Assembly: GCF_000025705.1 (NCBI RefSeq)
Contig: NC_013959.1
Span: 1,417,063-1,481,062 of the forward strand
From: Sideroxydans lithotrophicus ES-1
Lineage (GTDB): Bacteria > Pseudomonadota > Gammaproteobacteria > Burkholderiales > Gallionellaceae
DNA length: 64,000 bases
Direction: 5' to 3'
Made by a program: the position numbers and the translations under genes. Positions 1 to 64,000 of the stretch are shown piece by piece. The notes under the pieces are model-generated. The model had not been told where the DNA came from, did not search any database, and saw nothing but the letters and a program-made list of their open reading frames with translations. How positions within the stretch are numbered: the first letter of the stretch is position 1; each line of letters starts with the position of its first letter.

Positions 1-1
1 C

Positions 2-394
2 ACCGGGCGCGCGCGGCGCTGCGGCTGGTTCGATGCGGCCGCTCTGAAACGTTCCATCCAGATCAATGGCGTATCCGGCCTGTGCGTGACCAAGCTCGAC
101 GTCATGGACAGCATGGAGAAGGTGCGTATCGGCGTGGGCTACAAGATCGACGGCCAGTTCAGCGACATCCTGCCGGTCGGAGCGGAGTCGCTGGTCGGCT
201 GCGAACCGGTATACGAAGACATGCCGGGCTGGAGCGGCAGCACGGTGGGCGTGAAGCGCTACGAGGATCTGCCTGTCGAAGCGCGCAACTATCTGCAGCG
301 CATCGCAGAGATCTGCGAAGTGCCGGTCGATATGGTCTCAACCGGGCCGGATCGCGACGAAACCATCGTGTTGCGCCACCCGTTCAAGGCTTGA
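2..394 (+). CDS. purA: Adenylosuccinate synthetase, C-terminal part
   Basis: The reading frame is open from the left edge, so only the last 130 residues are present. The protein joins IMP and aspartate with GTP to make adenylosuccinate in AMP synthesis. The visible part begins [11 protein letters not shown], then LDVMD, and ends with the usual [14 protein letters not shown] tail, all typical of PurA. It stops with TGA and is followed by a hairpin with a T-run. The start and the GTP-binding P-loop lie outside the window. Confidence 0.95.
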
Positions 395-421
395 GCAGGT
401 GAGGCTGACGAAAGAAGAGTG

Positions 422-450
422 CACGCATCGCAAAGCCGGTGCGTGTTTTT
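422..450 (+). terminator. Intrinsic terminator after purA
   Basis: A 9-bp stem (cacgcatcg pairs with cggtgcgtg, one G.T pair) with a 6-nt loop is followed directly by five T residues. It lies 28 bases after the purA stop and is well placed to end the purA transcript. Confidence 0.75.
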
Positions 451-473
451 ATTCATTGGAAAATAGTGCATAT

Positions 474-499
474 GAAAATGGCCCGCTTGCGCGAGCCAT
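474..499 (-). terminator. Terminator of tRNA-Leu transcript
   Basis: On the minus strand atggctcgc pairs with gcgggccat (9 bp, one G.T) around a GCAA tetraloop, and a short T-run follows. It sits just downstream of the tRNA 3' end, facing the purA terminator. Confidence 0.6.
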
Positions 500-511
500 C
501 CATTTGAATCG

Positions 512-598
512 TGGTGCCCAGAAGAGGACTCGAACCTCCACAGTGTTGCCACCGCTAGGACCTGAACCTAGTGCGTCTACCAATTCCGCCATCTGGGC
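512..598 (-). tRNA. tRNA-Leu (anticodon CAG)
   Basis: The minus strand folds as an 87-nt class II tRNA. The acceptor strand begins GCCCAGA and pairs with TCTGGGC before an encoded ACCA end. The anticodon stem CTAGG/CCTAG encloses loop TTCAGGT with anticodon CAG, and there is a long variable arm and a GGTTCGAGTCC T-arm. The CAG anticodon reads CUG, the commonest leucine codon in the neighbouring genes. It stands alone, divergent from rnr, with its own promoter and terminator. Confidence 0.96.
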
Positions 599-603
599 AT
601 TGC

Positions 604-632
604 TTGAGGGTGCGCACTTTAATTGCTATAGG
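604..632 (+). promoter_or_regulatory. Candidate rnr promoter overlapping the tRNA promoter
   Basis: TTGAGG (604-609), a 17-base spacer and TATAGG (627-632) form a plausible promoter on the plus strand, interleaved with the divergent tRNA promoter. Transcription would start around 638-640, leaving almost no 5' leader before rnr. This is a motif reading only. Confidence 0.35.
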
Positions 633-644
633 ATTTTGTGTCAA
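616..644 (-). promoter_or_regulatory. Sigma-70-type promoter of tRNA-Leu
   Basis: Read on the minus strand, TTGACA (644-639) is separated by exactly 17 bases from TAAAGT (621-616), which places the transcription start about 10 bases before the mature tRNA. The -35 box touches the start codon of the divergent rnr gene. Confidence 0.65.
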
Positions 645-2965
645 TGACGAAGAAGAAAAAAAATATCCGCGAACTCGACCCGTTTCTGGAACGCGAGCGC
701 GAACAATACGAACAACCCCTGCCGAGCCGCGAATATATCCTGCAGATATTGGCGGAAAAAGGTGTCCCGCTGGAACAGGACGAGTTATGTGTCCTGCTGC
801 AGATCGAGCACCACGAGCAGGATCTCTTCAATCGCCGCCTGCGCGCCATGGAGCGCGACGGCCAGATCATGCGCAACCGCAAGCGCGCCATCTGCGTGGT
901 GGACAAGCTTGACCTGATCAAGGGCAAGGTGCAGGGCCATCCCGATGGATTCGGTTTCCTGATCCCGGAAGACGGTAGCCCGGACCTTGTTCTGAGCGCC
1001 AAGGAGATGCACAAGGCGCTGCACGGCGACACCGTGATGGCGCGCATCGGCGGTGAGGATAGGCGCGGCCGCCGCGAGGCCAGCATCGTCGAGGTGCTGG
1101 AACCAGCCAATACGCGGGTGGTTGGGCGACTGTACGAGGAACACGGCATCCAGTTCGTGGTGGCCGAAAACCGTCGCATCAGCCAGGATTTCCTGGTCGC
1201 GCCGGGCGAATCCGGCGGCGCCAAGGCCGGGCAGGTGGTGATGCTGGAGATCATGCAGCAACCGTCCAAGCACGCGCAGCCGATAGGACGCATCGTCGAG
1301 GTGCTGGGCAACTATGCCGACCCCGGCATGGAGATCGAGATCGCCTTGCGCAAGCACGACCTGCCCAACGAATTTCCGCATGATGCCGAAAAGCAGGCCA
1401 AGGCGTTCTCGCCCGAGGTTAAACCGGCCGACTACGCCGGACGCGAGAGCGTGGCCCAGTTGCCGCTGGTGACCATCGACGGCGAGACTGCGCGCGACTT
1501 CGACGATGCGGTATATTGCGAGCCGAACGCCAAGGGTTTCCGGCTGGTGGTGGCCATCGCTGACGTGAGCGCCTATGTTAAATCCGGCGATGCGCTGGAC
1601 AAGGAGGCGATCAACCGCGGCAATTCGGTGTATTTCCCGCGCCGCGTCATTCCGATGCTGCCAGAGGAGCTATCCAACGGACTGTGTTCGCTCAACCCCA
1701 ATGTCGAACGCCTGTGCATGGTTTGCGACATGCAGATCAGCGCGGATGGCGAGATACAGAAGCATCGCTTCTATCCCTCGGTGATGTTCTCGCATGCCCG
1801 CCTGACCTACACCAAGGTCGCCGACATGCTGGAAAATCCGCAGGGCGAGAATGCGCGTGAATACGCTGCCGTATTGCCGCATATCAACAACCTGTACAAG
1901 TTGTTCCAGACCCTGTTGCAGGCGCGCGAAAAACGCGGTGCCATCGATTTCGAGACGGTCGAGACGCAGATGATCTTCAATGCGCAGGGCAAGATCGAGA
2001 AGATCGTACCGGTAGTGCGCAACGATGCGCATAAACTGATCGAGGAATGCATGCTGGCGGCCAACGTGTGTGCGGCTGCCTTCCTGAAAGAGCATGACCA
2101 TCCGGTGCTGTACCGCGTCCACGAAGGTCCTACGCCGGAGAAACTGGAGGCGGTGCGCGAATTCTTCAAGGAATTCGGCCTGCAACTGGGCGGTGGCGAC
2201 GATCCGCAAGCCAGCGATTATTCCAAGCTGCTCAAGCAGATCAAAGGGCGGCCGGACGCCGGACTACTGCAAACCGTGATGCTGCGCTCCCTGCGCCAGG
2301 CGGTGTATGCGCCGGAAAACGTCGGCCACTTCGGCCTGGGCTACGAGGCATATGCACACTTTACCTCGCCGATCCGTCGCTATCCGGACTTGCTGGTGCA
2401 CCGCGCCATCAAGGCCGTGCTGGAGGGCAAACAATACAAGCCGAAACTAAAATGGGCGGAACTGGGCGTGCATTGCTCGATGACCGAACGCCGCGCCGAC
2501 GATGCCACGCGCGACGTGGAGGCCTGGCTCAAGTGTTTCTACATGCGCGACCATCTGGGCAGCGTGTTCGACGGCAGCATTTCCTCGGTTACCGGCTTCG
2601 GCCTGTTCGTGGCGCTGGACGAACTCTATGTCGAAGGCCTGGTACACGTGTCCGAGCTGGGGGCAGACTATTACCATTTCGACCCCGCCAAGCATCAGAT
2701 GCTGGGCGAGCGCACCGGCAAGCGTTACCGCTTGGGCGACCGCGTGCGTGTGAAGGTGGTACGGGTGGATATGGAAAGCACCAAGATCGACTTCGTGCTG
2801 GAGACCGGTCCGGCTGCTTCAGGTTCGGATGAGGCTTCGGGCATCCAGGGCATCGATGTCGGCGCCTGGGGGGCAGCGTCGCCCAAGAAGGCCAAAATAA
2901 CTGAGAAATCGGGCAAGACCAGCAAGTCGCCTAAAACGGGAAAGTCGGGTAAACGTCATGGCTGA
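644..2965 (+). CDS. rnr: Ribonuclease R
   Basis: A 3'-5' exoribonuclease of the RNB family that degrades structured RNA and takes part in rRNA/tRNA quality control. About 773 residues. Visible order: N-terminal winged-helix region, cold-shock OB folds (to about residue 220), the RNB catalytic domain with the aspartate cluster [10 protein letters not shown] (about 284-293), an S1 domain (about 640-725; [21 protein letters not shown]), and a Lys/Ser-rich basic tail common in RNase R. I chose ATG at 644. An in-frame GTG at 638 is possible, and AGGA at 630-633 is spaced awkwardly for both. The stop overlaps rlmB by 8 bases, indicating co-transcription and translational coupling. Confidence 0.95.
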
Positions 2966-3701
2966 GTCGCGCATCATTCATGGTTTCCACGCCGTCACTG
3001 CCCGTATCCGCCAGAACGCAGATAGCGTGTTGGAGATGTATGTCGATACCCAGCGCAAGGATCCGCGTGCGCGCGACTTGCTGAAACTGGCCGAGAGCAA
3101 TGGCGTACGCATCATCCAGGTGGACGGCAAGCGCCTTGACGGCATGGCCGGGAATAGCCGTCATCAGGGCGTTGTCGCACGGGTGGACGCCGCTCAGAAA
3201 GTGCAGCACCTGGACGATGTACTGGATACCCTCACCGAACCAGCCCTGTTGCTGGTGCTGGACGGTGTGCAGGATCCGCACAATCTGGGTGCATGCCTGC
3301 GCAGTGCTGATGCTTTCGGCGTGCATGCCGTGATCGCCCCCAAGGACCGTGCCGTGGGCATCAATGCCACGGTGGAAAAGGTGGCTTGCGGCGCGGCACA
3401 GACGGTGCCCTACATTACGGTGACCAATCTGGCCCGTACCCTGCGTGAGTTACAGGAGCGTGACATCTGGGTCATCGGTATGGATGGCGAAGCGGAAACT
3501 AATCTGTATGATGTGCAACACCAAGGAGCAGTCGCCTGGGTATTGGGTGCAGAGGGCGAAGGACTGCGCCGGCTGACCAGAGAGACTTGCGATCAACTGG
3601 TGCGCATTCCGATGCAGGGCAGCGTGGAAAGCCTGAACGTGTCGGTCAGCACCGGGGTATGCCTGTATGAAGCGAGAAGACAAAGGGTAGTCAAACCATG
3701 A
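2958..3701 (+). CDS. rlmB: 23S rRNA (guanosine-2'-O)-methyltransferase RlmB
   Basis: SPOUT (TrmH-family) methyltransferase that methylates the 2'-OH of G2251 in 23S rRNA. At 247 residues it has the family length. The N-terminal substrate-binding domain begins [12 protein letters not shown]. The knot-forming core shows [30 protein letters not shown] and a final [15 protein letters not shown] motif. It overlaps the end of rnr, the usual rnr-rlmB arrangement of proteobacteria. Confidence 0.95.
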
Positions 3702-3719
3702 TGTGACTGGAGGGTTCTG

Positions 3720-3932
3720 ATGCAGAAATTCGATTTTTCGATTCTGACGCGCGATGGACAAAAGGTAGAAAGCATCGTCATCGCCGGCAACAACGAAGCC
3801 GATGCAGAACGCAAGCTGAGGATGATGTATCGTTATTGCGAAATAGTGAGTTGCAACGCCAAGGATGCGGGGGACGGGAAGAATCAGCAAGTCATGTCGG
3901 TCGAGGATATCCTGTCGCTGATATCCAAGTGA
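3720..3932 (+). CDS. Small conserved-type hypothetical protein
   Basis: A 70-residue soluble protein starting MQKFDFSILTRDG, preceded by a strong GGAGGG ribosome-binding site five bases before the ATG, 18 bases after rlmB. It is charged, has a probable alpha-beta layout and two cysteines (YCEIVSCN), and no signal peptide or membrane segment. I do not recognise a family. The good ribosome site and tight spacing to rlmB support a real gene, probably the last in the rnr-rlmB operon. Confidence 0.7.
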   Translation: MQKFDFSILTRDGQKVESIVIAGNNEADAERKLRMMYRYCEIVSCNAKDAGDGKNQQVMSVEDILSLISK

Positions 3933-3944
3933 GCCAAGCAGGCT

Positions 3945-4712
3945 CTACTCTATAAAGCCATCAGCCAGCAGTTCTTTCAACAGGTCGTCGTAATCATGCG
4001 CACCGCGACTGTCGGGTGCGTGCTCGAAGACCGTTTTATTCATGGCCGGGCTCTCGGCCAGACTGACGTTTTCGGAAATTCTGGTGCGGCAGACATCGGC
4101 GCCGAAGTGTTCCTCCACCAATTTCAATACATCCCAAGCCATGCGCCGCCGCCCATCGAAACGGGTGAGCAGATAGCGACGATTGACGCGGCGCTTGAGC
4201 ACCTGCTCCAGCGCGGTCAAGGTCTTTTCTATCTGGAGCGCCCCTTTGGTGGAGAGGTGATCGGCAGAGATCGGAACGATCAGTCCGGTGCAAGAGAAGA
4301 TCGCGTTCAAGGACAATACTCCGACCATGGGGTTGCAATCGATCACCACCGGGTTGTCCCTACCGCCAAAGCGTTCAGTCTGCAACGCACTGTTGAGCTT
4401 GTTCACCACATTGAAGCCCTTGCCATAGAGCGCATCCACCTTGGCAAGCTCGGTGTGGGCCGGGATGACCTTGATCCTGCTGGCCGACTCCCGGACCAGC
4501 TGGCACAGGGGGCGATTGCTCTGGAACAGGCTTAGAACTGTATCAACTCCCGACTTTGCGATGACATTGGTGATGGAGCTGAGTTGCGCTTGCGGATCAA
4601 GGTCGATACCGTAAGTCGAACGCCCGATGCGCGACAGAGCAGCAGCGAGATTGACGGCAGTAGTGGTCTTACCGACCCCGCCTTTTTGATTGAAGACAGC
4701 AATGATGCTCAT
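3945..4712 (-). CDS. ParA/Soj-type ATPase, orphan
   Basis: A 255-residue deviant-Walker P-loop ATPase: KGGVGKTT near the N-terminus with the extra lysine typical of ParA/MinD, IDLDPQAQLS at switch I and VVIDCNPMVGVL where most ParA proteins have a DTPP-like motif. Such ATPases position plasmids, chromosomes, chemoreceptors or other cargo by nucleoid-bound gradients. No parB, parS-like repeat or chromosomal gid-parAB context is present, so the cargo is unknown. It lies downstream of the DUF1161 and cNMP-binding genes on the same strand. Confidence 0.85.
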   Translation of the reverse strand: MSIIAVFNQKGGVGKTTTAVNLAAALSRIGRSTYGIDLDPQAQLSSITNVIAKSGVDTVLSLFQSNRPLCQLVRESASRIKVIPAHTELAKVDALYGKGFNVVNKLNSALQTERFGGRDNPVVIDCNPMVGVLSLNAIFSCTGLIVPISADHLSTKGALQIEKTLTALEQVLKRRVNRRYLLTRFDGRRRMAWDVLKLVEEHFGADVCRTRISENVSLAESPAMNKTVFEHAPDSRGAHDYDDLLKELLADGFIE

Positions 4713-4765
4713 ACGGCCCGAATTCTAGCCGAAATCAGGGCGCATATGGGGAATAAGGATTGGAA

Positions 4766-4790
4766 GGCACAGCCCCATACGGGCTGCGCC
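4766..4790 (-). terminator. Hairpin between DUF1161 gene and parA
   Basis: ggcacagccc pairs with gggctgcgcc (one mismatch) around a 5-nt loop, just after the DUF1161 stop on the minus strand. It lacks a clear T-run, so it may be a weak terminator or an mRNA-stabilising hairpin. Confidence 0.4.
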
Positions 4791-4801
4791 ATTATGGTGC
4801 G

Positions 4802-5071
4802 TCAGTTGCGTTTGTAAATGATCTGTTTGGTGTCGCCCTCGCATGTGCCGACTACCTTGCCTGCGGTTTCTTTGGCGGGGGTGGCGGCGGCAGCGCCGGA
4901 TGCAGCTACAGGAGCAGCTGCGGCTTGTGCGACGGGAACGATGTCCAGCGTGTAGGACTTGACGCCCTTGGCCTGGAGCTTGGCATCGATCTGCGCCTTG
5001 AGATCGTCGCACGAGGCCATGGCGGGAACAGAGAGGCTGAACAGGCAGGTTGCAAGTAACAGGTTACGCAT
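4802..5071 (-). CDS. DUF1161 family periplasmic protein
   Basis: An 89-residue secreted protein. The signal peptide MRNLLLATCLFSLSVPAMA is followed by a short Cys-containing domain (CDDLKAQIDAKLQAKGVKSYTLDIV) and the family ending GKVVGTCEGDTKQIIYKR, separated by an Ala/Pro linker. The two conserved cysteines could form a disulfide. Function unknown. Start at ATG 5071 is fixed by AGGAG five bases upstream and by the signal peptide. Confidence 0.8.
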   Translation of the reverse strand: MRNLLLATCLFSLSVPAMASCDDLKAQIDAKLQAKGVKSYTLDIVPVAQAAAAPVAASGAAAATPAKETAGKVVGTCEGDTKQIIYKRN

Positions 5072-5137
5072 ATCGACTCCTTTATAGATTGAGAAACAAT
5101 GCATGCCACGGTAACGCTGCTGGCAAAGACTCGCCCT

Positions 5138-5635
5138 TCAGCGCAACAATTCTTCGATCTTGCGGTTCGCACCTTGCAGTTTCTTGAAGAGCGCCAGTAG
5201 CAGCGCTTTGTCCAGATATGCCTTTGCGTCGCCACGCAGCCGATCGATGCCGCTCGGTCTGATCTCTGCCGCAATTACCTGCCCATCGGCAATCACTGTG
5301 GCAGATCGCGAGATGTTCTCGTTGGCGAAGAACATGCCTTCACCGATGCATTCACCGCTGCGTATCGTGCCGACGACTTTCCTGCTGTAGTAGACAGTGG
5401 CCGTACCATAAAGTATGACGTAGAAAGCATCCATATCGTCGCCTTCCGAGGTAATGCAATCGCCCGCCGAGAATGTGCGGATCTCGGCCTGCTCCGACAC
5501 TGGCTTCAGCCATTCGCTGGGGATGGGGTCAAAGAAAGAACATTTGCGCAGTTCATGAAACCGGTCGGTAGATACCTCATCAAGGCGCTTGGTGAAACTC
5601 GCCAGACTGGCTTGGATGGCGTCTAATTCGTCCAT
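5138..5635 (-). CDS. Cyclic-nucleotide-binding-domain protein
   Basis: A 165-residue protein with one cNMP-binding beta-roll: SFFDPIPSEWLKPVSEQAEIRTFSAGDCITSEGDDMDAFYVI (written here in overlapping pieces: FDPIPSEWL, TFSAGDCITSEGD, DAFYVILYGTATVYY), then GTIRSGECIGEGMFF as the phosphate-binding cassette and RSATVIADGQVIAAEI. There is no DNA-binding helix-turn-helix, only helical flanks, so it is probably not a classical Crp regulator. Start at 5635 is set by GGAGG just upstream. Whether it binds cAMP, c-di-GMP or nothing cannot be told. Confidence 0.8.
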   Translation of the reverse strand: MDELDAIQASLASFTKRLDEVSTDRFHELRKCSFFDPIPSEWLKPVSEQAEIRTFSAGDCITSEGDDMDAFYVILYGTATVYYSRKVVGTIRSGECIGEGMFFANENISRSATVIADGQVIAAEIRPSGIDRLRGDAKAYLDKALLLALFKKLQGANRKIEELLR

Positions 5636-5746
5636 TGTTCCTCCCGGGGCAGGGCAAGTTGATGACACAATTTCATTGATAGGGCGCAACTTACCATAAG
5701 CCGTGAAAAATGTGTTGGACAGCGCGTTTGAGCTAAACTTGACCTT

Positions 5747-6589
5747 ATGAAACCCATGCCGGAATGGAACAAAGAGATATTGATGAGCGCGCCCTGTTTT
5801 GTCCCGCTGCGACCATTCATCTCCCGCTTTGAGTCGGCCGGTTTTCCAACTCTGCAGCAATGCAATGCGCTGCTTGCGTCCCTTCAGCCTGGTGTCACTG
5901 TGCATAGCGGGAAACCTCTGCATTTCGTATCGCAGGAGTACGGGAAACTTCCTTTTGAGGCGCAATACGAGCCACGCTGCTACTTGCAAGGCGAAGTGCC
6001 GACGCGTGCGAACAACTGGCATGACTTGTTCAATGCGCTGGTATGGTTGGCTTTCCCGAGAGCCAAGGCTGCCATCAATGCGCGACATTATCGTGCATTG
6101 ACTGAAGTCAACTCTCCTGGAACGCATAGCCAGCGCGGTGCGGTGCGGGATACCAGCACTTTGCTGGATGAGTCCGGTGTCCTGGTCGTCTATTCCGATG
6201 TCGAACTGGCGAACTTGCTGAGAAACTTCCAGTGGAAAGAGCTGTTCTGGAAAAGACGCGCGCAAGTCCGTTCCGATATGGGATTCTATTTGTTCGGGCA
6301 CGGCTTGTATGAGAAGTCGCTGCAGCCTTATATCGGCATGACCGGACAGGGATTATTGCTGCCAGTGGAACAGGAGTTTTTTCATTGGGGCAAAGAACAT
6401 CAGCTGAAATACCTTGATGTTCTGGTGTCGGATTATCTCTCCTCGCCAGAGCACTGCAATAGCACTCGCGAACTGACCCCGGTACCTTTGCTGGGAGTGC
6501 CGGGCTGGGCAGCGGAAAACGAAAATGCCGCCTATTACGACAACACGGATTATTTCAGGACAGGCAGACATGGACGCCGGGAAGATTAG
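5747..6589 (+). CDS. DUF3025 family protein
   Basis: A 280-residue soluble protein of a family common in beta- and gammaproteobacteria. The motif region NNWHDLFNALVWLAFPRAKAAIN (positions about 95-117), the early PLHFV and YE.R.Y segments and the later HGLYEK are characteristic. No function is established. It overlaps the next gene by 20 bases. A later ATG at 5756 is also possible. Confidence 0.8.
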   Translation: MKPMPEWNKEILMSAPCFVPLRPFISRFESAGFPTLQQCNALLASLQPGVTVHSGKPLHFVSQEYGKLPFEAQYEPRCYLQGEVPTRANNWHDLFNALVWLAFPRAKAAINARHYRALTEVNSPGTHSQRGAVRDTSTLLDESGVLVVYSDVELANLLRNFQWKELFWKRRAQVRSDMGFYLFGHGLYEKSLQPYIGMTGQGLLLPVEQEFFHWGKEHQLKYLDVLVSDYLSSPEHCNSTRELTPVPLLGVPGWAAENENAAYYDNTDYFRTGRHGRRED

Positions 6590-7349
6590 CAAAAAGAACA
6601 AAGGGCTGTTCCTGTCGGGAATGGCCTGTTTGATTTCGATCGCAACGATGGCGACGGAGGCCGCAGAGTTTCCCGGCAGCCTGCAGGGTGATATCGGCAT
6701 GGGAGCTTATTACACGCACAGCATCATCCGCGGCAAGGGCGATGAAGTCAGTGTCTTGCCTTACGCCGATTTTGAGTACGGCAGGATGTTTGCGCGGGTC
6801 GATACCCTAGGCATCAAGACGCTGCAGATGGGATATGGCCATCTTGAACTGGTCGGTCGGATCAGCCAGGATGGATTCAGCACGAATTCATCCAGCCTGC
6901 AGGGCATTGCCAGCAGAGAGACATCCATTCCCCTGGGTATCGGGACGCTGCAAGTGACTCCGCTAGGTGCGCTGATGGTCAACCTGTTTCACGATGTGCG
7001 CAGATCCGGGGGCGACTGGTTCGAAGCGATCTATGGGGGCGAGATCGATCTGCGGCGGCTGACGCTCTATCCCTTGATCGGTGCCGATTATCAATCCAGG
7101 GAGTATGTGGGCTACTACTACGGCATATCGCCGCAGGAAGCAGCGGCCAGCCAGTATGCAGCTTATGCGCCGGCCGGTTCGCTCAATGGCCTGTTCGGGC
7201 TGATCGGCGACATCGAACTGAGCGACAGCTATCATCTGAATCTCTATGTTCGCCGGAAATGGCTGGGAAGCTCGATTCGGCAAAGCCCAATTGTCAGTCA
7301 GAGATATCTGGACACTGGTTATCTTGCGCTGAGTTACCGCTTCAAGTAG
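6570..7349 (+). CDS. MipA/OmpV-family outer-membrane protein
   Basis: About 259 residues with an N-terminal signal segment (LFLSGMACLISIATMATEA). The mature part reads as a small beta-barrel with alternating aromatic/hydrophobic strands, including the family hallmark GYYYGISPQEAAAS and the last residue of a lysine-phenylalanine end (SYRFK). MipA is a scaffold for murein enzymes in E. coli; OmpV-like members are small porins or adhesins. Start chosen at ATG 6570, inside the end of the DUF3025 gene. It converges on hpnE with an 8-base overlap. Confidence 0.8.
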   Translation: MDAGKISKKNKGLFLSGMACLISIATMATEAAEFPGSLQGDIGMGAYYTHSIIRGKGDEVSVLPYADFEYGRMFARVDTLGIKTLQMGYGHLELVGRISQDGFSTNSSSLQGIASRETSIPLGIGTLQVTPLGALMVNLFHDVRRSGGDWFEAIYGGEIDLRRLTLYPLIGADYQSREYVGYYYGISPQEAAASQYAAYAPAGSLNGLFGLIGDIELSDSYHLNLYVRRKWLGSSIRQSPIVSQRYLDTGYLALSYRFK

Positions 7350-8736
7350 GTGTAGTCTTCGCCAATAGCCTGGCGCATTGTAGCCCGCTGAGCACGGCGC
7401 CCTCCAGTGTGGCCGGATAGTCACCCGCTGTGTAATCTCCAGCCAGCAGCAGGTTGGGCAGGGCGGTCTGTTGTGCCGGCCGCGGCAGGTCTGGGACGCA
7501 ACAGAACGTGGCGCGCTTTTCGGCGATGACCTTGAACCATTGCGGTGCTGCATCGATGGCGAACTCTTCGCGCAGCTCGGTGATGGCTTTCTGCGCAAGC
7601 TCTTCCTGGGACAATTCCTGATGTATCCCTTCGGCGCTGATGACGGCGGCGATCAGGCCGTGCTGGCCGGCGATCTGCCCTTTGTCGAACAGCCATTGGC
7701 AGAAGCGCTGGTGCAGACCGATCATGGCATGGGATAGCATGATGTGTTCAGGGTATTGCAGGTAAATAGTGTATATCGGCTGGTGCTCCAGCTTGTCGAT
7801 CATGTGGACTGTGCTTTCAAGCGCAGGAACAGGGCGCAGCAGTTTGGCTGCAGCGAAGGGTGAGGTGGCGCAGATGACATGGCTGAAGGTGTGGGTAGTG
7901 CCAGCGACGGCAAGTTCAAGATTTCCTGTCCTATAGTCGATGGAATCGATTCCGCATGAGAGGCATATCATGCCTCCGCGTTGTTCGACGTATGCTGCAG
8001 CGCGTTGGGGAAACAGTGCCGTGAAATCCAGACGTGGCAGCAGCATGTCGCTGTCAGCTCGACTCCGGTTCAGCGAATCGCGCAGCACATTGAGCAACAC
8101 TTGCGCAGAGGCCTTATGGATGGGGGTGTTCAGGGCTGCGATACACAATGGCTCCCACAGTTTGAATGTCAGATCGGCATCCTGTCCGTATCGCTCAAGC
8201 AGTGCACTGACTGTCATGTCGCTGGACAAGCGAAAACCCATGCCGCGAAGAGCAAGCATGAAACGTACGGCTTTCATGCGCTCGTGCCAGGTCAGACCCT
8301 GTGCTTGGAGCAACCCGGCGAGCAGATGGAACGGGGCAGGCAGGCGTGGAGCTTTGAGCGAGAACTGGCCATGCAAGTCCAGTTGCAAAGGCAGGCGCAT
8401 AAAATCCTGCGAGATATCGCCGCCGACCTTTTCGATGAGACGCAGTGTTTCGCGGTAACAACCGAGCAGCAGATGCTGTCCGTTGTCCAGAATCAAAGTG
8501 TCCCCCGGCAGGGGACGGTTGCCCTTTCCCCCTTCGGGGGAAAGTTGGATAGAGGGAGGGAAGCGTTTTTTATCGTGCAGCACGGGGTGCGGAGTGCGCA
8601 CGCCGCGAGCCCGCCCGCCAAGCTGTTTGGCGCTTTCGAAGACGGTAACCGGGATACCTCGATCAGCCAGTTCGACAGCGGCAGCCATGCCCGCGTAACC
8701 GCCACCGATGATGCCTACCTTCAATTCCTGAGCCAT
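7342..8736 (-). CDS. hpnE: Hydroxysqualene dehydroxylase HpnE with in-frame insertion
   Basis: FAD-dependent amine-oxidase-fold enzyme that removes the hydroxyl of hydroxysqualene to give squalene, last of the HpnCDE steps. The N-terminus has the Rossmann motif VGIIGGGYAGMAAAVELADRG (shown partly; GxGxxG at about residues 9-14) and GGRARG; LDNGQHLLLG follows and LLLAGDYTAGDYPATLEGA closes the FAD fold. Between GGRARGV and LDNGQ about 25-30 extra residues (RTPHPVL...PLPGDTL) are present where the family usually has a short link; the DNA there is hairpin-rich. About 464 residues. Start at 8736 overlaps the end of hpnD by 16 bases. Confidence 0.9.
   Translation of the reverse strand: MAQELKVGIIGGGYAGMAAAVELADRGIPVTVFESAKQLGGRARGVRTPHPVLHDKKRFPPSIQLSPEGGKGNRPLPGDTLILDNGQHLLLGCYRETLRLIEKVGGDISQDFMRLPLQLDLHGQFSLKAPRLPAPFHLLAGLLQAQGLTWHERMKAVRFMLALRGMGFRLSSDMTVSALLERYGQDADLTFKLWEPLCIAALNTPIHKASAQVLLNVLRDSLNRSRADSDMLLPRLDFTALFPQRAAAYVEQRGGMICLSCGIDSIDYRTGNLELAVAGTTHTFSHVICATSPFAAAKLLRPVPALESTVHMIDKLEHQPIYTIYLQYPEHIMLSHAMIGLHQRFCQWLFDKGQIAGQHGLIAAVISAEGIHQELSQEELAQKAITELREEFAIDAAPQWFKVIAEKRATFCCVPDLPRPAQQTALPNLLLAGDYTAGDYPATLEGAVLSGLQCARLLAKTTPT
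8495..8598. repeat. Palindrome-rich insertion inside hpnE
   Basis: This segment holds a perfect 9-bp hairpin (ctttccccc, loop ttc, gggggaaag at 8524-8544) and a second palindrome (gtccccc/ggggac around 8507-8522), beside a purine-rich tract. It encodes the extra residues of HpnE. The composition and paired inverted repeats resemble dispersed palindromic elements normally found between genes. Boundaries are approximate and set from the expected protein alignment. Confidence 0.55.
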
Positions 8737-9554
8737 GTCTTGAGTGCCAACCAGAACTTGTAGGTTGGCGTGAGCGAGACGCGCTCTTTCAGCACATGAC
8801 AGCCGCTTGCGGCGACTTCGTTCAGTGTGGCCTGGTAGACTGCAGCCATGATCAAACCGGTGCATTGAGCTTTTCGATCCGCTTTGGGCAAGTGACCAAG
8901 CGCCTGCTGGTAGTAGCGCTGCGCGCGCTCGATCTGGAATGCCATCAGCTTCTGGAACCCTTCAGTCTCGCGTGCATTGAGGATATCCGCGGCGCTGACC
9001 CCGAATTGCTGCATCTCGTCCATCGGCAGGTAGATGCGGTTGCGTCGTGCATCTTCGCCCACATCGCGAATGATATTGGTGAGCTGGAGGGCGATGCCGA
9101 GATCGTGTGCGTATTTCAGCGTCTGGCGGTCGGTGTAGCCGAATATCTCCACTGACAGCAGCCCGACCACCGAGGCGACACGGTAGCAATACAGTTGCAG
9201 CGATTTGAAATCAGGGTAGCGCGGCTGGTCGAGATCCATTTCCATGCCGTCGATGATCTCCAGAAAATGTTCCTGAGCCAGATTGAATTGCCTGACGATC
9301 GGGCTCAGTGCCTGAGTGACTGGATGCTGCGGCTTGCCTGAATAGACGGCGACGACCTCGTTGCGCCACCAGTTGAGGGTAGTACGGGCCACGCTGGCAT
9401 CGGAACACTCATCCACCACGTCGTCCACTTCGCGGCAGAAAGCATACAGCGCGGTGATGGCGCGGCGCTTGTCCCGGGGCAGGAAGCGGAAACTGTTGTA
9501 GAAACTGGAACCGCTGGAAGCGGCCTTGTCTTGGCAGTATTCGTCGGGAGTCAT
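8721..9554 (-). CDS. hpnD: Presqualene diphosphate synthase HpnD
   Basis: Squalene/phytoene-synthase family enzyme that condenses two farnesyl diphosphates to presqualene diphosphate. About 277 residues. The first aspartate-rich motif is AFCREVDDVVDEC and the second is QLTNIIRDVGEDARRNRIYLP, both intact. Start at ATG 9554 begins MTPDEYCQDKAASSGSSFYNSF, the usual HpnD N-terminus. It follows hpnC with a 1-base gap and overlaps hpnE. Confidence 0.93.
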   Translation of the reverse strand: MTPDEYCQDKAASSGSSFYNSFRFLPRDKRRAITALYAFCREVDDVVDECSDASVARTTLNWWRNEVVAVYSGKPQHPVTQALSPIVRQFNLAQEHFLEIIDGMEMDLDQPRYPDFKSLQLYCYRVASVVGLLSVEIFGYTDRQTLKYAHDLGIALQLTNIIRDVGEDARRNRIYLPMDEMQQFGVSAADILNARETEGFQKLMAFQIERAQRYYQQALGHLPKADRKAQCTGLIMAAVYQATLNEVAASGCHVLKERVSLTPTYKFWLALKTWLRN

Positions 9555-9555
9555 G

Positions 9556-10371
9556 TCAGAAACGTAATGGTGCGCTTTTTGCCAGCATGATAACCCAGTC
9601 GAGCGGTCGCAGTACCGGGCGGTGGCGGAACATGTCGTAGTCGGCAGCTTCCAGCTTGTCGAGGATGCGCAGTCCGCCGGCAATGATCATGCGCATCTCC
9701 AGGCCGATGCGTCCCGTCAGTATCGAACCGAGCGGCGCCCCCTGCAGCATCAGCGCACGGGTACGGTCGACTTCGAATCTCATCAATGCGCGCCATGCGT
9801 CATTGGTTTGGCCTTGGGAAATTTGATCTTCGGTTACGCCGAACTGGGCCATTTCATCCTGCGGCAGATAGATGCGCCCGATGGCATGGTCCCTGGCCAC
9901 ATCCTGCCAGAAATTGATGAGTTGCAATGCCGTGCAAATGGCATCCGAGTAGGCGATGTTGACGGATGTGGCTTCCTCGTACAGATGCAGCAGCAAATTG
10001 CCGACGGGGTTGGCAGAACGGCGGCAATAATCGAGCAATTCGTCGTAATCGGAGTAGCGTTTTTTCACGACGTCCTGCGAGAAGGCATCGAGCAGGTCGC
10101 GAAATGGTTGCATCGGCAGCGCATGTTCCTTGATCTCGACCGCGAGACGCTTGAACAGCGGTAGTTGGGGCGTTTCATCCGCCGCGATGTGATTCAACTC
10201 ATCGCGGAAATCGTTAAGCTGTTGCAGACGTTCTTCGTTCGTCAGATCGCCCTCATCGGCGATGTCATCGGCAGCGCGGGCAAAATGGTAGAACGCCGCC
10301 ACCGGCTGGCGTAGCCGGCGGGGCAATAGAATCGAGGCGACCGGGAAGTTCTCGTAGTGTTCAACAGGCAT
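9556..10371 (-). CDS. hpnC: Hydroxysqualene synthase HpnC
   Basis: Squalene/phytoene-synthase family member that turns presqualene diphosphate into hydroxysqualene. 271 residues. It begins MPVEHYENFPVASILLP, with the HpnC-type motifs HFARAADDIADEG and LINFWQDVARDHAIGRIYLP. Its ATG overlaps the prmB stop by one base, so translation is probably coupled. Together with hpnD and hpnE it makes squalene for hopanoids; no squalene-hopene cyclase is in the window. Confidence 0.93.
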   Translation of the reverse strand: MPVEHYENFPVASILLPRRLRQPVAAFYHFARAADDIADEGDLTNEERLQQLNDFRDELNHIAADETPQLPLFKRLAVEIKEHALPMQPFRDLLDAFSQDVVKKRYSDYDELLDYCRRSANPVGNLLLHLYEEATSVNIAYSDAICTALQLINFWQDVARDHAIGRIYLPQDEMAQFGVTEDQISQGQTNDAWRALMRFEVDRTRALMLQGAPLGSILTGRIGLEMRMIIAGGLRILDKLEAADYDMFRHRPVLRPLDWVIMLAKSAPLRF

Positions 10372-11276
10372 TACGAAAGGTCGTTCTTGTGCAGCAGGAA
10401 CACGAACTCATCACCCGCACTGACATCCAGCCAGGTGAAGGGCAGGTTAGGGAAGGCGGCTTCAAGCGCGTCGCGATTGTGGCCGATCTCGACGACCAGT
10501 ATGCCGTTGCTGGTGAGATGTTTTGCAGCGTGTTCGAGGATGACACGGGTCGCATCCAGTCCGTCTGTGCCGCTGCCCAGCGCCTGCTGGGGTTCGTATT
10601 TGTATTCCTGTGGCAGGGCGGCCACGGATGGTGCATCGACATAGGGAGGATTGCTGATGATGAGGTCGTACCGCTTGCCCTCGAGTTTGTCGAACATGTC
10701 GGATTCGATCAGGGAAATGCGCTCTTCCAGGTCGTAATCGGTCACGTTGTACTGGGCGACATCCAGCGCATCGGCAGACAGGTCGACGGCATCGACATGC
10801 GCATCGGGAAAGGCATGTGCGGCCAGAATGGCAAGACAGCCGCTGCCGGTACACATGTCCAGCACGTTATGGATGCGCTCGACATCGCTGATCCAGGGGG
10901 CGAGCTGTTCGCGCAACAACTCGGCGATGAACGAACGCGGTACGATGACGCGCTCGTCGACATAGAAGGACAGGTCGCCGAGCCATGCCTGATTGGTCAG
11001 GTAGGCGGCCGGGATGCGCTGTTCGGTGCGCCTTTCGATGATGTCGAGTACGTCGTAAATTTCGGATTGTGTCAGCCTGGCGTCGAGGAACGGATCCAGC
11101 CGGTCCAGCGGGAGATTCAGTGTGTGCAGGATCAGGTAAGCCGCTTCGTCGTAGGCGTTGGCGCTGCCGTGACCGAAGAACAGCTCGGCCTCGTTGAAGC
11201 GGCTGACCGCGAAGCGCAGGCAATCCCGGACTGTCTTGAGCGACGCGCTTGCTTCCGAATAGTGGTTGATATCCAT
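10371..11276 (-). CDS. prmB: Ribosomal protein uL3 glutamine methyltransferase
   Basis: SAM-dependent N5-glutamine methyltransferase acting on ribosomal protein L3. 301 residues. N-terminal helical substrate domain, then the PrmB-type VIVPRSFIAELL, SAM-binding VLDMCTGSGCLAILAA, acidic loop VDAVDLSADAL and the catalytic NPPYVD. PrmC would carry a different N-terminus and has less of the RSFIAE segment. It sits between dapE and hpnC in the same direction. Confidence 0.93.
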   Translation of the reverse strand: MDINHYSEASASLKTVRDCLRFAVSRFNEAELFFGHGSANAYDEAAYLILHTLNLPLDRLDPFLDARLTQSEIYDVLDIIERRTEQRIPAAYLTNQAWLGDLSFYVDERVIVPRSFIAELLREQLAPWISDVERIHNVLDMCTGSGCLAILAAHAFPDAHVDAVDLSADALDVAQYNVTDYDLEERISLIESDMFDKLEGKRYDLIISNPPYVDAPSVAALPQEYKYEPQQALGSGTDGLDATRVILEHAAKHLTSNGILVVEIGHNRDALEAAFPNLPFTWLDVSAGDEFVFLLHKNDLS

Positions 11277-11318
11277 TTGTATACCCTGTCAGCTAAATAG
11301 CGGTTTTCTTCAAATTCC

Positions 11319-12803
<1,485 letters not shown>

Positions 12804-12807
<4 letters not shown>

Positions 12808-13973
12808 TTGCCGGAATCCGGAACTTCGATATTGAGTTTGATAGCACCGAAATCTGCTGCAGATGCGGATTTGCCCTCTTGGTGGGCATTCGGGTCATAT
12901 GCCTTCATCTTGCTGGTTTGCGAGTAGTCGATCAGCGAGGCGAGGTTACTGGCCGAGTCGGCGTTGCGCAAGGCTTCTTCCTTGCTGATATGCCCGGATT
13001 TGAACAGTTTATACAGGGCTTGCTCGAAGGTCTGCGAACCCGGGGAGACGCTTTGCTCGATGGCATCGCGGATCTGGTCGATCTGGTCGCTCTTGATCAG
13101 GTCGGCGATGAGTGAAGAATTCAACAATACTTCCACCGCAGGCATCAGCTTGCCTTGGGCATTGCGGATCAGCCGCTGCGAGATGACTGCACGCAGGCAG
13201 AGCGACAAGTCGGACAGGATGCTGGGGCGGGCATCATAGGGGAAGAAGTTCACCATGCGGTTGAGCGCATGATAACTGTTGTTGGCATGCAGGGTGGACA
13301 GGCACAAGTGGCCGGTCTGGGCAAAGATCAGTGCATGCTTCAGTGTCTCGCGGTCGCGAATCTCGCCCACCATTAAGACATCCGGTGCTTCGCGCATGGC
13401 GCTGACCAGCGCGGTCTCGTAGCTGGTCGTATCCGTGCCGACTTCGCGCTGGTTAACGATGGACTTGCTATGGCGGAACATGTACTCCAGCGGATCCTCG
13501 ATGGTCAGGATATGGCCACTCTGGGTTTCGTTGCGGTGCTGGATCATGGCGGCCAGGGTGGTCGATTTTCCGGAACCCGTAGCGCCGACCATCAGCACCA
13601 GTCCGCGTTTTTCCATGACGAGCTCTTTGAGCACCAGCGGCAGGTGCAACTCCTCGACATTAAGTACATCGCCGCGCACATAGCGGATGACCACGGCGAC
13701 GCTGCTGCGCTGGCGGAACACGTTGACGCGGAAGTTGCCTACCCTGGGTACACGGAAGGAGAAGTTCATCTCCATATGCAACTCGAACTCGTTGATCTGT
13801 TGCTCGGTCATCATCTCGTAGGCGATGCGCTGGACAGTCTGCTCGTCGAGTATCTGTGCGTTCACCGGCATCACCACGCCATCGATCTTGATATTGATCG
13901 GTGCACCCACCGACAGGAACAGGTCGGATGCCTGCCTGTCAGCGGCGAGTTGCAGCAATGGCGTGATGATCAT
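12804..13973 (-). CDS. pilU: Twitching-motility ATPase PilU
   Basis: PilT/PilU-type hexameric ATPase that assists retraction of type IV pili at the cytoplasmic membrane. 389 residues. The N-terminal PAS-like domain (ASDLFLSVGAPINIKIDG) is followed by Walker A (GATGSGKSTT), Asp box (TIEDPLEYMFRH), Walker B (APDVLMVGEIRD) and His box (TGHLCLSTLHAN). The longer C-terminus and QREVGTDTTSYETAL favour PilU over PilT. No pilT accompanies it, and the neighbours are lysine biosynthesis genes. Confidence 0.9.
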
Positions 13974-14017
13974 GTGATTCTCCTTAAACAGTCGCTGGTC
14001 GATCCCTGCAAAATAGC

Positions 14018-14839
14018 CTAGATGCCTCTCAGCAGTTCATTGATGCCCACTTTGCCCAAGGTCTTTGCATCCACTTTCTTCACGATCACGGCACAGTACA
14101 GGCTGTACTTGCCATCGCTGGAAGGCAGACTGCCGCTGACTACCACAGAGCCGGCAGGAACACGACCATAATGAACTTCGCCGGTCTCGCGGTCATAGAT
14201 CTTGGTGCTCTGGCCGATGAACACGCCCATCGAGATAACGGAGCCTTCTTCCACGATCACGCCTTCGACGACTTCCGAGCGTGCGCCGATGAAGCAGTTG
14301 TCCTCGATGATGGTGGGGTTGGCCTGCACCGGTTCCAGCACGCCGCCGATGCCGACGCCGCCGGAGAGATGCACGTTCTTGCCGATCTGTGCGCAGGAGC
14401 CGACGGTAGCCCAGGTGTCGACCATGGTGCCTTCATCGACATAACCGCCGATGTTCACATAGGAAGGCATCAGTACCACGTTCTTGGCGATGTAGGCGCC
14501 GCGGCGTGCGGCAGCCGGAGGCACCACACGGAAGCCGCCTTCGCGGAATTCCTTGGAGTTGTAGTCGGCGAACTTGGATGGCACCTTGTCGAAATAGTTG
14601 GTGAAGCCGCCCTTGATGAAGGCGTTGTCCTCGATGCGGAAAGATAGCAGCACTGCTTTCTTCACCCACTGATGGGTGACCCATTGGCCGTCGAGCTTCT
14701 CTGCCACGCGCAGTTTGCCCTGGTCGAGATATTCGATGACGGTGTTGATGGTCTCTTTCAGTTGCGCATCAACGTTGCGCGGGGTGATCTCGGCACGTCG
14801 TTCAAAGGCTTCTTCGATGATGGCTTGCAATTGCGGCAT
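14018..14839 (-). CDS. dapD: Tetrahydrodipicolinate N-succinyltransferase
   Basis: Left-handed beta-helix acyltransferase that uses succinyl-CoA on tetrahydrodipicolinate in the succinylase route to diaminopimelate. 273 residues. Helical N-terminal domain, then hexapeptide repeats with [34 protein letters not shown] (shown to identify; key segment GGVLEPVQA). It is 8 bases from dapC. Confidence 0.95.
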
Positions 14840-14847
14840 GTTTTTTC

Positions 14848-16041
14848 CTAACGTAGTTTTTGGGTGAATTCGGCGATGCGTCGTGCTGCTTCCAGCGTCT
14901 CGTCCAGATTGGCGACCAGCGCCAGGCGGATGAAATTCGCACCGGGATTGACCCCTTGTGCTTCGCGGGCAAGATAACTTCCTGGCAACACCGACACATT
15001 ATAGTCGCGGTATAGCTGTTGCGCGTAGGCAGTATCATCGATAGGGGTCCTGAGCCAGAGATAGAAGCCAGCATCCGGTTTGGAGACTGGCAGTGCCGGG
15101 GCAAGCAGCGCGATAACCTTGGCGAATTTCTCCGCATAGAGTCGGCGGTTCTCCGCGACGTGTTTCTCGTCTTTCCATGCGGCGATGCTGGCGGACTGGA
15201 TCGCCGGATTCATTGCGCATCCATGATAGGTCCGGTAAAGAGCGAATCTTTCCAGAATCCCGGCATCGCCTGCAACGAAGCCGGAACGCATGCCCGGCAC
15301 ATTGGAGCGCTTGGACAGGCTGGAGAACACCACCAGGTTCCTGTAATCGCTACGTCCCAGCAGTTGTGCGGCTTGCAAGGCACCCAGCGGTTTGTCTTCG
15401 CCGAAATATATCTCGGAATAGCACTCGTCTGCGGCAATGATGAAACCATGGCGGTCGCTCATCTCAAACAACGCCCGCCATTCTGTCAGCGGCATTACCC
15501 GGCCATTCGGGTTGCCGGGAGAGCAGACATAGATCAACTGGGTGCGCTGCCAGACTTCATCTGACAGTTGCTGGAAATTAAGCGCGAAGTCGTCTTCCGG
15601 CAAGGTGTTGAGGAAGTGGGGTGTCGCACCGGCAAGGTATGCCGCACCTTCATATATCTGATAAAAGGGATTAGGACAAACTGCGACCGGAGCCGCTTTG
15701 CTGCGGTCGATCACCGCCTGTGCAAAGGCGAACAATGCCTCCCGGCTGCCGTTTACCGGCAGGACTTGCGTCTTGGCATCCGGCGACGGAATGTCGTAAC
15801 GGGAGGTTAGCCAGGTGGCGATCGTGTCGCGTAAAGTCTCGCTGCCCACGGTTGTGGGATAATTCGCCAGCCCATCCAGCCCTGAGACCAGCGCGTCTTT
15901 GATGAACTGCGGTGTGGCGTGTTTGGGCTCACCTATGTGAAGGCTGATCGGTTTGAATGCTGCATTCGGCGAAGTTGCACCGAATAATCCGGCTAGCTTT
16001 TGGAATGGGTAGGGCTGAAGGAGCTGCAGATCCGGATTCAT
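14848..16041 (-). CDS. dapC: Succinyldiaminopimelate aminotransferase
   Basis: PLP-dependent fold-type I aminotransferase giving N-succinyl-LL-diaminopimelate. About 397 residues. The N-terminus [16 protein letters not shown] is typical of proteobacterial DapC; substrate and cofactor motifs include [28 protein letters not shown] and the PLP-lysine region [17 protein letters not shown]. An in-frame ATG at 16077 would overlap the divergent permease gene, so the later start was preferred, although no good ribosome site is visible for either. Confidence 0.9.
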
Positions 16042-16111
16042 TTTTTGCAGTTGATCAATGGCGAAAACGTTAGGCATTATAAGGGGCGTGCTGGTGCCAG
16101 CAAAACAAAAT

Positions 16112-16981
16112 ATGCTGCCGGTCATCGGAGTATTGAGCGGCGCATTGGTCTGGGGCCTGATCTGGTATCCCTATCGTATGTTGCAGGACGCAGGTTTGTC
16201 CGGCGCGATGGCAACGCTCATCAGCTACCTGTGGGCGATGGTTTGCGGGGCATTCATGCTGCCGCGAGTGTGGCGCGAGCGTGGTGACTTCGGTTGGTGG
16301 GGAGTATTGCTGGTATTGAGTGCAGGATGGGCGAATCTCGGTTACGTGCTGGGGATGCTGCATGGCGAAGTGATGCGGGTTCTGCTGTTGTTCTACCTCG
16401 CTCCGGTGTGGACTATCCTGTTTTCGTTCTGGATGCTGGGCGAGCGTCTTAATCGTTATGGTTATCTTATTCTTGCCTTGTCCTTGTGCGGAGCGTTGGT
16501 CATGCTGTGGAAGCCTGACTTGGGATTGCCATTCCCTCAAAACATCTCCGAATGGCTGGGGCTTTCCGCAGGAATGGGTTTCGCACTTTCCAATGTCACT
16601 TCGCGGCGAGCAACGCATCTTTCCGTGGAAGCAAAATCTTTCAGTCTGTGGCTGGGCACGGCTGGGCTGACTTTGCCGTTCCTGATGTGGCAGGGTGGAG
16701 CGGCTGGACAGTTATTGGCGATTTCCATGCAATCCTGGGTCGTACTGGCAATAATAGGGGGGGTAATCTGTGCGACCAGTTTTGCCGTGCAATATGGCGT
16801 CACACACCTAACGGCAAACAGGGCCGTGGTGCTTTTTCTTTTCGAGTTGGTGTTTGCCTCCGTTTCGTCGTATTTCCTTGCCAATGAAGCGATGGATGTG
16901 CGGGATATCATCGGTGCCGTATTGATCGTTTCTGCAAGTTTGCTTTCAGGGAAATTGTATTCGGACAAGAGCTTGGGTTAG
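16112..16981 (+). CDS. EamA/DMT-family permease
   Basis: An integral membrane protein of about 289 residues with roughly ten hydrophobic segments in two halves, matching the drug/metabolite transporter superfamily (two EamA repeats). The first half has FYLAPVWTILFSFWMLGERLN and the second LFLFELVFASVSSYFLANEAMD, the repeated glutamate-containing ends of helix 4/9. The substrate cannot be predicted. An earlier ATG at 16058 is possible but would run into the region upstream of dapC. Neither start has a clear ribosome site. Confidence 0.8.
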   Translation: MLPVIGVLSGALVWGLIWYPYRMLQDAGLSGAMATLISYLWAMVCGAFMLPRVWRERGDFGWWGVLLVLSAGWANLGYVLGMLHGEVMRVLLLFYLAPVWTILFSFWMLGERLNRYGYLILALSLCGALVMLWKPDLGLPFPQNISEWLGLSAGMGFALSNVTSRRATHLSVEAKSFSLWLGTAGLTLPFLMWQGGAAGQLLAISMQSWVVLAIIGGVICATSFAVQYGVTHLTANRAVVLFLFELVFASVSSYFLANEAMDVRDIIGAVLIVSASLLSGKLYSDKSLG

Positions 16982-17043
16982 ACTGCGGCAGGCCCATTTC
17001 GCCGTGATCATGGATAAGGTGAAATTGCGAGGATTTTCCGGAT

Positions 17044-17967
17044 ATGAAAAATAAAGATAGCCCTTCGCCTGCTGAGATCGATGAGTTGTTTAACAACAAC
17101 GACCCACAAATCGTATGGGCGAAGGTGGCCGACATCATCCGTCGCATGAGCCCTTCGTATGACTTCACTTTTGCCCAGTCGGTGTTCGATGATGTCCTGA
17201 GTTTGTTCAGGGGAGACTATCCTGGTTACGGCTCCATCAAAACTCTATATCACGATCTCCCTCACACTTTGGAGGTCTTGCTGTGCGGGGCGAGACTGAT
17301 GCATGGGGTGCATGTTTCGGGCGATCATCTGAATGATGACGAGATCACTTTGATCCTGCTTGCCATCATGATGCACGATGTCGGTTATGCGCAGCTCAAG
17401 GAAAAAGAGAGCGGAACAGGCGCTCAGTATACTCAGACCCATGTTCAACGCGGCATCGAATTCATGCGACGATATTTCAACGAACGCCAATTGCCTGCTG
17501 ACATCGCACTTGCTGCGACCAATTTGATACTGGGTACCGAGCACAATCGTCCGTTCATGGGCATCGACTTCAACGATGAAAGGTCGCTTCTATTGGCCAG
17601 AATTGTTGCCACTGCCGATATTACCGGCCAGATGGCAGACAGGATCTATCTGGAAAAACTGCTCTTCCTGTATCTGGAGTTCAGGGAAGCGCACTTTGGC
17701 AGTTATCAGAGCATGTATGATTTGTTGAGTCAGACCAATAGGTTCTACGAAACCACGCGTGAAAAGCTGGACGGGGCGCTGGGCGGCATTTACAAGAAAT
17801 TCAAGTACCATTTCAAGGATGTGATGGGTGTCGATAATAATTACTATCTCGAATCGATAGAGAAGAACATGGATTATCTATCGAGGATCGTTGCACATAG
17901 CGAGGAAGAGCTCCTCACCATGCTGAAACGCAATGGGGTAGTCGAGAAAACCCGCAAACTTGCATAA
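17044..17967 (+). CDS. HD-domain protein, PDE-like
   Basis: A 307-residue cytoplasmic protein. The metal-binding HD signature is clear: YHDLPHTLEVLL, then IMMHDVGYAQ, then a later histidine (GTEHNRP) and aspartate (VATADITGQMADR). The YHxxxH start resembles class I cyclic-nucleotide phosphodiesterases rather than the HD-GYP group, and no GYP motif is seen. It may hydrolyse a nucleotide second messenger. It stands alone, 62 bases after the permease, before the electron-conduit operon. Confidence 0.75.
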   Translation: MKNKDSPSPAEIDELFNNNDPQIVWAKVADIIRRMSPSYDFTFAQSVFDDVLSLFRGDYPGYGSIKTLYHDLPHTLEVLLCGARLMHGVHVSGDHLNDDEITLILLAIMMHDVGYAQLKEKESGTGAQYTQTHVQRGIEFMRRYFNERQLPADIALAATNLILGTEHNRPFMGIDFNDERSLLLARIVATADITGQMADRIYLEKLLFLYLEFREAHFGSYQSMYDLLSQTNRFYETTREKLDGALGGIYKKFKYHFKDVMGVDNNYYLESIEKNMDYLSRIVAHSEEELLTMLKRNGVVEKTRKLA

Positions 17968-18047
17968 CTTCAAGCTGTACTTGCGCTTAGCCAGTTGCTC
18001 GGAGACTAACGTGTTGTTAATTCGATGAATAATAAGCAAGCAGCGCC

Positions 18048-18078
18048 TTTACACGACAAATTTGTTTATGTTTATAAT
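18048..18078 (+). promoter_or_regulatory. Candidate promoter of the multiheme operon
   Basis: TTTACA (18048-18053) and TATAAT (18073-18078) are separated by 19 bases in an AT-rich stretch of the 189-base gap before the b-cytochrome gene. The -10 box is perfect but the spacer is long, so this is only a candidate. The leader would be about 70 bases. Confidence 0.4.
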
Positions 18079-18156
18079 GTTGACGTTAATTTAACGAGGG
18101 GAACAATCAGATCTTGCCGCCAGTAGTGGGCTTAGGGAGATTGTTCACAGGTGTAA

Positions 18157-19062
18157 ATGTCAACATTAGCAGCATCACAACCGCCAGTAGACAGGCGCAA
18201 GCAACAACGTACTTCCCCACCCAAAGATTATGGCTGGACACTATATATAATAGTGATCACCTTGTTGATGGCTGCGGGATTCTTTATCTCATATGACCAG
18301 CTATACAAGCCCGGCGACAATGTCGGTTACAACCTCGGGTTGGCTGGCGGGATAATGATGCTGACTCTGCTGATCTATCCCTTGCGCAAAAGGGTGGGCT
18401 TCATGCGGAACTGGAGCATCCTGCCAAAGTGGTTCAAATGGCATATGGCCTTCGGAATCCTTGGCCCGGCGCTCATCGTGTTCCATTCCACCTTTACTAT
18501 ACATTCGATCAATGCAGGCGTAGCGATGGCCTGCATGTTGCTGGTATCAGGGAGCGGAATCTTCGGGAGATTCTTCTACACCAAGATCCACAATGGACTT
18601 TACGGCAGGAAATCTTCGCTTGAGCAGATGCAGGCTAATTTGGAAAGCAAAGGTGATGTCAAATCCATACTGAACTTTGCCCCGGAGCTAGAGCAAAAGC
18701 TTTTGGATTTTCGCGATCAGGCAATGGCTTCCGCGAGACCTGGAAAGTTCGATCTACTGAATTTCATCAAATTGGGTATCCGGGCAAAATGGTATTCAAG
18801 GGTGTTTGTCAGAGAGTTGGAAGACGCAATGTATGCGGATGCCAATGCCAAGCAGTGGAACGAAGCGCAAATGAAGCGCTTGGACGAGCTCTTTTACCAG
18901 AACGAGAGGTTTATTCGGAACTATCTGCTGACTGTACGAGATCTCGCTCAATTTTCGACCTACGAAAAATTGTTTTCCCTGTGGCATATATTCCACGTAC
19001 CGCTGGTTTACATGCTGGTATTCAGCGCAATCTGGCATGTCATCGCTGTTCATAAATACTGA
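18157..19062 (+). CDS. Inner-membrane di-heme b-type cytochrome (predicted)
   Basis: A 301-residue membrane protein with about five hydrophobic helices (near 27-46, 57-76, 96-116, 119-140 and 278-298) and a basic cytoplasmic-type loop of about 130 residues. Histidines lie in two HX13H pairs: His96/His110 in the third helix and His280/His294 in the last. This is the classical spacing for two stacked b hemes shared by two helices. I infer a quinone-linked electron transfer subunit. Its stop overlaps the start of the 24-heme cytochrome (TGATG), so translation of the two is coupled. I do not recognise a named family. Confidence 0.7.
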   Translation: MSTLAASQPPVDRRKQQRTSPPKDYGWTLYIIVITLLMAAGFFISYDQLYKPGDNVGYNLGLAGGIMMLTLLIYPLRKRVGFMRNWSILPKWFKWHMAFGILGPALIVFHSTFTIHSINAGVAMACMLLVSGSGIFGRFFYTKIHNGLYGRKSSLEQMQANLESKGDVKSILNFAPELEQKLLDFRDQAMASARPGKFDLLNFIKLGIRAKWYSRVFVRELEDAMYADANAKQWNEAQMKRLDELFYQNERFIRNYLLTVRDLAQFSTYEKLFSLWHIFHVPLVYMLVFSAIWHVIAVHKY

Positions 19063-20858
19063 TGGATAACAATTTCTTCAAGTGGCTATCTTTCAGGACG
19101 TTCGCAATTGCCGTGGGCGTCCTCGTATTTTCCTTCCAGGCCCATGCAGATTCTGCAAGCGACCTGTTGATGCCTGGCCAATTGATCCAGGCGCATGACA
19201 AATACAAGAGCGATTGCGCTAACTGCCACAAGCCGTATGACAAGGCGGCACAATCCGGGCTGTGCAAGGACTGTCACAAGGAGATCGCGAAAGACATCGC
19301 CGGGAAACATGGTCTGCATGGCTTGATGAAGGAAGATAAACCTTGCAAGGAATGTCACACCGAACACAAAGGCAGGGATGCCCGGATCGCAAAATTGAAC
19401 ACCGTCAATTTCGACCATTCGACTACAGGATTCGAGTTGAAGGGGGCGCACTTGAGCAGCAAGGTTCTTTGCAAGGACTGTCACTCCCCACTGAAGAAAT
19501 ACCGCGAAGCGCCTGTCAAATGCATCGGATGTCATCAAAAAGCCGACAAGCACAAAGGTTCACTGGGACCGGACTGTGAGAACTGCCACGAAGAAAAAGA
19601 CTGGAAGACGACCCATTTCGACCATAGCAAAACTCACTTCCCATTGCTTGGAAAGCATATGGATGTGAAGTGCAAGGCTTGCCATATCAATGACAAATTC
19701 AAAGATACCCCGCGTCTGTGCAACGACTGCCATAAGAAGGACGATAAACATAAGGGCAATTTCGGACCGAAATGCGAGACTTGTCATGATGCAAAGAGCT
19801 GGAAAGAGATTCTCTTCGATCACGACAAGCAGACCAAATACCCGTTGCTAGGAAAACATCGTGAAACGAAGTGCGTGAGTTGCCATAAAGGGAATCTGTA
19901 CAAGGAGAAATTGAAGACAAACTGTTTCTCTTGCCACAAAAAAGATGATAAGCACAAAGGCAAGTTCGGTACGAAGTGCGAATCCTGCCACGTCGAGCGC
20001 AGCTGGAAGGAAATTCCATTCGATCATGACAGGAAAACCAAATTTCCCTTGCTTGGGAAACACAAGGACGTCAAATGCAACGCCTGTCACAAGGGCGATC
20101 TATATAAAGACAAACTGAAGATGGATTGCTTTTCGTGCCATAAAAAAGACGATAAGCATAAGGGCAGCTTTGGTCCGAAATGCGAAACTTGCCATATCGA
20201 AAAAAGCTGGAAAGAGATTGTCTTCGACCATGACAAGAAAACCAAATACCCGTTGCTGGGCAAACACCGGGATACAAAATGCGTCAGCTGTCACAAAGGT
20301 GACTTGTACAAGGACAAACTGAAGACCGATTGTTTCTCTTGTCACGAGAAGGATGACAAACACAAAGGCGAGGAGGGGAGGAAATGCGAATCCTGCCACC
20401 ATGAGGACTCGTGGAAAAGAGTCGAATTCGATCACAGGATCTCACGCTTCCAGCTGACGGGAAAACACGCGTTGGTAGAGTGCAAGAAATGCCATTTGAC
20501 TGTGGTCTTCAAAGAAGCGAAATCGGACTGCTGGTCTTGTCATGAGAAGCAGGACGTACATAAACGCACGCTTGGCACGGGATGCGAAACCTGCCACAAC
20601 ACCCGAGACTGGAAAGATTGGGATTTCGATCACGATAAAACCGGCTTCAAACTGGATGGGAAACACAGGAGTCTTAAGTGTATCGACTGCCATAATACCC
20701 CGGTTAGAACCAAGGTCGTGCTGGCAGCTACCTGTGTCAGCTGTCACGAAAAGGATGATAAGCATGATGGTGCATTTGGCATGCAGTGTGACCATTGCCA
20801 TATTGGATCAAATTGGAAAACCATCAAAGTAGGAGGGCAGCGGTGGATAAACTACTAG
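19062..20858 (+). CDS. 24-heme periplasmic c-type cytochrome of triheme modules
   Basis: 598 residues with a signal peptide (cleavage near QAHA, residue 29) and 24 CXXCH motifs. After an N-terminal three-heme segment there are seven repeats, typically 68 residues, each with FDH, GKH and DKH histidines plus three CXXCH sites, which gives enough histidines for bis-His ligation of all hemes. This is the plan of cytochrome c7 arrays. The protein is strikingly Lys-rich (DKHKG, KTKYPLLGKH). There is no lipobox or barrel, so it is expected in the periplasm, carrying electrons between the b cytochrome and the outer membrane. Confidence 0.92.
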   Translation: MDNNFFKWLSFRTFAIAVGVLVFSFQAHADSASDLLMPGQLIQAHDKYKSDCANCHKPYDKAAQSGLCKDCHKEIAKDIAGKHGLHGLMKEDKPCKECHTEHKGRDARIAKLNTVNFDHSTTGFELKGAHLSSKVLCKDCHSPLKKYREAPVKCIGCHQKADKHKGSLGPDCENCHEEKDWKTTHFDHSKTHFPLLGKHMDVKCKACHINDKFKDTPRLCNDCHKKDDKHKGNFGPKCETCHDAKSWKEILFDHDKQTKYPLLGKHRETKCVSCHKGNLYKEKLKTNCFSCHKKDDKHKGKFGTKCESCHVERSWKEIPFDHDRKTKFPLLGKHKDVKCNACHKGDLYKDKLKMDCFSCHKKDDKHKGSFGPKCETCHIEKSWKEIVFDHDKKTKYPLLGKHRDTKCVSCHKGDLYKDKLKTDCFSCHEKDDKHKGEEGRKCESCHHEDSWKRVEFDHRISRFQLTGKHALVECKKCHLTVVFKEAKSDCWSCHEKQDVHKRTLGTGCETCHNTRDWKDWDFDHDKTGFKLDGKHRSLKCIDCHNTPVRTKVVLAATCVSCHEKDDKHDGAFGMQCDHCHIGSNWKTIKVGGQRWINY

Positions 20859-21010
20859 CCCTCTATAAGCCGCTCATCCTTGTTTGCCACAACCGATGGG
20901 CGGTTTGAATGAAACATGGCAATACAGAATACAATCGTGAAAAGGACGTTAAGCAGTAGCTTGGCGATAACTCTCGATTAAAATAAAAGGCAGGACAGCG
21001 GGGTGTCTAT

Positions 21011-23869
21011 ATGAAATTGCCAATAGTGATTTATAGTAATTTCTTAAAGGCGGCGGCGATGTTGCTGCTACTGACAATCGGATTCTCTCCCTTTGCCCAA
21101 GCCGCTCCGGCGGCAAAAGCAAAAAATTCGTTTGACCATTCCAAAACGGGATTCATCCTCAAGGATGTTCACGCGACTCTGAAGTGCGAACAATGCCACG
21201 TCGATGGCATTTTCAAGAACACCCCGAAAGATTGTGCCGGCTGCCACTCTGCTGGAACGCGTGTCGCTGCCACCCCCAGGCCGATCAATCATGTGCCAAT
21301 TTCAAACATCAATAACAACGCTTGCGATACATGCCACACAAGCACCGCTAATTTCCTGGTAAAGAGCTACCAACATGTGGGCATTACGGGCAACTGCTCG
21401 ACTTGTCACAACGGCCAGTCACTTGGAGTGGTGAGCAAGCCTGCAACACACTTCCCGACTATGGCGCCTTGTGAATATTGCCACAAGAACACCAGCACTT
21501 TCCTCAGCTACCAGGTCGATCATCTGGCAAATGGATTTATCGGCAACTGTTATACATGTCATGGTGGGCCGCAAGCAGGCTCGGCCACTTATCCCAACGT
21601 CGTGGCTTATCCCTCGAATCACATGACGATAGCTGCGGGAAGTGATTGCAACGCCTGCCATCAGAATTACGTTACATTCCTGGGGGCGACTTTTGGGCAT
21701 ACCCCCGGTTCTGTATGTACTACCTGTCATTTGCCGGGGCAGTTGTCTGGAGTAGTTTCCATTAATTACTCAACTCACATTCCTTTGCCGGCGGGTTCTA
21801 CCTGCACAAGTTGCCATGCTGATCCAGTGACCCAACCAACGCCTACGTTCCTTGGCGCAGCGTTCCATACCAGCACCTATGGAAGCACGGCCGCCGCAGC
21901 GGGTACCTGTACGACTTGCCATAGTGGCAGCTATATTTCACAAAATGCCCAAACCAAAGGCGCAACCCACATTCCGACTTCTGCAGATTGCAGCACATGC
22001 CACACCGATGCGGCAGGAACGCCAGCCAATACGACATCAAGTTTCACAACTTTTCTCGGTGCGAAATTCCACCTGACACCGTCCGGCAATCCCCCTACCG
22101 GCTTGTGCTCGACCTGCCATAACGGTGGATATGCATCGGAAAACGCGCTGGGCAAGAACACTGGACACTTGGTGACGACAGCAGATTGCGTGATGTGTCA
22201 CACCGCAACGAATACGATCAGTTACACCACATTCCTGGGGGCCAGTTTTGATCACAATGTGACCTATAACAATGCTTTCCCGGCAGCGGCACCTGCCTCG
22301 CCGCTTTGCGGTTCATGCCATAACGGAGCCACTGCGACGGGCAAGAAGACAACCCATGTGCCGACGACAGGGGATTGCATCACCTGTCATACCAACGCCA
22401 CTACAGGTTGTCCGAATTGCGTTTCTTTTTACGGTGTGCAATACGATCACACCAATGCGGCAGCAGGCGTCGCGGCTTATACGACTTTCCCGGTGGGAGC
22501 TCCCGCTTCGCCGCTATGCAGTTCGTGCCATAACGGTACCACCGCGCTTGGCATGAATGCAGGGCATATTCCGGTAAACGGAGCGGATTGCATCACTTGC
22601 CACACGCCCGCCAATACTGGTTGTGGCACAACTGGACTTTGCTCCACGTTCCTGGGTGCAACTTTCAGCCATGCAGCTGTTGCAGCCGGGTCTTGCGGGG
22701 CTTGCCACCAGAGTCAATATCCGGGTGTGGTGTCGATCAATCCGGCAATTCACATTCCGCAGTCTTCGGGCAATGCATGCGATAAGTGCCATACCAATGC
22801 AATAACCGGGTTGCCAGGCACCGCTACTCCGACATTCCTGAATGTGGTGTTCCATCAGAATGCGTTGGGCAATCCACCCGCGGGCTTATGCTCGACCTGT
22901 CATTCCGGTGCCTATGTCACAACACAGGCGACTCCCGCCTATTCAAAAGCGTACACGGGCAGCTTCAATCACGTTGCGACAACAGCAGATTGCGTGGTAT
23001 GCCACACCGCAGCAAATACCTCGTCTTACACCACGTTCCTTGGAGCCGGTTTTACCCACTCTCCAGGTACGTACGCAACTTGGCCACCTACCATGCCTCC
23101 GTCACCAACCTGTTCGTCTTGTCATAATGGGGTGACTGCAACCGGCACAAGTTCCGCACCTACGCCACACCCTGCGATCGGTGCTTCGGACTGCATGACT
23201 TGCCATACGACATCTGTACTGGTGGGGTGCCCGTCCTGTTCATCGTTCGGGATGGCTGCGGGGGTAGTGCACAATACCGCACCGTACAATACGGCAGGCT
23301 CCTGCAGCACCTGTCACAATGGGGCACAGGCGACAGGGCTCTCCCTCGGGCATATTCCTGTCGGGGCGGCAAGTTGTGACCAATGCCACTCCGTATATGA
23401 TGGATCAGGGTCGATCAACTTCAGTACGGCAGCCATTTCCTCGATAACAGTGAATGGGGTTTCAAGATACGGAATGAAACATTCCGCAGTCACCGGGCGA
23501 TGCGACAGCTGCCATAACGGTTCCTATATAGGACAAGGCATATTCGGTGCATTGGCCAAAGTCTCCAATCACATTCCGACAGCCATCATCAACACCGCGG
23601 CCAACACCGACTGTACCAGTTGCCATTCCACGACCATCACAATTGCATCAGGAGCGGGTGACTGGAAAACTGGCGAGCATATGAATCATAATAATGCACA
23701 GGGGGGAGCTCCTAATTACTGTGTGACCTGCCACCTGAAAGGTGTTACCTATTTGTCGACGGCCCAGAAGATCAGCCACAATGGCGCCAGTACCTCCAAA
23801 GACTGCTCATCTTCAAGTTGCCATAAACCACTTGGTAGAAAAGGTACCGCATATTCTTCCTGGAACTAA
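21011..23869 (+). CDS. 28-heme (possibly 29) c-type cytochrome, secreted
   Basis: 952 residues with signal peptide (cleavage near FAQA, about residue 31), 28 CXXCH motifs, and one CX4CH (Cys932-His938) near the C-terminus that could bind one more heme. Two CXXC pairs without histidine (CPNC, CPSC) look like lost sites or disulfides. Between hemes a loose repeat recurs: C.TCHNG, H(I/V)PT..DC.TCH, TTFLGA.F.H. It is rich in Ala, Thr, Ser and Gly and poor in Lys, unlike the preceding cytochrome. I infer an outer-membrane or cell-surface partner of the following barrel. The 152-base gap before it shows no clear promoter. Confidence 0.92.
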   Translation: MKLPIVIYSNFLKAAAMLLLLTIGFSPFAQAAPAAKAKNSFDHSKTGFILKDVHATLKCEQCHVDGIFKNTPKDCAGCHSAGTRVAATPRPINHVPISNINNNACDTCHTSTANFLVKSYQHVGITGNCSTCHNGQSLGVVSKPATHFPTMAPCEYCHKNTSTFLSYQVDHLANGFIGNCYTCHGGPQAGSATYPNVVAYPSNHMTIAAGSDCNACHQNYVTFLGATFGHTPGSVCTTCHLPGQLSGVVSINYSTHIPLPAGSTCTSCHADPVTQPTPTFLGAAFHTSTYGSTAAAAGTCTTCHSGSYISQNAQTKGATHIPTSADCSTCHTDAAGTPANTTSSFTTFLGAKFHLTPSGNPPTGLCSTCHNGGYASENALGKNTGHLVTTADCVMCHTATNTISYTTFLGASFDHNVTYNNAFPAAAPASPLCGSCHNGATATGKKTTHVPTTGDCITCHTNATTGCPNCVSFYGVQYDHTNAAAGVAAYTTFPVGAPASPLCSSCHNGTTALGMNAGHIPVNGADCITCHTPANTGCGTTGLCSTFLGATFSHAAVAAGSCGACHQSQYPGVVSINPAIHIPQSSGNACDKCHTNAITGLPGTATPTFLNVVFHQNALGNPPAGLCSTCHSGAYVTTQATPAYSKAYTGSFNHVATTADCVVCHTAANTSSYTTFLGAGFTHSPGTYATWPPTMPPSPTCSSCHNGVTATGTSSAPTPHPAIGASDCMTCHTTSVLVGCPSCSSFGMAAGVVHNTAPYNTAGSCSTCHNGAQATGLSLGHIPVGAASCDQCHSVYDGSGSINFSTAAISSITVNGVSRYGMKHSAVTGRCDSCHNGSYIGQGIFGALAKVSNHIPTAIINTAANTDCTSCHSTTITIASGAGDWKTGEHMNHNNAQGGAPNYCVTCHLKGVTYLSTAQKISHNGASTSKDCSSSSCHKPLGRKGTAYSSWN

Positions 23870-23895
23870 TTCGTTAGAATGAATGTTCATCATAA

Positions 23896-23920
23896 AAGCC
23901 TACCTCTTGGAGGTAGGCTT
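23896..23920. repeat. Perfect 11-bp hairpin between cytochrome and porin genes
   Basis: aagcctacctc and gaggtaggctt form an 11-bp perfect stem with a TTG loop, 26 bases after the cytochrome stop and 31 before the porin start. On the plus strand no T-run follows. On the minus strand four T residues follow. It could be an attenuator, a processing or stability element, or a terminator for opposite-strand transcription. Confidence 0.75.
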
Positions 23921-23951
23921 GGTTACCTCTTCAAAAATCGAGCATGAGAAT

Positions 23952-26471
23952 ATGAGTTCAACCAAATGCTATCGCTTGATTTTTTCACTCATTGTTTTAC
24001 TACAATTGGTATTCTTATCGTCCAGTGCATTCGCAGACGAACTGGTCGACGATATCGTCTTGCATCCAGAGTCTAATGGGGATGTAGTCGCCGTCATGAA
24101 GTTTGCTTATCCGATTCAGTATCTGAGACATTTCCCTCGGGGTAAATCTCCTTATACTTCGATTTACTTCAATATCCTTGGAAGTGTTCCGCCAGACATA
24201 TGGCAAGATTATGAGTCACACAGGACTCCTCCTTCTAATTTGGTCCAGGAGATCACTGTAACAACACGTGATCGCGGTACCGGACCCAAGGTTCAGATCA
24301 AGTTCTATCGTCCTGCCGAATTCGCCGTAACCATGGGCAGCAACAACCAGGTCCTGTTGATTCGAATCAGACCGGAGATAACCCAACAAAAGAATGAAAG
24401 CAAAACTGTAACAGGGCAACCGGCAAATATGATTGCGCCGGTCTTGGCTCCCCCGATTACTGCCTTGCCAACGATTCCCAAGACTCCTGCTGCATCTACA
24501 CCCACTGTTGCAGTAACACCAGCACCAGCACCAGCACCAGCACCAGCACCAGCACCAGCTTCCGCTTCAATCGCGATGACTTCAGTTGCGCCTGCAGGCG
24601 AGGTAACCAAGCCGCATGTCATGCTGGCACCGACCAAGGCAAAACGTATCCGTATTCCTCTCGGCGGAAAAGACGGGCTTCCTCCTTTCCCGGAAATTGA
24701 GCAGTTCGCACAGCCGGCTGGCGCAGCTCCATCTGACAAAGCTGCCGCACTGGCCGCACAGGTCGTGAAAGCAAACAATGAGGCGGCTGTGTTGATGGAA
24801 AATGGCGGAAATGCGCTGCTGACAGGCCAATCATTTGCCGCCATTGAATCGTTCAATAAGGTACTCACGCTACCGCCCAACACTTACACGGAAGATGCCC
24901 AGCTGTGGATAGGGATAGCAAAGGAAAGGACTGGCCTTCTGGACAAAGCCATCCTTGAGTACCAGTCGTATTTGAGGCTCTATCCGAAGGGTAAATCGGA
25001 AGCATGGGTCAAGAATCGGCTTGCCATACTCAAGAAGTCCGTTCCTGCGGTATTTGCAAATCTTGAGAGGCCGGTGGTGGCGCCAACCCCGGCCCGAATA
25101 CAAAATACCGAGATGCAATATTCCGAGTTTGGCAGCCTGTCCATGTATTTCTACACGGGGGCCACTCAGACAAATACCACTGCGACTCCGGGCACCGTGC
25201 AGACGCCGACATCCTTTTCAACTACCGATCAGAAATCCCTGATCACCAATGTCAGCGCCACTGCCCGTGCATACAACAACGAATATGACAATCGTCTGGT
25301 ATTCCAGGATTTCTATTCGGCCAACTTTCTCCAGAACCAGCAGAACAGCAACAGGTTAGGAGCGGCCTATTACGAAGTGAAAGACCGCATCGTCGATTAT
25401 TCGTTCAAGATCGGGCGACAGTCCGGCTTTGGTGGCGGTGTGATGGGGCGTTTCGACGGCATCGCAGCGGGATATGGATTCGCCCAGGATTGGCGCGCGA
25501 ACATAGTGACCGGACAGTTGTCCGATGCCACCATCGATGCAAAACCAAAGTTTGCTGGCGTCAGCCTCGACTTCGGCGTCAGAAAACCGCTCGGTGGCTC
25601 GGTATATTTCATCAACCAGACAGTCAGCGGTATCACCGATAGAAGAGCCGCGGGCGGCAACCTGCGATACTTTGACCAACGCTTCACCCTTATGTCCATG
25701 CTGGATTACGACATCCAGTTCAAGGCACTGAACATGGTCACTGTGCAGGGGACCATGAATGGGGGCGGAACAGGGAACGACTACAACTTCCTGATCGATC
25801 GGCGCAGGAGCCCGATCCTGGACATCAGGAACGCCATTAATGGCACAGCCATTCCGTTGTCTGTCCTCATACAGAATGGTTGGACCACGAGCGATTTGGT
25901 ATTGCTGGCCAATCAGCGTACGACGATGGCAAGCATGGCCTCGGTAGGCATGACCAACCACCTTGATGAGAAGTGGAGCATCGGCACGGATTTTTCCATT
26001 GCAAAGACCGATGGTCTTGCCGCCAGTGGCGGTGTGCCAGATGCGTTCGGGGTATGTACAGCTACGGAAGGATGTGTACCGGCTACGCCTTCAACGGGCA
26101 ACACCTGGACGATCTCCGAAAGGGCAACCGGTCTGGGTGTCATACAGCCGCATGATGTGACCAACTTCAGCCTGAGTTATACCAAGGGCCAATTGTCGCA
26201 AGCTGAAGCATTCCAATTCAGCAACCATTCCGACCTCAAAGAGAAATGGACGCTGGATTCAACATGCGCACTCAGCTTCCAGTCGGATAGCACGGGCGGC
26301 AAGGCGAACGCAATCTCCCCCACGGCAAGATTGTCGTACCAGGTGAGAAACAATCTGTCTACTGACGGCCAATTGGGATTGAGCTGGACCAAGTCTTCAT
26401 CCAGCTCATTGCAGACTTCAACGACGTCGCTTAGGGAGTTCGTTTCATTCGGCTTCCGTCTGAATTTCTGA
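23952..26471 (+). CDS. Outer-membrane porin with periplasmic TPR domain
   Basis: About 839 residues. Signal peptide (MSSTKCYRLIFSLIVLLQ..., cleavage near AFA), an N-terminal beta domain of about 110 residues, a Pro-Ala linker (about 188-205), a TPR pair (about 275-370: GNALLTGQSFAAIESFNKVL, DAQLWIGIAKERTG, AILEYQSYLRLYP) and a C-terminal beta-barrel of about 450 residues ending in phenylalanine (GFRLNF), the usual barrel signal. This matches the porin role in porin-cytochrome conduits, with TPRs likely docking periplasmic partners. An earlier in-frame ATG at 23883 would read through the hairpin. I prefer 23952 because the signal peptide starts there. Confidence 0.85.
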   Translation: MSSTKCYRLIFSLIVLLQLVFLSSSAFADELVDDIVLHPESNGDVVAVMKFAYPIQYLRHFPRGKSPYTSIYFNILGSVPPDIWQDYESHRTPPSNLVQEITVTTRDRGTGPKVQIKFYRPAEFAVTMGSNNQVLLIRIRPEITQQKNESKTVTGQPANMIAPVLAPPITALPTIPKTPAASTPTVAVTPAPAPAPAPAPAPASASIAMTSVAPAGEVTKPHVMLAPTKAKRIRIPLGGKDGLPPFPEIEQFAQPAGAAPSDKAAALAAQVVKANNEAAVLMENGGNALLTGQSFAAIESFNKVLTLPPNTYTEDAQLWIGIAKERTGLLDKAILEYQSYLRLYPKGKSEAWVKNRLAILKKSVPAVFANLERPVVAPTPARIQNTEMQYSEFGSLSMYFYTGATQTNTTATPGTVQTPTSFSTTDQKSLITNVSATARAYNNEYDNRLVFQDFYSANFLQNQQNSNRLGAAYYEVKDRIVDYSFKIGRQSGFGGGVMGRFDGIAAGYGFAQDWRANIVTGQLSDATIDAKPKFAGVSLDFGVRKPLGGSVYFINQTVSGITDRRAAGGNLRYFDQRFTLMSMLDYDIQFKALNMVTVQGTMNGGGTGNDYNFLIDRRRSPILDIRNAINGTAIPLSVLIQNGWTTSDLVLLANQRTTMASMASVGMTNHLDEKWSIGTDFSIAKTDGLAASGGVPDAFGVCTATEGCVPATPSTGNTWTISERATGLGVIQPHDVTNFSLSYTKGQLSQAEAFQFSNHSDLKEKWTLDSTCALSFQSDSTGGKANAISPTARLSYQVRNNLSTDGQLGLSWTKSSSSSLQTSTTSLREFVSFGFRLNF

Positions 26472-26508
26472 CGAAAGCTACGCCATGAACTGCATGATCT
26501 GTTTGTGC

Positions 26509-27558
26509 CTATGCTACCGACACGGTTTTATCCAGATACACGTCCTGGATCGCATTGAGCAGATTGACGCCATCCTGCATCGGTTTCTGGAACGCCTTGC
26601 GGCCCGATATCAGCCCCATGCCGCCGGCGCGCTTGTTGATCACCGCAGTGCGCACCGCTTGATGCAGGTCGTCCTTGCCGGACTCTCCGCCGGAGTTGAT
26701 CAAGCCGACTCTACCCATGTAGCAGTTCGCCACTTGGTAGCGCACCAGATCGATGGGATGGTCCGTGGTTAATTCGCTATAGACCTTGGGGCTGGTCTTG
26801 CCGAACTTGATGGCGTTATAGCCGCCGTTGTTCTCGGCCATCTTCTGTTTCACGATGTCTGCGTTGATGGTCACGGCAAGGTGGTTGGCTTGTCCGGTCA
26901 GGTCGGCGGAGACATGGTAGTCCTTGTCCGCAGTCTTGAACGCCGGGTTGCGCAGATAGGCCCACAGGATGGTGGCCATGCCGAGCTCATGCGCATGCTC
27001 GAAGGCATCTGATATCTCCTGTATCTGCCGGCGCGAATGTTCGGAGCCATAGAATATGGTTGCACCTACTGCCACCGCCCCCATGTCGAACGCTTGATCT
27101 ACGCTGGCAAATAGGGTCTGGTCGTAGATGTTGGGATAAGTAAGCATTTCATTATGGTTGATCTTCACGATGAAAGGGATCTTGTGAGCGTAACGGCGGG
27201 CGACCGAACCCAGAACTCCCAGCGTGGAAGCGACACCGTTGCATCCACCCTCGATAGCGAGTTTGACGATGTTCTCGGGGTCGAAATACATGGGATTGGG
27301 TGCGAAGGAGGCACCGCCGGAATGTTCCACTCCCTGATCCACAGGCAGCAGGGACAGGTAGCCGGTGTTGGCCAGGCGGCCATGCCCGTAAAGTTCCTGC
27401 AGACTGCGCAGGACGCCGGTCTTGCGATCCTTTATCGAGACGACCCGATCCACGAAATCCGGTCCCGGCAAGTGCAGCGATTCCTTGGGGATGCCTGCAC
27501 AACGATGCTTAAGAAGATGTTCCGCTTCGCTGCCCAACAATTCGATCACGTTCGTCAT
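26509..27558 (-). CDS. fbaB: Class I fructose-bisphosphate aldolase (DhnA type)
   Basis: Schiff-base aldolase cleaving or forming fructose 1,6-bisphosphate. 349 residues. Recognised by [31 protein letters not shown] with the Schiff-base lysine region, [19 protein letters not shown], and [14 protein letters not shown] for phosphate binding. Used in glycolysis/gluconeogenesis or, in an autotroph, the Calvin cycle. It is monocistronic and converges on the porin gene. Confidence 0.92.
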
Positions 27559-27736
27559 GGTTTTTGCTCCCGTCTGGTTGGATTGACATAGTTATCTTAC
27601 TCTTATGTGTATAATTTTTGGCATTCAAATCCGTCCGCGTCGCTCAATGAATATTGGCAACTACTGCGCATCGCTGCATGCCTCGAGTTGCAGCCATATT
27701 GTCTTTTGCCGAAGCATCCTGCAGCACTTCGATTCC

Positions 27737-29242
27737 ATGGTGGAACGTCTGTTCAAACCAGGTTGCCAGACTATCAGAACCTTTTTTGTATCCGGTCTTG
27801 GCATTGCACTGCTGCTGGCAGGATGTGGCGGTGGGGGAGGATCGGCTCCGCCTGTCGCCTTGCGCAACATTGCCATAAGCCCTGATCCGATATTTATTGG
27901 AGCCGGTACAAGTCTTAACCTGAGAGCTACAGGATCCTATTCGAACGGATCGACTGCCGACCTCACTTCGAGCGTCACATGGAAATCTGACAACTTGGCT
28001 GTGGCAACCGTAGGATCGACCGGCTTGGTCACAGTGGGAGCAAGTGTGCTTGTCACTTCTACCGCACACATCTCCGCTACCCTGAGTGGGATAACTTCAC
28101 CTCTGGCCCTTCTCACGGTCACGCTCGCCGGTTCAAGCTCATCGAACGGACTCATTACCCCGCGCTACGACCACACGGCAACGCTTTTGCGCGATGGGAC
28201 CGTGCTGGTGGCGGGGGGGTACAACACGGTGGCTCTCGCCAGCGCCGAGTTATACACTCCAGGCGCGACGACGAACACGGGAACATGGACGTCGGCCGGA
28301 AACATGGGCGTTGCTCGGCGTGACCATACCGCCACTTTGCTCAATCCCGCGCTTACTGCCGGTAATGAAGTGCTGCTGATCGGAGGAGGAGATGGGCTCA
28401 ACGACCTTAGCAGTGTCGAGTTGTATAACCCAGCGGCTCCAGTCCTGACTGCATGGACATCCTACCCAAATATCCTGAGCACGCCCCGCTCATATCACAC
28501 GGCTACCCTGCTCAACAAAGCGGCAAACACTTCGGCAAATGGCGGCAAGGAACTGGTGCTGGTGGTCGGCGGGAGCATCTCCAGTACCGCCGATATCTAC
28601 GATCCAGCGAATCCTTCATCGGCAGCCTCGGCGGTTGCCGATATTTCCCCGCGTTATTCACATACGGCCACTTTGCTTAACGATGGCAGAGTACTGGTGG
28701 CAGGAGGATTCGATTCTACGACTCCTGCTGTGCTGAACACGGCAGAGCTGTTCGGGCCGGCGGCGGGATCGGCTGTGGTTGCGACAGGCAATCTTGTAAC
28801 CGGGCGCTATTTGCACAGTGCTACCTTGCTTAACGATGGCAGAGTACTGGTGGCCGGCGGAATCGATCCGGCGGGTTACCCCTTAGCTAGTGCCGAGCTG
28901 TATTATCCCTTTGCATCCGGGGTTGTTGCTGCAGGTTCATGGGTAACAACCGGTGGCCTTGCCACAGCACGCTTTGGTCACACAGCCACGCTGATGACTA
29001 GTCCTCCGAATGCCGGAAAGGTTTTGGTTCTGGGTGGAAGGAATGCCAGTGATCCAAATCTTTCAAGTGCGGAATTGTACGATCCGGCTACGGGAACATG
29101 GAGCGGAACAGCCAATCTCCAATTCGGGCGAGCAGTATTTACCGATACTCTGCTTAGCACTGGACCGGATGCAGGCAGTGTCCTGGTGGTCGGTGGTGAT
29201 GGAGCCGCCGGCACGCTCTCCAGTGTCGAACTGCACTGGTGA
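27737..29242 (+). CDS. Kelch-repeat lipoprotein with Ig-like domain
   Basis: About 501 residues from ATG 27737. The lipobox LLLAGC places lipidated Cys at residue 30, followed by a Gly-rich spacer. A Big_2-like Ig domain comes next (about 45-135; SVTWKSDNLAVATVGSTGLVT). Then at least five kelch blades repeat RYDHTATLL.DG.VLVAGG and SAELY.P, suggesting a beta-propeller. The role is unknown: such propellers bind sugars or proteins on the outer membrane. A TATAAT at 27610-27615 may be its -10 box. In-frame earlier starts (27605, 27647) would spoil the signal peptide. Confidence 0.8.
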   Translation: MVERLFKPGCQTIRTFFVSGLGIALLLAGCGGGGGSAPPVALRNIAISPDPIFIGAGTSLNLRATGSYSNGSTADLTSSVTWKSDNLAVATVGSTGLVTVGASVLVTSTAHISATLSGITSPLALLTVTLAGSSSSNGLITPRYDHTATLLRDGTVLVAGGYNTVALASAELYTPGATTNTGTWTSAGNMGVARRDHTATLLNPALTAGNEVLLIGGGDGLNDLSSVELYNPAAPVLTAWTSYPNILSTPRSYHTATLLNKAANTSANGGKELVLVVGGSISSTADIYDPANPSSAASAVADISPRYSHTATLLNDGRVLVAGGFDSTTPAVLNTAELFGPAAGSAVVATGNLVTGRYLHSATLLNDGRVLVAGGIDPAGYPLASAELYYPFASGVVAAGSWVTTGGLATARFGHTATLMTSPPNAGKVLVLGGRNASDPNLSSAELYDPATGTWSGTANLQFGRAVFTDTLLSTGPDAGSVLVVGGDGAAGTLSSVELHW

Positions 29243-29348
29243 TCTGAATGTCATCAGGACGAATCAGGTGCAGCAGCAAGCTTGGCCGGTGCCGTTTTAT
29301 TCTCCTTATGTATAATTTTATGTATTCCAACTTCAAGGTCTGACACCT

Positions 29349-30554
29349 GTGAAAAAGCTCACTATCGGCACGCCACTTTCATCTTCCGCCACCAAAGTCA
29401 TGCTGCTCGGTAGCGGCGAACTCGGCAAGGAGGTCATCATCGCACTGCAGCGCCTGGGCGTTGAAGTGATTGCGGTCGATCGCTATGAAAACGCGCCGGG
29501 GCATCAGGTGGCGCACCGTGCCCACGTGATCAACATGGCGGACGGTGCGGCCTTGCGTGCCTTGATCGAGAAAGAAAAGCCCGATGTCATCGTGCCGGAG
29601 ATCGAGGCGATCGCTACCGAGATGCTGGTACAGATCGAGAAAGAGGGCGTGGTCCGTGTCATCCCGACTGCACGTGCCGCACAGCTCACCATGAACCGCG
29701 AGGGTATCCGCCGCCTCGCAGCCGAGACGCTGCAGTTGCCGACCTCTCCGTACAAGTTTGCAGACAGTCTGGAGGATCTCCGCGCGGCCACTGAAGTGAT
29801 CGGCTATCCATGCATCATCAAGCCGGTGATGTCGTCCTCCGGCAAGGGACAATCGAAGGTGGATGATGCATCCGAAGTGAAAGCGGCATGGGATTATGCC
29901 GCCAGCGGTTCGCGCGTGAACCAGGGCAGGGTCATCGTCGAGGGGTTCATCGATTTCGATTACGAGATCACCCAGCTCACCGTGCGCGCGATCAGAGAAA
30001 ACGGCGGGACCGAGACGCATTTCTGCGACCCTATCGGACATGTGCAGGTGCATGGCGATTACGTCGAAAGCTGGCAGCCGATGGCGATGTCGTCATTGGC
30101 ACTGCAGCGTTCGCGCGACATTGCCAAGAAAGTCACCGAAGAACTGGGCGGTTTGGGTATCTTCGGCGTAGAGTTGTTTGTGAAAGGCGACCAGGTATGG
30201 TTCAGCGAAGTCAGTCCGCGCCCGCACGATACCGGCATGGTGACCATGTGCACCCAGCGCTTCAACGAATTCGAGCTGCATGCCCGCGCCATCCTCGGAT
30301 TGCCGGTGGATACGACTTTGCGCGCTCCCGGCGCGAGTGCCGTGATCTACGGTCAGATGGATGAGAGGGGCATCGCCTTTGCCGGTGTAGCAGAGGCCTT
30401 GCGCGTGCCCGAATCGGACATCCGCTTGTTCGGCAAGCCCGAAGCCTTCAAGAAACGCCGCATGGGCGTGGCATTGGCAAACGGCAAGGACACCGATGAG
30501 GCCAGGACACGCGCCAAGCTGGCTGCCAGCAAAGTGATTCCTGTCAAAGTCTGA
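29349..30554 (+). CDS. purT: Formate-dependent GAR transformylase
   Basis: ATP-grasp enzyme that uses formate and ATP to formylate glycinamide ribonucleotide, the folate-free third step of purine synthesis. 401 residues. The N-terminus [22 protein letters not shown] is typical of PurT, followed by [21 protein letters not shown] and [14 protein letters not shown]. The start codon is GTG. A TATAAT at 29311-29316 lies about 33 bases upstream. Its stop overlaps the next ATG by one base. Confidence 0.95.
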
Positions 30555-30928
30555 TGATCGCAGGCATTCAACACGCAACGTTTCTGACCAGCGACCTTGT
30601 CAGGTCGCGCGCCTTTTACGAGGGTGTGCTTGGCTTGCATCCCAATCCCGGTCGTCCACAGATGAGCTTCGAGGGTGCGTGGTACGACGTTGGGCCTGGG
30701 CAACAGATACATCTGATGGTGTTGCCCGACCCCGAGGCCGGTTTGCAACGACCGCCACACGGCGGGCGCGACCGGCATGTGGCATTGGCCGTGAATGACT
30801 TCACGCAGTTGAAGAACAGACTGGATGCGGCCGGCATCGCCTATACCAGTAGCCAGTCAGGACGCCGTGCCTTGTTCTGCCGCGACCCTGACCAGAATGC
30901 GCTGGAATTCAACGAGGTCGTCGCCTGA
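30554..30928 (+). CDS. VOC/glyoxalase-family protein
   Basis: A 124-residue single VOC-domain protein (ATFLTSDLVRSRAFYEGVLGL, RHVALAVND, FCRDPDQNALEFNEV). Metal ligands of the usual kind are plausible: His near the start, His of RHVALAV and Glu in the final strand. Enzyme activity cannot be assigned: dioxygenase, isomerase and fosfomycin-resistance-like proteins share this fold. It is coupled by one-base overlaps to purT and zapE. Confidence 0.85.
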   Translation: MIAGIQHATFLTSDLVRSRAFYEGVLGLHPNPGRPQMSFEGAWYDVGPGQQIHLMVLPDPEAGLQRPPHGGRDRHVALAVNDFTQLKNRLDAAGIAYTSSQSGRRALFCRDPDQNALEFNEVVA

Positions 30929-32070
30929 TGCGGCAACCGACTGGCGAGGCTGGCATCAGTCCGAAAGCCTGGTATCAGGCCGCGTGCGAGAGAGCCGGTT
31001 TTGTCTGCGATACTCGCCAGATCGCTGCCATCGAAGAGCTTGAAAAGCTTTGGCGGCAACTGGTCGAATTCAAGAACAGGCGCAATCAATTCCTTGGGCG
31101 CAGCCTGCGCAGTCCGCAAGTGCCCAAAGGTCTGTACATCTGGGGCGGGGTGGGGCGCGGCAAGACTTTCCTGATGGATGGCTTCTATCACTGCCTTCCA
31201 TACCGCCGCAAGCGCCGCATCCACTTCCACAATTTCATGGTCGAAGTGCATCACGAGATGAAGCAGCTTGCACACGAGAGCGATCCCCTGATGGCGCTGG
31301 CCGACAAGATAGAACGCTCCACCCGCCTGCTGTGCCTTGATGAGTTCCATGTGGATGACATCGCCGATGCGATGATACTCGGACGTTTGCTGGGTGCGTT
31401 GCTGGAGCGGGGAGTGGTGCTGCTCACCACGTCGAACTATCAGCCTGACGACTTGTATCCCCATGGCTTGCAACGGCAGAATTTCCTGCCTGCCATTGCG
31501 TTGCTCAAACGCGAACTGAAAGTGCTGCATCTCGACAGCGACACCGATTTCCGCATGTTGCAGATGGTGCGCGACCCGCTGTTCATGGTTTCCGGAGATG
31601 CGAAGACAGAAGAACAGATGAGATCCCTGTTCCAGCGGCTCACTGCCGGCATGCATAGCGAAGTTGGCTTCGTTGAAATCGGACAGAAACGAATCCCGGT
31701 CAGGTTCGTGGCGCGCGAGGTGGTCTGGTTCGATTTCAGGGAGTTGTGCGGTGGATATCATGATCAGTCCGATTACCTGGAGCTTGCCCATCGCTTTCCG
31801 ACGGTCTTCGTTTCAGACATACCCGGAATGTCGGCCGAAAATGCAGCGGAAGCCAGGCGTTTCACCTGGCTGATCGACGTACTGTACGACAATCATGTCA
31901 AGTTGGTCGCTTCGTTTGAAACGGCCCTGGATGAATTATATGAAGCAGGGCGGAATGACAGCGAATCGCAGCGTATTTTCAGTCGGCTGACCGAGATGCA
32001 GACACGCCATTATCTGGAATTGCCGCATCGCACTCGCGGAGTCACCCTGGGTGAGCCCCATTCAGGATAG
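30928..32070 (+). CDS. zapE: AFG1/ZapE-type ATPase
   Basis: A 380-residue P-loop ATPase. Walker A is GGVGRGKTFLMDGFYHCLP and Walker B is LLCLDEFHVDDIADAMIL; the sensor stretch TTSNYQPDDLYPHGLQRQNFLPAI is characteristic of the AFG1 family. In E. coli ZapE interacts with the division ring and helps constriction under low oxygen. It is the last gene of the purT-VOC-zapE run and converges on the next gene with a 3-base gap. Confidence 0.9.
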   Translation: MRQPTGEAGISPKAWYQAACERAGFVCDTRQIAAIEELEKLWRQLVEFKNRRNQFLGRSLRSPQVPKGLYIWGGVGRGKTFLMDGFYHCLPYRRKRRIHFHNFMVEVHHEMKQLAHESDPLMALADKIERSTRLLCLDEFHVDDIADAMILGRLLGALLERGVVLLTTSNYQPDDLYPHGLQRQNFLPAIALLKRELKVLHLDSDTDFRMLQMVRDPLFMVSGDAKTEEQMRSLFQRLTAGMHSEVGFVEIGQKRIPVRFVAREVVWFDFRELCGGYHDQSDYLELAHRFPTVFVSDIPGMSAENAAEARRFTWLIDVLYDNHVKLVASFETALDELYEAGRNDSESQRIFSRLTEMQTRHYLELPHRTRGVTLGEPHSG

Positions 32071-32073
32071 CGG

Positions 32074-35000
32074 CTATTGCCCCTGTTTCTGCAGGTATGA
32101 GACGAACTGTTCGGCGGGCAGCGGCTTGCTGAAGTAATACCCCTGGACTTCATTGCATCCCTGCAGGCGCAGGAATGACAGCTGCCCGGCAGTCTCGACC
32201 CCCTCCGCGATGGTCTGCATGCCAAGGCTGCTGGCCATGTTGATGATGGCGGCGACGATCGCTTTATCATCTGGATCGTCGGTGATGTCGTGCACAAAGG
32301 ATTGGTCTATCTTCAGCTTGTACACCTTGAAGCGCTTCAAATAGCTCAGCGAAGAGTAACCGGTGCCGAAATCGTCTATGGACATCTTGATGCCGCCGGT
32401 ATGGAGCTTATCCATCACTCCAATGGCCAACTGCGGATCATCCATGGCTACCGCTTCGGTCAGTTCCAGTTCAAGGTATCTGTGCGGCACTTTCGATTCG
32501 TCCAGGATGCTGGTGACCAGTTCCATCAGGTTGGATTGGCGGAATTGGGCCGCGGAAAGGTTCACCGCCATGATCATCGGCGGCAACCCGCTGTCCATCC
32601 AGTCTTTCAACTGTTTGATCGCAGTACGCAGCACCCATTCCCCGATCGGTATGATCTGGCCATTGTCCTCTGCGATCGGTATGAACTCAGCGGGAGAGAT
32701 GGAACCCAACTCCGGATGCTGCCAGCGCAGCAACGCTTCCGCACCAACGACATGCCCGTCCTGGGTGGATATCTGGGGCTGATAGTGCAGATGCAACTGG
32801 CCGCGTGTCAGTGCATGGCGCAGTGCATTGCCCAGTTGCAGGGTGCGGGCTGAATGCGCCTGCATCTCGGAGGTGAAGAAACAAAAACCGTTCCTGCCAT
32901 CGTGTTTGACGCGATACATCGCGGTATCTGCGTTCTTTGAGAGCGTCTCGAAGTTTTCCCCATCATGCGGATAGATGGCAATGCCGATCGAACAGGTGGC
33001 GACAAGTTCATGCTGTTCGAACTGGAATGCCTGGGAGACGGCTTCCATCAGCTTTGCTGCGACATGTGCGGCGCCATTCTCGTCGGTGCCAGGCAGGATC
33101 AGGATGAACTCATCGCCCCCCTGGCGCGACACGGTATCTTCGTCGCGCAAGGTTTCCTTGAGCCGCTTTGCCACATCCATCAGCAGCTGGTCGCCGATGG
33201 AATGTCCCAGCGTGTCGTTGATGTCCTTGAAGTGATCGAGATCCAGGAACATCACGGTCATCTGTTCGCCGCTGCGCTGGGCCAGGCTGAGTGCGTACTT
33301 GAAACGTTCGTTGAGCTGGGTACGGTTGGGCAGGCCGGTGAGATGGTCGAAATGTTCCAGTTTCTCGATGCGCTCCTCCGTGAGTCTTTTCTCGGTGATG
33401 TCTTCCTTGATGGCAAGGTAGTTCATCACCCGACCATCGACTTGGCTTACCGGGGATATGAGGACGGACTCTATGTATTCAGTGCCATCCTTGCGGCGGT
33501 TGAACAGCTCGCCCTTCCATGGTTCGCCGCGCGTCAGATGTGCCCACATGTCCTCGTAAGTGGCTTTGGGCGTCTTGCCTGACTGCATGAAGCGCGGATT
33601 CTTGCCGAGTACTTCGTCCAGACTGTAGCCGGTCACCTTGGTGAAATTCGAATTGGCGTATTCGATATTGGCATCCAGATCGGTGATGACGATGCTGTTC
33701 GGGCTTTGCTCAACTGCCAACGATAATTTGAGCAAAGTCTCGGACATCTTTTTGCGTTCCGTTTCGGCGTCAAAGCGTTCCAGCGCGAAGCTGATATCCA
33801 TCGCCATTTCGAGCAGAAGGTTGCGTGCGGGTTCGTCGAATGCATTCTTTTCTTCGGCATACAGGGTCAATGTGCCGACGACGATGCCATGGCAATGCAG
33901 GGGAATGGATGCGGATGCACCCCAGCCATATTCTGCAGCCCGTTCATGCCAGACGGCGGTGACCGGATCGTTGGCAAAGTCCTGGCACCAGAATGGCCTG
34001 TCTTCGCGTAGCGCGATGCCGGTAGGACCGCTGCCTCCTGGTTCATGACCATCGATCGAAACGTGCAAATTGTCCAGATATTCAGTGCCGGCTCCATATG
34101 AAGCAACCGGTTCGACCAGTCCGGTCACTTGATCCAGGATGCCGATCCAGGCCATCTTCATGCCGCCGAAATTGACCGCATCGCGGCAGATGATGGGGAA
34201 AAGTTCGGTCTTGTTGGAGCAACGTACGATGGCCTGATTGCATTGGCTCAATGCTGCGTAGAGTTTGGTAAGTCTCAGGATATGGGTTTCGTTTACCTTG
34301 CGTTGGGTGACGTCGCGAACAAGGACGATGAAGCGGGGTGCCTGATTCTTGGCGTCCTGTTTTTTTGAGATGGAGAGTTCGAACCAGGATTCGCCTTGCG
34401 GCAAGGAGAGCGCGTACGTCTTGCCGTTCGAACGGCCTGTCATGTTCGCTTCCTGTAGTGCCGACATGCAGATATCTGCGGCATCCGGAGGCAGGACATC
34501 GCCGATCTTCTTGCCGATGAAACTTGTCGCGGGAGCTGTCAACAGGTCATTGCGCGAGGAGTGATAGCTGTAAAAATGCCCATCCAGCCCGATCTCGAAC
34601 AGCAGATCGGGTATGGCATCCAGTGTTGCCCGCAACTGGCTGCTTGAATCTGCAAGCTGCTGTGTCCTCAGCCTGATCTGTTTGCGCATGAACAGCAATC
34701 CGAGCAGGGAAAAAAGCAACACCCCACTGACACCCCCCAGTGTCCTCCATACGACGGGAGGAACGATGGAGGCCGGGGTTCGGCCGCCCCAACGTTGCAG
34801 TATCTTGAAATATGCCGAATCGGGATCCCTGTTCCAGGCCGAGAGGTCTTTATCGATTCCACTCAGCAGTTCCGGGTGCCGTCCCTTGGCGGTCACATAG
34901 AACAAACGAGTGGGCTGAAAAATGATCGGGGTTCCGTTGAGTTGGTAATCGGGCGCATGAAAGTCGCCATAGTCGTGGCTGGCAACCGCAGCGTCTGCCT

Positions 35001-35523
35001 GGCCAGAGCGCGTCAGACGGAAGGCATCTTCTACTGACCTGGTCCTGATCAACTGTACCTTGATGTTGAACCCGGAAAACATCGCAGTGATCGCGCTTTC
35101 CTGAATGCCGCCAGCCAGCAATGCGATGCGTTTGCCTTTCAGATCAAGAACGGAAGAGATATCTACACCCTTGCGGCTATATATCTGCGACCAACTGTAT
35201 AAGGCAGGTGTGGTATGGAAATCGAAATGCAGCGCGCGTTCTGGAGAAAAGGCCACATCCGGCATCAGATCGATGCTGCCGGCCTCGAGCTCCTTCAGGC
35301 ATTCTTCCCATGTACAGGGAACATAACTGAGCTGCCATTTCTCTTCAGCTGCGACTGTATTCAGCAGGTCGACCAATATGCCGGATGGGGCTCCATTGGC
35401 ATCGGTGAATATCTTGGGTTCGTTCTCATAGAGGCCGACACGGACCTCCGTTGCACAGGTGTTGCCGGCCAAGCTGAGAAAGCCTATGCAGAGGAGGATG
35501 CGCAGTGTCGGCAAGATAGCCAC
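32074..35523 (-). CDS. SBP_bac_3-PAS-GAF-PAS-GGDEF-EAL c-di-GMP protein
   Basis: 1149 residues. Signal peptide, periplasmic amino-acid-binding-like domain (about 25-255), one transmembrane helix (about 268-286), PAS (about 305-420), GAF (about 430-600), PAS (about 610-735), GGDEF (about 740-900; intact GGDEF near residue 802 with RxxD I-site RDED) and EAL (about 915-1149; intact [21 protein letters not shown]). It should sense a small periplasmic ligand and make or break c-di-GMP; both active sites look functional. It stands alone on the minus strand. Confidence 0.9.
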   Translation of the reverse strand: MAILPTLRILLCIGFLSLAGNTCATEVRVGLYENEPKIFTDANGAPSGILVDLLNTVAAEEKWQLSYVPCTWEECLKELEAGSIDLMPDVAFSPERALHFDFHTTPALYSWSQIYSRKGVDISSVLDLKGKRIALLAGGIQESAITAMFSGFNIKVQLIRTRSVEDAFRLTRSGQADAAVASHDYGDFHAPDYQLNGTPIIFQPTRLFYVTAKGRHPELLSGIDKDLSAWNRDPDSAYFKILQRWGGRTPASIVPPVVWRTLGGVSGVLLFSLLGLLFMRKQIRLRTQQLADSSSQLRATLDAIPDLLFEIGLDGHFYSYHSSRNDLLTAPATSFIGKKIGDVLPPDAADICMSALQEANMTGRSNGKTYALSLPQGESWFELSISKKQDAKNQAPRFIVLVRDVTQRKVNETHILRLTKLYAALSQCNQAIVRCSNKTELFPIICRDAVNFGGMKMAWIGILDQVTGLVEPVASYGAGTEYLDNLHVSIDGHEPGGSGPTGIALREDRPFWCQDFANDPVTAVWHERAAEYGWGASASIPLHCHGIVVGTLTLYAEEKNAFDEPARNLLLEMAMDISFALERFDAETERKKMSETLLKLSLAVEQSPNSIVITDLDANIEYANSNFTKVTGYSLDEVLGKNPRFMQSGKTPKATYEDMWAHLTRGEPWKGELFNRRKDGTEYIESVLISPVSQVDGRVMNYLAIKEDITEKRLTEERIEKLEHFDHLTGLPNRTQLNERFKYALSLAQRSGEQMTVMFLDLDHFKDINDTLGHSIGDQLLMDVAKRLKETLRDEDTVSRQGGDEFILILPGTDENGAAHVAAKLMEAVSQAFQFEQHELVATCSIGIAIYPHDGENFETLSKNADTAMYRVKHDGRNGFCFFTSEMQAHSARTLQLGNALRHALTRGQLHLHYQPQISTQDGHVVGAEALLRWQHPELGSISPAEFIPIAEDNGQIIPIGEWVLRTAIKQLKDWMDSGLPPMIMAVNLSAAQFRQSNLMELVTSILDESKVPHRYLELELTEAVAMDDPQLAIGVMDKLHTGGIKMSIDDFGTGYSSLSYLKRFKVYKLKIDQSFVHDITDDPDDKAIVAAIINMASSLGMQTIAEGVETAGQLSFLRLQGCNEVQGYYFSKPLPAEQFVSYLQKQGQ

Positions 35524-35563
35524 GAACGCAGACTGGCTTCGGTTGCCCTGCTAGCCAGGAAAG

Positions 35564-35956
35564 CTATGAACCATTCTTCAAACGGGTATCGTAAGTCGCT
35601 TGGCATGCTGCATTGGCTGCTTCCAGCGTTTTGGCGGCTTCATCCTGAATGGCTTGAGGAATCGTGAATTGTCCGGGTTTGCGGCGGACGGGCTTCTGGT
35701 TCTGGGTCAGAAAATCTTCTTTTGCTTTTTCTGCGGTAGCCTTGCATGCGTTCAGTTCTGCCAGGGCCAGTTCTTCGAATTTCGCCTTGGCCTCGGCAGC
35801 TGCTTTTGCCCTTGCCAGTGCCTGTGCGCGGGCTTGTTCCATCTCGCGGTGCAACTGTTCCGCGGCCAATATCGCCTGCTTGTTCATGTAATCCAGATAG
35901 AGCCAGGTACCTCCCAATACTACGATGAGTAGAACCGCGACAACTTTCTTAACCAT
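35564..35956 (-). CDS. Membrane-anchored coiled-coil hypothetical protein
   Basis: 130 residues: one N-terminal hydrophobic helix (VVAVLLIVVLGGTWLYLDY), then an Ala/Glu/Lys-rich coiled coil (about 30-85) and a C-terminal part with cysteines. The helix may be a membrane anchor with the rest in the periplasm. Function is unknown. Ribosome site AGGAAG is seen just upstream of the start. Confidence 0.65.
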   Translation of the reverse strand: MVKKVVAVLLIVVLGGTWLYLDYMNKQAILAAEQLHREMEQARAQALARAKAAAEAKAKFEELALAELNACKATAEKAKEDFLTQNQKPVRRKPGQFTIPQAIQDEAAKTLEAANAACQATYDTRLKNGS

Positions 35957-36098
35957 TACTTCCTCCCCAGAAGTTTATTGATGAGCGTGGTCGTTATGAT
36001 AACCAATTCAAGTGGTTTGTGTCCTGTCTAAATTCAGTAGCTTAGCTTGCTTGGCTCTGCTATTGATCGAACATGGCTTAAATCACGCTGCCAACTGT

Positions 36099-37133
36099 TC
36101 AAGGTGCCGGATTCGGATAGAGTTTGTGAATGGATTCAATCTGTTCAAGCACCTCAGCCGATAGGGTGATCTCTGCACTGCCAAGGTTCTCCTTGAGCTG
36201 ATCAAGGGTGGTCGCGCCAAGCAGGATGCTGCTGGTAAACCATCGGGTGCGGGCAAAGGCGAGCGCCATCTTCGCCGGAGTGAGTCCGGCTTCGCGTGCG
36301 ATGCGCATGTATTCTGTCGTGGCGGGAGGTACGTTGGATTTGCTGTAACGTTGCCCGAAGCCGGGAAAAAGCGTGATACGTCCTTTTGCTTTCGGGTCGT
36401 TGATGTATTTGCCGGTCAACCAGCCGAATGCGAGCGGACTATAGGCGAGCAGACCGACATTGGCGTGGTGGCAAGTCTCGGCCAGGCCGCTTTCAAAAGT
36501 GCGGTTAAGCAAATGGTAGGCGTTCTGCACACTGACGATCTTGGGCAAACCCGATTGTTCGGCACAACGAACGAATTCTGAAACGCCCCATGGCGTCTCG
36601 TTGGAGAGGCCGATGTGGCGAATCTTTCCGGCTTTGACGAATTCTGCCAGTACCTGCAGCTGTTCGGCGATGGGCGTGCTGTCGCGCTCCTGCGTCACAT
36701 CGTAACTGGTCGCGCCAAACATGGGCACATAGCGGTCTGGCCAGTGGATCTGGTACAGGTCGACATAGTCTGTTTGCAGTCTGCGCAGGCTGCCTTCGAT
36801 GGCACTGGTGATGTGTTCGCGGTTGATGCGCGGCGTGCCGCGTATCCAGGTGAATCCGCGTGCAGGGCCGGCAATCTTGGTGGCAACGATGAGTTTGTCC
36901 CGCTGTTGGTGTTTTAGCCAGGTGCCGATATAACTTTCGGTGCGATGCACGGTTTCGGCGCGCGGCGCGACCGGATACATCTCCGCGGTATCGATGAAAT
37001 TCACCCCGCTCGCTACGGCAAGGTCAAGCTGGGCATGCGCCTCCGCCTCGGTGTTCTGCTCGCCAAAGGTCATGGTGCCCAGCCCCAATACCGAGATCTT
37101 CAAATCACTGCCGCCAAGGTATCTGTATTCCAT
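36099..37133 (-). CDS. tas: Aldo/keto reductase Tas-like
   Basis: 344-residue NADP(H)-dependent aldo/keto reductase. Family pieces are LGLGTMTFGEQNTEAEAHAQL, the catalytic DTAEMYPVAPRAETVHRTE region, VDLYQIHWPDRYVPMFG and IGLSNETPWGV. The Tas subgroup is defined by the YPV sequence and the long insertion before the second strand. The natural substrate is not known. It is divergent from the DODA-like gene. Confidence 0.88.
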   Translation of the reverse strand: MEYRYLGGSDLKISVLGLGTMTFGEQNTEAEAHAQLDLAVASGVNFIDTAEMYPVAPRAETVHRTESYIGTWLKHQQRDKLIVATKIAGPARGFTWIRGTPRINREHITSAIEGSLRRLQTDYVDLYQIHWPDRYVPMFGATSYDVTQERDSTPIAEQLQVLAEFVKAGKIRHIGLSNETPWGVSEFVRCAEQSGLPKIVSVQNAYHLLNRTFESGLAETCHHANVGLLAYSPLAFGWLTGKYINDPKAKGRITLFPGFGQRYSKSNVPPATTEYMRIAREAGLTPAKMALAFARTRWFTSSILLGATTLDQLKENLGSAEITLSAEVLEQIESIHKLYPNPAP

Positions 37134-37198
37134 AAAACAACCTCTAAAATATCGGATGCGGTTATTTTAACGTCTTCCTCGTGCTAGCATCATGCACC

Positions 37199-37987
37199 AT
37201 GATGATGCCTGTCCTGTTTCTTTCGCATGGAGCCCCGACCCTGCCGCTTGAACCGGGCGAGACGGGGGCGGTCTGGAAAAGACTGGGAGCCCAATTGCCC
37301 AGACCTTCTGCCATTCTGGCGATCTCCGCGCATTGGGAGACGCGTATCCCCACGCTCAGCCTTGCGGTGCAGCCCGAGACCATCCACGATTTCAGCGGTT
37401 TTCCGGAAGAACTCTACCGCTTGCAATATCCGGCACCTGGCGCGCCGCAGATGGCGAAGTCAGCCGCGCAATTGTTACAGCAAGCGGGTATTCCAGTTCG
37501 GCTGGATGATTCACATGGACTCGATCACGGAGCATGGGTGCCCTTGAGTCTCATGTTCCCGCAGGCGGATATTCCCGTCGCCCAGCTATCGTTACAGCCC
37601 GAGCAAGACCCGGCATGGCACCTTGAGCTGGGTCGTGCTTTGCGTCCGCTGCGCGAACAGGACGTGCTGATCGTCGGGAGTGGCGCGATCACGCATAACC
37701 TGCGAGCCGTATTCACCCATCCCGATCATGAACCGGCGCCGGCATGGGTGACTGAATTCTGTGACTGGATCGCTGCCAGGATAGCGGAGGGAAACCTGGA
37801 TGCGCTGAGCGCATATCGCGAGCTGGCGCCGCATGCAGAGCAGAACCATCCCAGCGATGAACATCTGCTGCCGCTGTTCGTGGCACTGGGTGCCGCTTCG
37901 AAAGTGGACGATGCGCATCACCTGAATCGTGTGATGACCTTTGGCTTGCTGGCGATGGATGCCTGGCTGTTCGACGGGGCAGGGTAA
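37199..37987 (+). CDS. Class III extradiol dioxygenase, DODA/YgiD family
   Basis: About 262 residues, with histidines expected to bind Fe(II) or Zn(II) in LSHGAPTLPL, SAHWET, DHGAWVPL and LIVGSGAITHNL. YgiD-like enzymes open 4,5-DOPA-type catechols in vitro; the physiological substrate is unclear. Start is ambiguous among three consecutive ATG codons (37199, 37202, 37205). It ends 47 bases before the FIST gene. Confidence 0.85.
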   Translation: MMMPVLFLSHGAPTLPLEPGETGAVWKRLGAQLPRPSAILAISAHWETRIPTLSLAVQPETIHDFSGFPEELYRLQYPAPGAPQMAKSAAQLLQQAGIPVRLDDSHGLDHGAWVPLSLMFPQADIPVAQLSLQPEQDPAWHLELGRALRPLREQDVLIVGSGAITHNLRAVFTHPDHEPAPAWVTEFCDWIAARIAEGNLDALSAYRELAPHAEQNHPSDEHLLPLFVALGAASKVDDAHHLNRVMTFGLLAMDAWLFDGAG

Positions 37988-38034
37988 AGATTCGGCACAG
38001 TGTGTCGCAAACAGCAATGGGAGCGGGAGGCAAT

Positions 38035-39189
38035 ATGAGCACGACTGGCATGATGCATTACTTGCCCGAGGTGGAAGAGAGTGCCATCGAGCGTAAGCTG
38101 ACGGAATTGCAGGCGGTCCATCCTGAACTGGGGATCTGTGCGCTGCTTCCCGAAGCGCAAAAAGACAAGGTTGGCGTGTTGCAGTCGGTTTGTTCCAGAT
38201 GCAATGTGCCTCTGGCCGGCGCGATCTTCCCGGCATTGGTCAGGGACGGCAATTTCCTGACCAGCGGGGTGTGGTTGCTGTGCTTCAGGCAGATGCCCCA
38301 TTTTGCGCTATACGACAACCTGCCGACGGGAAGCGCCGAGGCGGAACTGGCGGCAGAAAAGATCGCCAACGATATCCGCGCACAGATCGATCACGTCCCG
38401 GACATGACGCTGTTCATGCTGTTCGATGCCATGGTGCCGAACATCGGCACGCTGCTCGATAACATCTACCTGCATCTGGCGAACCGCGTCCACTATGCAG
38501 GGGCGAATGCGGGCAGCGAGACCTTCCAGCCCATGCCGTGCCTGTTCGATCGCGATCGCCTGGTGGAGAAGGGCGTGCTGGTATTGCTGCTGACCCGGCA
38601 CAAAGGTGCGATCCTGGAGCATGGTTACCATACCAACCCGCATACCTCTTACGCGACATCGACCAGCGGCAACTGCATCTCGCAGATCGACTGGCGCCCG
38701 GCCTTCGAGGTGTATCAGGAGCTTGTTCGCGAGCATTACGGCGAAGAGGTGACGGCTGAGAACTTCTATCAGTATGGCGTTCATTTCCCGTTCGGTATCG
38801 TGCGCGCCAATCACCATGTGGTGGTGCGCATCCCGGTCATGTTGACCGATGACGGCTCGCTGTTCTGCGTGGGCGAAGTCCCGCCCAATTCGGTGCTGAC
38901 CCTGCTTAAAGCCCCTACCGTACGCACGGTCGAGACATTGCATAACCTGACCGAAGGATTGAAGAAACTGAATGGGGATGTTTCCGGTTCGGAACTGTTG
39001 TTGTTCTATTGTGCGGGACGCAGATTGCATCTCGGGATGCAGATGGCAACGACCGAACTGGAGGCGTTTGCCGGGCTGACCCATGCCTCCCAGGTCGCCG
39101 GGGCACTTTCGCTCGGCGAGATAGGCGGCTCAACGGTGCAGGGCTACCCGTTGTTCCATAACGCTACTTTGGTGGCCTCGCGCTGGTAG
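38035..39189 (+). CDS. FIST N/C-domain sensor protein
   Basis: About 384 residues, cytoplasmic, with FIST N (about 15-200; GAIFPALVRDGNFLTSGVWLL, LFDAMVPNIGTLL) and FIST C (about 225-375; PFEVYQEL, FGIVRANHH, FYCAGRRLHLG). FIST domains are thought to bind small ligands such as amino acids and usually pair with signalling enzymes. Start at 38035 is supported by GGGAGG upstream. It is one base ahead of a GGDEF/EAL gene, so the pair is very likely a functional unit. Confidence 0.88.
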   Translation: MSTTGMMHYLPEVEESAIERKLTELQAVHPELGICALLPEAQKDKVGVLQSVCSRCNVPLAGAIFPALVRDGNFLTSGVWLLCFRQMPHFALYDNLPTGSAEAELAAEKIANDIRAQIDHVPDMTLFMLFDAMVPNIGTLLDNIYLHLANRVHYAGANAGSETFQPMPCLFDRDRLVEKGVLVLLLTRHKGAILEHGYHTNPHTSYATSTSGNCISQIDWRPAFEVYQELVREHYGEEVTAENFYQYGVHFPFGIVRANHHVVVRIPVMLTDDGSLFCVGEVPPNSVLTLLKAPTVRTVETLHNLTEGLKKLNGDVSGSELLLFYCAGRRLHLGMQMATTELEAFAGLTHASQVAGALSLGEIGGSTVQGYPLFHNATLVASRW

Positions 39190-39190
39190 C

Positions 39191-41374
39191 ATGGATCGCG
39201 ACGACATCCTGCCGGTTCTGTACGACCTGGTGGTCACCATCGGCAGCGAGATCAGCGTCAAACCCCTGCTCACGAGGACGCTGCAGCGTTTGTTGTATCA
39301 CACATCCTTTTCGGCAGGGTTCATCTGTCTGGACGTGCCGCCATGCAACAAGCACGACGGACAGGCCGAAGTTCGCCTCGATGCCGTGGTTGGAGATTTC
39401 GACCTGATCGGAGTGATCGGCCGGAACATCGCTTTGCCATGCGAACTGATCGGCGAAACGGCGGGGCGGGAATCAGACCAGGCGGCATTATTGTCCGCGT
39501 TGCGCTGCACGCAGATGCAATACAAGTCGTATCTCAGGCTGCCCATCGATCATTGCGGGGTGATCGTGCTGCTTGCAGTCGAGATACCGAAAACGTCCCT
39601 GCCTTTGACGACGATGTTGCAACCGGTTCTGGCGCACTTGGCAAAGGCCATTGTGCTTTGCCGCAACAACGATGTTCATACCCGCGGCTTGATCGATCAG
39701 CGCGACCTGTTGGAGACGGTGTTCGAGAGCAGCTACTCGGGCGTGATGATCACCGATGCCAAAGGGAATATCGTCGAGGTCAACCCCGCATTCACCCGCA
39801 TCACGGGTTATCAGTCCGAAGAGGTCCAGGGCAGGAATCCGCACCTGCTGGCATCGGGACGGCACGACCACACGTTTTATCGGGAGATGTGGGACGATAT
39901 TCTGGCAAACGGTCATTGGGAAGGCGAGATATGGGATCGCCGCAAGAATGGAGAGGTGTATCCGAGCTGGATGAACATCAACCCGGTGCGGGACATATCC
40001 GGCAATCTGCTGTATTACGTCGGCATCTTTTCCGACGTCACTAAGCGCAAGGAGGCCGAAGCGCAGATACATCAGCTGGCGTTCTATGATCCGCTGACCG
40101 AGCTGCCCAATCGACGCTTGCTGAACGAGCGCCTGCAACAGGCATTCTCGGTCGGGGCACGCAGCGGTCACCATGGTGCCGTGCTGTTCCTCGATCTGGA
40201 TAACTTCAAGACACTTAACGATACCAAGGGCCATGATATCGGCGACCAGTTGCTGATTGAGGTGGCGAAGCGACTCAATAGCTGTGTGCGCAATGGCGAT
40301 ACCGTGGCACGCCTGGGAGGCGATGAGTTCGTGGTGGTGCTGGAATCCCTGAGTTCGGTCCCGGATGAGGCAGCGACCCAGGCCGATCTGGTCGCAGAGA
40401 AGATACGTTATGCCCTTAGCCAGCCTTATCAGCTGGCCAACCATGTTCACCGTACCACACCCAGCATCGGCGTCGTGATGTTCCGGGGGCACCAGCAAAG
40501 CCTGGAAGAAGTGTTGAAGTTCGCCGATACCGCGATGTATCAGGCCAAAACAGCGGGACGCAACGCCATACGATTCTATGATCCGGTGATGCAGGCTTCC
40601 ATAGAGGCACGCGCTGAACTTGAAGAGGAGTTGAGGCAGGTGGTCGAGCGGAATCAACTTCGCCTTTACTACCAGGTGCAGATGGATAGCAGCAATCGTC
40701 CGTTGGGTGCGGAAGTGCTGTTGCGCTGGCAACACCCTGAACGAGGACTGGTCTCCCCGGCACAATTCATCCCGATGGCTGAGGAGACCGGGCATATCGT
40801 TCCGATCGGGCTGTGGGTATTGCAAACTGCCTGTACCCAGCTCAAAGTCTGGCAGAGCGATCCGTTGACGTGCGACCTGACCCTGGCGGTGAATGTGAGT
40901 GCCAAACAGTTTCGCAGCATGGATTTCGTCTCACAGGTACAGCGCACCTTGGCTCAGTCAGGGGCGAAACCGTCTTTGCTCAAACTCGAATTGACCGAAA
41001 GTCTCGTGCTGGAAAACGTCGAAGACACGATAGCCAAGATGCGTGAGTTGAAATTGCTGGGAGTGAGCTTTTCGATGGATGACTTCGGTACCGGATATTC
41101 GTCCCTGCAATATCTGAAGCGTCTGCCGCTGGACCAGATCAAGATAGACCAGTCCTTTGTGCGCGACATCGCCAGCGACTCCAATGATGCGGCTATCGTC
41201 CAGACCATCATTGCCATGAGCGAAGTGCTCGGATTGAACGTCATCGCCGAGGGCGTGGAAACCGAAGCGCAAAGGGAGTTTCTGGATTTGCGCGGCTGCC
41301 ATGCCTTCCAGGGTTATCTGTTCGGAAGACCGGCCCCGCTGGCCGAGTTCGAGGCCATATTGCGCAAGGCTTAA
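39191..41374 (+). CDS. GAF-like-PAS-GGDEF-EAL c-di-GMP protein
   Basis: 727 residues with no membrane segment. The N-terminal sensory region (about 1-165) looks GAF-like, followed by PAS (about 175-290), GGDEF (about 300-460; GGDEF intact near 376, I-site RNGD) and EAL (about 480-720). The EAL motif reads EVLLRW, a tolerated variant, and DDFGTGYSS is intact. Probably c-di-GMP synthase/phosphodiesterase controlled by the FIST protein. Its TAA stop shares the palindrome TTAA with the convergent queF stop. Confidence 0.9.
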
Positions 41375-41790
41375 TCGCGCGTATTCGACTGCGTCTGGAA
41401 TTGGCTCAGGTCGACCAACGGCACCGGTTGCCATCCGGCTTTGCGATGTTCGGCCACAACGTTGGTGAAGATTCCCCCGCGCACATAGAATTTGGCGGTC
41501 AGGCGCATGAAGCGCGGCTGGGTGGCGGTAACCAGGTCATCCAGCACTCGGTTGGTGACGTCCTCATGGAAATGCCCTTCGTTGCGGAACGACCAGATAT
41601 AGAGCTTCAGGCTCTTCAATTCCACGCATTTCTCGTCGGCGATGTAATCCAGAATCAGGGTGGCGAAGTCCGGCTGGCCGGTCTTGGGGCACAGGCAAGT
41701 GAATTCCGGTATCTCCATGTGGATGTGGTAGTCGCGCCCGGGTTGCGGATTGGGAAAGGTCTCTAATGTCTTAGTGGGTTGGGTGGTCAT
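41371..41790 (-). CDS. queF: 7-cyano-7-deazaguanine reductase
   Basis: NADPH-dependent nitrile reductase making preQ1 for queuosine in tRNA. 139 residues, the short single-domain type. Catalytic cysteine is in [18 protein letters not shown] and the substrate segment is [24 protein letters not shown]. It is divergent from smc. Confidence 0.95.
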
Positions 41791-41819
41791 TTGGTCAGGG
41801 GCTCGGGTTCAGTTAGAAT
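41791..41819 (+). promoter_or_regulatory. Candidate smc promoter
   Basis: TTGGTC (41791-41796), a 17-base spacer and TAGAAT (41814-41819) form a promoter-like pair 32 bases before the smc start, in the divergent queF-smc gap. Confidence 0.45.
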
Positions 41820-41850
41820 GCGGCGCATTATATCGTCAGCCTGAATCAAA

Positions 41851-44800
41851 TTGCGTCTCGCACATATAAAGTTAGCCGGTTTCAAGTCCTTCGTTGACCC
41901 CACCCATATCGCGCTGCCCGGGCAGCTGGTGGGTATCGTCGGTCCCAACGGTTGCGGCAAGTCCAACGTCATTGACGCCCTGCGCTGGGTGCTGGGCGAA
42001 TCGCGCGCCTCGGCGCTGCGCGGCGAATCCATGCAGGACGTGATCTTCAACGGCGCCGGCACGCGCAAGCCGGTGGCTCGGGCCAGCGTCGAACTGGTGT
42101 TCGACAATTCGCTGGGCAAGGTCGGCGGGCAATGGGCGACCTACGCGGAGATATCCATCAAGCGCGTGCTGCAACGCGACGGCGATTCCAGCTACTACAT
42201 CAACAACCAGTCGGTGCGCCGCAAGGACATCACCGACATCTTCCTCGGCACCGGAGTAGGCGCCAGAGCCTATGCCATCATCGAGCAGGGCATGATCTCG
42301 CGCATCATCGAGGCGAAACCGGAAGAACTGCGCGTTTTCCTCGAAGAAGCCGCGGGCGTCTCCAAATACCGCGACCGCCGCCGCGAGACCGAGCTGCGCC
42401 TGGGCGATACGCGCGACAATCTGTTGCGCGTCTCCGACATCCTGCAGGAACTCGACAAACAACTGGTGCATCTGGGCGGACAGGCGGAGGTGGCCAAGAC
42501 CTATCGCGAACTGGAAGCGCGGCGCGAGACCACGCAAAAACTGCTGTGGCTGGTGAACAAACAGGAAGCCGAAACGCGCCGGGTACGTCTGTCGCAGCAA
42601 GTGGAGAAGACGAAGAACGAGCTGGAAGCTGAGATCGCCAAACTGCGGGAAGTGGAAGCCAGGCTGGAAACCGCGCGCAGCGAGCATTTCGGGTTGTCCG
42701 ATGCGCTGCATGCCAAGCAGGGCGAACTGTACGCGAGCAACGCCGAAGTGCTGCGGCTGGAACAGCAGATCGCATTCATCGTCGAACAGCGCAACCGCCT
42801 CTCGCAGCAGATCCAGAACGGCGAGCGCCAGATCGCACAGCAGCAGACACAGCTGCAGGGGCTGCGCACCCTGCGTACCCATTGGCAGCAACAGCAGGAA
42901 GATGCCGCCGTGCGCGTGGCTACCTGCGAGAACCGCAGCGAGAGCGAGGCTCAGAGCCTGCCGCAGGTGGAAGAGGCGGCACGAGTGGCGCAGGAGCGGC
43001 TCAATTCGATGCAGCGCGAACAGATGCTGATCCAGCAGCAATTGCAGATCGCCGAGACGCAGCGCGGGCATGTGCAGGGAAACGTGCAGCAGCTGGATAG
43101 CCGTCGTTCGCGCCTGATGCTGGAGCGCGACAACCTGCCGCAGGTGGACGCCGGATTGCTGGAGCAAAGCCAGCAGCAACTCGCCGAGATGCAAGCCGAA
43201 TACGAGATGCAGCAGCAACAGCTGGCCGAACTGCAGGAGCGCTTGCCGCTGGCCGATGCCGATCGCCGTCAGCAGCGCGATGCGGTACAGGAGCTGTCGC
43301 GTCAGCTGGCGCAGGCCGAAGCGCGCCTGAATGCGCTGCAGCAATTGCAGACGCAGCTCGACAACGACAAGAACCTCAAGGCCTGGTTGAACCGGCACCA
43401 ACTGGATAACGCGCCGCGCCTGTGGCAATCCATCAGCATCGAGCCGGGATGGGAGGATGCGCTGGAAGCGGTATTGCGCGAACGTATCAACGCGCTGGCA
43501 TTGCCGCGCCTGGAAGATGCGGCAGGCTGGAACGATGTGCCACCGGCCAAACTGGCCGTGTATGCGGCGGACGGTTCACGTCCGGGCAATGTGGCTGCGC
43601 AAACCGGCCTGACGCTGCTGGCGAACTACGTGCGTTGCCAGGATGCCCAGGCCGCGCCGGTGGTGGACGATTGGCTGGCTGGTGTGTATGCCGTCTCGAA
43701 CCTGAGCGAGGCATTGGGCCAGCGCAACAACCTGCCGGCAGGCGCCTGGCTGGTGACGGCACAGGGACATCTGGTCGGCGCGCACAGTGTGCTGTTCCAT
43801 GCACCGGACAGCCAGTTGCACGGTGTGCTGGCGCGCCAGCGCGAGATCGAACAGTTGCAGCAGGAAGTGCAGCAGCGCAGCGATGCGCTGGAGCAGGGCA
43901 AACAGCAGTCGGCTCTGGCTGAAGAAGCCTACCACTCAGTCGAGGGACGCATCGCTCCCTTGCGCAGTTCCACCAGCGATCTGCAGCAACGCCAGCATGG
44001 TGCGCAGATGCAGATATTGAAACTGACCCAGGCCAACGAGCGCACTCAGGAACGCAATGTGCAGATCGCACAGGAGCTGGAAGAGCTGGCGGATCGTATC
44101 GCGAACGAACAGCGCCAGATGGAAGAGATCGCCGAGCAGATGGCGATCCAGCGCGAGAAACTTTCGTCCCAGCAGATGGAAAGCGATCAGGCGCGCCAGC
44201 AATCCAACACGCAGGACGGCCTGTTGCGCGAACAGCGCGACCGCGCGCAAAAGGCGCAGCACGAGTTGCAGGAAGCCCGTTTCTTCGCCAAGACCTGCGC
44301 CGAGAAACTGGCCGATCTGGAACAGAACCTGAAGCAGCACGGCGAGACATTGACGCAGCTGGAGGAAGCGCTGACGCATAGCCGCAACGAACTGGCGAAC
44401 CTCAGCGAAGGAGATGCCGACCGTCAGTTGCAGGGTGCTTTGCAACAGCGTCAGGTGCATGAACAGGCATTGGCCGAAGCACGCAACACGCTGGAACACG
44501 CCACCATGAACCTGAATCGCATGGAGCAGGAACGCATGGCCTGCGAGCAGAAACTGAATCCGCTGCGCGAGAAGGTGAGCGAGATCACGCTGAAGGAGCA
44601 GGAAGCGCGGATCCAGTTCGAGCAGTGGGCGGAACAGTTGCAGGGGGTGGACGAAGAACCGTTGTTGCCGCTGATCGAGGGCGCCAAGGCGGGCGGTCTG
44701 CAGAACGAACTGACGCGCCTTGGCAACGAGATCACTGCTTTGGGCGCGGTGAACCTGGCCGCGCTGGAGGAACTGCAGTCGGCGCAGGAACGCAAGACCT

Positions 44801-45384
44801 ACCTGGATGCGCAGGCAAAAGACCTGAACGAGGCGATCGAGACCCTGGAAGACGCGATCCGCCGTATCGACAAGGAATCACGCGACCTGCTGATGGCGAC
44901 TTATGAGGAAGTGAACCGCCATCTGTCCGAACTGTTCCCCATCCTGTTCGGCGGCGGCGATGCAAAGCTGGTGCTGACCGGAGAGGAGATCCTCGACAGC
45001 GGGGTGCAGGTGATGGCGCATCCGCCGGGCAAGAAGAACGCATCCATCCATCTGCTGTCCGGCGGCGAAAAGGCGCTCACCGCCATCGCGCTGGTGTTCT
45101 CGCTGTTCCAGCTCAATCCGGCACCATTCTGCGTGCTGGATGAGGTGGATGCGCCGCTGGACGACACCAATACCGAGCGCCTGTGCAAACTGATCCAGAA
45201 GATGTCGGACAAGACGCAGTTCGTCTACATCAGCCACAACAAGATCACCATGGAGATGGCTCAACAGTTGATCGGAGTGACCATGCAGGAGCGTGGCGTC
45301 TCCAAGGTGGTGTCTGTGGATATCGAAGAGGCGCTGAAGCTGAGCGAGGAGAGCGGCGGCAAGGCCGCTGTCGTTCCGGCCTAG
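41851..45384 (+). CDS. smc: Chromosome segregation protein SMC
   Basis: ABC-type ATPase that organises and condenses the chromosome. 1177 residues, the usual length. N-terminal Walker A GPNGCGKSNVIDALRWVLGE, long coiled-coil arms (about 170-500 and 670-1000) with a hinge (about 520-650), and C-terminal signature LLSGGEKALTAIALVFSLF plus Walker B FCVLDEVDAPLDD. The start codon is TTG at 41851: it gives MRLAHIKLAGFKSF, matching other SMC N-termini. No clear ribosome site. scpA/scpB are not here. Confidence 0.95.
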   Translation: MRLAHIKLAGFKSFVDPTHIALPGQLVGIVGPNGCGKSNVIDALRWVLGESRASALRGESMQDVIFNGAGTRKPVARASVELVFDNSLGKVGGQWATYAEISIKRVLQRDGDSSYYINNQSVRRKDITDIFLGTGVGARAYAIIEQGMISRIIEAKPEELRVFLEEAAGVSKYRDRRRETELRLGDTRDNLLRVSDILQELDKQLVHLGGQAEVAKTYRELEARRETTQKLLWLVNKQEAETRRVRLSQQVEKTKNELEAEIAKLREVEARLETARSEHFGLSDALHAKQGELYASNAEVLRLEQQIAFIVEQRNRLSQQIQNGERQIAQQQTQLQGLRTLRTHWQQQQEDAAVRVATCENRSESEAQSLPQVEEAARVAQERLNSMQREQMLIQQQLQIAETQRGHVQGNVQQLDSRRSRLMLERDNLPQVDAGLLEQSQQQLAEMQAEYEMQQQQLAELQERLPLADADRRQQRDAVQELSRQLAQAEARLNALQQLQTQLDNDKNLKAWLNRHQLDNAPRLWQSISIEPGWEDALEAVLRERINALALPRLEDAAGWNDVPPAKLAVYAADGSRPGNVAAQTGLTLLANYVRCQDAQAAPVVDDWLAGVYAVSNLSEALGQRNNLPAGAWLVTAQGHLVGAHSVLFHAPDSQLHGVLARQREIEQLQQEVQQRSDALEQGKQQSALAEEAYHSVEGRIAPLRSSTSDLQQRQHGAQMQILKLTQANERTQERNVQIAQELEELADRIANEQRQMEEIAEQMAIQREKLSSQQMESDQARQQSNTQDGLLREQRDRAQKAQHELQEARFFAKTCAEKLADLEQNLKQHGETLTQLEEALTHSRNELANLSEGDADRQLQGALQQRQVHEQALAEARNTLEHATMNLNRMEQERMACEQKLNPLREKVSEITLKEQEARIQFEQWAEQLQGVDEEPLLPLIEGAKAGGLQNELTRLGNEITALGAVNLAALEELQSAQERKTYLDAQAKDLNEAIETLEDAIRRIDKESRDLLMATYEEVNRHLSELFPILFGGGDAKLVLTGEEILDSGVQVMAHPPGKKNASIHLLSGGEKALTAIALVFSLFQLNPAPFCVLDEVDAPLDDTNTERLCKLIQKMSDKTQFVYISHNKITMEMAQQLIGVTMQERGVSKVVSVDIEEALKLSEESGGKAAVVPA

Positions 45385-45833
45385 TTGCAGTTCTCGCTGA
45401 TGACCTTCTGTGCTTCACTCAGGCGTTGTGCGCGAGTTTCATCATCCATGAAAGAGCGTTCGCCGTTGGCGTCGTAGGTGACGACGCGCGGACTGTCTTG
45501 CAGAACCCGTGCATTCTCGCGCGCGGCAGCGCAGTTGCTCTTCTTGGCTTCTTCCTGGGCTTTCTGTTGGGCCTTCTTTTGTTCAGCCTCATCCTTGGTT
45601 AACTTGGCCTTTTTCATTTCCGCTTCGCGTTCAGCATAGCTTTTTGGCGTGTAGGCGGGAGAATATCCCCCTTGATCCTTGCCGGTAAAGTTGGGTACTG
45701 CCTGGGTGGTCGCATCCGGGGTGGGTGGAGCGTCCGAATAATGAACCTTGCCATCCGAATCTACCCATTTTACCAGCCCGGCGTGGGCACTTGCGGAGAG
45801 CAGGGACAATGTGACGACGACAAGAAAGCGTTT
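45381..45833 (-). CDS. DUF4124 periplasmic protein
   Basis: About 150 residues with signal peptide MKRFLVVVTLSLLSASAHA and the DUF4124 start GLVKWVDSDGKVHYSDAPP. A Lys/Glu/Gln-rich coiled coil follows (about 75-110) and there are two cysteines. Function is unknown. Start at 45833 is preceded by GGAGG at 8 bases; its end overlaps the smc stop by 4 bases. Confidence 0.85.
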   Translation of the reverse strand, partial: KRFLVVVTLSLLSASAHAGLVKWVDSDGKVHYSDAPPTPDATTQAVPNFTGKDQGGYSPAYTPKSYAEREAEMKKAKLTKDEAEQKKAQQKAQEEAKKSNCAAARENARVLQDSPRVVTYDANGERSFMDDETRAQRLSEAQKVISENCN

Positions 45834-45976
45834 CATAAGGAGTTCCTCCAATGACGATAGTCGCGAAACTAGCTGTTAATTTGCCGCGCGTCAATTTATG
45901 ATAGCGCCCGAAGTTTTGCCCGGACTCCCGATCTTGGGGGAGCATGGAACGATAACGAGCGGGGCTGTAAGCCGAA

Positions 45977-46651
45977 ATGTCACATACACATTTGCCGACT
46001 GGCATCAATCGGGAGTATTTCCAGGTAGACAGGAACCAGGATTCGGCACTTCGGCTGTTTCGTTCCTATTACCGTGCCCACCAGAACTCCGGGAAACTGT
46101 TCGATGACTTGCCGGAATTCTTTCTGGTCAAGCCCATCGTGCTGAAAGATGCCGACCTTACGACGCGCGCTTCCGACAAGCTGATACTTGACGACTGCAT
46201 CAATCGCGCGCAAGAGCGCAATGGTTACGTGGGTGTCAGCAAGCGAAAGAATCCCAAACTCAACTATTATTGGCTGGAGCTGACGGTGTTGCCTTTCGTG
46301 CTGGGCGATTCAGTGTCGGAAAACAACAAGAACGAGTTTTTCTATGTGCTGAGCAATTTCATCGAATATACCAAGCTGCACCCCAGAGTCTACGGGGACA
46401 TCACTGCAGAGATCGATTCTGACAAGGACCTGGCGCTGATGTTGCGGGAGATCAACAAGCAGGGAGCCAGCCTGGGAACGCTGCTGCCACTTTATCCAGA
46501 GGAGATGCTGGTACGTTTCAACTCGAACTGGCCGATCAGCGAGGTGAACAAGCTGCTGATGACCCTGAAAGACAATGACCAAAGCTGGTGTGAAGTCTTT
46601 TTCGAGTATCTGATCTATGTCATGGGCAGAAAAGGGAAAGGCGGCGGGTAA
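45977..46651 (+). CDS. Hypothetical protein, unknown family
   Basis: A 224-residue soluble protein beginning MSHTHLPTGINREYFQVD. No signal, membrane segment or recognised motif. It has acidic stretches and aromatic clusters (NYYWLELTVLPFV, FFYVLSNFIEYTKL). It sits between the divergent DUF4124 gene and guaB, with the guaB promoter right after it. I do not recognise it. The base use looks like its neighbours. Confidence 0.65.
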   Translation: MSHTHLPTGINREYFQVDRNQDSALRLFRSYYRAHQNSGKLFDDLPEFFLVKPIVLKDADLTTRASDKLILDDCINRAQERNGYVGVSKRKNPKLNYYWLELTVLPFVLGDSVSENNKNEFFYVLSNFIEYTKLHPRVYGDITAEIDSDKDLALMLREINKQGASLGTLLPLYPEEMLVRFNSNWPISEVNKLLMTLKDNDQSWCEVFFEYLIYVMGRKGKGGG

Positions 46652-48171
<1,520 letters not shown>

Positions 48172-48172
<1 letters not shown>

Positions 48173-48245
48173 AGGATTTAGGAGTTGGGATTTAGGATTG
48201 AGCCAAATCTCTCCTAAATCCTCATTCCAAATTCCAAAATCCTAA
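48172..48245. repeat. Degenerate heptamer repeat forming a long inverted repeat
   Basis: The guaB-guaA gap begins with four 7-base units (ggattta, ggagttg, ggattta, ggattga) from 48174 to 48201. The outer 13 bases gaggatttaggag (48172-48184) are perfectly complementary to ctcctaaatcctc (48211-48223), with an inner gattt/aaatc pairing. Further complementary units (attccaa, attccaaaatcct) continue to about 48245. Such heptamer-like repeats are known between genes in other bacteria. Here it would form a hairpin in the guaBA mRNA. Confidence 0.75.
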
Positions 48246-48251
48246 GAAGCC

Positions 48252-49832
48252 ATGCACAAAAAAATCCTCATTCTCGATTTCGGTTCCCAATACACCCAGC
48301 TCATCGCCCGCAGGGTGCGCGAGACCCATGTCTATTGCGAGCTGCACCCATGGGACATGACCGAAGCGGACATCAGGGCCTTCGATCCAGCCGGCATCAT
48401 CCTGTCCGGCGGGCCGAATTCCGTGTATGAAGAAGAGACCCCCAAGGCACCGGACGTGGTGTTCGAGCTGGGCGTGCCGGTGTTCGGTATCTGTTACGGC
48501 ATGCAGACCATGGCTGCGCAACTCGGCGGCAAGGTCGAGAGCGGCAAGGTACGCGAGTTCGGCTATGCCGAGATCCGCGCACAGGGGCACTCCAAGCTGT
48601 TCAATGGCATCCAGGACAAGACCAACGCAGCAGGCCACGGCCTGCTCGATGTATGGATGAGCCACGGCGACAAGGTGACGGCACTGCCGCCCGGTTTCTC
48701 GGTGATCGCTTCCAACGAGGCCACACCTTTCGCTGCGATGGCGGACGAGTCGCGTCGCTACTATGCGGTGCAGTTCCATCCGGAAGTCACGCATACCTAT
48801 CAGGGCAAGGCCATCATCGGCCGCTTCGTGCACGACATCTGCGGTTGCGGCCAGGATTGGAACATGCCGGACTACATCGCCGAAGCGGTGGCGAAGATCA
48901 AGGCGCAGGTTGGCAGCGAAGAGGTCATCCTTGGCCTGTCCGGTGGAGTGGACTCGTCCGTGGCGGCGGCGCTGATCCACCGCGCCATCGGCGACCAGCT
49001 CACTTGTGTATTTGTTGACAACGGCCTGCTGCGCCTGAACGAAGGCGCGCAGGTGATGGAAACGTTTGCGAAGAACCTGCACATGAAGGTCATCCATGTC
49101 GATGCCAGCAGCGAATTCATGAAGCACTTGGCCGGGGTCAGCGATCCCGAGCAGAAACGCAAGATCATCGGTCGCGAGTTCGTCGAAGTGTTCCAGCGCG
49201 AATCGGCCAAGCTGAAGCAGGCCAAATGGCTGGCGCAGGGCACCATCTATCCGGATGTGATCGAATCGGCCAGCGCCAAGACGAAGAAGGCGCACACCAT
49301 CAAGTCACACCATAACGTCGGCGGTCTGCCGGAATCCATGCACCTCAAGCTGCTGGAGCCGTTGCGCGAACTGTTCAAGGACGAAGTGCGCGAACTCGGT
49401 GTGGCGCTGGGGTTGCCGGCTGACATGGTGTACCGCCATCCGTTCCCCGGACCCGGTCTGGGCGTGCGCATCCTCGGCGAGGTGAAGCGCGAGTATGCGG
49501 AGTTGCTGCGCCGCGCCGATGCCATCTTCATCGAAGAATTGCGCAACACCAGGGATGCCGACGGCAAGAGCTGGTACGACAAGACCTCGCAGGCATTCAC
49601 CGTGTTCCTGCCGGTGAAATCTGTCGGCGTGATGGGCGACGGGCGTACCTACGAATGGGTGGTGTCGTTGCGTGCGGTGCAGACGCAGGACTTCATGACC
49701 GCGCACTGGGCGCACCTGCCCTATGAGTTGCTGGGCAAGGTCTCCAACCGCATCATCAACGAAGTGCGCGGCATCAACCGGGTGGTCTACGACATTTCCG
49801 GCAAGCCGCCAGCCACTATCGAGTGGGAGTAA
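48252..49832 (+). CDS. guaA: GMP synthase (glutamine-hydrolysing)
   Basis: Converts XMP to GMP. 526 residues. N-terminal glutamine amidotransferase with GICYGMQTM (Cys about 81) and [10 protein letters not shown]; then ATP-pyrophosphatase with PP-loop [10 protein letters not shown] and the C-terminal dimerisation domain ([18 protein letters not shown]). It follows guaB after an 80-base gap holding the heptamer repeat. Confidence 0.96.
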
Positions 49833-49866
49833 GAAAGATGGTTCTTGCGGCATGGGTGAGTAGCTG

Positions 49867-52854
49867 ATGTCTGGCATGCATCCATACGCAGTCTATCGTT
49901 GGACGGATGTCCCCAGACTGTCCTGGCTGGCGCTGCTGTATGCGCTGCTTATCCTGCTCGTACTTTCCAATTTGACCACCGAAGCAAAGATATCCCCTGT
50001 CTGGCTGCCAAGCGGAGTTGGGCTCGCAGCACTGATTGCTGGCGGCAGAAAATATTGGCCGGGCATCTTTATCGGAGCGCTGGCGGCTTATCTGGTGATA
50101 TGGCGTTCTGTCCCACTCTCGTTCTTTATCGCTTCAAGCAATGTACTTGAGGCGCTGACAGCCGTCTGGCTCCTTTCCCTGATCAAGACTTTCGATTCCG
50201 GATTCAAACAGCCGCGAGATTATTTATGGTTGATCTTTGCAGGCTCCATCGCTGCCATGTTGGCGGCGACGATAGGGGTGGTCACGCTGGTGTTTGCGAA
50301 TGTCCTGCCGATTGCGGATATTTTCCATGCCTGGGGGTATTGGGTGATGGGCAATCTGCTCGGGATCGCACTGGGCACCCCGTTCCTGCTGATCTGGCGC
50401 AAGCAGCCGAGCAGGTGGATCAATAAAGAGCAGAGCAGATGGCTGGAGTTGTCGCTATTCGCAGTGCTGGCATTCCTGACCAGCCTGGTTGCTTTCCATG
50501 GCTGGACGTCGTCATCGTTTGAAGATATCCCCTTGGGATACTTGATGTACCTGTTCGTCACTTGGGCGGCGATCCGTCTGGGAAGACATGGAGTGACGCT
50601 GGTGCTGCTCTTGACCGCGGTACAGGGGGTGCTGGGTGCGCTCGACGGAGTGGGTTTTTTCGCCGGTGACATCCATAGCGGACTGGCGAATTTCTGGCTA
50701 TACATGATCAGCCTGAGCCTGGTCGGTGTCGTGCTGGAGTCGACCATCCGGCAGCATCGTCGCGATGGAGATGCCTTGCGCGAGAGTGAATCCAGACTGC
50801 ATGCGATACTGGACCATGCCCCGGTCGGCATCTGGCTGGTGGGCAAGGATGGCCGCTATCAGTTTGTGAACAAGCGGTTCTGCGATGCGACCGGCATTCC
50901 GGAAAGCGCGTTTCTCGCCACTACGCATCTTCCCGATCTTATGGGTGAGCAGATCGCGGCAGCTTGCCTTGCTTCCGATCAGGCCTGCCTGTCGCAGGAT
51001 GAGCCCTATGTTTCAGTCGAAACGCTTCCTTTAGTCGACGGAAAGTTGCACCAGCTGGAGGTCACCAAGGCACAGTTGCGCGACAGCAATGGCGAAGTGA
51101 TCGGTGCCATCGGGATTTCCGTGGATGTCACCGGGCGCAACCAGGCCGAAGAGGCATTGCGCGAGAGCGAGGCGCGCTGGAGCTTTGCGCTGGAGGGCGG
51201 TGGCGACTGCGTCTGGGACTGGAACGTGTCGAACAACGAGGTTTCGCTGTCGAAAGGCGGCAAGGGCATGTTCGGTTTTGCCGACGATGAGATCGGCAAC
51301 GACATGTCGGAATGGAACGCCCGCGTCCACCCGGAAGATATCTCGCGGCTGCTGTCCAGGATCAGCGATTTCTTCCACTCGAAAGCAGACAGGTTTTCCG
51401 CCGAGTATCGGGTGCGCTGCAAGGATGACAGCTGGAAGTGGATTTTGACGCGCGGCATGGTGGCGCACCGTTCTACCGATGGCAGGGTGACGCGCATGAT
51501 CGGCACACACACCGACCTTTCCGAACGCAAGCTGGCCGAGGAAACCATACGGCGTCAGGCTAATTACGATTCGCTTACCCAGTTGCCCAACCGGCGCCTG
51601 TTCCGCGACCGGCTGGAGCAGACGATCCGGCTGGCAAAGCGCGATCAATCTTCGTTCGCACTCATGCTCATTGACCTCGACCACTTCAAGGAGGTCAACG
51701 ACACCATGGGGCACGATGCCGGGGATTTCCTGCTGGTGGATGCTGCCCAACGCATTCAACATTGCGTGCGCGAATCCGATACGGTTGCACGCATGGGAGG
51801 GGACGAGTTCGTGGTCATCCTGCCCGATGTCAACGACCCGGACAACATTGAACGCATCGCCCAGAACATCATCACCAAACTGGCTGCGCCATTCGTATTG
51901 GGCGAAGAGAAGGCCTTCATCTCGGCCAGCATCGGGATCACTTTGTATCCCTCTGACGCAGACAGCATGGAGACCTTGCTGAAGAATGCCGACCAGGCGA
52001 TGTATGTAGCCAAGCACCTTGGACGTAACCGCATGAGCTACTTCACGCCCGTATTGCAGGAGAATGCACAAAAACGGATGCGGCTGGTCAACGATCTGCG
52101 TGATGCTTTGTCTTCCAACCAGTTACGTGTGTTTTACCAGCCTATCGTCGAACTGGCGACCGGGGATATCCATAAAGCCGAAGCGCTGATCCGCTGGCTG
52201 CATCCTACGCGTGGCATGGTCAGCCCTTCCGAGTTCATCCCGCTGGCGGAAGAGACCGGCATGATCATCGAGATCGGCGACTGGGTGTTGCGGCAAGCGA
52301 TGCACCAGGTGAAGCGCCTGCAGGCGAGCCACCATAAAGGATTCCAGATCAGCGTCAACAAGTCTCCGGTACAGTTCCACAACGACAATCCGCTGAAGGC
52401 TGCGGAATGGCTTGGCGAACTGGAACAGAACGGATTGCTGGCGAGCAGTCTGGTGGTCGAGATCACCGAAGGCGTGTTGCTGGATGACGATGGCAATGTC
52501 AAGGACAGGTTGCTGGCCTCGCGCGATGCGGGCATCCAGGTGGCGATAGACGACTTTGGAACAGGATATTCCTCGCTGGCATACCTGAAAAAATTCGACA
52601 TCGATTACCTGAAGATCGACCAGACCTTCGTCAACAACCTGGGTAACCAGTCCGACGATATGGCCCTGTGCGAGGCGATCATCGTCATGGCGCACAAGTT
52701 GGGCCTGAAGGTCATCGCAGAAGGAGTCGAGACGGAGCAGCAGCGCGATCTCCTGAAGCAGGCGGGCTGCGATTATGCTCAAGGCTTCCTGTTTTCAAAG
52801 GCCATTCCGGCAGAGGAGCTGGAAGATTTGTTGCGTCAAAACGCGCAGCGGTAA
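49867..52854 (+). CDS. MASE1-PAS-PAS-GGDEF-EAL membrane c-di-GMP protein
   Basis: 995 residues. The N-terminal MASE1 sensor (about 15-290) has about eight hydrophobic helices (VWLPSGVGLAALIAGGRKYWPGI is the typical start). Two PAS domains follow (about 305-420 and 430-550), then GGDEF (about 560-720; GGDEF intact at about 644, I-site RESD) and EAL (about 740-995; [15 protein letters not shown] intact). Third GGDEF/EAL protein in the window. It is 34 bases after guaA with no promoter seen. Confidence 0.9.
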   Translation: MSGMHPYAVYRWTDVPRLSWLALLYALLILLVLSNLTTEAKISPVWLPSGVGLAALIAGGRKYWPGIFIGALAAYLVIWRSVPLSFFIASSNVLEALTAVWLLSLIKTFDSGFKQPRDYLWLIFAGSIAAMLAATIGVVTLVFANVLPIADIFHAWGYWVMGNLLGIALGTPFLLIWRKQPSRWINKEQSRWLELSLFAVLAFLTSLVAFHGWTSSSFEDIPLGYLMYLFVTWAAIRLGRHGVTLVLLLTAVQGVLGALDGVGFFAGDIHSGLANFWLYMISLSLVGVVLESTIRQHRRDGDALRESESRLHAILDHAPVGIWLVGKDGRYQFVNKRFCDATGIPESAFLATTHLPDLMGEQIAAACLASDQACLSQDEPYVSVETLPLVDGKLHQLEVTKAQLRDSNGEVIGAIGISVDVTGRNQAEEALRESEARWSFALEGGGDCVWDWNVSNNEVSLSKGGKGMFGFADDEIGNDMSEWNARVHPEDISRLLSRISDFFHSKADRFSAEYRVRCKDDSWKWILTRGMVAHRSTDGRVTRMIGTHTDLSERKLAEETIRRQANYDSLTQLPNRRLFRDRLEQTIRLAKRDQSSFALMLIDLDHFKEVNDTMGHDAGDFLLVDAAQRIQHCVRESDTVARMGGDEFVVILPDVNDPDNIERIAQNIITKLAAPFVLGEEKAFISASIGITLYPSDADSMETLLKNADQAMYVAKHLGRNRMSYFTPVLQENAQKRMRLVNDLRDALSSNQLRVFYQPIVELATGDIHKAEALIRWLHPTRGMVSPSEFIPLAEETGMIIEIGDWVLRQAMHQVKRLQASHHKGFQISVNKSPVQFHNDNPLKAAEWLGELEQNGLLASSLVVEITEGVLLDDDGNVKDRLLASRDAGIQVAIDDFGTGYSSLAYLKKFDIDYLKIDQTFVNNLGNQSDDMALCEAIIVMAHKLGLKVIAEGVETEQQRDLLKQAGCDYAQGFLFSKAIPAEELEDLLRQNAQR

Positions 52855-52913
52855 TGGATTCATATATCTCCAGCGTATCTTCAGCGAATCCCTAGTATCC
52901 CGTTTATATATTT

Positions 52914-53095
52914 TGATAGAATCCGCCCCGTCGGAGGAGAGTGAACTAATAAAAATTATTCGCCACGGATGTCCGCAAGGGGGTCTGCAAAGCGTGCAAA
53001 GCATACGATCATAACGAGCATCAGACTCGCCGATTGGACGCTTGATTGAAGTTTGATCTGTAGCACGAGCGAAATTCGTGCCCTAAGGGGGGGTT
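52914..53095 (+). promoter_or_regulatory. Extended -10 and long leader of the surface-heme operon
   Basis: TGATAGAAT (52914-52922) is an extended -10 candidate; the leader to the ATG at 53096 would be about 165 bases. It contains GCAAAGC twice, a gtctg/cagac pairing, and a hairpin gcacga/tcgtgc (53062-53080) just ahead of the strong Shine-Dalgarno AAGGGGGGG. No known riboswitch consensus was matched. Confidence 0.35.
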
Positions 53096-54367
53096 ATGGA
53101 TTTCAAAGTTGTTGGTTTTATTGCATCTGCTGCCGGACGATCGTCTGGCAGATCGGTCTTTCAGCTTTCATCAGAAAATGGGCTATTCCATTTCATTCTT
53201 ACGTCGTTCCTGGCATTGCAGTTTGGGGTATTCCCTTGTTCGTTGGCGCAGGCAGCAGGAGATGCATCAAGAGGACAGTACAACTGGGAATACACCTGCC
53301 AACACTGTCATGGAGATCCCCAGACGAACAAGAATGCGGCATTCTCGGACTATGACACCACGGCGAACAGTCTGGCGGTATATGCCAGCGATCCAGCTGC
53401 CATAACGAAAGCCGCCAATGCTGGGTACACGATTCCGGATGGCAACACCAACGACAAGGTAGAACCCGGACACAGTACGAATGAGCCGATGGGGACTTGG
53501 GCGGGCATGGCGCCGAATCGGCTGGGGCTGGGAACCACGCCGACCCAGTACGCGATCGATTTCTCAGCATACTTCGCCACATTCTTCAGGGTACCGGCAG
53601 CACCGGCCATAGGAGCCGCCACAGCAGGAAATGGCCAGGCATCGGTGACCTTCACTGCGCCCAAAAGCGACCTGACCGTCACCGGCTATACCGTGACTTC
53701 GAATCCAGGGGGAATCACGGCTACAGGATCGGTGAGTCCTATCGTCGTTTCGGGCCTGAACAACGGCACCACCTATACGTTTGCCGTGGCTGCGACCAGC
53801 AATGCAGGAACGGGACCAGCCTCTTCTTCAAGCAACTCGATAGTACCGGCCGCGACTTTTGCGGTACAGACGAAAGCTGCCGGAGCCACGGTAACCTTGC
53901 AGGCTGCCAATGTTCCAACTGCAAAAGCCGTCCCGCCCGTTGCTGCCGCACAACCAGTCGTACCAACAACACAGATCGCTGCACATTCAATTGCAGCTAC
54001 TCACGCGGCCGCAACCATTTCAGCGGGCAGCCAACCTGTAACTGCTCCATTGCCCGTCAATAACGCAGTCAAGTCTTCGGCTTTGGTTACTCCGGTCATC
54101 AGATTCGCAAGGGCTGGGAACGCACAGGCCCGCGTGTTTTTCGATATGCCTGCTGGTACTGGTGCCACGGAATATACGGTGACCGTCTTATCCAAAGGAG
54201 TTCCTGCAGGCATCACAGCCAAAGGAACGAGCAGTCCGGTCACGGTATCAGGGCTGAGCAATGGCACCGACTACACGTTCACGGTCACCGCCCACGGTAG
54301 TGCCGGAACGAGCCAGCCATCCCCGCCTAGCAACAGGGTCACGCCTTTGCGCATACTGGGGGATTGA
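53096..54367 (+). CDS. Secreted monoheme cytochrome with two Fn3 domains
   Basis: 423 residues. One CXXCH (CQHCH at 68-72) in a class I cytochrome-like domain of about 100 residues, with possible distal methionines (MGTWAGM), then a fibronectin type III domain (about 165-255), a low-complexity Ala/Val/Pro-rich linker (about 255-335) and a second Fn3 (about 340-418; GLSNGTDYTFTVTAHGSAG). The signal peptide core is preceded by an unusually long n-region of about 30 residues, cleavage near AQA. AAGGGGGGG precedes the ATG. The next gene starts one base later. Confidence 0.8.
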   Translation: MDFKVVGFIASAAGRSSGRSVFQLSSENGLFHFILTSFLALQFGVFPCSLAQAAGDASRGQYNWEYTCQHCHGDPQTNKNAAFSDYDTTANSLAVYASDPAAITKAANAGYTIPDGNTNDKVEPGHSTNEPMGTWAGMAPNRLGLGTTPTQYAIDFSAYFATFFRVPAAPAIGAATAGNGQASVTFTAPKSDLTVTGYTVTSNPGGITATGSVSPIVVSGLNNGTTYTFAVAATSNAGTGPASSSSNSIVPAATFAVQTKAAGATVTLQAANVPTAKAVPPVAAAQPVVPTTQIAAHSIAATHAAATISAGSQPVTAPLPVNNAVKSSALVTPVIRFARAGNAQARVFFDMPAGTGATEYTVTVLSKGVPAGITAKGTSSPVTVSGLSNGTDYTFTVTAHGSAGTSQPSPPSNRVTPLRILGD

Positions 54368-54368
54368 C

Positions 54369-57300
54369 ATGATGACCGTGCGCAACTATTTCCTGCCGAC
54401 CGTCACGTTGATATTGGGACTTTTGTCGAATTTATCTGCGTTCGCGGCAGCTCCGCCCACCGGCGTGCATGTGGGTTTCACGGCGGCCACCGGCAGTTCG
54501 GACTTCACGGGTGCGACAGGCGGGTGTACCGGTTGTCACACTGCACCTACTGCGGCGCTCGCCGCCTCGGTCTACCAGACATACGCCGCCGCAGCCACCA
54601 GCAACACCACCTACAGAACGTACAGCGCCTCGTCTACCCTGATCGGCACGAATGCCAACACTTTCGGCACGCCAGGCGGCATGCCTGCGGCGAATATCAC
54701 TTTCGCCGCCAATGCCACGAACTCGGGCAACATGTCGGCATATTTCGCCTCGTTCCAGACGCCCGTGCTGGCGGCTCCCGCAGCCATCACCCTCACGCAC
54801 GGGCAAGTCTATAGCCCCGGCTACCAGATCGTTGCCGCCGCTGGGCAGGATTTTCTGGTGGACACCACCACCTACACCGGTACCAGCTTACCGCCGGGCA
54901 TCACTGTCAACCTGAATAGCGGCGTGGTGTCTGGTACGGCGCCCGCACCCGCGACGCCAACCGTTTACAACGCGACGATCACCGCGACCAACGCTTCGGC
55001 CAGCCCTACCGGCGGCAGCGCCTCCTTCACCATAGGCGTGAATGCGGGCCAGACCATCGCAGGCACGGCGCCGGCCTCGGTCGCCATGGGCACTAGCGGC
55101 AGTTTCGGCGTCACCGGCGGCGGCTCAGGAAATGCGATCACCGTGACCAATACTTCCGCTGCGGGCATCTGCAATGTCGCCATTTCCGTGAATACGGGCG
55201 CATCGGCAACAGTCACCATCACGCCCGTGGGCGTGGGCGCCTGCACCTACACGCTTAACCAGGCGGGCACCACGGTGGCCGCGGGCGCAGCCGGCTGGGA
55301 TGCCGCAACCGCAGCACCTTACAGCACCACCATCGCGCAAGGTACACAGACAGTCACGACGTGGACTGCGCCGGCCTTGCCGTTCTATGCCAACAATGCA
55401 ACCGCTACCGTAGGCGCCACGCTGAATTCAGGCCTGACTGCCACGCTGTCTTCGCAGACGACTTCCGTGTGCACGGTGGCGGGCACGACCGTCACCGGCA
55501 TCGCTGCGGGAACCTGCACCATAACGGCAGCCCAGGCGGGCAATACCAACTGGCTGACGCTCACGGCCGGTGGTCAAACCACCTCGTTTGCCGTGAGCCT
55601 TGCTTCGCAGACCATAACAATGCCCGTGCCCTCTGTGGTGGTGGGGGGGGGCGCCGTTGCGATCTCGCCCACGGCTCCTTCCGGTCTTGCAGTCACTTTG
55701 TCCAATACCACCACATCGCAATGTACGTTGGCGGGATCGCCTGGCGCCTACACGCTCACCGGTCTGCACGCAGGCACCAACAATTGCGTATTGAACGCGA
55801 CCGTGGCTGGCAATACGCAATATGCTGCCGTCACCACGCCACAGGCACTGAATGTCTCGATCGGGCTGGGTACACAAACCATCTCGGCAGGCACCGTGCC
55901 AACAGTGGCCACCGGCGGTACAGGACAATTGAACCCGACTTCCAATACGGCGAACCCCATTTTGTATTCCACCAGCACCGGATCTGTTTGCTCGGTTTCA
56001 GCCTCGGGCTTGGTTACTGCCGCCGCATCAACGGGCGGGCAGACCTGCACCATACTGCTCGACCAGAATGCGACGACCGACTACAACGCAGCAACACAAG
56101 TGGCGGTCAACATCACAGTTGGTTTGTATGGACAGACCATCACGCTTGGTACGGTTACCGCAGTTTACTACCAGCCTGCGGGGACAACTTACGGTACCGG
56201 GACCATTTCAGCCACGGCGAGCAATTCGGCCACACCTGCTACAGCATCTCCCTCCGTGACCTTCACATCGAACACGCCTGCTACATGTTCCGTGGGCCTG
56301 ACGACTGGAGTCATTACCGGACTGGCTGGAGGAACGAATAACTGTACCATCGTCGGCAACGTGGCAGGCGTGACTGGTGTGTTGAATCCGGCAACGCTCA
56401 CTTTCCCCTCGATCTCCATATTGCAGACAGGACAGACGTTGGGTTTCGGCGCTGCGCCATCCATTAGCGTTGGTACCACTGCAAACGCCAGCGCTACTTC
56501 TACTTCTGCTGCGAACACGGCTACAGGATTGGCTGTGACCTACGGCACGAGCAGTGCCAGCACGATCTGCACAGTGAACGCATCTTCAGGTGCCGTCACC
56601 GGCACTGGCGTCGGAACCTGCGTGGTCACTGCCGATCAGGCGGGCAACGCGAATTATTCTGCTGCCCCCCGGGTGACCCAGAACGTGTCCATCACCATCG
56701 GTAGCCAGACTCTGGTATGGGGCGCTGCACCGACCGTGAGTTACCAGGGAACGGGTTCGGTCAGCGCGACTTCGCAAGTCACCTCCAACTCCACTCCGAC
56801 GCTGTTGCCGGTCACATACTCGTCGCTAACGCCGACGATCTGTTCCGTGGTGAGCAACACCGGCGTGATTACCGGCCTAGCCGGTGGCACCTGCACCATT
56901 GCGGCCAACCAGTCTGGTACAGCCAATTACAGCCCGGCTACGCAAGTCACCCAATCATTTGCCATCAATCCGATCGCGCAGAGCATCAACATGACGGCGG
57001 TGACAGGTTTGGTGGTGGGAGGCACAGTTACTTTAAGTTCGACAACAACGTCAGGACTTGCAGTTACCTATAGTTCCGCAACGACCGGTATTTGTACTGT
57101 TAGCGGCAATGTCGTCACCGGTGTGGCGGTGGGTACTTGTACCATCAATGCCAACCAGGCAGGTGACACCAATTACCAGGCTGCTACGCAGGCATCCCAG
57201 AACGTTACCGTTGGACAAGGTAACCAGACAATCACTTTCGGCACTGCGCCAGCGGTGAATGTGGGGGGCACAGGTACCGTGAGCGCCACTGCATCGTCTG

Positions 57301-59870
57301 GCCTGGCTGTAACTTTCACCAGCCTGACCTCAAGCGTATGCACGGTGACAGCAGGTACGACTGTTAATGGCGTGACCACAGGTACCTGTACCATTGCAGC
57401 GAACCAGGCTGGCAATGCAAACTGGACTACGGCGGCACAAGTCACGCAGACCTTCTCGATCACTTACCTGCCACCCACAGCTGGCGCGGCAAGCCTGACG
57501 GCCCAACTCAACACGGCCGCAACACTTGATCTGGCACCGTTCATTACAGGCATAGGGGTCACCGGTGTCAGCATCTCGGTGCAGCCTGCACATGGCACGA
57601 TAAGCGTGTCCGGGACCAGGGTGACCTACACACCCAACTCGAATTATTTCGGTTCGGACAGCTTCAAATATCTTGCTTACAACGCTGGAGGAGTATCGCC
57701 AGCCGCCGCCGCAGTGAGTGTGACGGTTTCCGGTCGTCCCGATCCAACCAAGGATGCACACGTGACCGGACTGGTCGATATCCAGACGGCCACCGTCAAA
57801 CGTTTTGGCATGGCACAAGTGTTCAATTTCCAGCAACGCCTGGAATCGCGCCATCATGCGGCTTACTATCCGATGGCCAGTGCATCTCCTGCAGGCACGG
57901 GAAGCCCAATAGGCCCTGCAGATTCCGGACCTCCTCCTGCGCCCGCCGGGGGGGCGGCTCCCGGTCAGACGCAAAACTATTTCAACAGTTGGCAACCGGG
58001 CACCGTACTGGCTTATGCGAACGACCCTCAGACACTGATGCTTGCGCCGGATCGGCTGAACAGCGGAGGAAACAATTCCAGCCCGCTGTTCGGTACATTG
58101 ATGAGTGCTGTCACGGGAGCAATAACGACTTCGAGTTTGAATCTGGGAGCGATCTCCAATGCGGTCGGCTCGGCGCAGGACGAATCGTTCAGCAGGCTTG
58201 ATATCTGGGCTGCAGGCAACCTGCGTTTCGGAACGACGACACAAGACGGCGTGAATACGCAATTCAGCACGGACGGCATCAGCGTCGGTGTCGACAAGCG
58301 GATGGACCGGAAGCTGACCGTCGGCATGGGCATGGGCTATGCGCGCGACAACAGCAGCATCGGCACGGACGGTACGAACAGCACTTCCAGCGGCAACAGC
58401 GTTGCCGGTTATGCCAGCTACCAGATGGATTCGGGTAACTTCCTCGATGGCTTGCTGGGATACGGCAAGGTGAATTTCAACACCAATCGCTATGTGGCTG
58501 CGGTGAACGATTTTGCCCGGGCCTCGCGCACCGGCGACCAGATATTCGGTTCTGTATCGTTCGGTTACGAGTACCACAAGGAAGGGTTGTTGTGGTCGCC
58601 GTATGGCCGCTTCGATTTCGATTTCGACCGGCTGAATGCGGGAACGGAAAGCGGGGCGGGCATCAATGCGCTGAGCTATGCCAGCCAGAACATGCGCACC
58701 TCGCATCTCACCTTCGGCATGCGCGGCGAGTCTGTCCATCAGACCACTTTCGGCGTGGTACAGCCACATGCTCGCTTCGAATATCAGCACGGCCTGGAAA
58801 CGAATGGACAGACTTCCGTTTCCTATGCCGATCTGCTGGGAGTGCAGTACTCGATCGCTGGAACTTCGCAAAATACCAATGCCGTCGTCCTTGGCCTGGG
58901 CAGTGATTTCCTGCTGAGCGACAAGTTGAAGCTTTCTTTCGACTACCAGCGCTTGCGTTCGAGCGGATTCGAGAACTATCAGTCGATCAACTTCCGTCTC
59001 ACCAAAACGCTCAGCGGCAAAAACGATCTTGCCGAACTGCTGGATGAAAGTTACAACGCATCGCTCGAACATCCTTCCGGACTGCTCGTTGCAGCCGGAT
59101 TTGCTTACGACGACAACGTCAGTCGCGCCAGCGAGGTGCTGGACAAGCTATCGGATACCATCTACAGCCTGACAGTGAGCAAAGGCCTGGTGTTCGCCGT
59201 CTCGCGGCACACTAGGCTGACGGTGAGCGGATTCATGGATGTCGAGAAATTCCGCAATTACGCAGGACTCGGACATGTCTCGGGCGGCATGCAGGGCGAA
59301 TACATGTATCGCAGCTCGGGCGAGTTCGGCGCACCCACCTACGGCATCTTCGCACGCTTCGAGGCCGATCAGTATGAATCCACCTTGCGCGACGGGACGC
59401 ACAGCTCCGCGGGCCTGACCCTGCGCAAGCCGCTAACCGACCGCATCGATCTCTTCGCCTCGGTGGCTGAAAATGCGCATACAGGCAAGAGCGATGTGTT
59501 CAATACGCGGGATGTATCGGGACGCATGAATTTCGACTATGCACTGGCTGTCGGGCAGACGATCTACCTGACCGGAGAGTACCGAAAGGGCGACATCATC
59601 TCTTCCGGGCTGCCCTCGCTGAAGATACTGGATATCGCAACCGTCTTCGTACGCGACGATGCATTTGCCTCGGCGGGATTCTTTGATTACCGGATGAAAG
59701 GGCGAACCGTGCTGTTCACCCTGGGCTATAACATCGGCTTCGGCAACAAGGATTCCGCGGATATCTCCTGGCGTCGAGTGCAATCGACGCCGGACATGAC
59801 GCCGGCTTATGCGTCGCCGCTCAACTATACAGTCAACCAGCTCGCCATCGTTTATCTGATGGCATTCTAG
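54369..59870 (+). CDS. Heme-bearing autotransporter with Ig-like repeats
   Basis: 1833 residues. Signal peptide (cleavage near AFA), a cytochrome c-like domain with CTGCH at 53-57 and MPAANITF/GNMSAYFASF as possible ligand regions, an He_PIG-like Ig domain (about 150-225), nine tandem Ig-like repeats of 75-105 residues (about 228-1028), each with a conserved cysteine pair (C.V...G.C.I.A.Q.GN), a cadherin-like domain (about 1030-1125; VTYTPNSNYFGSDSFKY), a helical linker (about 1131-1163), an autotransporter barrel (about 1275-1548) and a further barrel-like region (about 1565-1833) ending in Phe. I chose ATG 54369; 54372 is also possible. Confidence 0.85.
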   Translation: MMTVRNYFLPTVTLILGLLSNLSAFAAAPPTGVHVGFTAATGSSDFTGATGGCTGCHTAPTAALAASVYQTYAAAATSNTTYRTYSASSTLIGTNANTFGTPGGMPAANITFAANATNSGNMSAYFASFQTPVLAAPAAITLTHGQVYSPGYQIVAAAGQDFLVDTTTYTGTSLPPGITVNLNSGVVSGTAPAPATPTVYNATITATNASASPTGGSASFTIGVNAGQTIAGTAPASVAMGTSGSFGVTGGGSGNAITVTNTSAAGICNVAISVNTGASATVTITPVGVGACTYTLNQAGTTVAAGAAGWDAATAAPYSTTIAQGTQTVTTWTAPALPFYANNATATVGATLNSGLTATLSSQTTSVCTVAGTTVTGIAAGTCTITAAQAGNTNWLTLTAGGQTTSFAVSLASQTITMPVPSVVVGGGAVAISPTAPSGLAVTLSNTTTSQCTLAGSPGAYTLTGLHAGTNNCVLNATVAGNTQYAAVTTPQALNVSIGLGTQTISAGTVPTVATGGTGQLNPTSNTANPILYSTSTGSVCSVSASGLVTAAASTGGQTCTILLDQNATTDYNAATQVAVNITVGLYGQTITLGTVTAVYYQPAGTTYGTGTISATASNSATPATASPSVTFTSNTPATCSVGLTTGVITGLAGGTNNCTIVGNVAGVTGVLNPATLTFPSISILQTGQTLGFGAAPSISVGTTANASATSTSAANTATGLAVTYGTSSASTICTVNASSGAVTGTGVGTCVVTADQAGNANYSAAPRVTQNVSITIGSQTLVWGAAPTVSYQGTGSVSATSQVTSNSTPTLLPVTYSSLTPTICSVVSNTGVITGLAGGTCTIAANQSGTANYSPATQVTQSFAINPIAQSINMTAVTGLVVGGTVTLSSTTTSGLAVTYSSATTGICTVSGNVVTGVAVGTCTINANQAGDTNYQAATQASQNVTVGQGNQTITFGTAPAVNVGGTGTVSATASSGLAVTFTSLTSSVCTVTAGTTVNGVTTGTCTIAANQAGNANWTTAAQVTQTFSITYLPPTAGAASLTAQLNTAATLDLAPFITGIGVTGVSISVQPAHGTISVSGTRVTYTPNSNYFGSDSFKYLAYNAGGVSPAAAAVSVTVSGRPDPTKDAHVTGLVDIQTATVKRFGMAQVFNFQQRLESRHHAAYYPMASASPAGTGSPIGPADSGPPPAPAGGAAPGQTQNYFNSWQPGTVLAYANDPQTLMLAPDRLNSGGNNSSPLFGTLMSAVTGAITTSSLNLGAISNAVGSAQDESFSRLDIWAAGNLRFGTTTQDGVNTQFSTDGISVGVDKRMDRKLTVGMGMGYARDNSSIGTDGTNSTSSGNSVAGYASYQMDSGNFLDGLLGYGKVNFNTNRYVAAVNDFARASRTGDQIFGSVSFGYEYHKEGLLWSPYGRFDFDFDRLNAGTESGAGINALSYASQNMRTSHLTFGMRGESVHQTTFGVVQPHARFEYQHGLETNGQTSVSYADLLGVQYSIAGTSQNTNAVVLGLGSDFLLSDKLKLSFDYQRLRSSGFENYQSINFRLTKTLSGKNDLAELLDESYNASLEHPSGLLVAAGFAYDDNVSRASEVLDKLSDTIYSLTVSKGLVFAVSRHTRLTVSGFMDVEKFRNYAGLGHVSGGMQGEYMYRSSGEFGAPTYGIFARFEADQYESTLRDGTHSSAGLTLRKPLTDRIDLFASVAENAHTGKSDVFNTRDVSGRMNFDYALAVGQTIYLTGEYRKGDIISSGLPSLKILDIATVFVRDDAFASAGFFDYRMKGRTVLFTLGYNIGFGNKDSADISWRRVQSTPDMTPAYASPLNYTVNQLAIVYLMAF

Positions 59871-59878
59871 GAACGACC

Positions 59879-61888
59879 ATGAACTACAGATCTTTTCAAA
59901 TCGGTGTTGTCAGATTATTCCAGGTTGCAGTTGGTGCAGTTGTGCTATCACTTCTGCTGGCCTCTTGCGGCGGAGGTGGCAGTGGGGCTGGCGATACATA
60001 TCCGGCTGCGACGTTGGGAGGGGTTGTTGCGGTGTCCGGGCCCGACAGTTTCCTGTTGTATCCCAATCCGCAGAGCTCTCCCGCCATCGATTCGCAGGCC
60101 TATGCTCAAGCGTATTACGCAGCCATCGATCCGACCAATGCAAAAGATACGCTGGTAAAGTGGAAAGCGGCGAACGGGTTCGGCAGCGGCACTGGCATGG
60201 AAGTTCAGGCGGTTTTCGGAGACGTGCGCGATCTGGGGTATGGCCGTTATGTGACGGCAAGAAAGAACACCGATGGCACCATCGCGTTCTATGTCGATAA
60301 CTACTTGGTCTGGTCCGCAGCCGGCTATGGCTATTCAAGTCTGAATCTGGATGCGGCAGTTGCACGCGACCAGCGCTGGTATATCGGCACCAATGCCATC
60401 GAATTCAGTCCCGGTCCTGCTGGTGGGGCACCGTTCGCCAAATATTTCACTTTCGATCCGGTCACCGGAGCAAGGCTGCTTGCGGCTAATCTGGATGGGC
60501 GCGGAAACAAGGCCATGCCGGGGATCTGCACCGGCTGCCATGGTGGCCGCGGCGATCCATTGACGCCGCCCGATGCATTTGGAAATCAGCTGTTCGCAGT
60601 TGTAGGGAATCCTGCGAGCGGGGTGCGCGGTGACCTGAAGGGCAAGCTGCACTTCTTCGAGCCGGATACGTTCAGTTTTTCTACGCTGGCTGGCAAGACC
60701 CGTCCGGACCAGGAAGCAGCCATCAAGACATTGAACCAGTGGGTACTGTGTACCTATCCGTTGCCGACTTCGAGTGTGGTACCAACGGGTTATGCGGAAG
60801 ATACCTGCCGTAACGTTGCAACGCTCGATGAATGGCAGGGCGGTGCGGCGGATATCGTCAAGGCAGCGTATGGCGGTAACGGTCTTCCGAATCCCGCCTA
60901 TGCCGATAATTATGTCCCTGCCTCGTGGGTGGCTGCGGGACAGACGACGCTGTATCAGAACGTGGTGCAGCCTGCGTGCCGCATGTGTCATATCCTGCGC
61001 GGCATCGGGCAGCAGTCGGATGCCGATTTCTCCAACTTTACGGCCTTTCAGACTTCGGCCGATCGCATCATGGAGCATGTGATCGAGCGCGGAAACATGC
61101 CTTTGACCAAAGTCCTGTACGGCAGATACTGGTCGACGCCAAGCATGTACAACACCATGAACACCTTCTTGCAGAACGAGGGTTACACAGTGCTTGATGC
61201 TGCGAGCGCGCCATTGCTGCCGGGCCGTCCTATCGCCGATGCCGGACTGAATCGCACCGTGTCGACCGGGGCGACCACCTTGTCCGCTGCAGGCAGCATG
61301 TATGCCGATACATTCAGCTGGTCGATCGTTTCCAATCCGGGAAGTGCAGCGACATTGAGCGTGGCGACGGGAGTGCAGACGACATTCAATGCAACGGCGA
61401 ACGGTACTTACGGAGTACAGCTGGTGGCAAGCAAAGGTACAGTCCAAAGCGTTCCGGTCGTATTGACCCTCGTGGTGAACAGTGCATTGACACCGGCGCC
61501 TGCAGCGATACGTTTTTCGGATATCAAGGCTGTGCTGCAGGCGGCGGGGGCGGGAAAGTGCATCACTTGCCACACTCCTGCACCTGCGGGCAATTTGCCG
61601 CCTTCACCGATCATCTATGCCAATGTAGATCGAAACGGGGATGGGCTTGTAGACGCGACAGACGATCTATGGCTCTACACCGAAGTACGCGGGCGTATCA
61701 ATTTTTCCGACATATCGGGGAGCCCGCTGTTGCGCAAGCCTTCAGGGCACCATCACAATGGCGGAGTTCAAAGCGGATTCGGGGACCAGGTAAATAAGAT
61801 TTCTGCAGACAAATTGCAGCCCGGCGATCCGCTTCGCGCAAATTACGATCTGTTCCTGAACTGGATATCGAACGGGGCACCGTACTGA
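59879..61888 (+). CDS. Triheme outer-membrane lipoprotein
   Basis: 669 residues. Lipobox LLLASC with Cys30 lipidated, then a Gly-rich spacer. Three CXXCH sites: CTGCH (217-221), CRMCH (367-371) and CITCH (561-565), in separate cytochrome-like modules. A PKD/Ig-like domain (about 450-535; ADAGLNRTVSTGATTL) sits between the last two. The order suggests a surface or periplasmic lipid-anchored electron carrier acting with the neighbouring autotransporter. AGGAA overlaps the previous stop, 6 bases before the ATG, so translation is probably coupled. Confidence 0.85.
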   Translation: MNYRSFQIGVVRLFQVAVGAVVLSLLLASCGGGGSGAGDTYPAATLGGVVAVSGPDSFLLYPNPQSSPAIDSQAYAQAYYAAIDPTNAKDTLVKWKAANGFGSGTGMEVQAVFGDVRDLGYGRYVTARKNTDGTIAFYVDNYLVWSAAGYGYSSLNLDAAVARDQRWYIGTNAIEFSPGPAGGAPFAKYFTFDPVTGARLLAANLDGRGNKAMPGICTGCHGGRGDPLTPPDAFGNQLFAVVGNPASGVRGDLKGKLHFFEPDTFSFSTLAGKTRPDQEAAIKTLNQWVLCTYPLPTSSVVPTGYAEDTCRNVATLDEWQGGAADIVKAAYGGNGLPNPAYADNYVPASWVAAGQTTLYQNVVQPACRMCHILRGIGQQSDADFSNFTAFQTSADRIMEHVIERGNMPLTKVLYGRYWSTPSMYNTMNTFLQNEGYTVLDAASAPLLPGRPIADAGLNRTVSTGATTLSAAGSMYADTFSWSIVSNPGSAATLSVATGVQTTFNATANGTYGVQLVASKGTVQSVPVVLTLVVNSALTPAPAAIRFSDIKAVLQAAGAGKCITCHTPAPAGNLPPSPIIYANVDRNGDGLVDATDDLWLYTEVRGRINFSDISGSPLLRKPSGHHHNGGVQSGFGDQVNKISADKLQPGDPLRANYDLFLNWISNGAPY

Positions 61889-61926
61889 TGCGGTTTTATT
61901 AAGTGATCAAACTATAAGGAGTTCAA

Positions 61927-62664
61927 ATGAGTCGATTCGATGAAGCAGATGATCCTCGCCGCAGGGTGCTGATCAAGGCGTTGGCTGCGGGTGCGTTTTC
62001 CGCTGCACTGACAGACAGGGCCGCACTCGCCGCCAGCATCTTTGGTACGCCGCCGAGCAAGCTGCCTGCGGGGCAATCCATCTACCGCATCAATGGTACG
62101 GCGAAAGTGAATGGCCAAGAGGCGAATCTTTCGACCATCATCAAACCCAACGACACGGTCGAAACCGGGCCCAAAAGCGAGATCGTGTTCGTGGTGGGAG
62201 GCACCTCCATGCTCATGCGCGAGAACAGCCATCTGACGCTGGAAGGCAAAGAGGAGGGGCTGGCTTCCTATCTCATCCAGGGATTCCGCATGCTTACCGG
62301 AAAGCTGCTTACCGTCTCGCGCAGCAATGGCACTCAGATTCGCACATCGACTGCGACCATCGGTATCCGTGGAACGGGTTATTACATCGAATCGGACCCG
62401 GAGCAGACTTATTTCTGCACTTGTTACGGCCTGACCGATGTGGAAGCGAATGATGACCCGACCAGCAGGGATACGGTGGCGTCGAAACATCACGACAAGC
62501 CCCTGTACATACTGGCTGGACAGCAACCCGGACAGAACATCCGCCGTGCGAGCTTCATCAACCACACTGACCAGGAGTTGATGCTCATCGAGACTCTGGT
62601 TGGACGAACTCCGCCATGGGTCTTTGCCGGGGATCAATACACCGCACCGCGCCGCGATTATTGA
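61927..62664 (+). CDS. Tat-exported FecR-domain protein
   Basis: 245 residues. Twin-arginine signal (RRRVLIKAL, cleavage near ALA) followed by a FecR domain (about 55-160; typical VETGPKSEIVFVV, MLMRENS, GIRGTGYYIE). Unlike FecR anti-sigma regulators there is no membrane anchor and no sigma gene nearby, so it is probably a periplasmic or surface structural or binding protein. It has a CXC pair (FCTCYG) and a clear AAGGAG ribosome site. It ends the 53.1-62.7 kb run. Confidence 0.82.
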   Translation: MSRFDEADDPRRRVLIKALAAGAFSAALTDRAALAASIFGTPPSKLPAGQSIYRINGTAKVNGQEANLSTIIKPNDTVETGPKSEIVFVVGGTSMLMRENSHLTLEGKEEGLASYLIQGFRMLTGKLLTVSRSNGTQIRTSTATIGIRGTGYYIESDPEQTYFCTCYGLTDVEANDDPTSRDTVASKHHDKPLYILAGQQPGQNIRRASFINHTDQELMLIETLVGRTPPWVFAGDQYTAPRRDY

Positions 62665-62838
62665 TCGCAGAACACGACACGCTCATCCTGCCTGCAGGGA
62701 TGGGTGTGCTGCCGGCAATCTCCTGCTTCTCAAAATAGCCTGTTTTTCTGCCTTTATTCCACGCTTCAACCAAAGTTCTACCTGTTACTTTAGCGTCGAA
62801 CCGATGCCCTTGGCATCCCAAAGTGAAAGAGGTGGAAC

Positions 62839-64000
62839 ATGTCTGCACTGAAAAACATCCGCTTGGTTTCTTCCCGTGGCGAAGAAAATCCCGTCGAGTC
62901 GGAAGCGATACTCGAATCGCGCGGGCGCATCGAAGCAGAGATCGAAGCGCAGCTGGCGGTGCAGGCTCGTGCCCGTGCCGAAGCGCATGCGCGGGCCATA
63001 TTGCAGGGCAAGGTGCGCCAGGAAAGCGAACTGACCGAACAGATCGAAGCTCGTACCCGTGCCGAATCCGAATTGGCCGGTGAAGTGCAAGCGCGCCACG
63101 ATCACGAACGCGAGCTGGCGGCAGTGTTGCATACCAAGAAGAAGGCCGAAGAACGTCTTACTGACGCCGTGCGCGAAAAACTGGAAGCAGAGCGACAGGC
63201 CCAAGCCGAGCTGGAACAGAAATTGGCTGCTGAAAAGCGCCTTCGTAACGAACTGGAGCGGCAGGCGCAACTGGATCGCGAGGCGGCATTGCTTGCCCAG
63301 GAAAAGGCCCGCACCGAAGAAACGTTGACGCAATCCGTGCAGAACAAGCTCAAGGCCGAAAAAGAGGCGCTGGCGATGGTCAATGCCAAGCTTGCCGCCG
63401 AGAACTCGGCGCAGGATGCGATGAATGCGCGCGTCCGCGCCGAAATGCTGGCACTGGCCGAGACTCAGGCCAGGGTGGCGGCGGAACTGGATGCCGAGCG
63501 TGCCGCGATGGCAAGGGCAGATGAAGAGCGCAAGGCCGCCGAAGAAGTCGAGCTGCGCATCAAGATCGAACAACAAGCCCAGGCCGAAGCATCGGCACGG
63601 GTGCAAGCCGAATTGAAAGCTGCCGAGATCGCCCAAAAGGCCGTCGAGGCAGAACAGGAAGAAAGACTTGCCGCAGAAAGGAAACTGCAAGCCGAACAGG
63701 AGATGCTGAAGCTGCTGGAATCTCGCGTGGAAGCTGAACAGCTGGCAATCAGGGAACGTGAAGAGGCGAACGCCGTATTGAAGCAGATCGAGCTGGAAGC
63801 GCGCGATCTGTTGGCGGTAGAGGAACAAGCCAAGCGTGCCGCCGAGGTCAAGCTGCAGGCGGAGCGGGAATTGACGGTGATGGCACAGCACCGTGCCGAA
63901 GTCGATATGCGCGCTTCGCAAGCCATCGAGTTGCAGGTTCATGCCGAAGCGGAAGCGATAGAGCAGGCCAACCGACGCTACGAGATGGCGGAATGCGCCA
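62839..64000 (+). CDS. Long Ala/Glu-rich coiled-coil protein (partial)
   Basis: Open from ATG 62839 (GAGGTGGA upstream) to the right edge: 387 codons, no stop. After a short start (MSALKNIRLVSSRGEENP) nearly the whole sequence is charged coiled coil (QARARAEAHARA, KAEERLTDAVREKLEAE, heptads of A/E/R/K/Q). There is no signal peptide or catalytic motif. Repetitive coiled coils of this kind occur in structural or scaffold proteins. The gap of 174 bases before it contains no obvious promoter or terminator. Confidence 0.75.
   Translation, partial: MSALKNIRLVSSRGEENPVESEAILESRGRIEAEIEAQLAVQARARAEAHARAILQGKVRQESELTEQIEARTRAESELAGEVQARHDHERELAAVLHTKKKAEERLTDAVREKLEAERQAQAELEQKLAAEKRLRNELERQAQLDREAALLAQEKARTEETLTQSVQNKLKAEKEALAMVNAKLAAENSAQDAMNARVRAEMLALAETQARVAAELDAERAAMARADEERKAAEEVELRIKIEQQAQAEASARVQAELKAAEIAQKAVEAEQEERLAAERKLQAEQEMLKLLESRVEAEQLAIREREEANAVLKQIELEARDLLAVEEQAKRAAEVKLQAERELTVMAQHRAEVDMRASQAIELQVHAEAEAIEQANRRYEMAECA

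What the first reader, a model, noticed from the sequence alone, without database searches (positions are those of the whole stretch)
54369..59870. Covalent-heme domain at the tip of an autotransporter stalk
A CXXCH cytochrome-like domain immediately follows the signal peptide of a protein with C-terminal barrel. Heme is attached in the periplasm, yet autotransporter passengers cross the barrel unfolded. Either a heme-loaded domain is translocated, or the domain stays periplasmic and the topology is unusual. The arrangement recalls Cyc2 (monoheme fused to a porin) but with about 1000 residues of Ig repeats between.
Basis: partly seen in the sequence, partly recalled or inferred. Interest (0 to 1): 0.8.

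Follow-up and report, generated by a model that had tools for sequence, protein, structure and literature searches.

The report
Heme-tipped autotransporter with two barrels
An iron-oxidizing bacterium encodes a giant outer-membrane protein with a small heme-binding domain at one end, a long immunoglobulin-like stalk and two membrane barrels at the other end, next to a multiheme lipoprotein; the arrangement recurs in other bacteria and may be an undescribed way of handling electrons at the cell surface.

Summary
Confirmed: the 1833-residue protein at 54369-59870 has a signal peptide, CTGCH at residues 53-57, about 11 Ig-like domains and a genuine type Va autotransporter barrel with in-pore helix. 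The CXXCH is not chance: of 20 B2-fused proteins (window included), 16 have a readable N-terminus and 13 of these carry CXXCH near it, with a Met 25-48 residues later; profiles match class I cytochrome c. Twelve autotransporter relatives without B2 have none. B2 also occurs alone. In 36 named loci found with the multiheme lipoprotein, B2 precedes it in 31 and a FecR-domain gene is nearby in 36. In three related B2-alone loci the lipoprotein itself carries an Ig/PKD stalk ending in a fourth CXXCH. Most likely this is a cell-surface electron-transfer module; that the heme lies outside is inferred, and a periplasm-arrested heme domain is the main rival. It is not Cyc2: signature motif absent, barrels different. 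The genome is Sideroxydans lithotrophicus ES-1. Ten searches of an open-licence library listed no such protein.

The parts
53096..54367 (+). Upstream gene P0002: secreted monoheme c-type cytochrome (CQHCH) with two fibronectin III domains; ends 1 nt before the autotransporter gene
   Evidence: fn3 E 1.2e-17; Cytochrome_CBB3 E 0.0024, below its cut-off; no terminator-like site at the junction
54369..59870 (+). P0001: heme - Ig stalk - autotransporter barrel - second barrel, 1833 aa
54369..54446 (+). signal peptide (residues 1-26)
   Evidence: sequence; by eye, no signal-peptide program was run
54447..54758 (+). class I monoheme cytochrome c domain (about residues 27-130)
   Evidence: homologue alignment A2; A2 profile matches cytochrome bc1 c subunit E 1.2e-5 and c6 E 5.8e-4 in the PDB; helices predicted at modest confidence
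54525..54539 (+). CTGCH heme-attachment motif (residues 53-57)
   Evidence: C, C and H invariant in the 12 rows of A2, which were chosen because they have CXXCH
54681..54683 (+). Met105, candidate distal heme ligand (GGMP), 48 residues after His57
   Evidence: a Met 25-48 residues after the His in 13 of 13 heme-bearing proteins (range chosen after looking)
54762..55040 (+). first Ig-like domain (He_PIG, residues 132-224)
   Evidence: E 8.7e-9; fold
55050..57470 (+). nine Ig-like repeats of about 90 aa, each with one Cys pair 15-24 residues apart
   Evidence: (Big-like PF22359, E 5e-5, below its cut-off)
57471..57722 (+). last Ig-like domain (Big_9, residues 1035-1118)
   Evidence: E 7.8e-8
57756..57848 (+). 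helix (residues 1130-1160), in the range aligned with in-pore helices of known autotransporters
58203..58949 (+). autotransporter beta-domain, 12 strands (residues 1279-1527)
   Evidence: E 1.3e-39
59082..59864 (+). B2: second barrel, 12 strands (residues 1572-1832), KdgM/NanC-like; a separate gene in other genomes
59879..61888 (+). P0003: lipoprotein (lipobox Cys30) with three CXXCH (217, 367, 561) and a PKD/Ig-like domain
61879..61894 (+). terminator-like hairpin at the end of P0003
   Evidence: 9 terminator-like sites found, 8.0 expected from shuffles, so weak
61927..62664 (+). P0004: exported FecR-domain protein with a twin-arginine-like leader (by eye)
   Evidence: FecR E 3.2e-5, just over cut-off

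Best explanation
P0001 is an autotransporter-type protein whose N-terminal class I monoheme cytochrome c is carried at the distal end of a stalk of about 11 Ig-like domains, and whose translocator is followed in the same chain by a second 12-strand barrel (B2). With the co-encoded triheme lipoprotein (P0003) and, in this genome, a secreted monoheme-fibronectin protein (P0002), it forms an outer-membrane redox module that passes electrons between the cell envelope and something outside. Steps with computational support: cytochrome domain, stalk, two barrels, conserved gene set. Inferred: heme is attached in the periplasm; the passenger is then exported C-to-N so that the cytochrome crosses last; B2 works with P0003; electrons flow through hemes at the surface. 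A heme-ended stalk can sit on either partner: in three related B2-alone loci it is attached to the lipoprotein instead.
For: CXXCH near the N-terminus in 13 of 16 readable fused proteins, each with a Met 25-48 residues later; cytochrome c profile matches; translocator with in-pore helix, which argues for completed export; B2 before P0003 in 31 of 36 loci and P0004 nearby in 36 of 36; no CXXCH in the open frames of the 12 fetched autotransporter relatives lacking B2 (9 with readable N-terminus; Fisher p about 1e-4 for 13/16 against 0/9, not corrected for relatedness); heme-ended PKD/Ig extension on the lipoprotein in L071, L072 and L103, each with B2 alone.
Against: No experiment places the heme outside. 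Covalent heme must be added in the periplasm, and I know of no folded cytochrome that passes an autotransporter pore. The ES-1 stalk has 18 further cysteines in pairs 15-24 residues apart, whereas type 5 passengers are described as cysteine-poor with cysteines only a few residues apart (PMC8151025, passage). Three of 16 readable fused proteins lack CXXCH and 16 of 31 loci have B2 without a stalk on it, so the heme tip is an accessory. L069 and L070 (B2 and FecR gene) and L054 (fused, FecR gene) showed no P0003 in the fetched stretch, so the B2-P0003 link is not strict. Hosts include bacteria not known to me as iron oxidizers (Paucimonas, Paraburkholderia, Herminiimonas). The heme-domain model is low-confidence (mean pLDDT 60.5), and the 50 Foldseek hits listed include no cytochrome.
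Confidence: 0.5

Rival explanations
1. [quoted passage not shown]
For: Heme attachment precedes export and the domain is the last part to cross in C-to-N export (established knowledge, no call); cysteine pairs suggest that parts of the passenger may fold in the periplasm; the published Cyc2 model puts its cytochrome on the periplasmic side (PMC8406198, passages).
Against: The model fills the barrel with a helix as in finished autotransporters, leaving little room for a second chain (inference). The lipoprotein-borne stalk cannot be explained by arrest in an autotransporter pore.
Confidence: 0.22
2. Signalling: the heme domain senses oxygen, nitric oxide or redox state, and the FecR-domain protein and nearby cyclic-nucleotide or cyclic-di-GMP genes relay it.
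For: FecR-domain gene in 36 of 36 loci; a CHASE2-cyclase-type gene in 4 of 36 and a roughly 400-aa GGDEF-type gene in 5 of 36 (domains checked for the L105 cyclase only); a GGDEF/EAL-like gene precedes the window operon (judged by eye).
Against: Three or four further hemes on most P0003 homologues suggest electron flow; the cyclase and GGDEF neighbours are in a minority of loci; Pfam found only the FecR domain in P0004. A sigma-factor partner was not looked for.
Confidence: 0.13
3. The whole passenger stays in the periplasm as a redox spacer and the autotransporter barrel is only an anchor.
For: Would remove the problem of exporting a heme domain; disulfides could form freely.
Against: The translocator matches exporting autotransporters, helix included; 11 Ig-like domains (roughly 40 nm, inference) exceed usual periplasm depth; passenger length varies from about 625 to 1553 residues among heme-bearing proteins, unlike a fixed-gap spacer.
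Confidence: 0.08
4. The CXXCH is not a heme site: a chance motif or a structural cysteine pair.
For: The N-terminal domain found no homologue at E 0.001 in 148 other genomes by sequence alone, and Pfam does not call a cytochrome in the window protein.
Against: Present in 13 of 16 readable fused proteins with a downstream Met while identity to the ES-1 domain is only 16-28%; cytochrome families matched by 5 of 12 members and by the profile among solved structures.
Confidence: 0.03

Closest known systems
Classical monomeric (type Va) autotransporters such as EstA and AaaA
   Same: 12-strand beta-domain with in-pore helix, N-terminal signal peptide, passenger before the barrel
   Different: N-terminal cytochrome c, Ig stalk, and a second barrel after the translocator
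Cyc2 fused cytochrome-porin
   Same: one CXXCH after the signal peptide and an outer-membrane barrel in one chain
   Different: No AXPXFAR[Q/K][T/Y] motif and no PXL motif after CXXCH; two 12-strand barrels instead of one 16-strand porin; about 990 residues of Ig domains between
Porin-cytochrome complexes MtrCAB, MtoAB, PCC3
   Same: outer-membrane barrel gene beside cytochrome gene(s); a PCC3 cluster lies in the same window
   Different: B2 has 12 strands and is too small to sheathe a multiheme wire (inference); the partner has three widely spaced CXXCH
KdgM/NanC 12-strand porins
   Different: no Pfam match over cut-off for the ES-1 B2; fused to or beside cytochromes

Membership tests
Type Va autotransporter | 12-strand beta-domain (PF03797) | tested here: met
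Type Va autotransporter | helix from the passenger side sitting in the pore | tested here: met
   model residues 96-126 are helical and lie inside the range aligned with AaaA, EstA, NalP and EspP
Type Va autotransporter | barrel is the C-terminal end of the protein | tested here: not met
   B2 follows it; the protein contains such a translocator but is not an ordinary member
Type Va autotransporter | passenger exposed at the cell surface | not testable with these tools
   needs surface labelling
Cyc2 | AXPXFAR[Q/K][T/Y] just upstream of CXXCH | tested here: not met
   motif as published in PMC8406198 (passage); P0001 reads TGSSDFTGATGGCTGCH
Cyc2 | 16-strand porin directly after the cytochrome | tested here: not met
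   two 12-strand barrels after about 990 residues of Ig domains; best BLAST to three Cyc2-like proteins of the same genome E 0.49 (called Cyc2-like by me from the motif)
Class I c-type cytochrome | CXXCH near the N-terminus and a later Met ligand | tested here: met
   (Met at +25 to +48 in 13 of 13; whether it binds iron is not shown)
Class I c-type cytochrome | cytochrome c helical fold | tested here: inconclusive
   helices before and after CXXCH and at 91-102 (block pLDDT 38-77); no cytochrome among the 50 listed hits
Class I c-type cytochrome | covalent heme | not testable with these tools
   needs mass spectrometry or a heme stain
Slam (SlipAM, PF04575) lipoprotein translocon | profile similarity of the barrel, specific to this family | tested here: inconclusive
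   hhalign B2-SlipAM 61-95%; controls: autotransporter barrel-SlipAM 0.2-12%, B2-BBP2_2 0.3-2.4%, but BBP2_2-SlipAM also 90-94%; the BBP2_2 alignment contained wrongly chosen frames

The most novel reading that the evidence does not exclude
A family of type V-secreted cytochromes exists: a covalently heme-loaded class I cytochrome c is moved through an autotransporter translocator and held tens of nanometres outside the cell on an Ig stalk, as the terminal of a two-barrel plus triheme-lipoprotein electron-exchange module. Heme-ended stalks occur in two arrangements, on the barrel protein or on the lipoprotein.
Probability: 0.42. Interest if true: 0.85.

Novelty: new variant of a known kind. 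Interest (0 to 1): 0.7.

Why it matters
It would be a previously undescribed outer-membrane redox module in iron-oxidizing and other Betaproteobacteria, in an organism already used for studies of extracellular electron uptake. It would also test directly whether a heme-loaded, folded domain can pass an autotransporter, a question about the limits of type V secretion. The double-barrel chain (translocator plus second barrel) is unusual in itself.

Tried and rejected
Cyc2 membership: rejected. Slam-like lipoprotein translocon for B2: weak Pfam hits (2 of 32 rows, one of them L099) and hhalign 61-95%; two controls were low (autotransporter barrel-SlipAM 0.2-12%, B2-BBP2_2 0.3-2.4%) but BBP2_2-SlipAM scored 90-94%, so the signal is not specific and was dropped. 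Search with the heme domain alone: no hit in 148 other genomes. Relation of the P0002 heme domain to that of P0001: hhalign probability 3.6, none detected. P0002 in relatives: 14 of 120 genomes matched, mostly over the fn3 part; near full-length only in G060. Foldseek and VIA on the N-terminal model: Ig and cadherin domains fill the lists; no conclusion for the heme domain. Literature: ten searches listed no cytochrome-bearing autotransporter; listings are capped (20 of 122 papers, 10 of 21). Passages on autotransporters in Pelobacter carbinolicus (PMC3543383) mention no cytochrome passenger. Locus tags Slit_1467-1472, guessed by counting genes, gave no paper.

Rows left out: of 28 autotransporter matches outside the window, the regions of 18 were fetched: 6 carry B2 and 12 do not; the 10 weaker matches were not fetched. 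Alignment A2 holds 12 of the 13 heme-bearing N-termini (L052 left out because it did not come from the search for related loci). A3 holds 32 rows. The B2 tree has 41 rows; its bootstrap had not settled, and L074, L083, L054, L075 and L104 are long branches. L071, L072 and L103 are near each other in that tree, so their lipoprotein stalk may be one event. One search read four proteins as one string by my parsing error; only positions up to 1833 were used. One search failed on a file format and was rerun. In L077 and L110 genes look broken in frame; described only.

Full report
What was checked. The finding's protein is an open frame of 1833 aa at 54369-59870 on the + strand. It starts with a signal peptide (by eye) and has CTGCH at residues 53-57 (DNA 54525-54539). 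With 20 Cys and 18 His in the whole protein, a CXXCH in 100 positions is expected about 1e-4 times by chance.

Where it is. The window lies in a single-contig genome of 3,003,656 bp. It holds two ORFs with 24 and 28 CXXCH at 19062-20858 and 21011-23869. These counts match Slit_1447 and Slit_1448 of the PCC3 cluster Slit_1446-1449 of Sideroxydans lithotrophicus ES-1 (PMC8788666, passages). Locus tags for the genes described here were not verified.

B2 is a separate gene elsewhere. A search of 149 genomes (own and relatives) with the C-terminal 419 residues matched 14, the window's own among them. In 10 of the 14 only the B2 part matched, in open frames of 308-412 aa; G060 matched throughout; G093 and G096 matched only the autotransporter part. 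In L006 this small barrel protein has its own signal peptide and ends 8 nt before the homologue of P0003. The ES-1 protein is therefore a fusion of an autotransporter with a barrel that stands alone elsewhere.

The conserved gene set. One scan of genome contigs with the P0003 family (alignment A1, 10 sequences) gave 36 loci. Nearly all titles are Betaproteobacteria; one is labelled Rhodospirillales, one Muproteobacteria and one Proteobacteria. The FecR-domain gene is present in 36 of 36 and B2 in 31 of 36. Four of the five others are cut by the contig start (L090, L102, L108, L111); L087 has 1.5 kb upstream without a B2 frame. Of the 31, 15 are fused to an autotransporter and 16 are B2 alone. 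Most P0003 homologues have three CXXCH; L077, L080 and L095 show two, L087 one and L103 four, and L110 is split over three frames. The set was found through P0003, so it cannot show how often B2 occurs without P0003. From the earlier set, L069 and L070 have B2 and the FecR gene, and L054 a fused form with the FecR gene, without P0003 in the fetched stretch.

The heme domain is conserved with the fusion. Counting each genome once, 20 fused proteins were found: the window, 15, and L052, L075, L054 and L047. Sixteen have a readable N-terminus and 13 of these carry one CXXCH near it (positions 38-102 of the open frame). The exceptions are L082 (838 aa), L075 (1207 aa) and L054 (804 aa). L077, L080, L097 and L047 are cut or unclear. 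All 13 have a Met 25-48 residues after the heme His (range set after looking), and most then have a pattern such as DIAAYI, as in class I cytochromes. In A2 (12 of the 13) only C, C, H and two Ala are invariant, and identity to the ES-1 domain is 16-28%. The rows were picked for having CXXCH, so that invariance alone proves nothing; the shared position, the Met and the independent profile matches do the work. Pfam Cytochrom_C and Cytochrome_CBB3 are each matched by 5 of 12 members at E up to 1 (best 9.7e-6 and 1.3e-5). The A2 profile matches solved cytochromes over about positions 3-90: bc1 c subunit E 1.2e-5, c6 E 5.8e-4. Against this, the ES-1 domain alone has no cytochrome hit in Pfam, its model is weak, and the 50 Foldseek hits listed are not cytochromes.

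Control. Of 28 autotransporter-barrel matches outside the window in the order-level search, 18 regions were fetched. Twelve of these lack B2 (L051, L053, L055-L064; L063 and L064 are one genome), and none has a CXXCH anywhere in the open frame; the N-terminus is cut in L057 and L062 and unclear in L055. For 13 of 16 against 0 of 9, Fisher p is about 1e-4, without correction for relatedness. A wider survey was not done: 116 of 299 genomes of the phylum have the autotransporter domain, but their N-termini were not fetched.

A second arrangement of the same parts. In L071, L072 and L103, where B2 stands alone, the lipoprotein is 1055-1074 aa instead of about 650-700. It carries PKD/Ig-type repeats ending in a fourth CXXCH (PKD by Pfam in L072 and L103). 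These three are neighbours in the B2 tree and may represent one event. A heme at the end of an Ig-type stalk is thus attached either to the barrel protein or to the lipoprotein. In the tree of 41 B2 sequences, fused and alone forms need 7 changes, of which well-supported branches force at least 3, so the autotransporter part was gained or lost repeatedly.

Neighbour P0002. The gene at 53096-54367 encodes a monoheme protein with two fn3 domains and ends 1 nt before P0001 starts. No terminator-like site falls at the P0002-P0001 or P0001-P0003 junction; one lies at 61879-61894, at the end of P0003, but such sites are no more common than chance in this region. An operon P0002-P0001-P0003 is likely, not shown.

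How it most likely works. The cytochrome domain receives heme in the periplasm (established c-type biogenesis). The translocator with its helix-filled pore suggests completed export of the passenger, which for type Va is C-to-N, so the cytochrome would cross last and end as the distal tip, perhaps 40 nm out (inference). With P0003, a lipoprotein carrying three separate CXXCH, it would exchange electrons at the surface; donor and acceptor are unknown. Hosts such as Paucimonas and Paraburkholderia argue against a role limited to iron oxidation. The main difficulty is passing a folded, heme-loaded domain. A review of type 5 secretion states that these proteins are generally cysteine-poor, with cysteines only a few residues apart so that disulfide loops stay small (PMC8151025, passage); ES-1's nine pairs at 15-24 residues are wider than that. 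Hence the arrested-export rival keeps a substantial share.

Known kinds. It contains a type Va translocator but differs from ordinary members in having a second barrel after it. It is not Cyc2: the published motif AXPXFAR[Q/K][T/Y] and the PXL motif (PMC8406198, passages) are absent, and BLAST against three Cyc2-like proteins of the same genome gives at best E 0.49. A Slam-type role for B2 was considered; the profile signal was not specific. Ten literature searches listed no cytochrome-bearing autotransporter; the library holds open-licence papers only and the listings are capped. Papers were seen only as search listings and matched passages.

Noticed in passing
18157-26471: PCC3-type cluster with 24- and 28-CXXCH proteins, about 27 kb upstream; matches published Slit_1446-1449.
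   Followed up: partly
L101:3889-6560: Genes with 21 and 11 CXXCH lie about 2.5 kb upstream of B2 and P0003 in a Gallionella MAG: PCC3-like genes close to this module.
   Followed up: no
L105:4134-6359; also L080, L109, L110: CHASE2-cyclase-type gene near the FecR gene in 4 of 36 loci; domains confirmed for L105 only.
   Followed up: partly
L092, L093, L098, L106, L079; window 49867-52854: GGDEF-type genes close to the module in five loci and a GGDEF/EAL-like gene just upstream in the window.
   Followed up: no
55050-57470: Nine Ig repeats each with one Cys pair 15-24 residues apart; the 12 other heme-bearing proteins have 0-4 Cys beyond residue 130.
   Followed up: partly
62839-64000: Ala/Glu-rich, coiled-coil-like open frame running off the window; 60% identical to a gene after FecR in L102 (Sideroxydans MAG).
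   Followed up: no
L110:2091-4120: The multiheme lipoprotein gene matches in three overlapping frames, so it looks frame-broken or misassembled there.
   Followed up: no
L082: The record is titled MAG Bordetella parapertussis, which may be a mislabelled environmental bin (not checked); its fused protein is short and lacks the heme domain.
   Followed up: no
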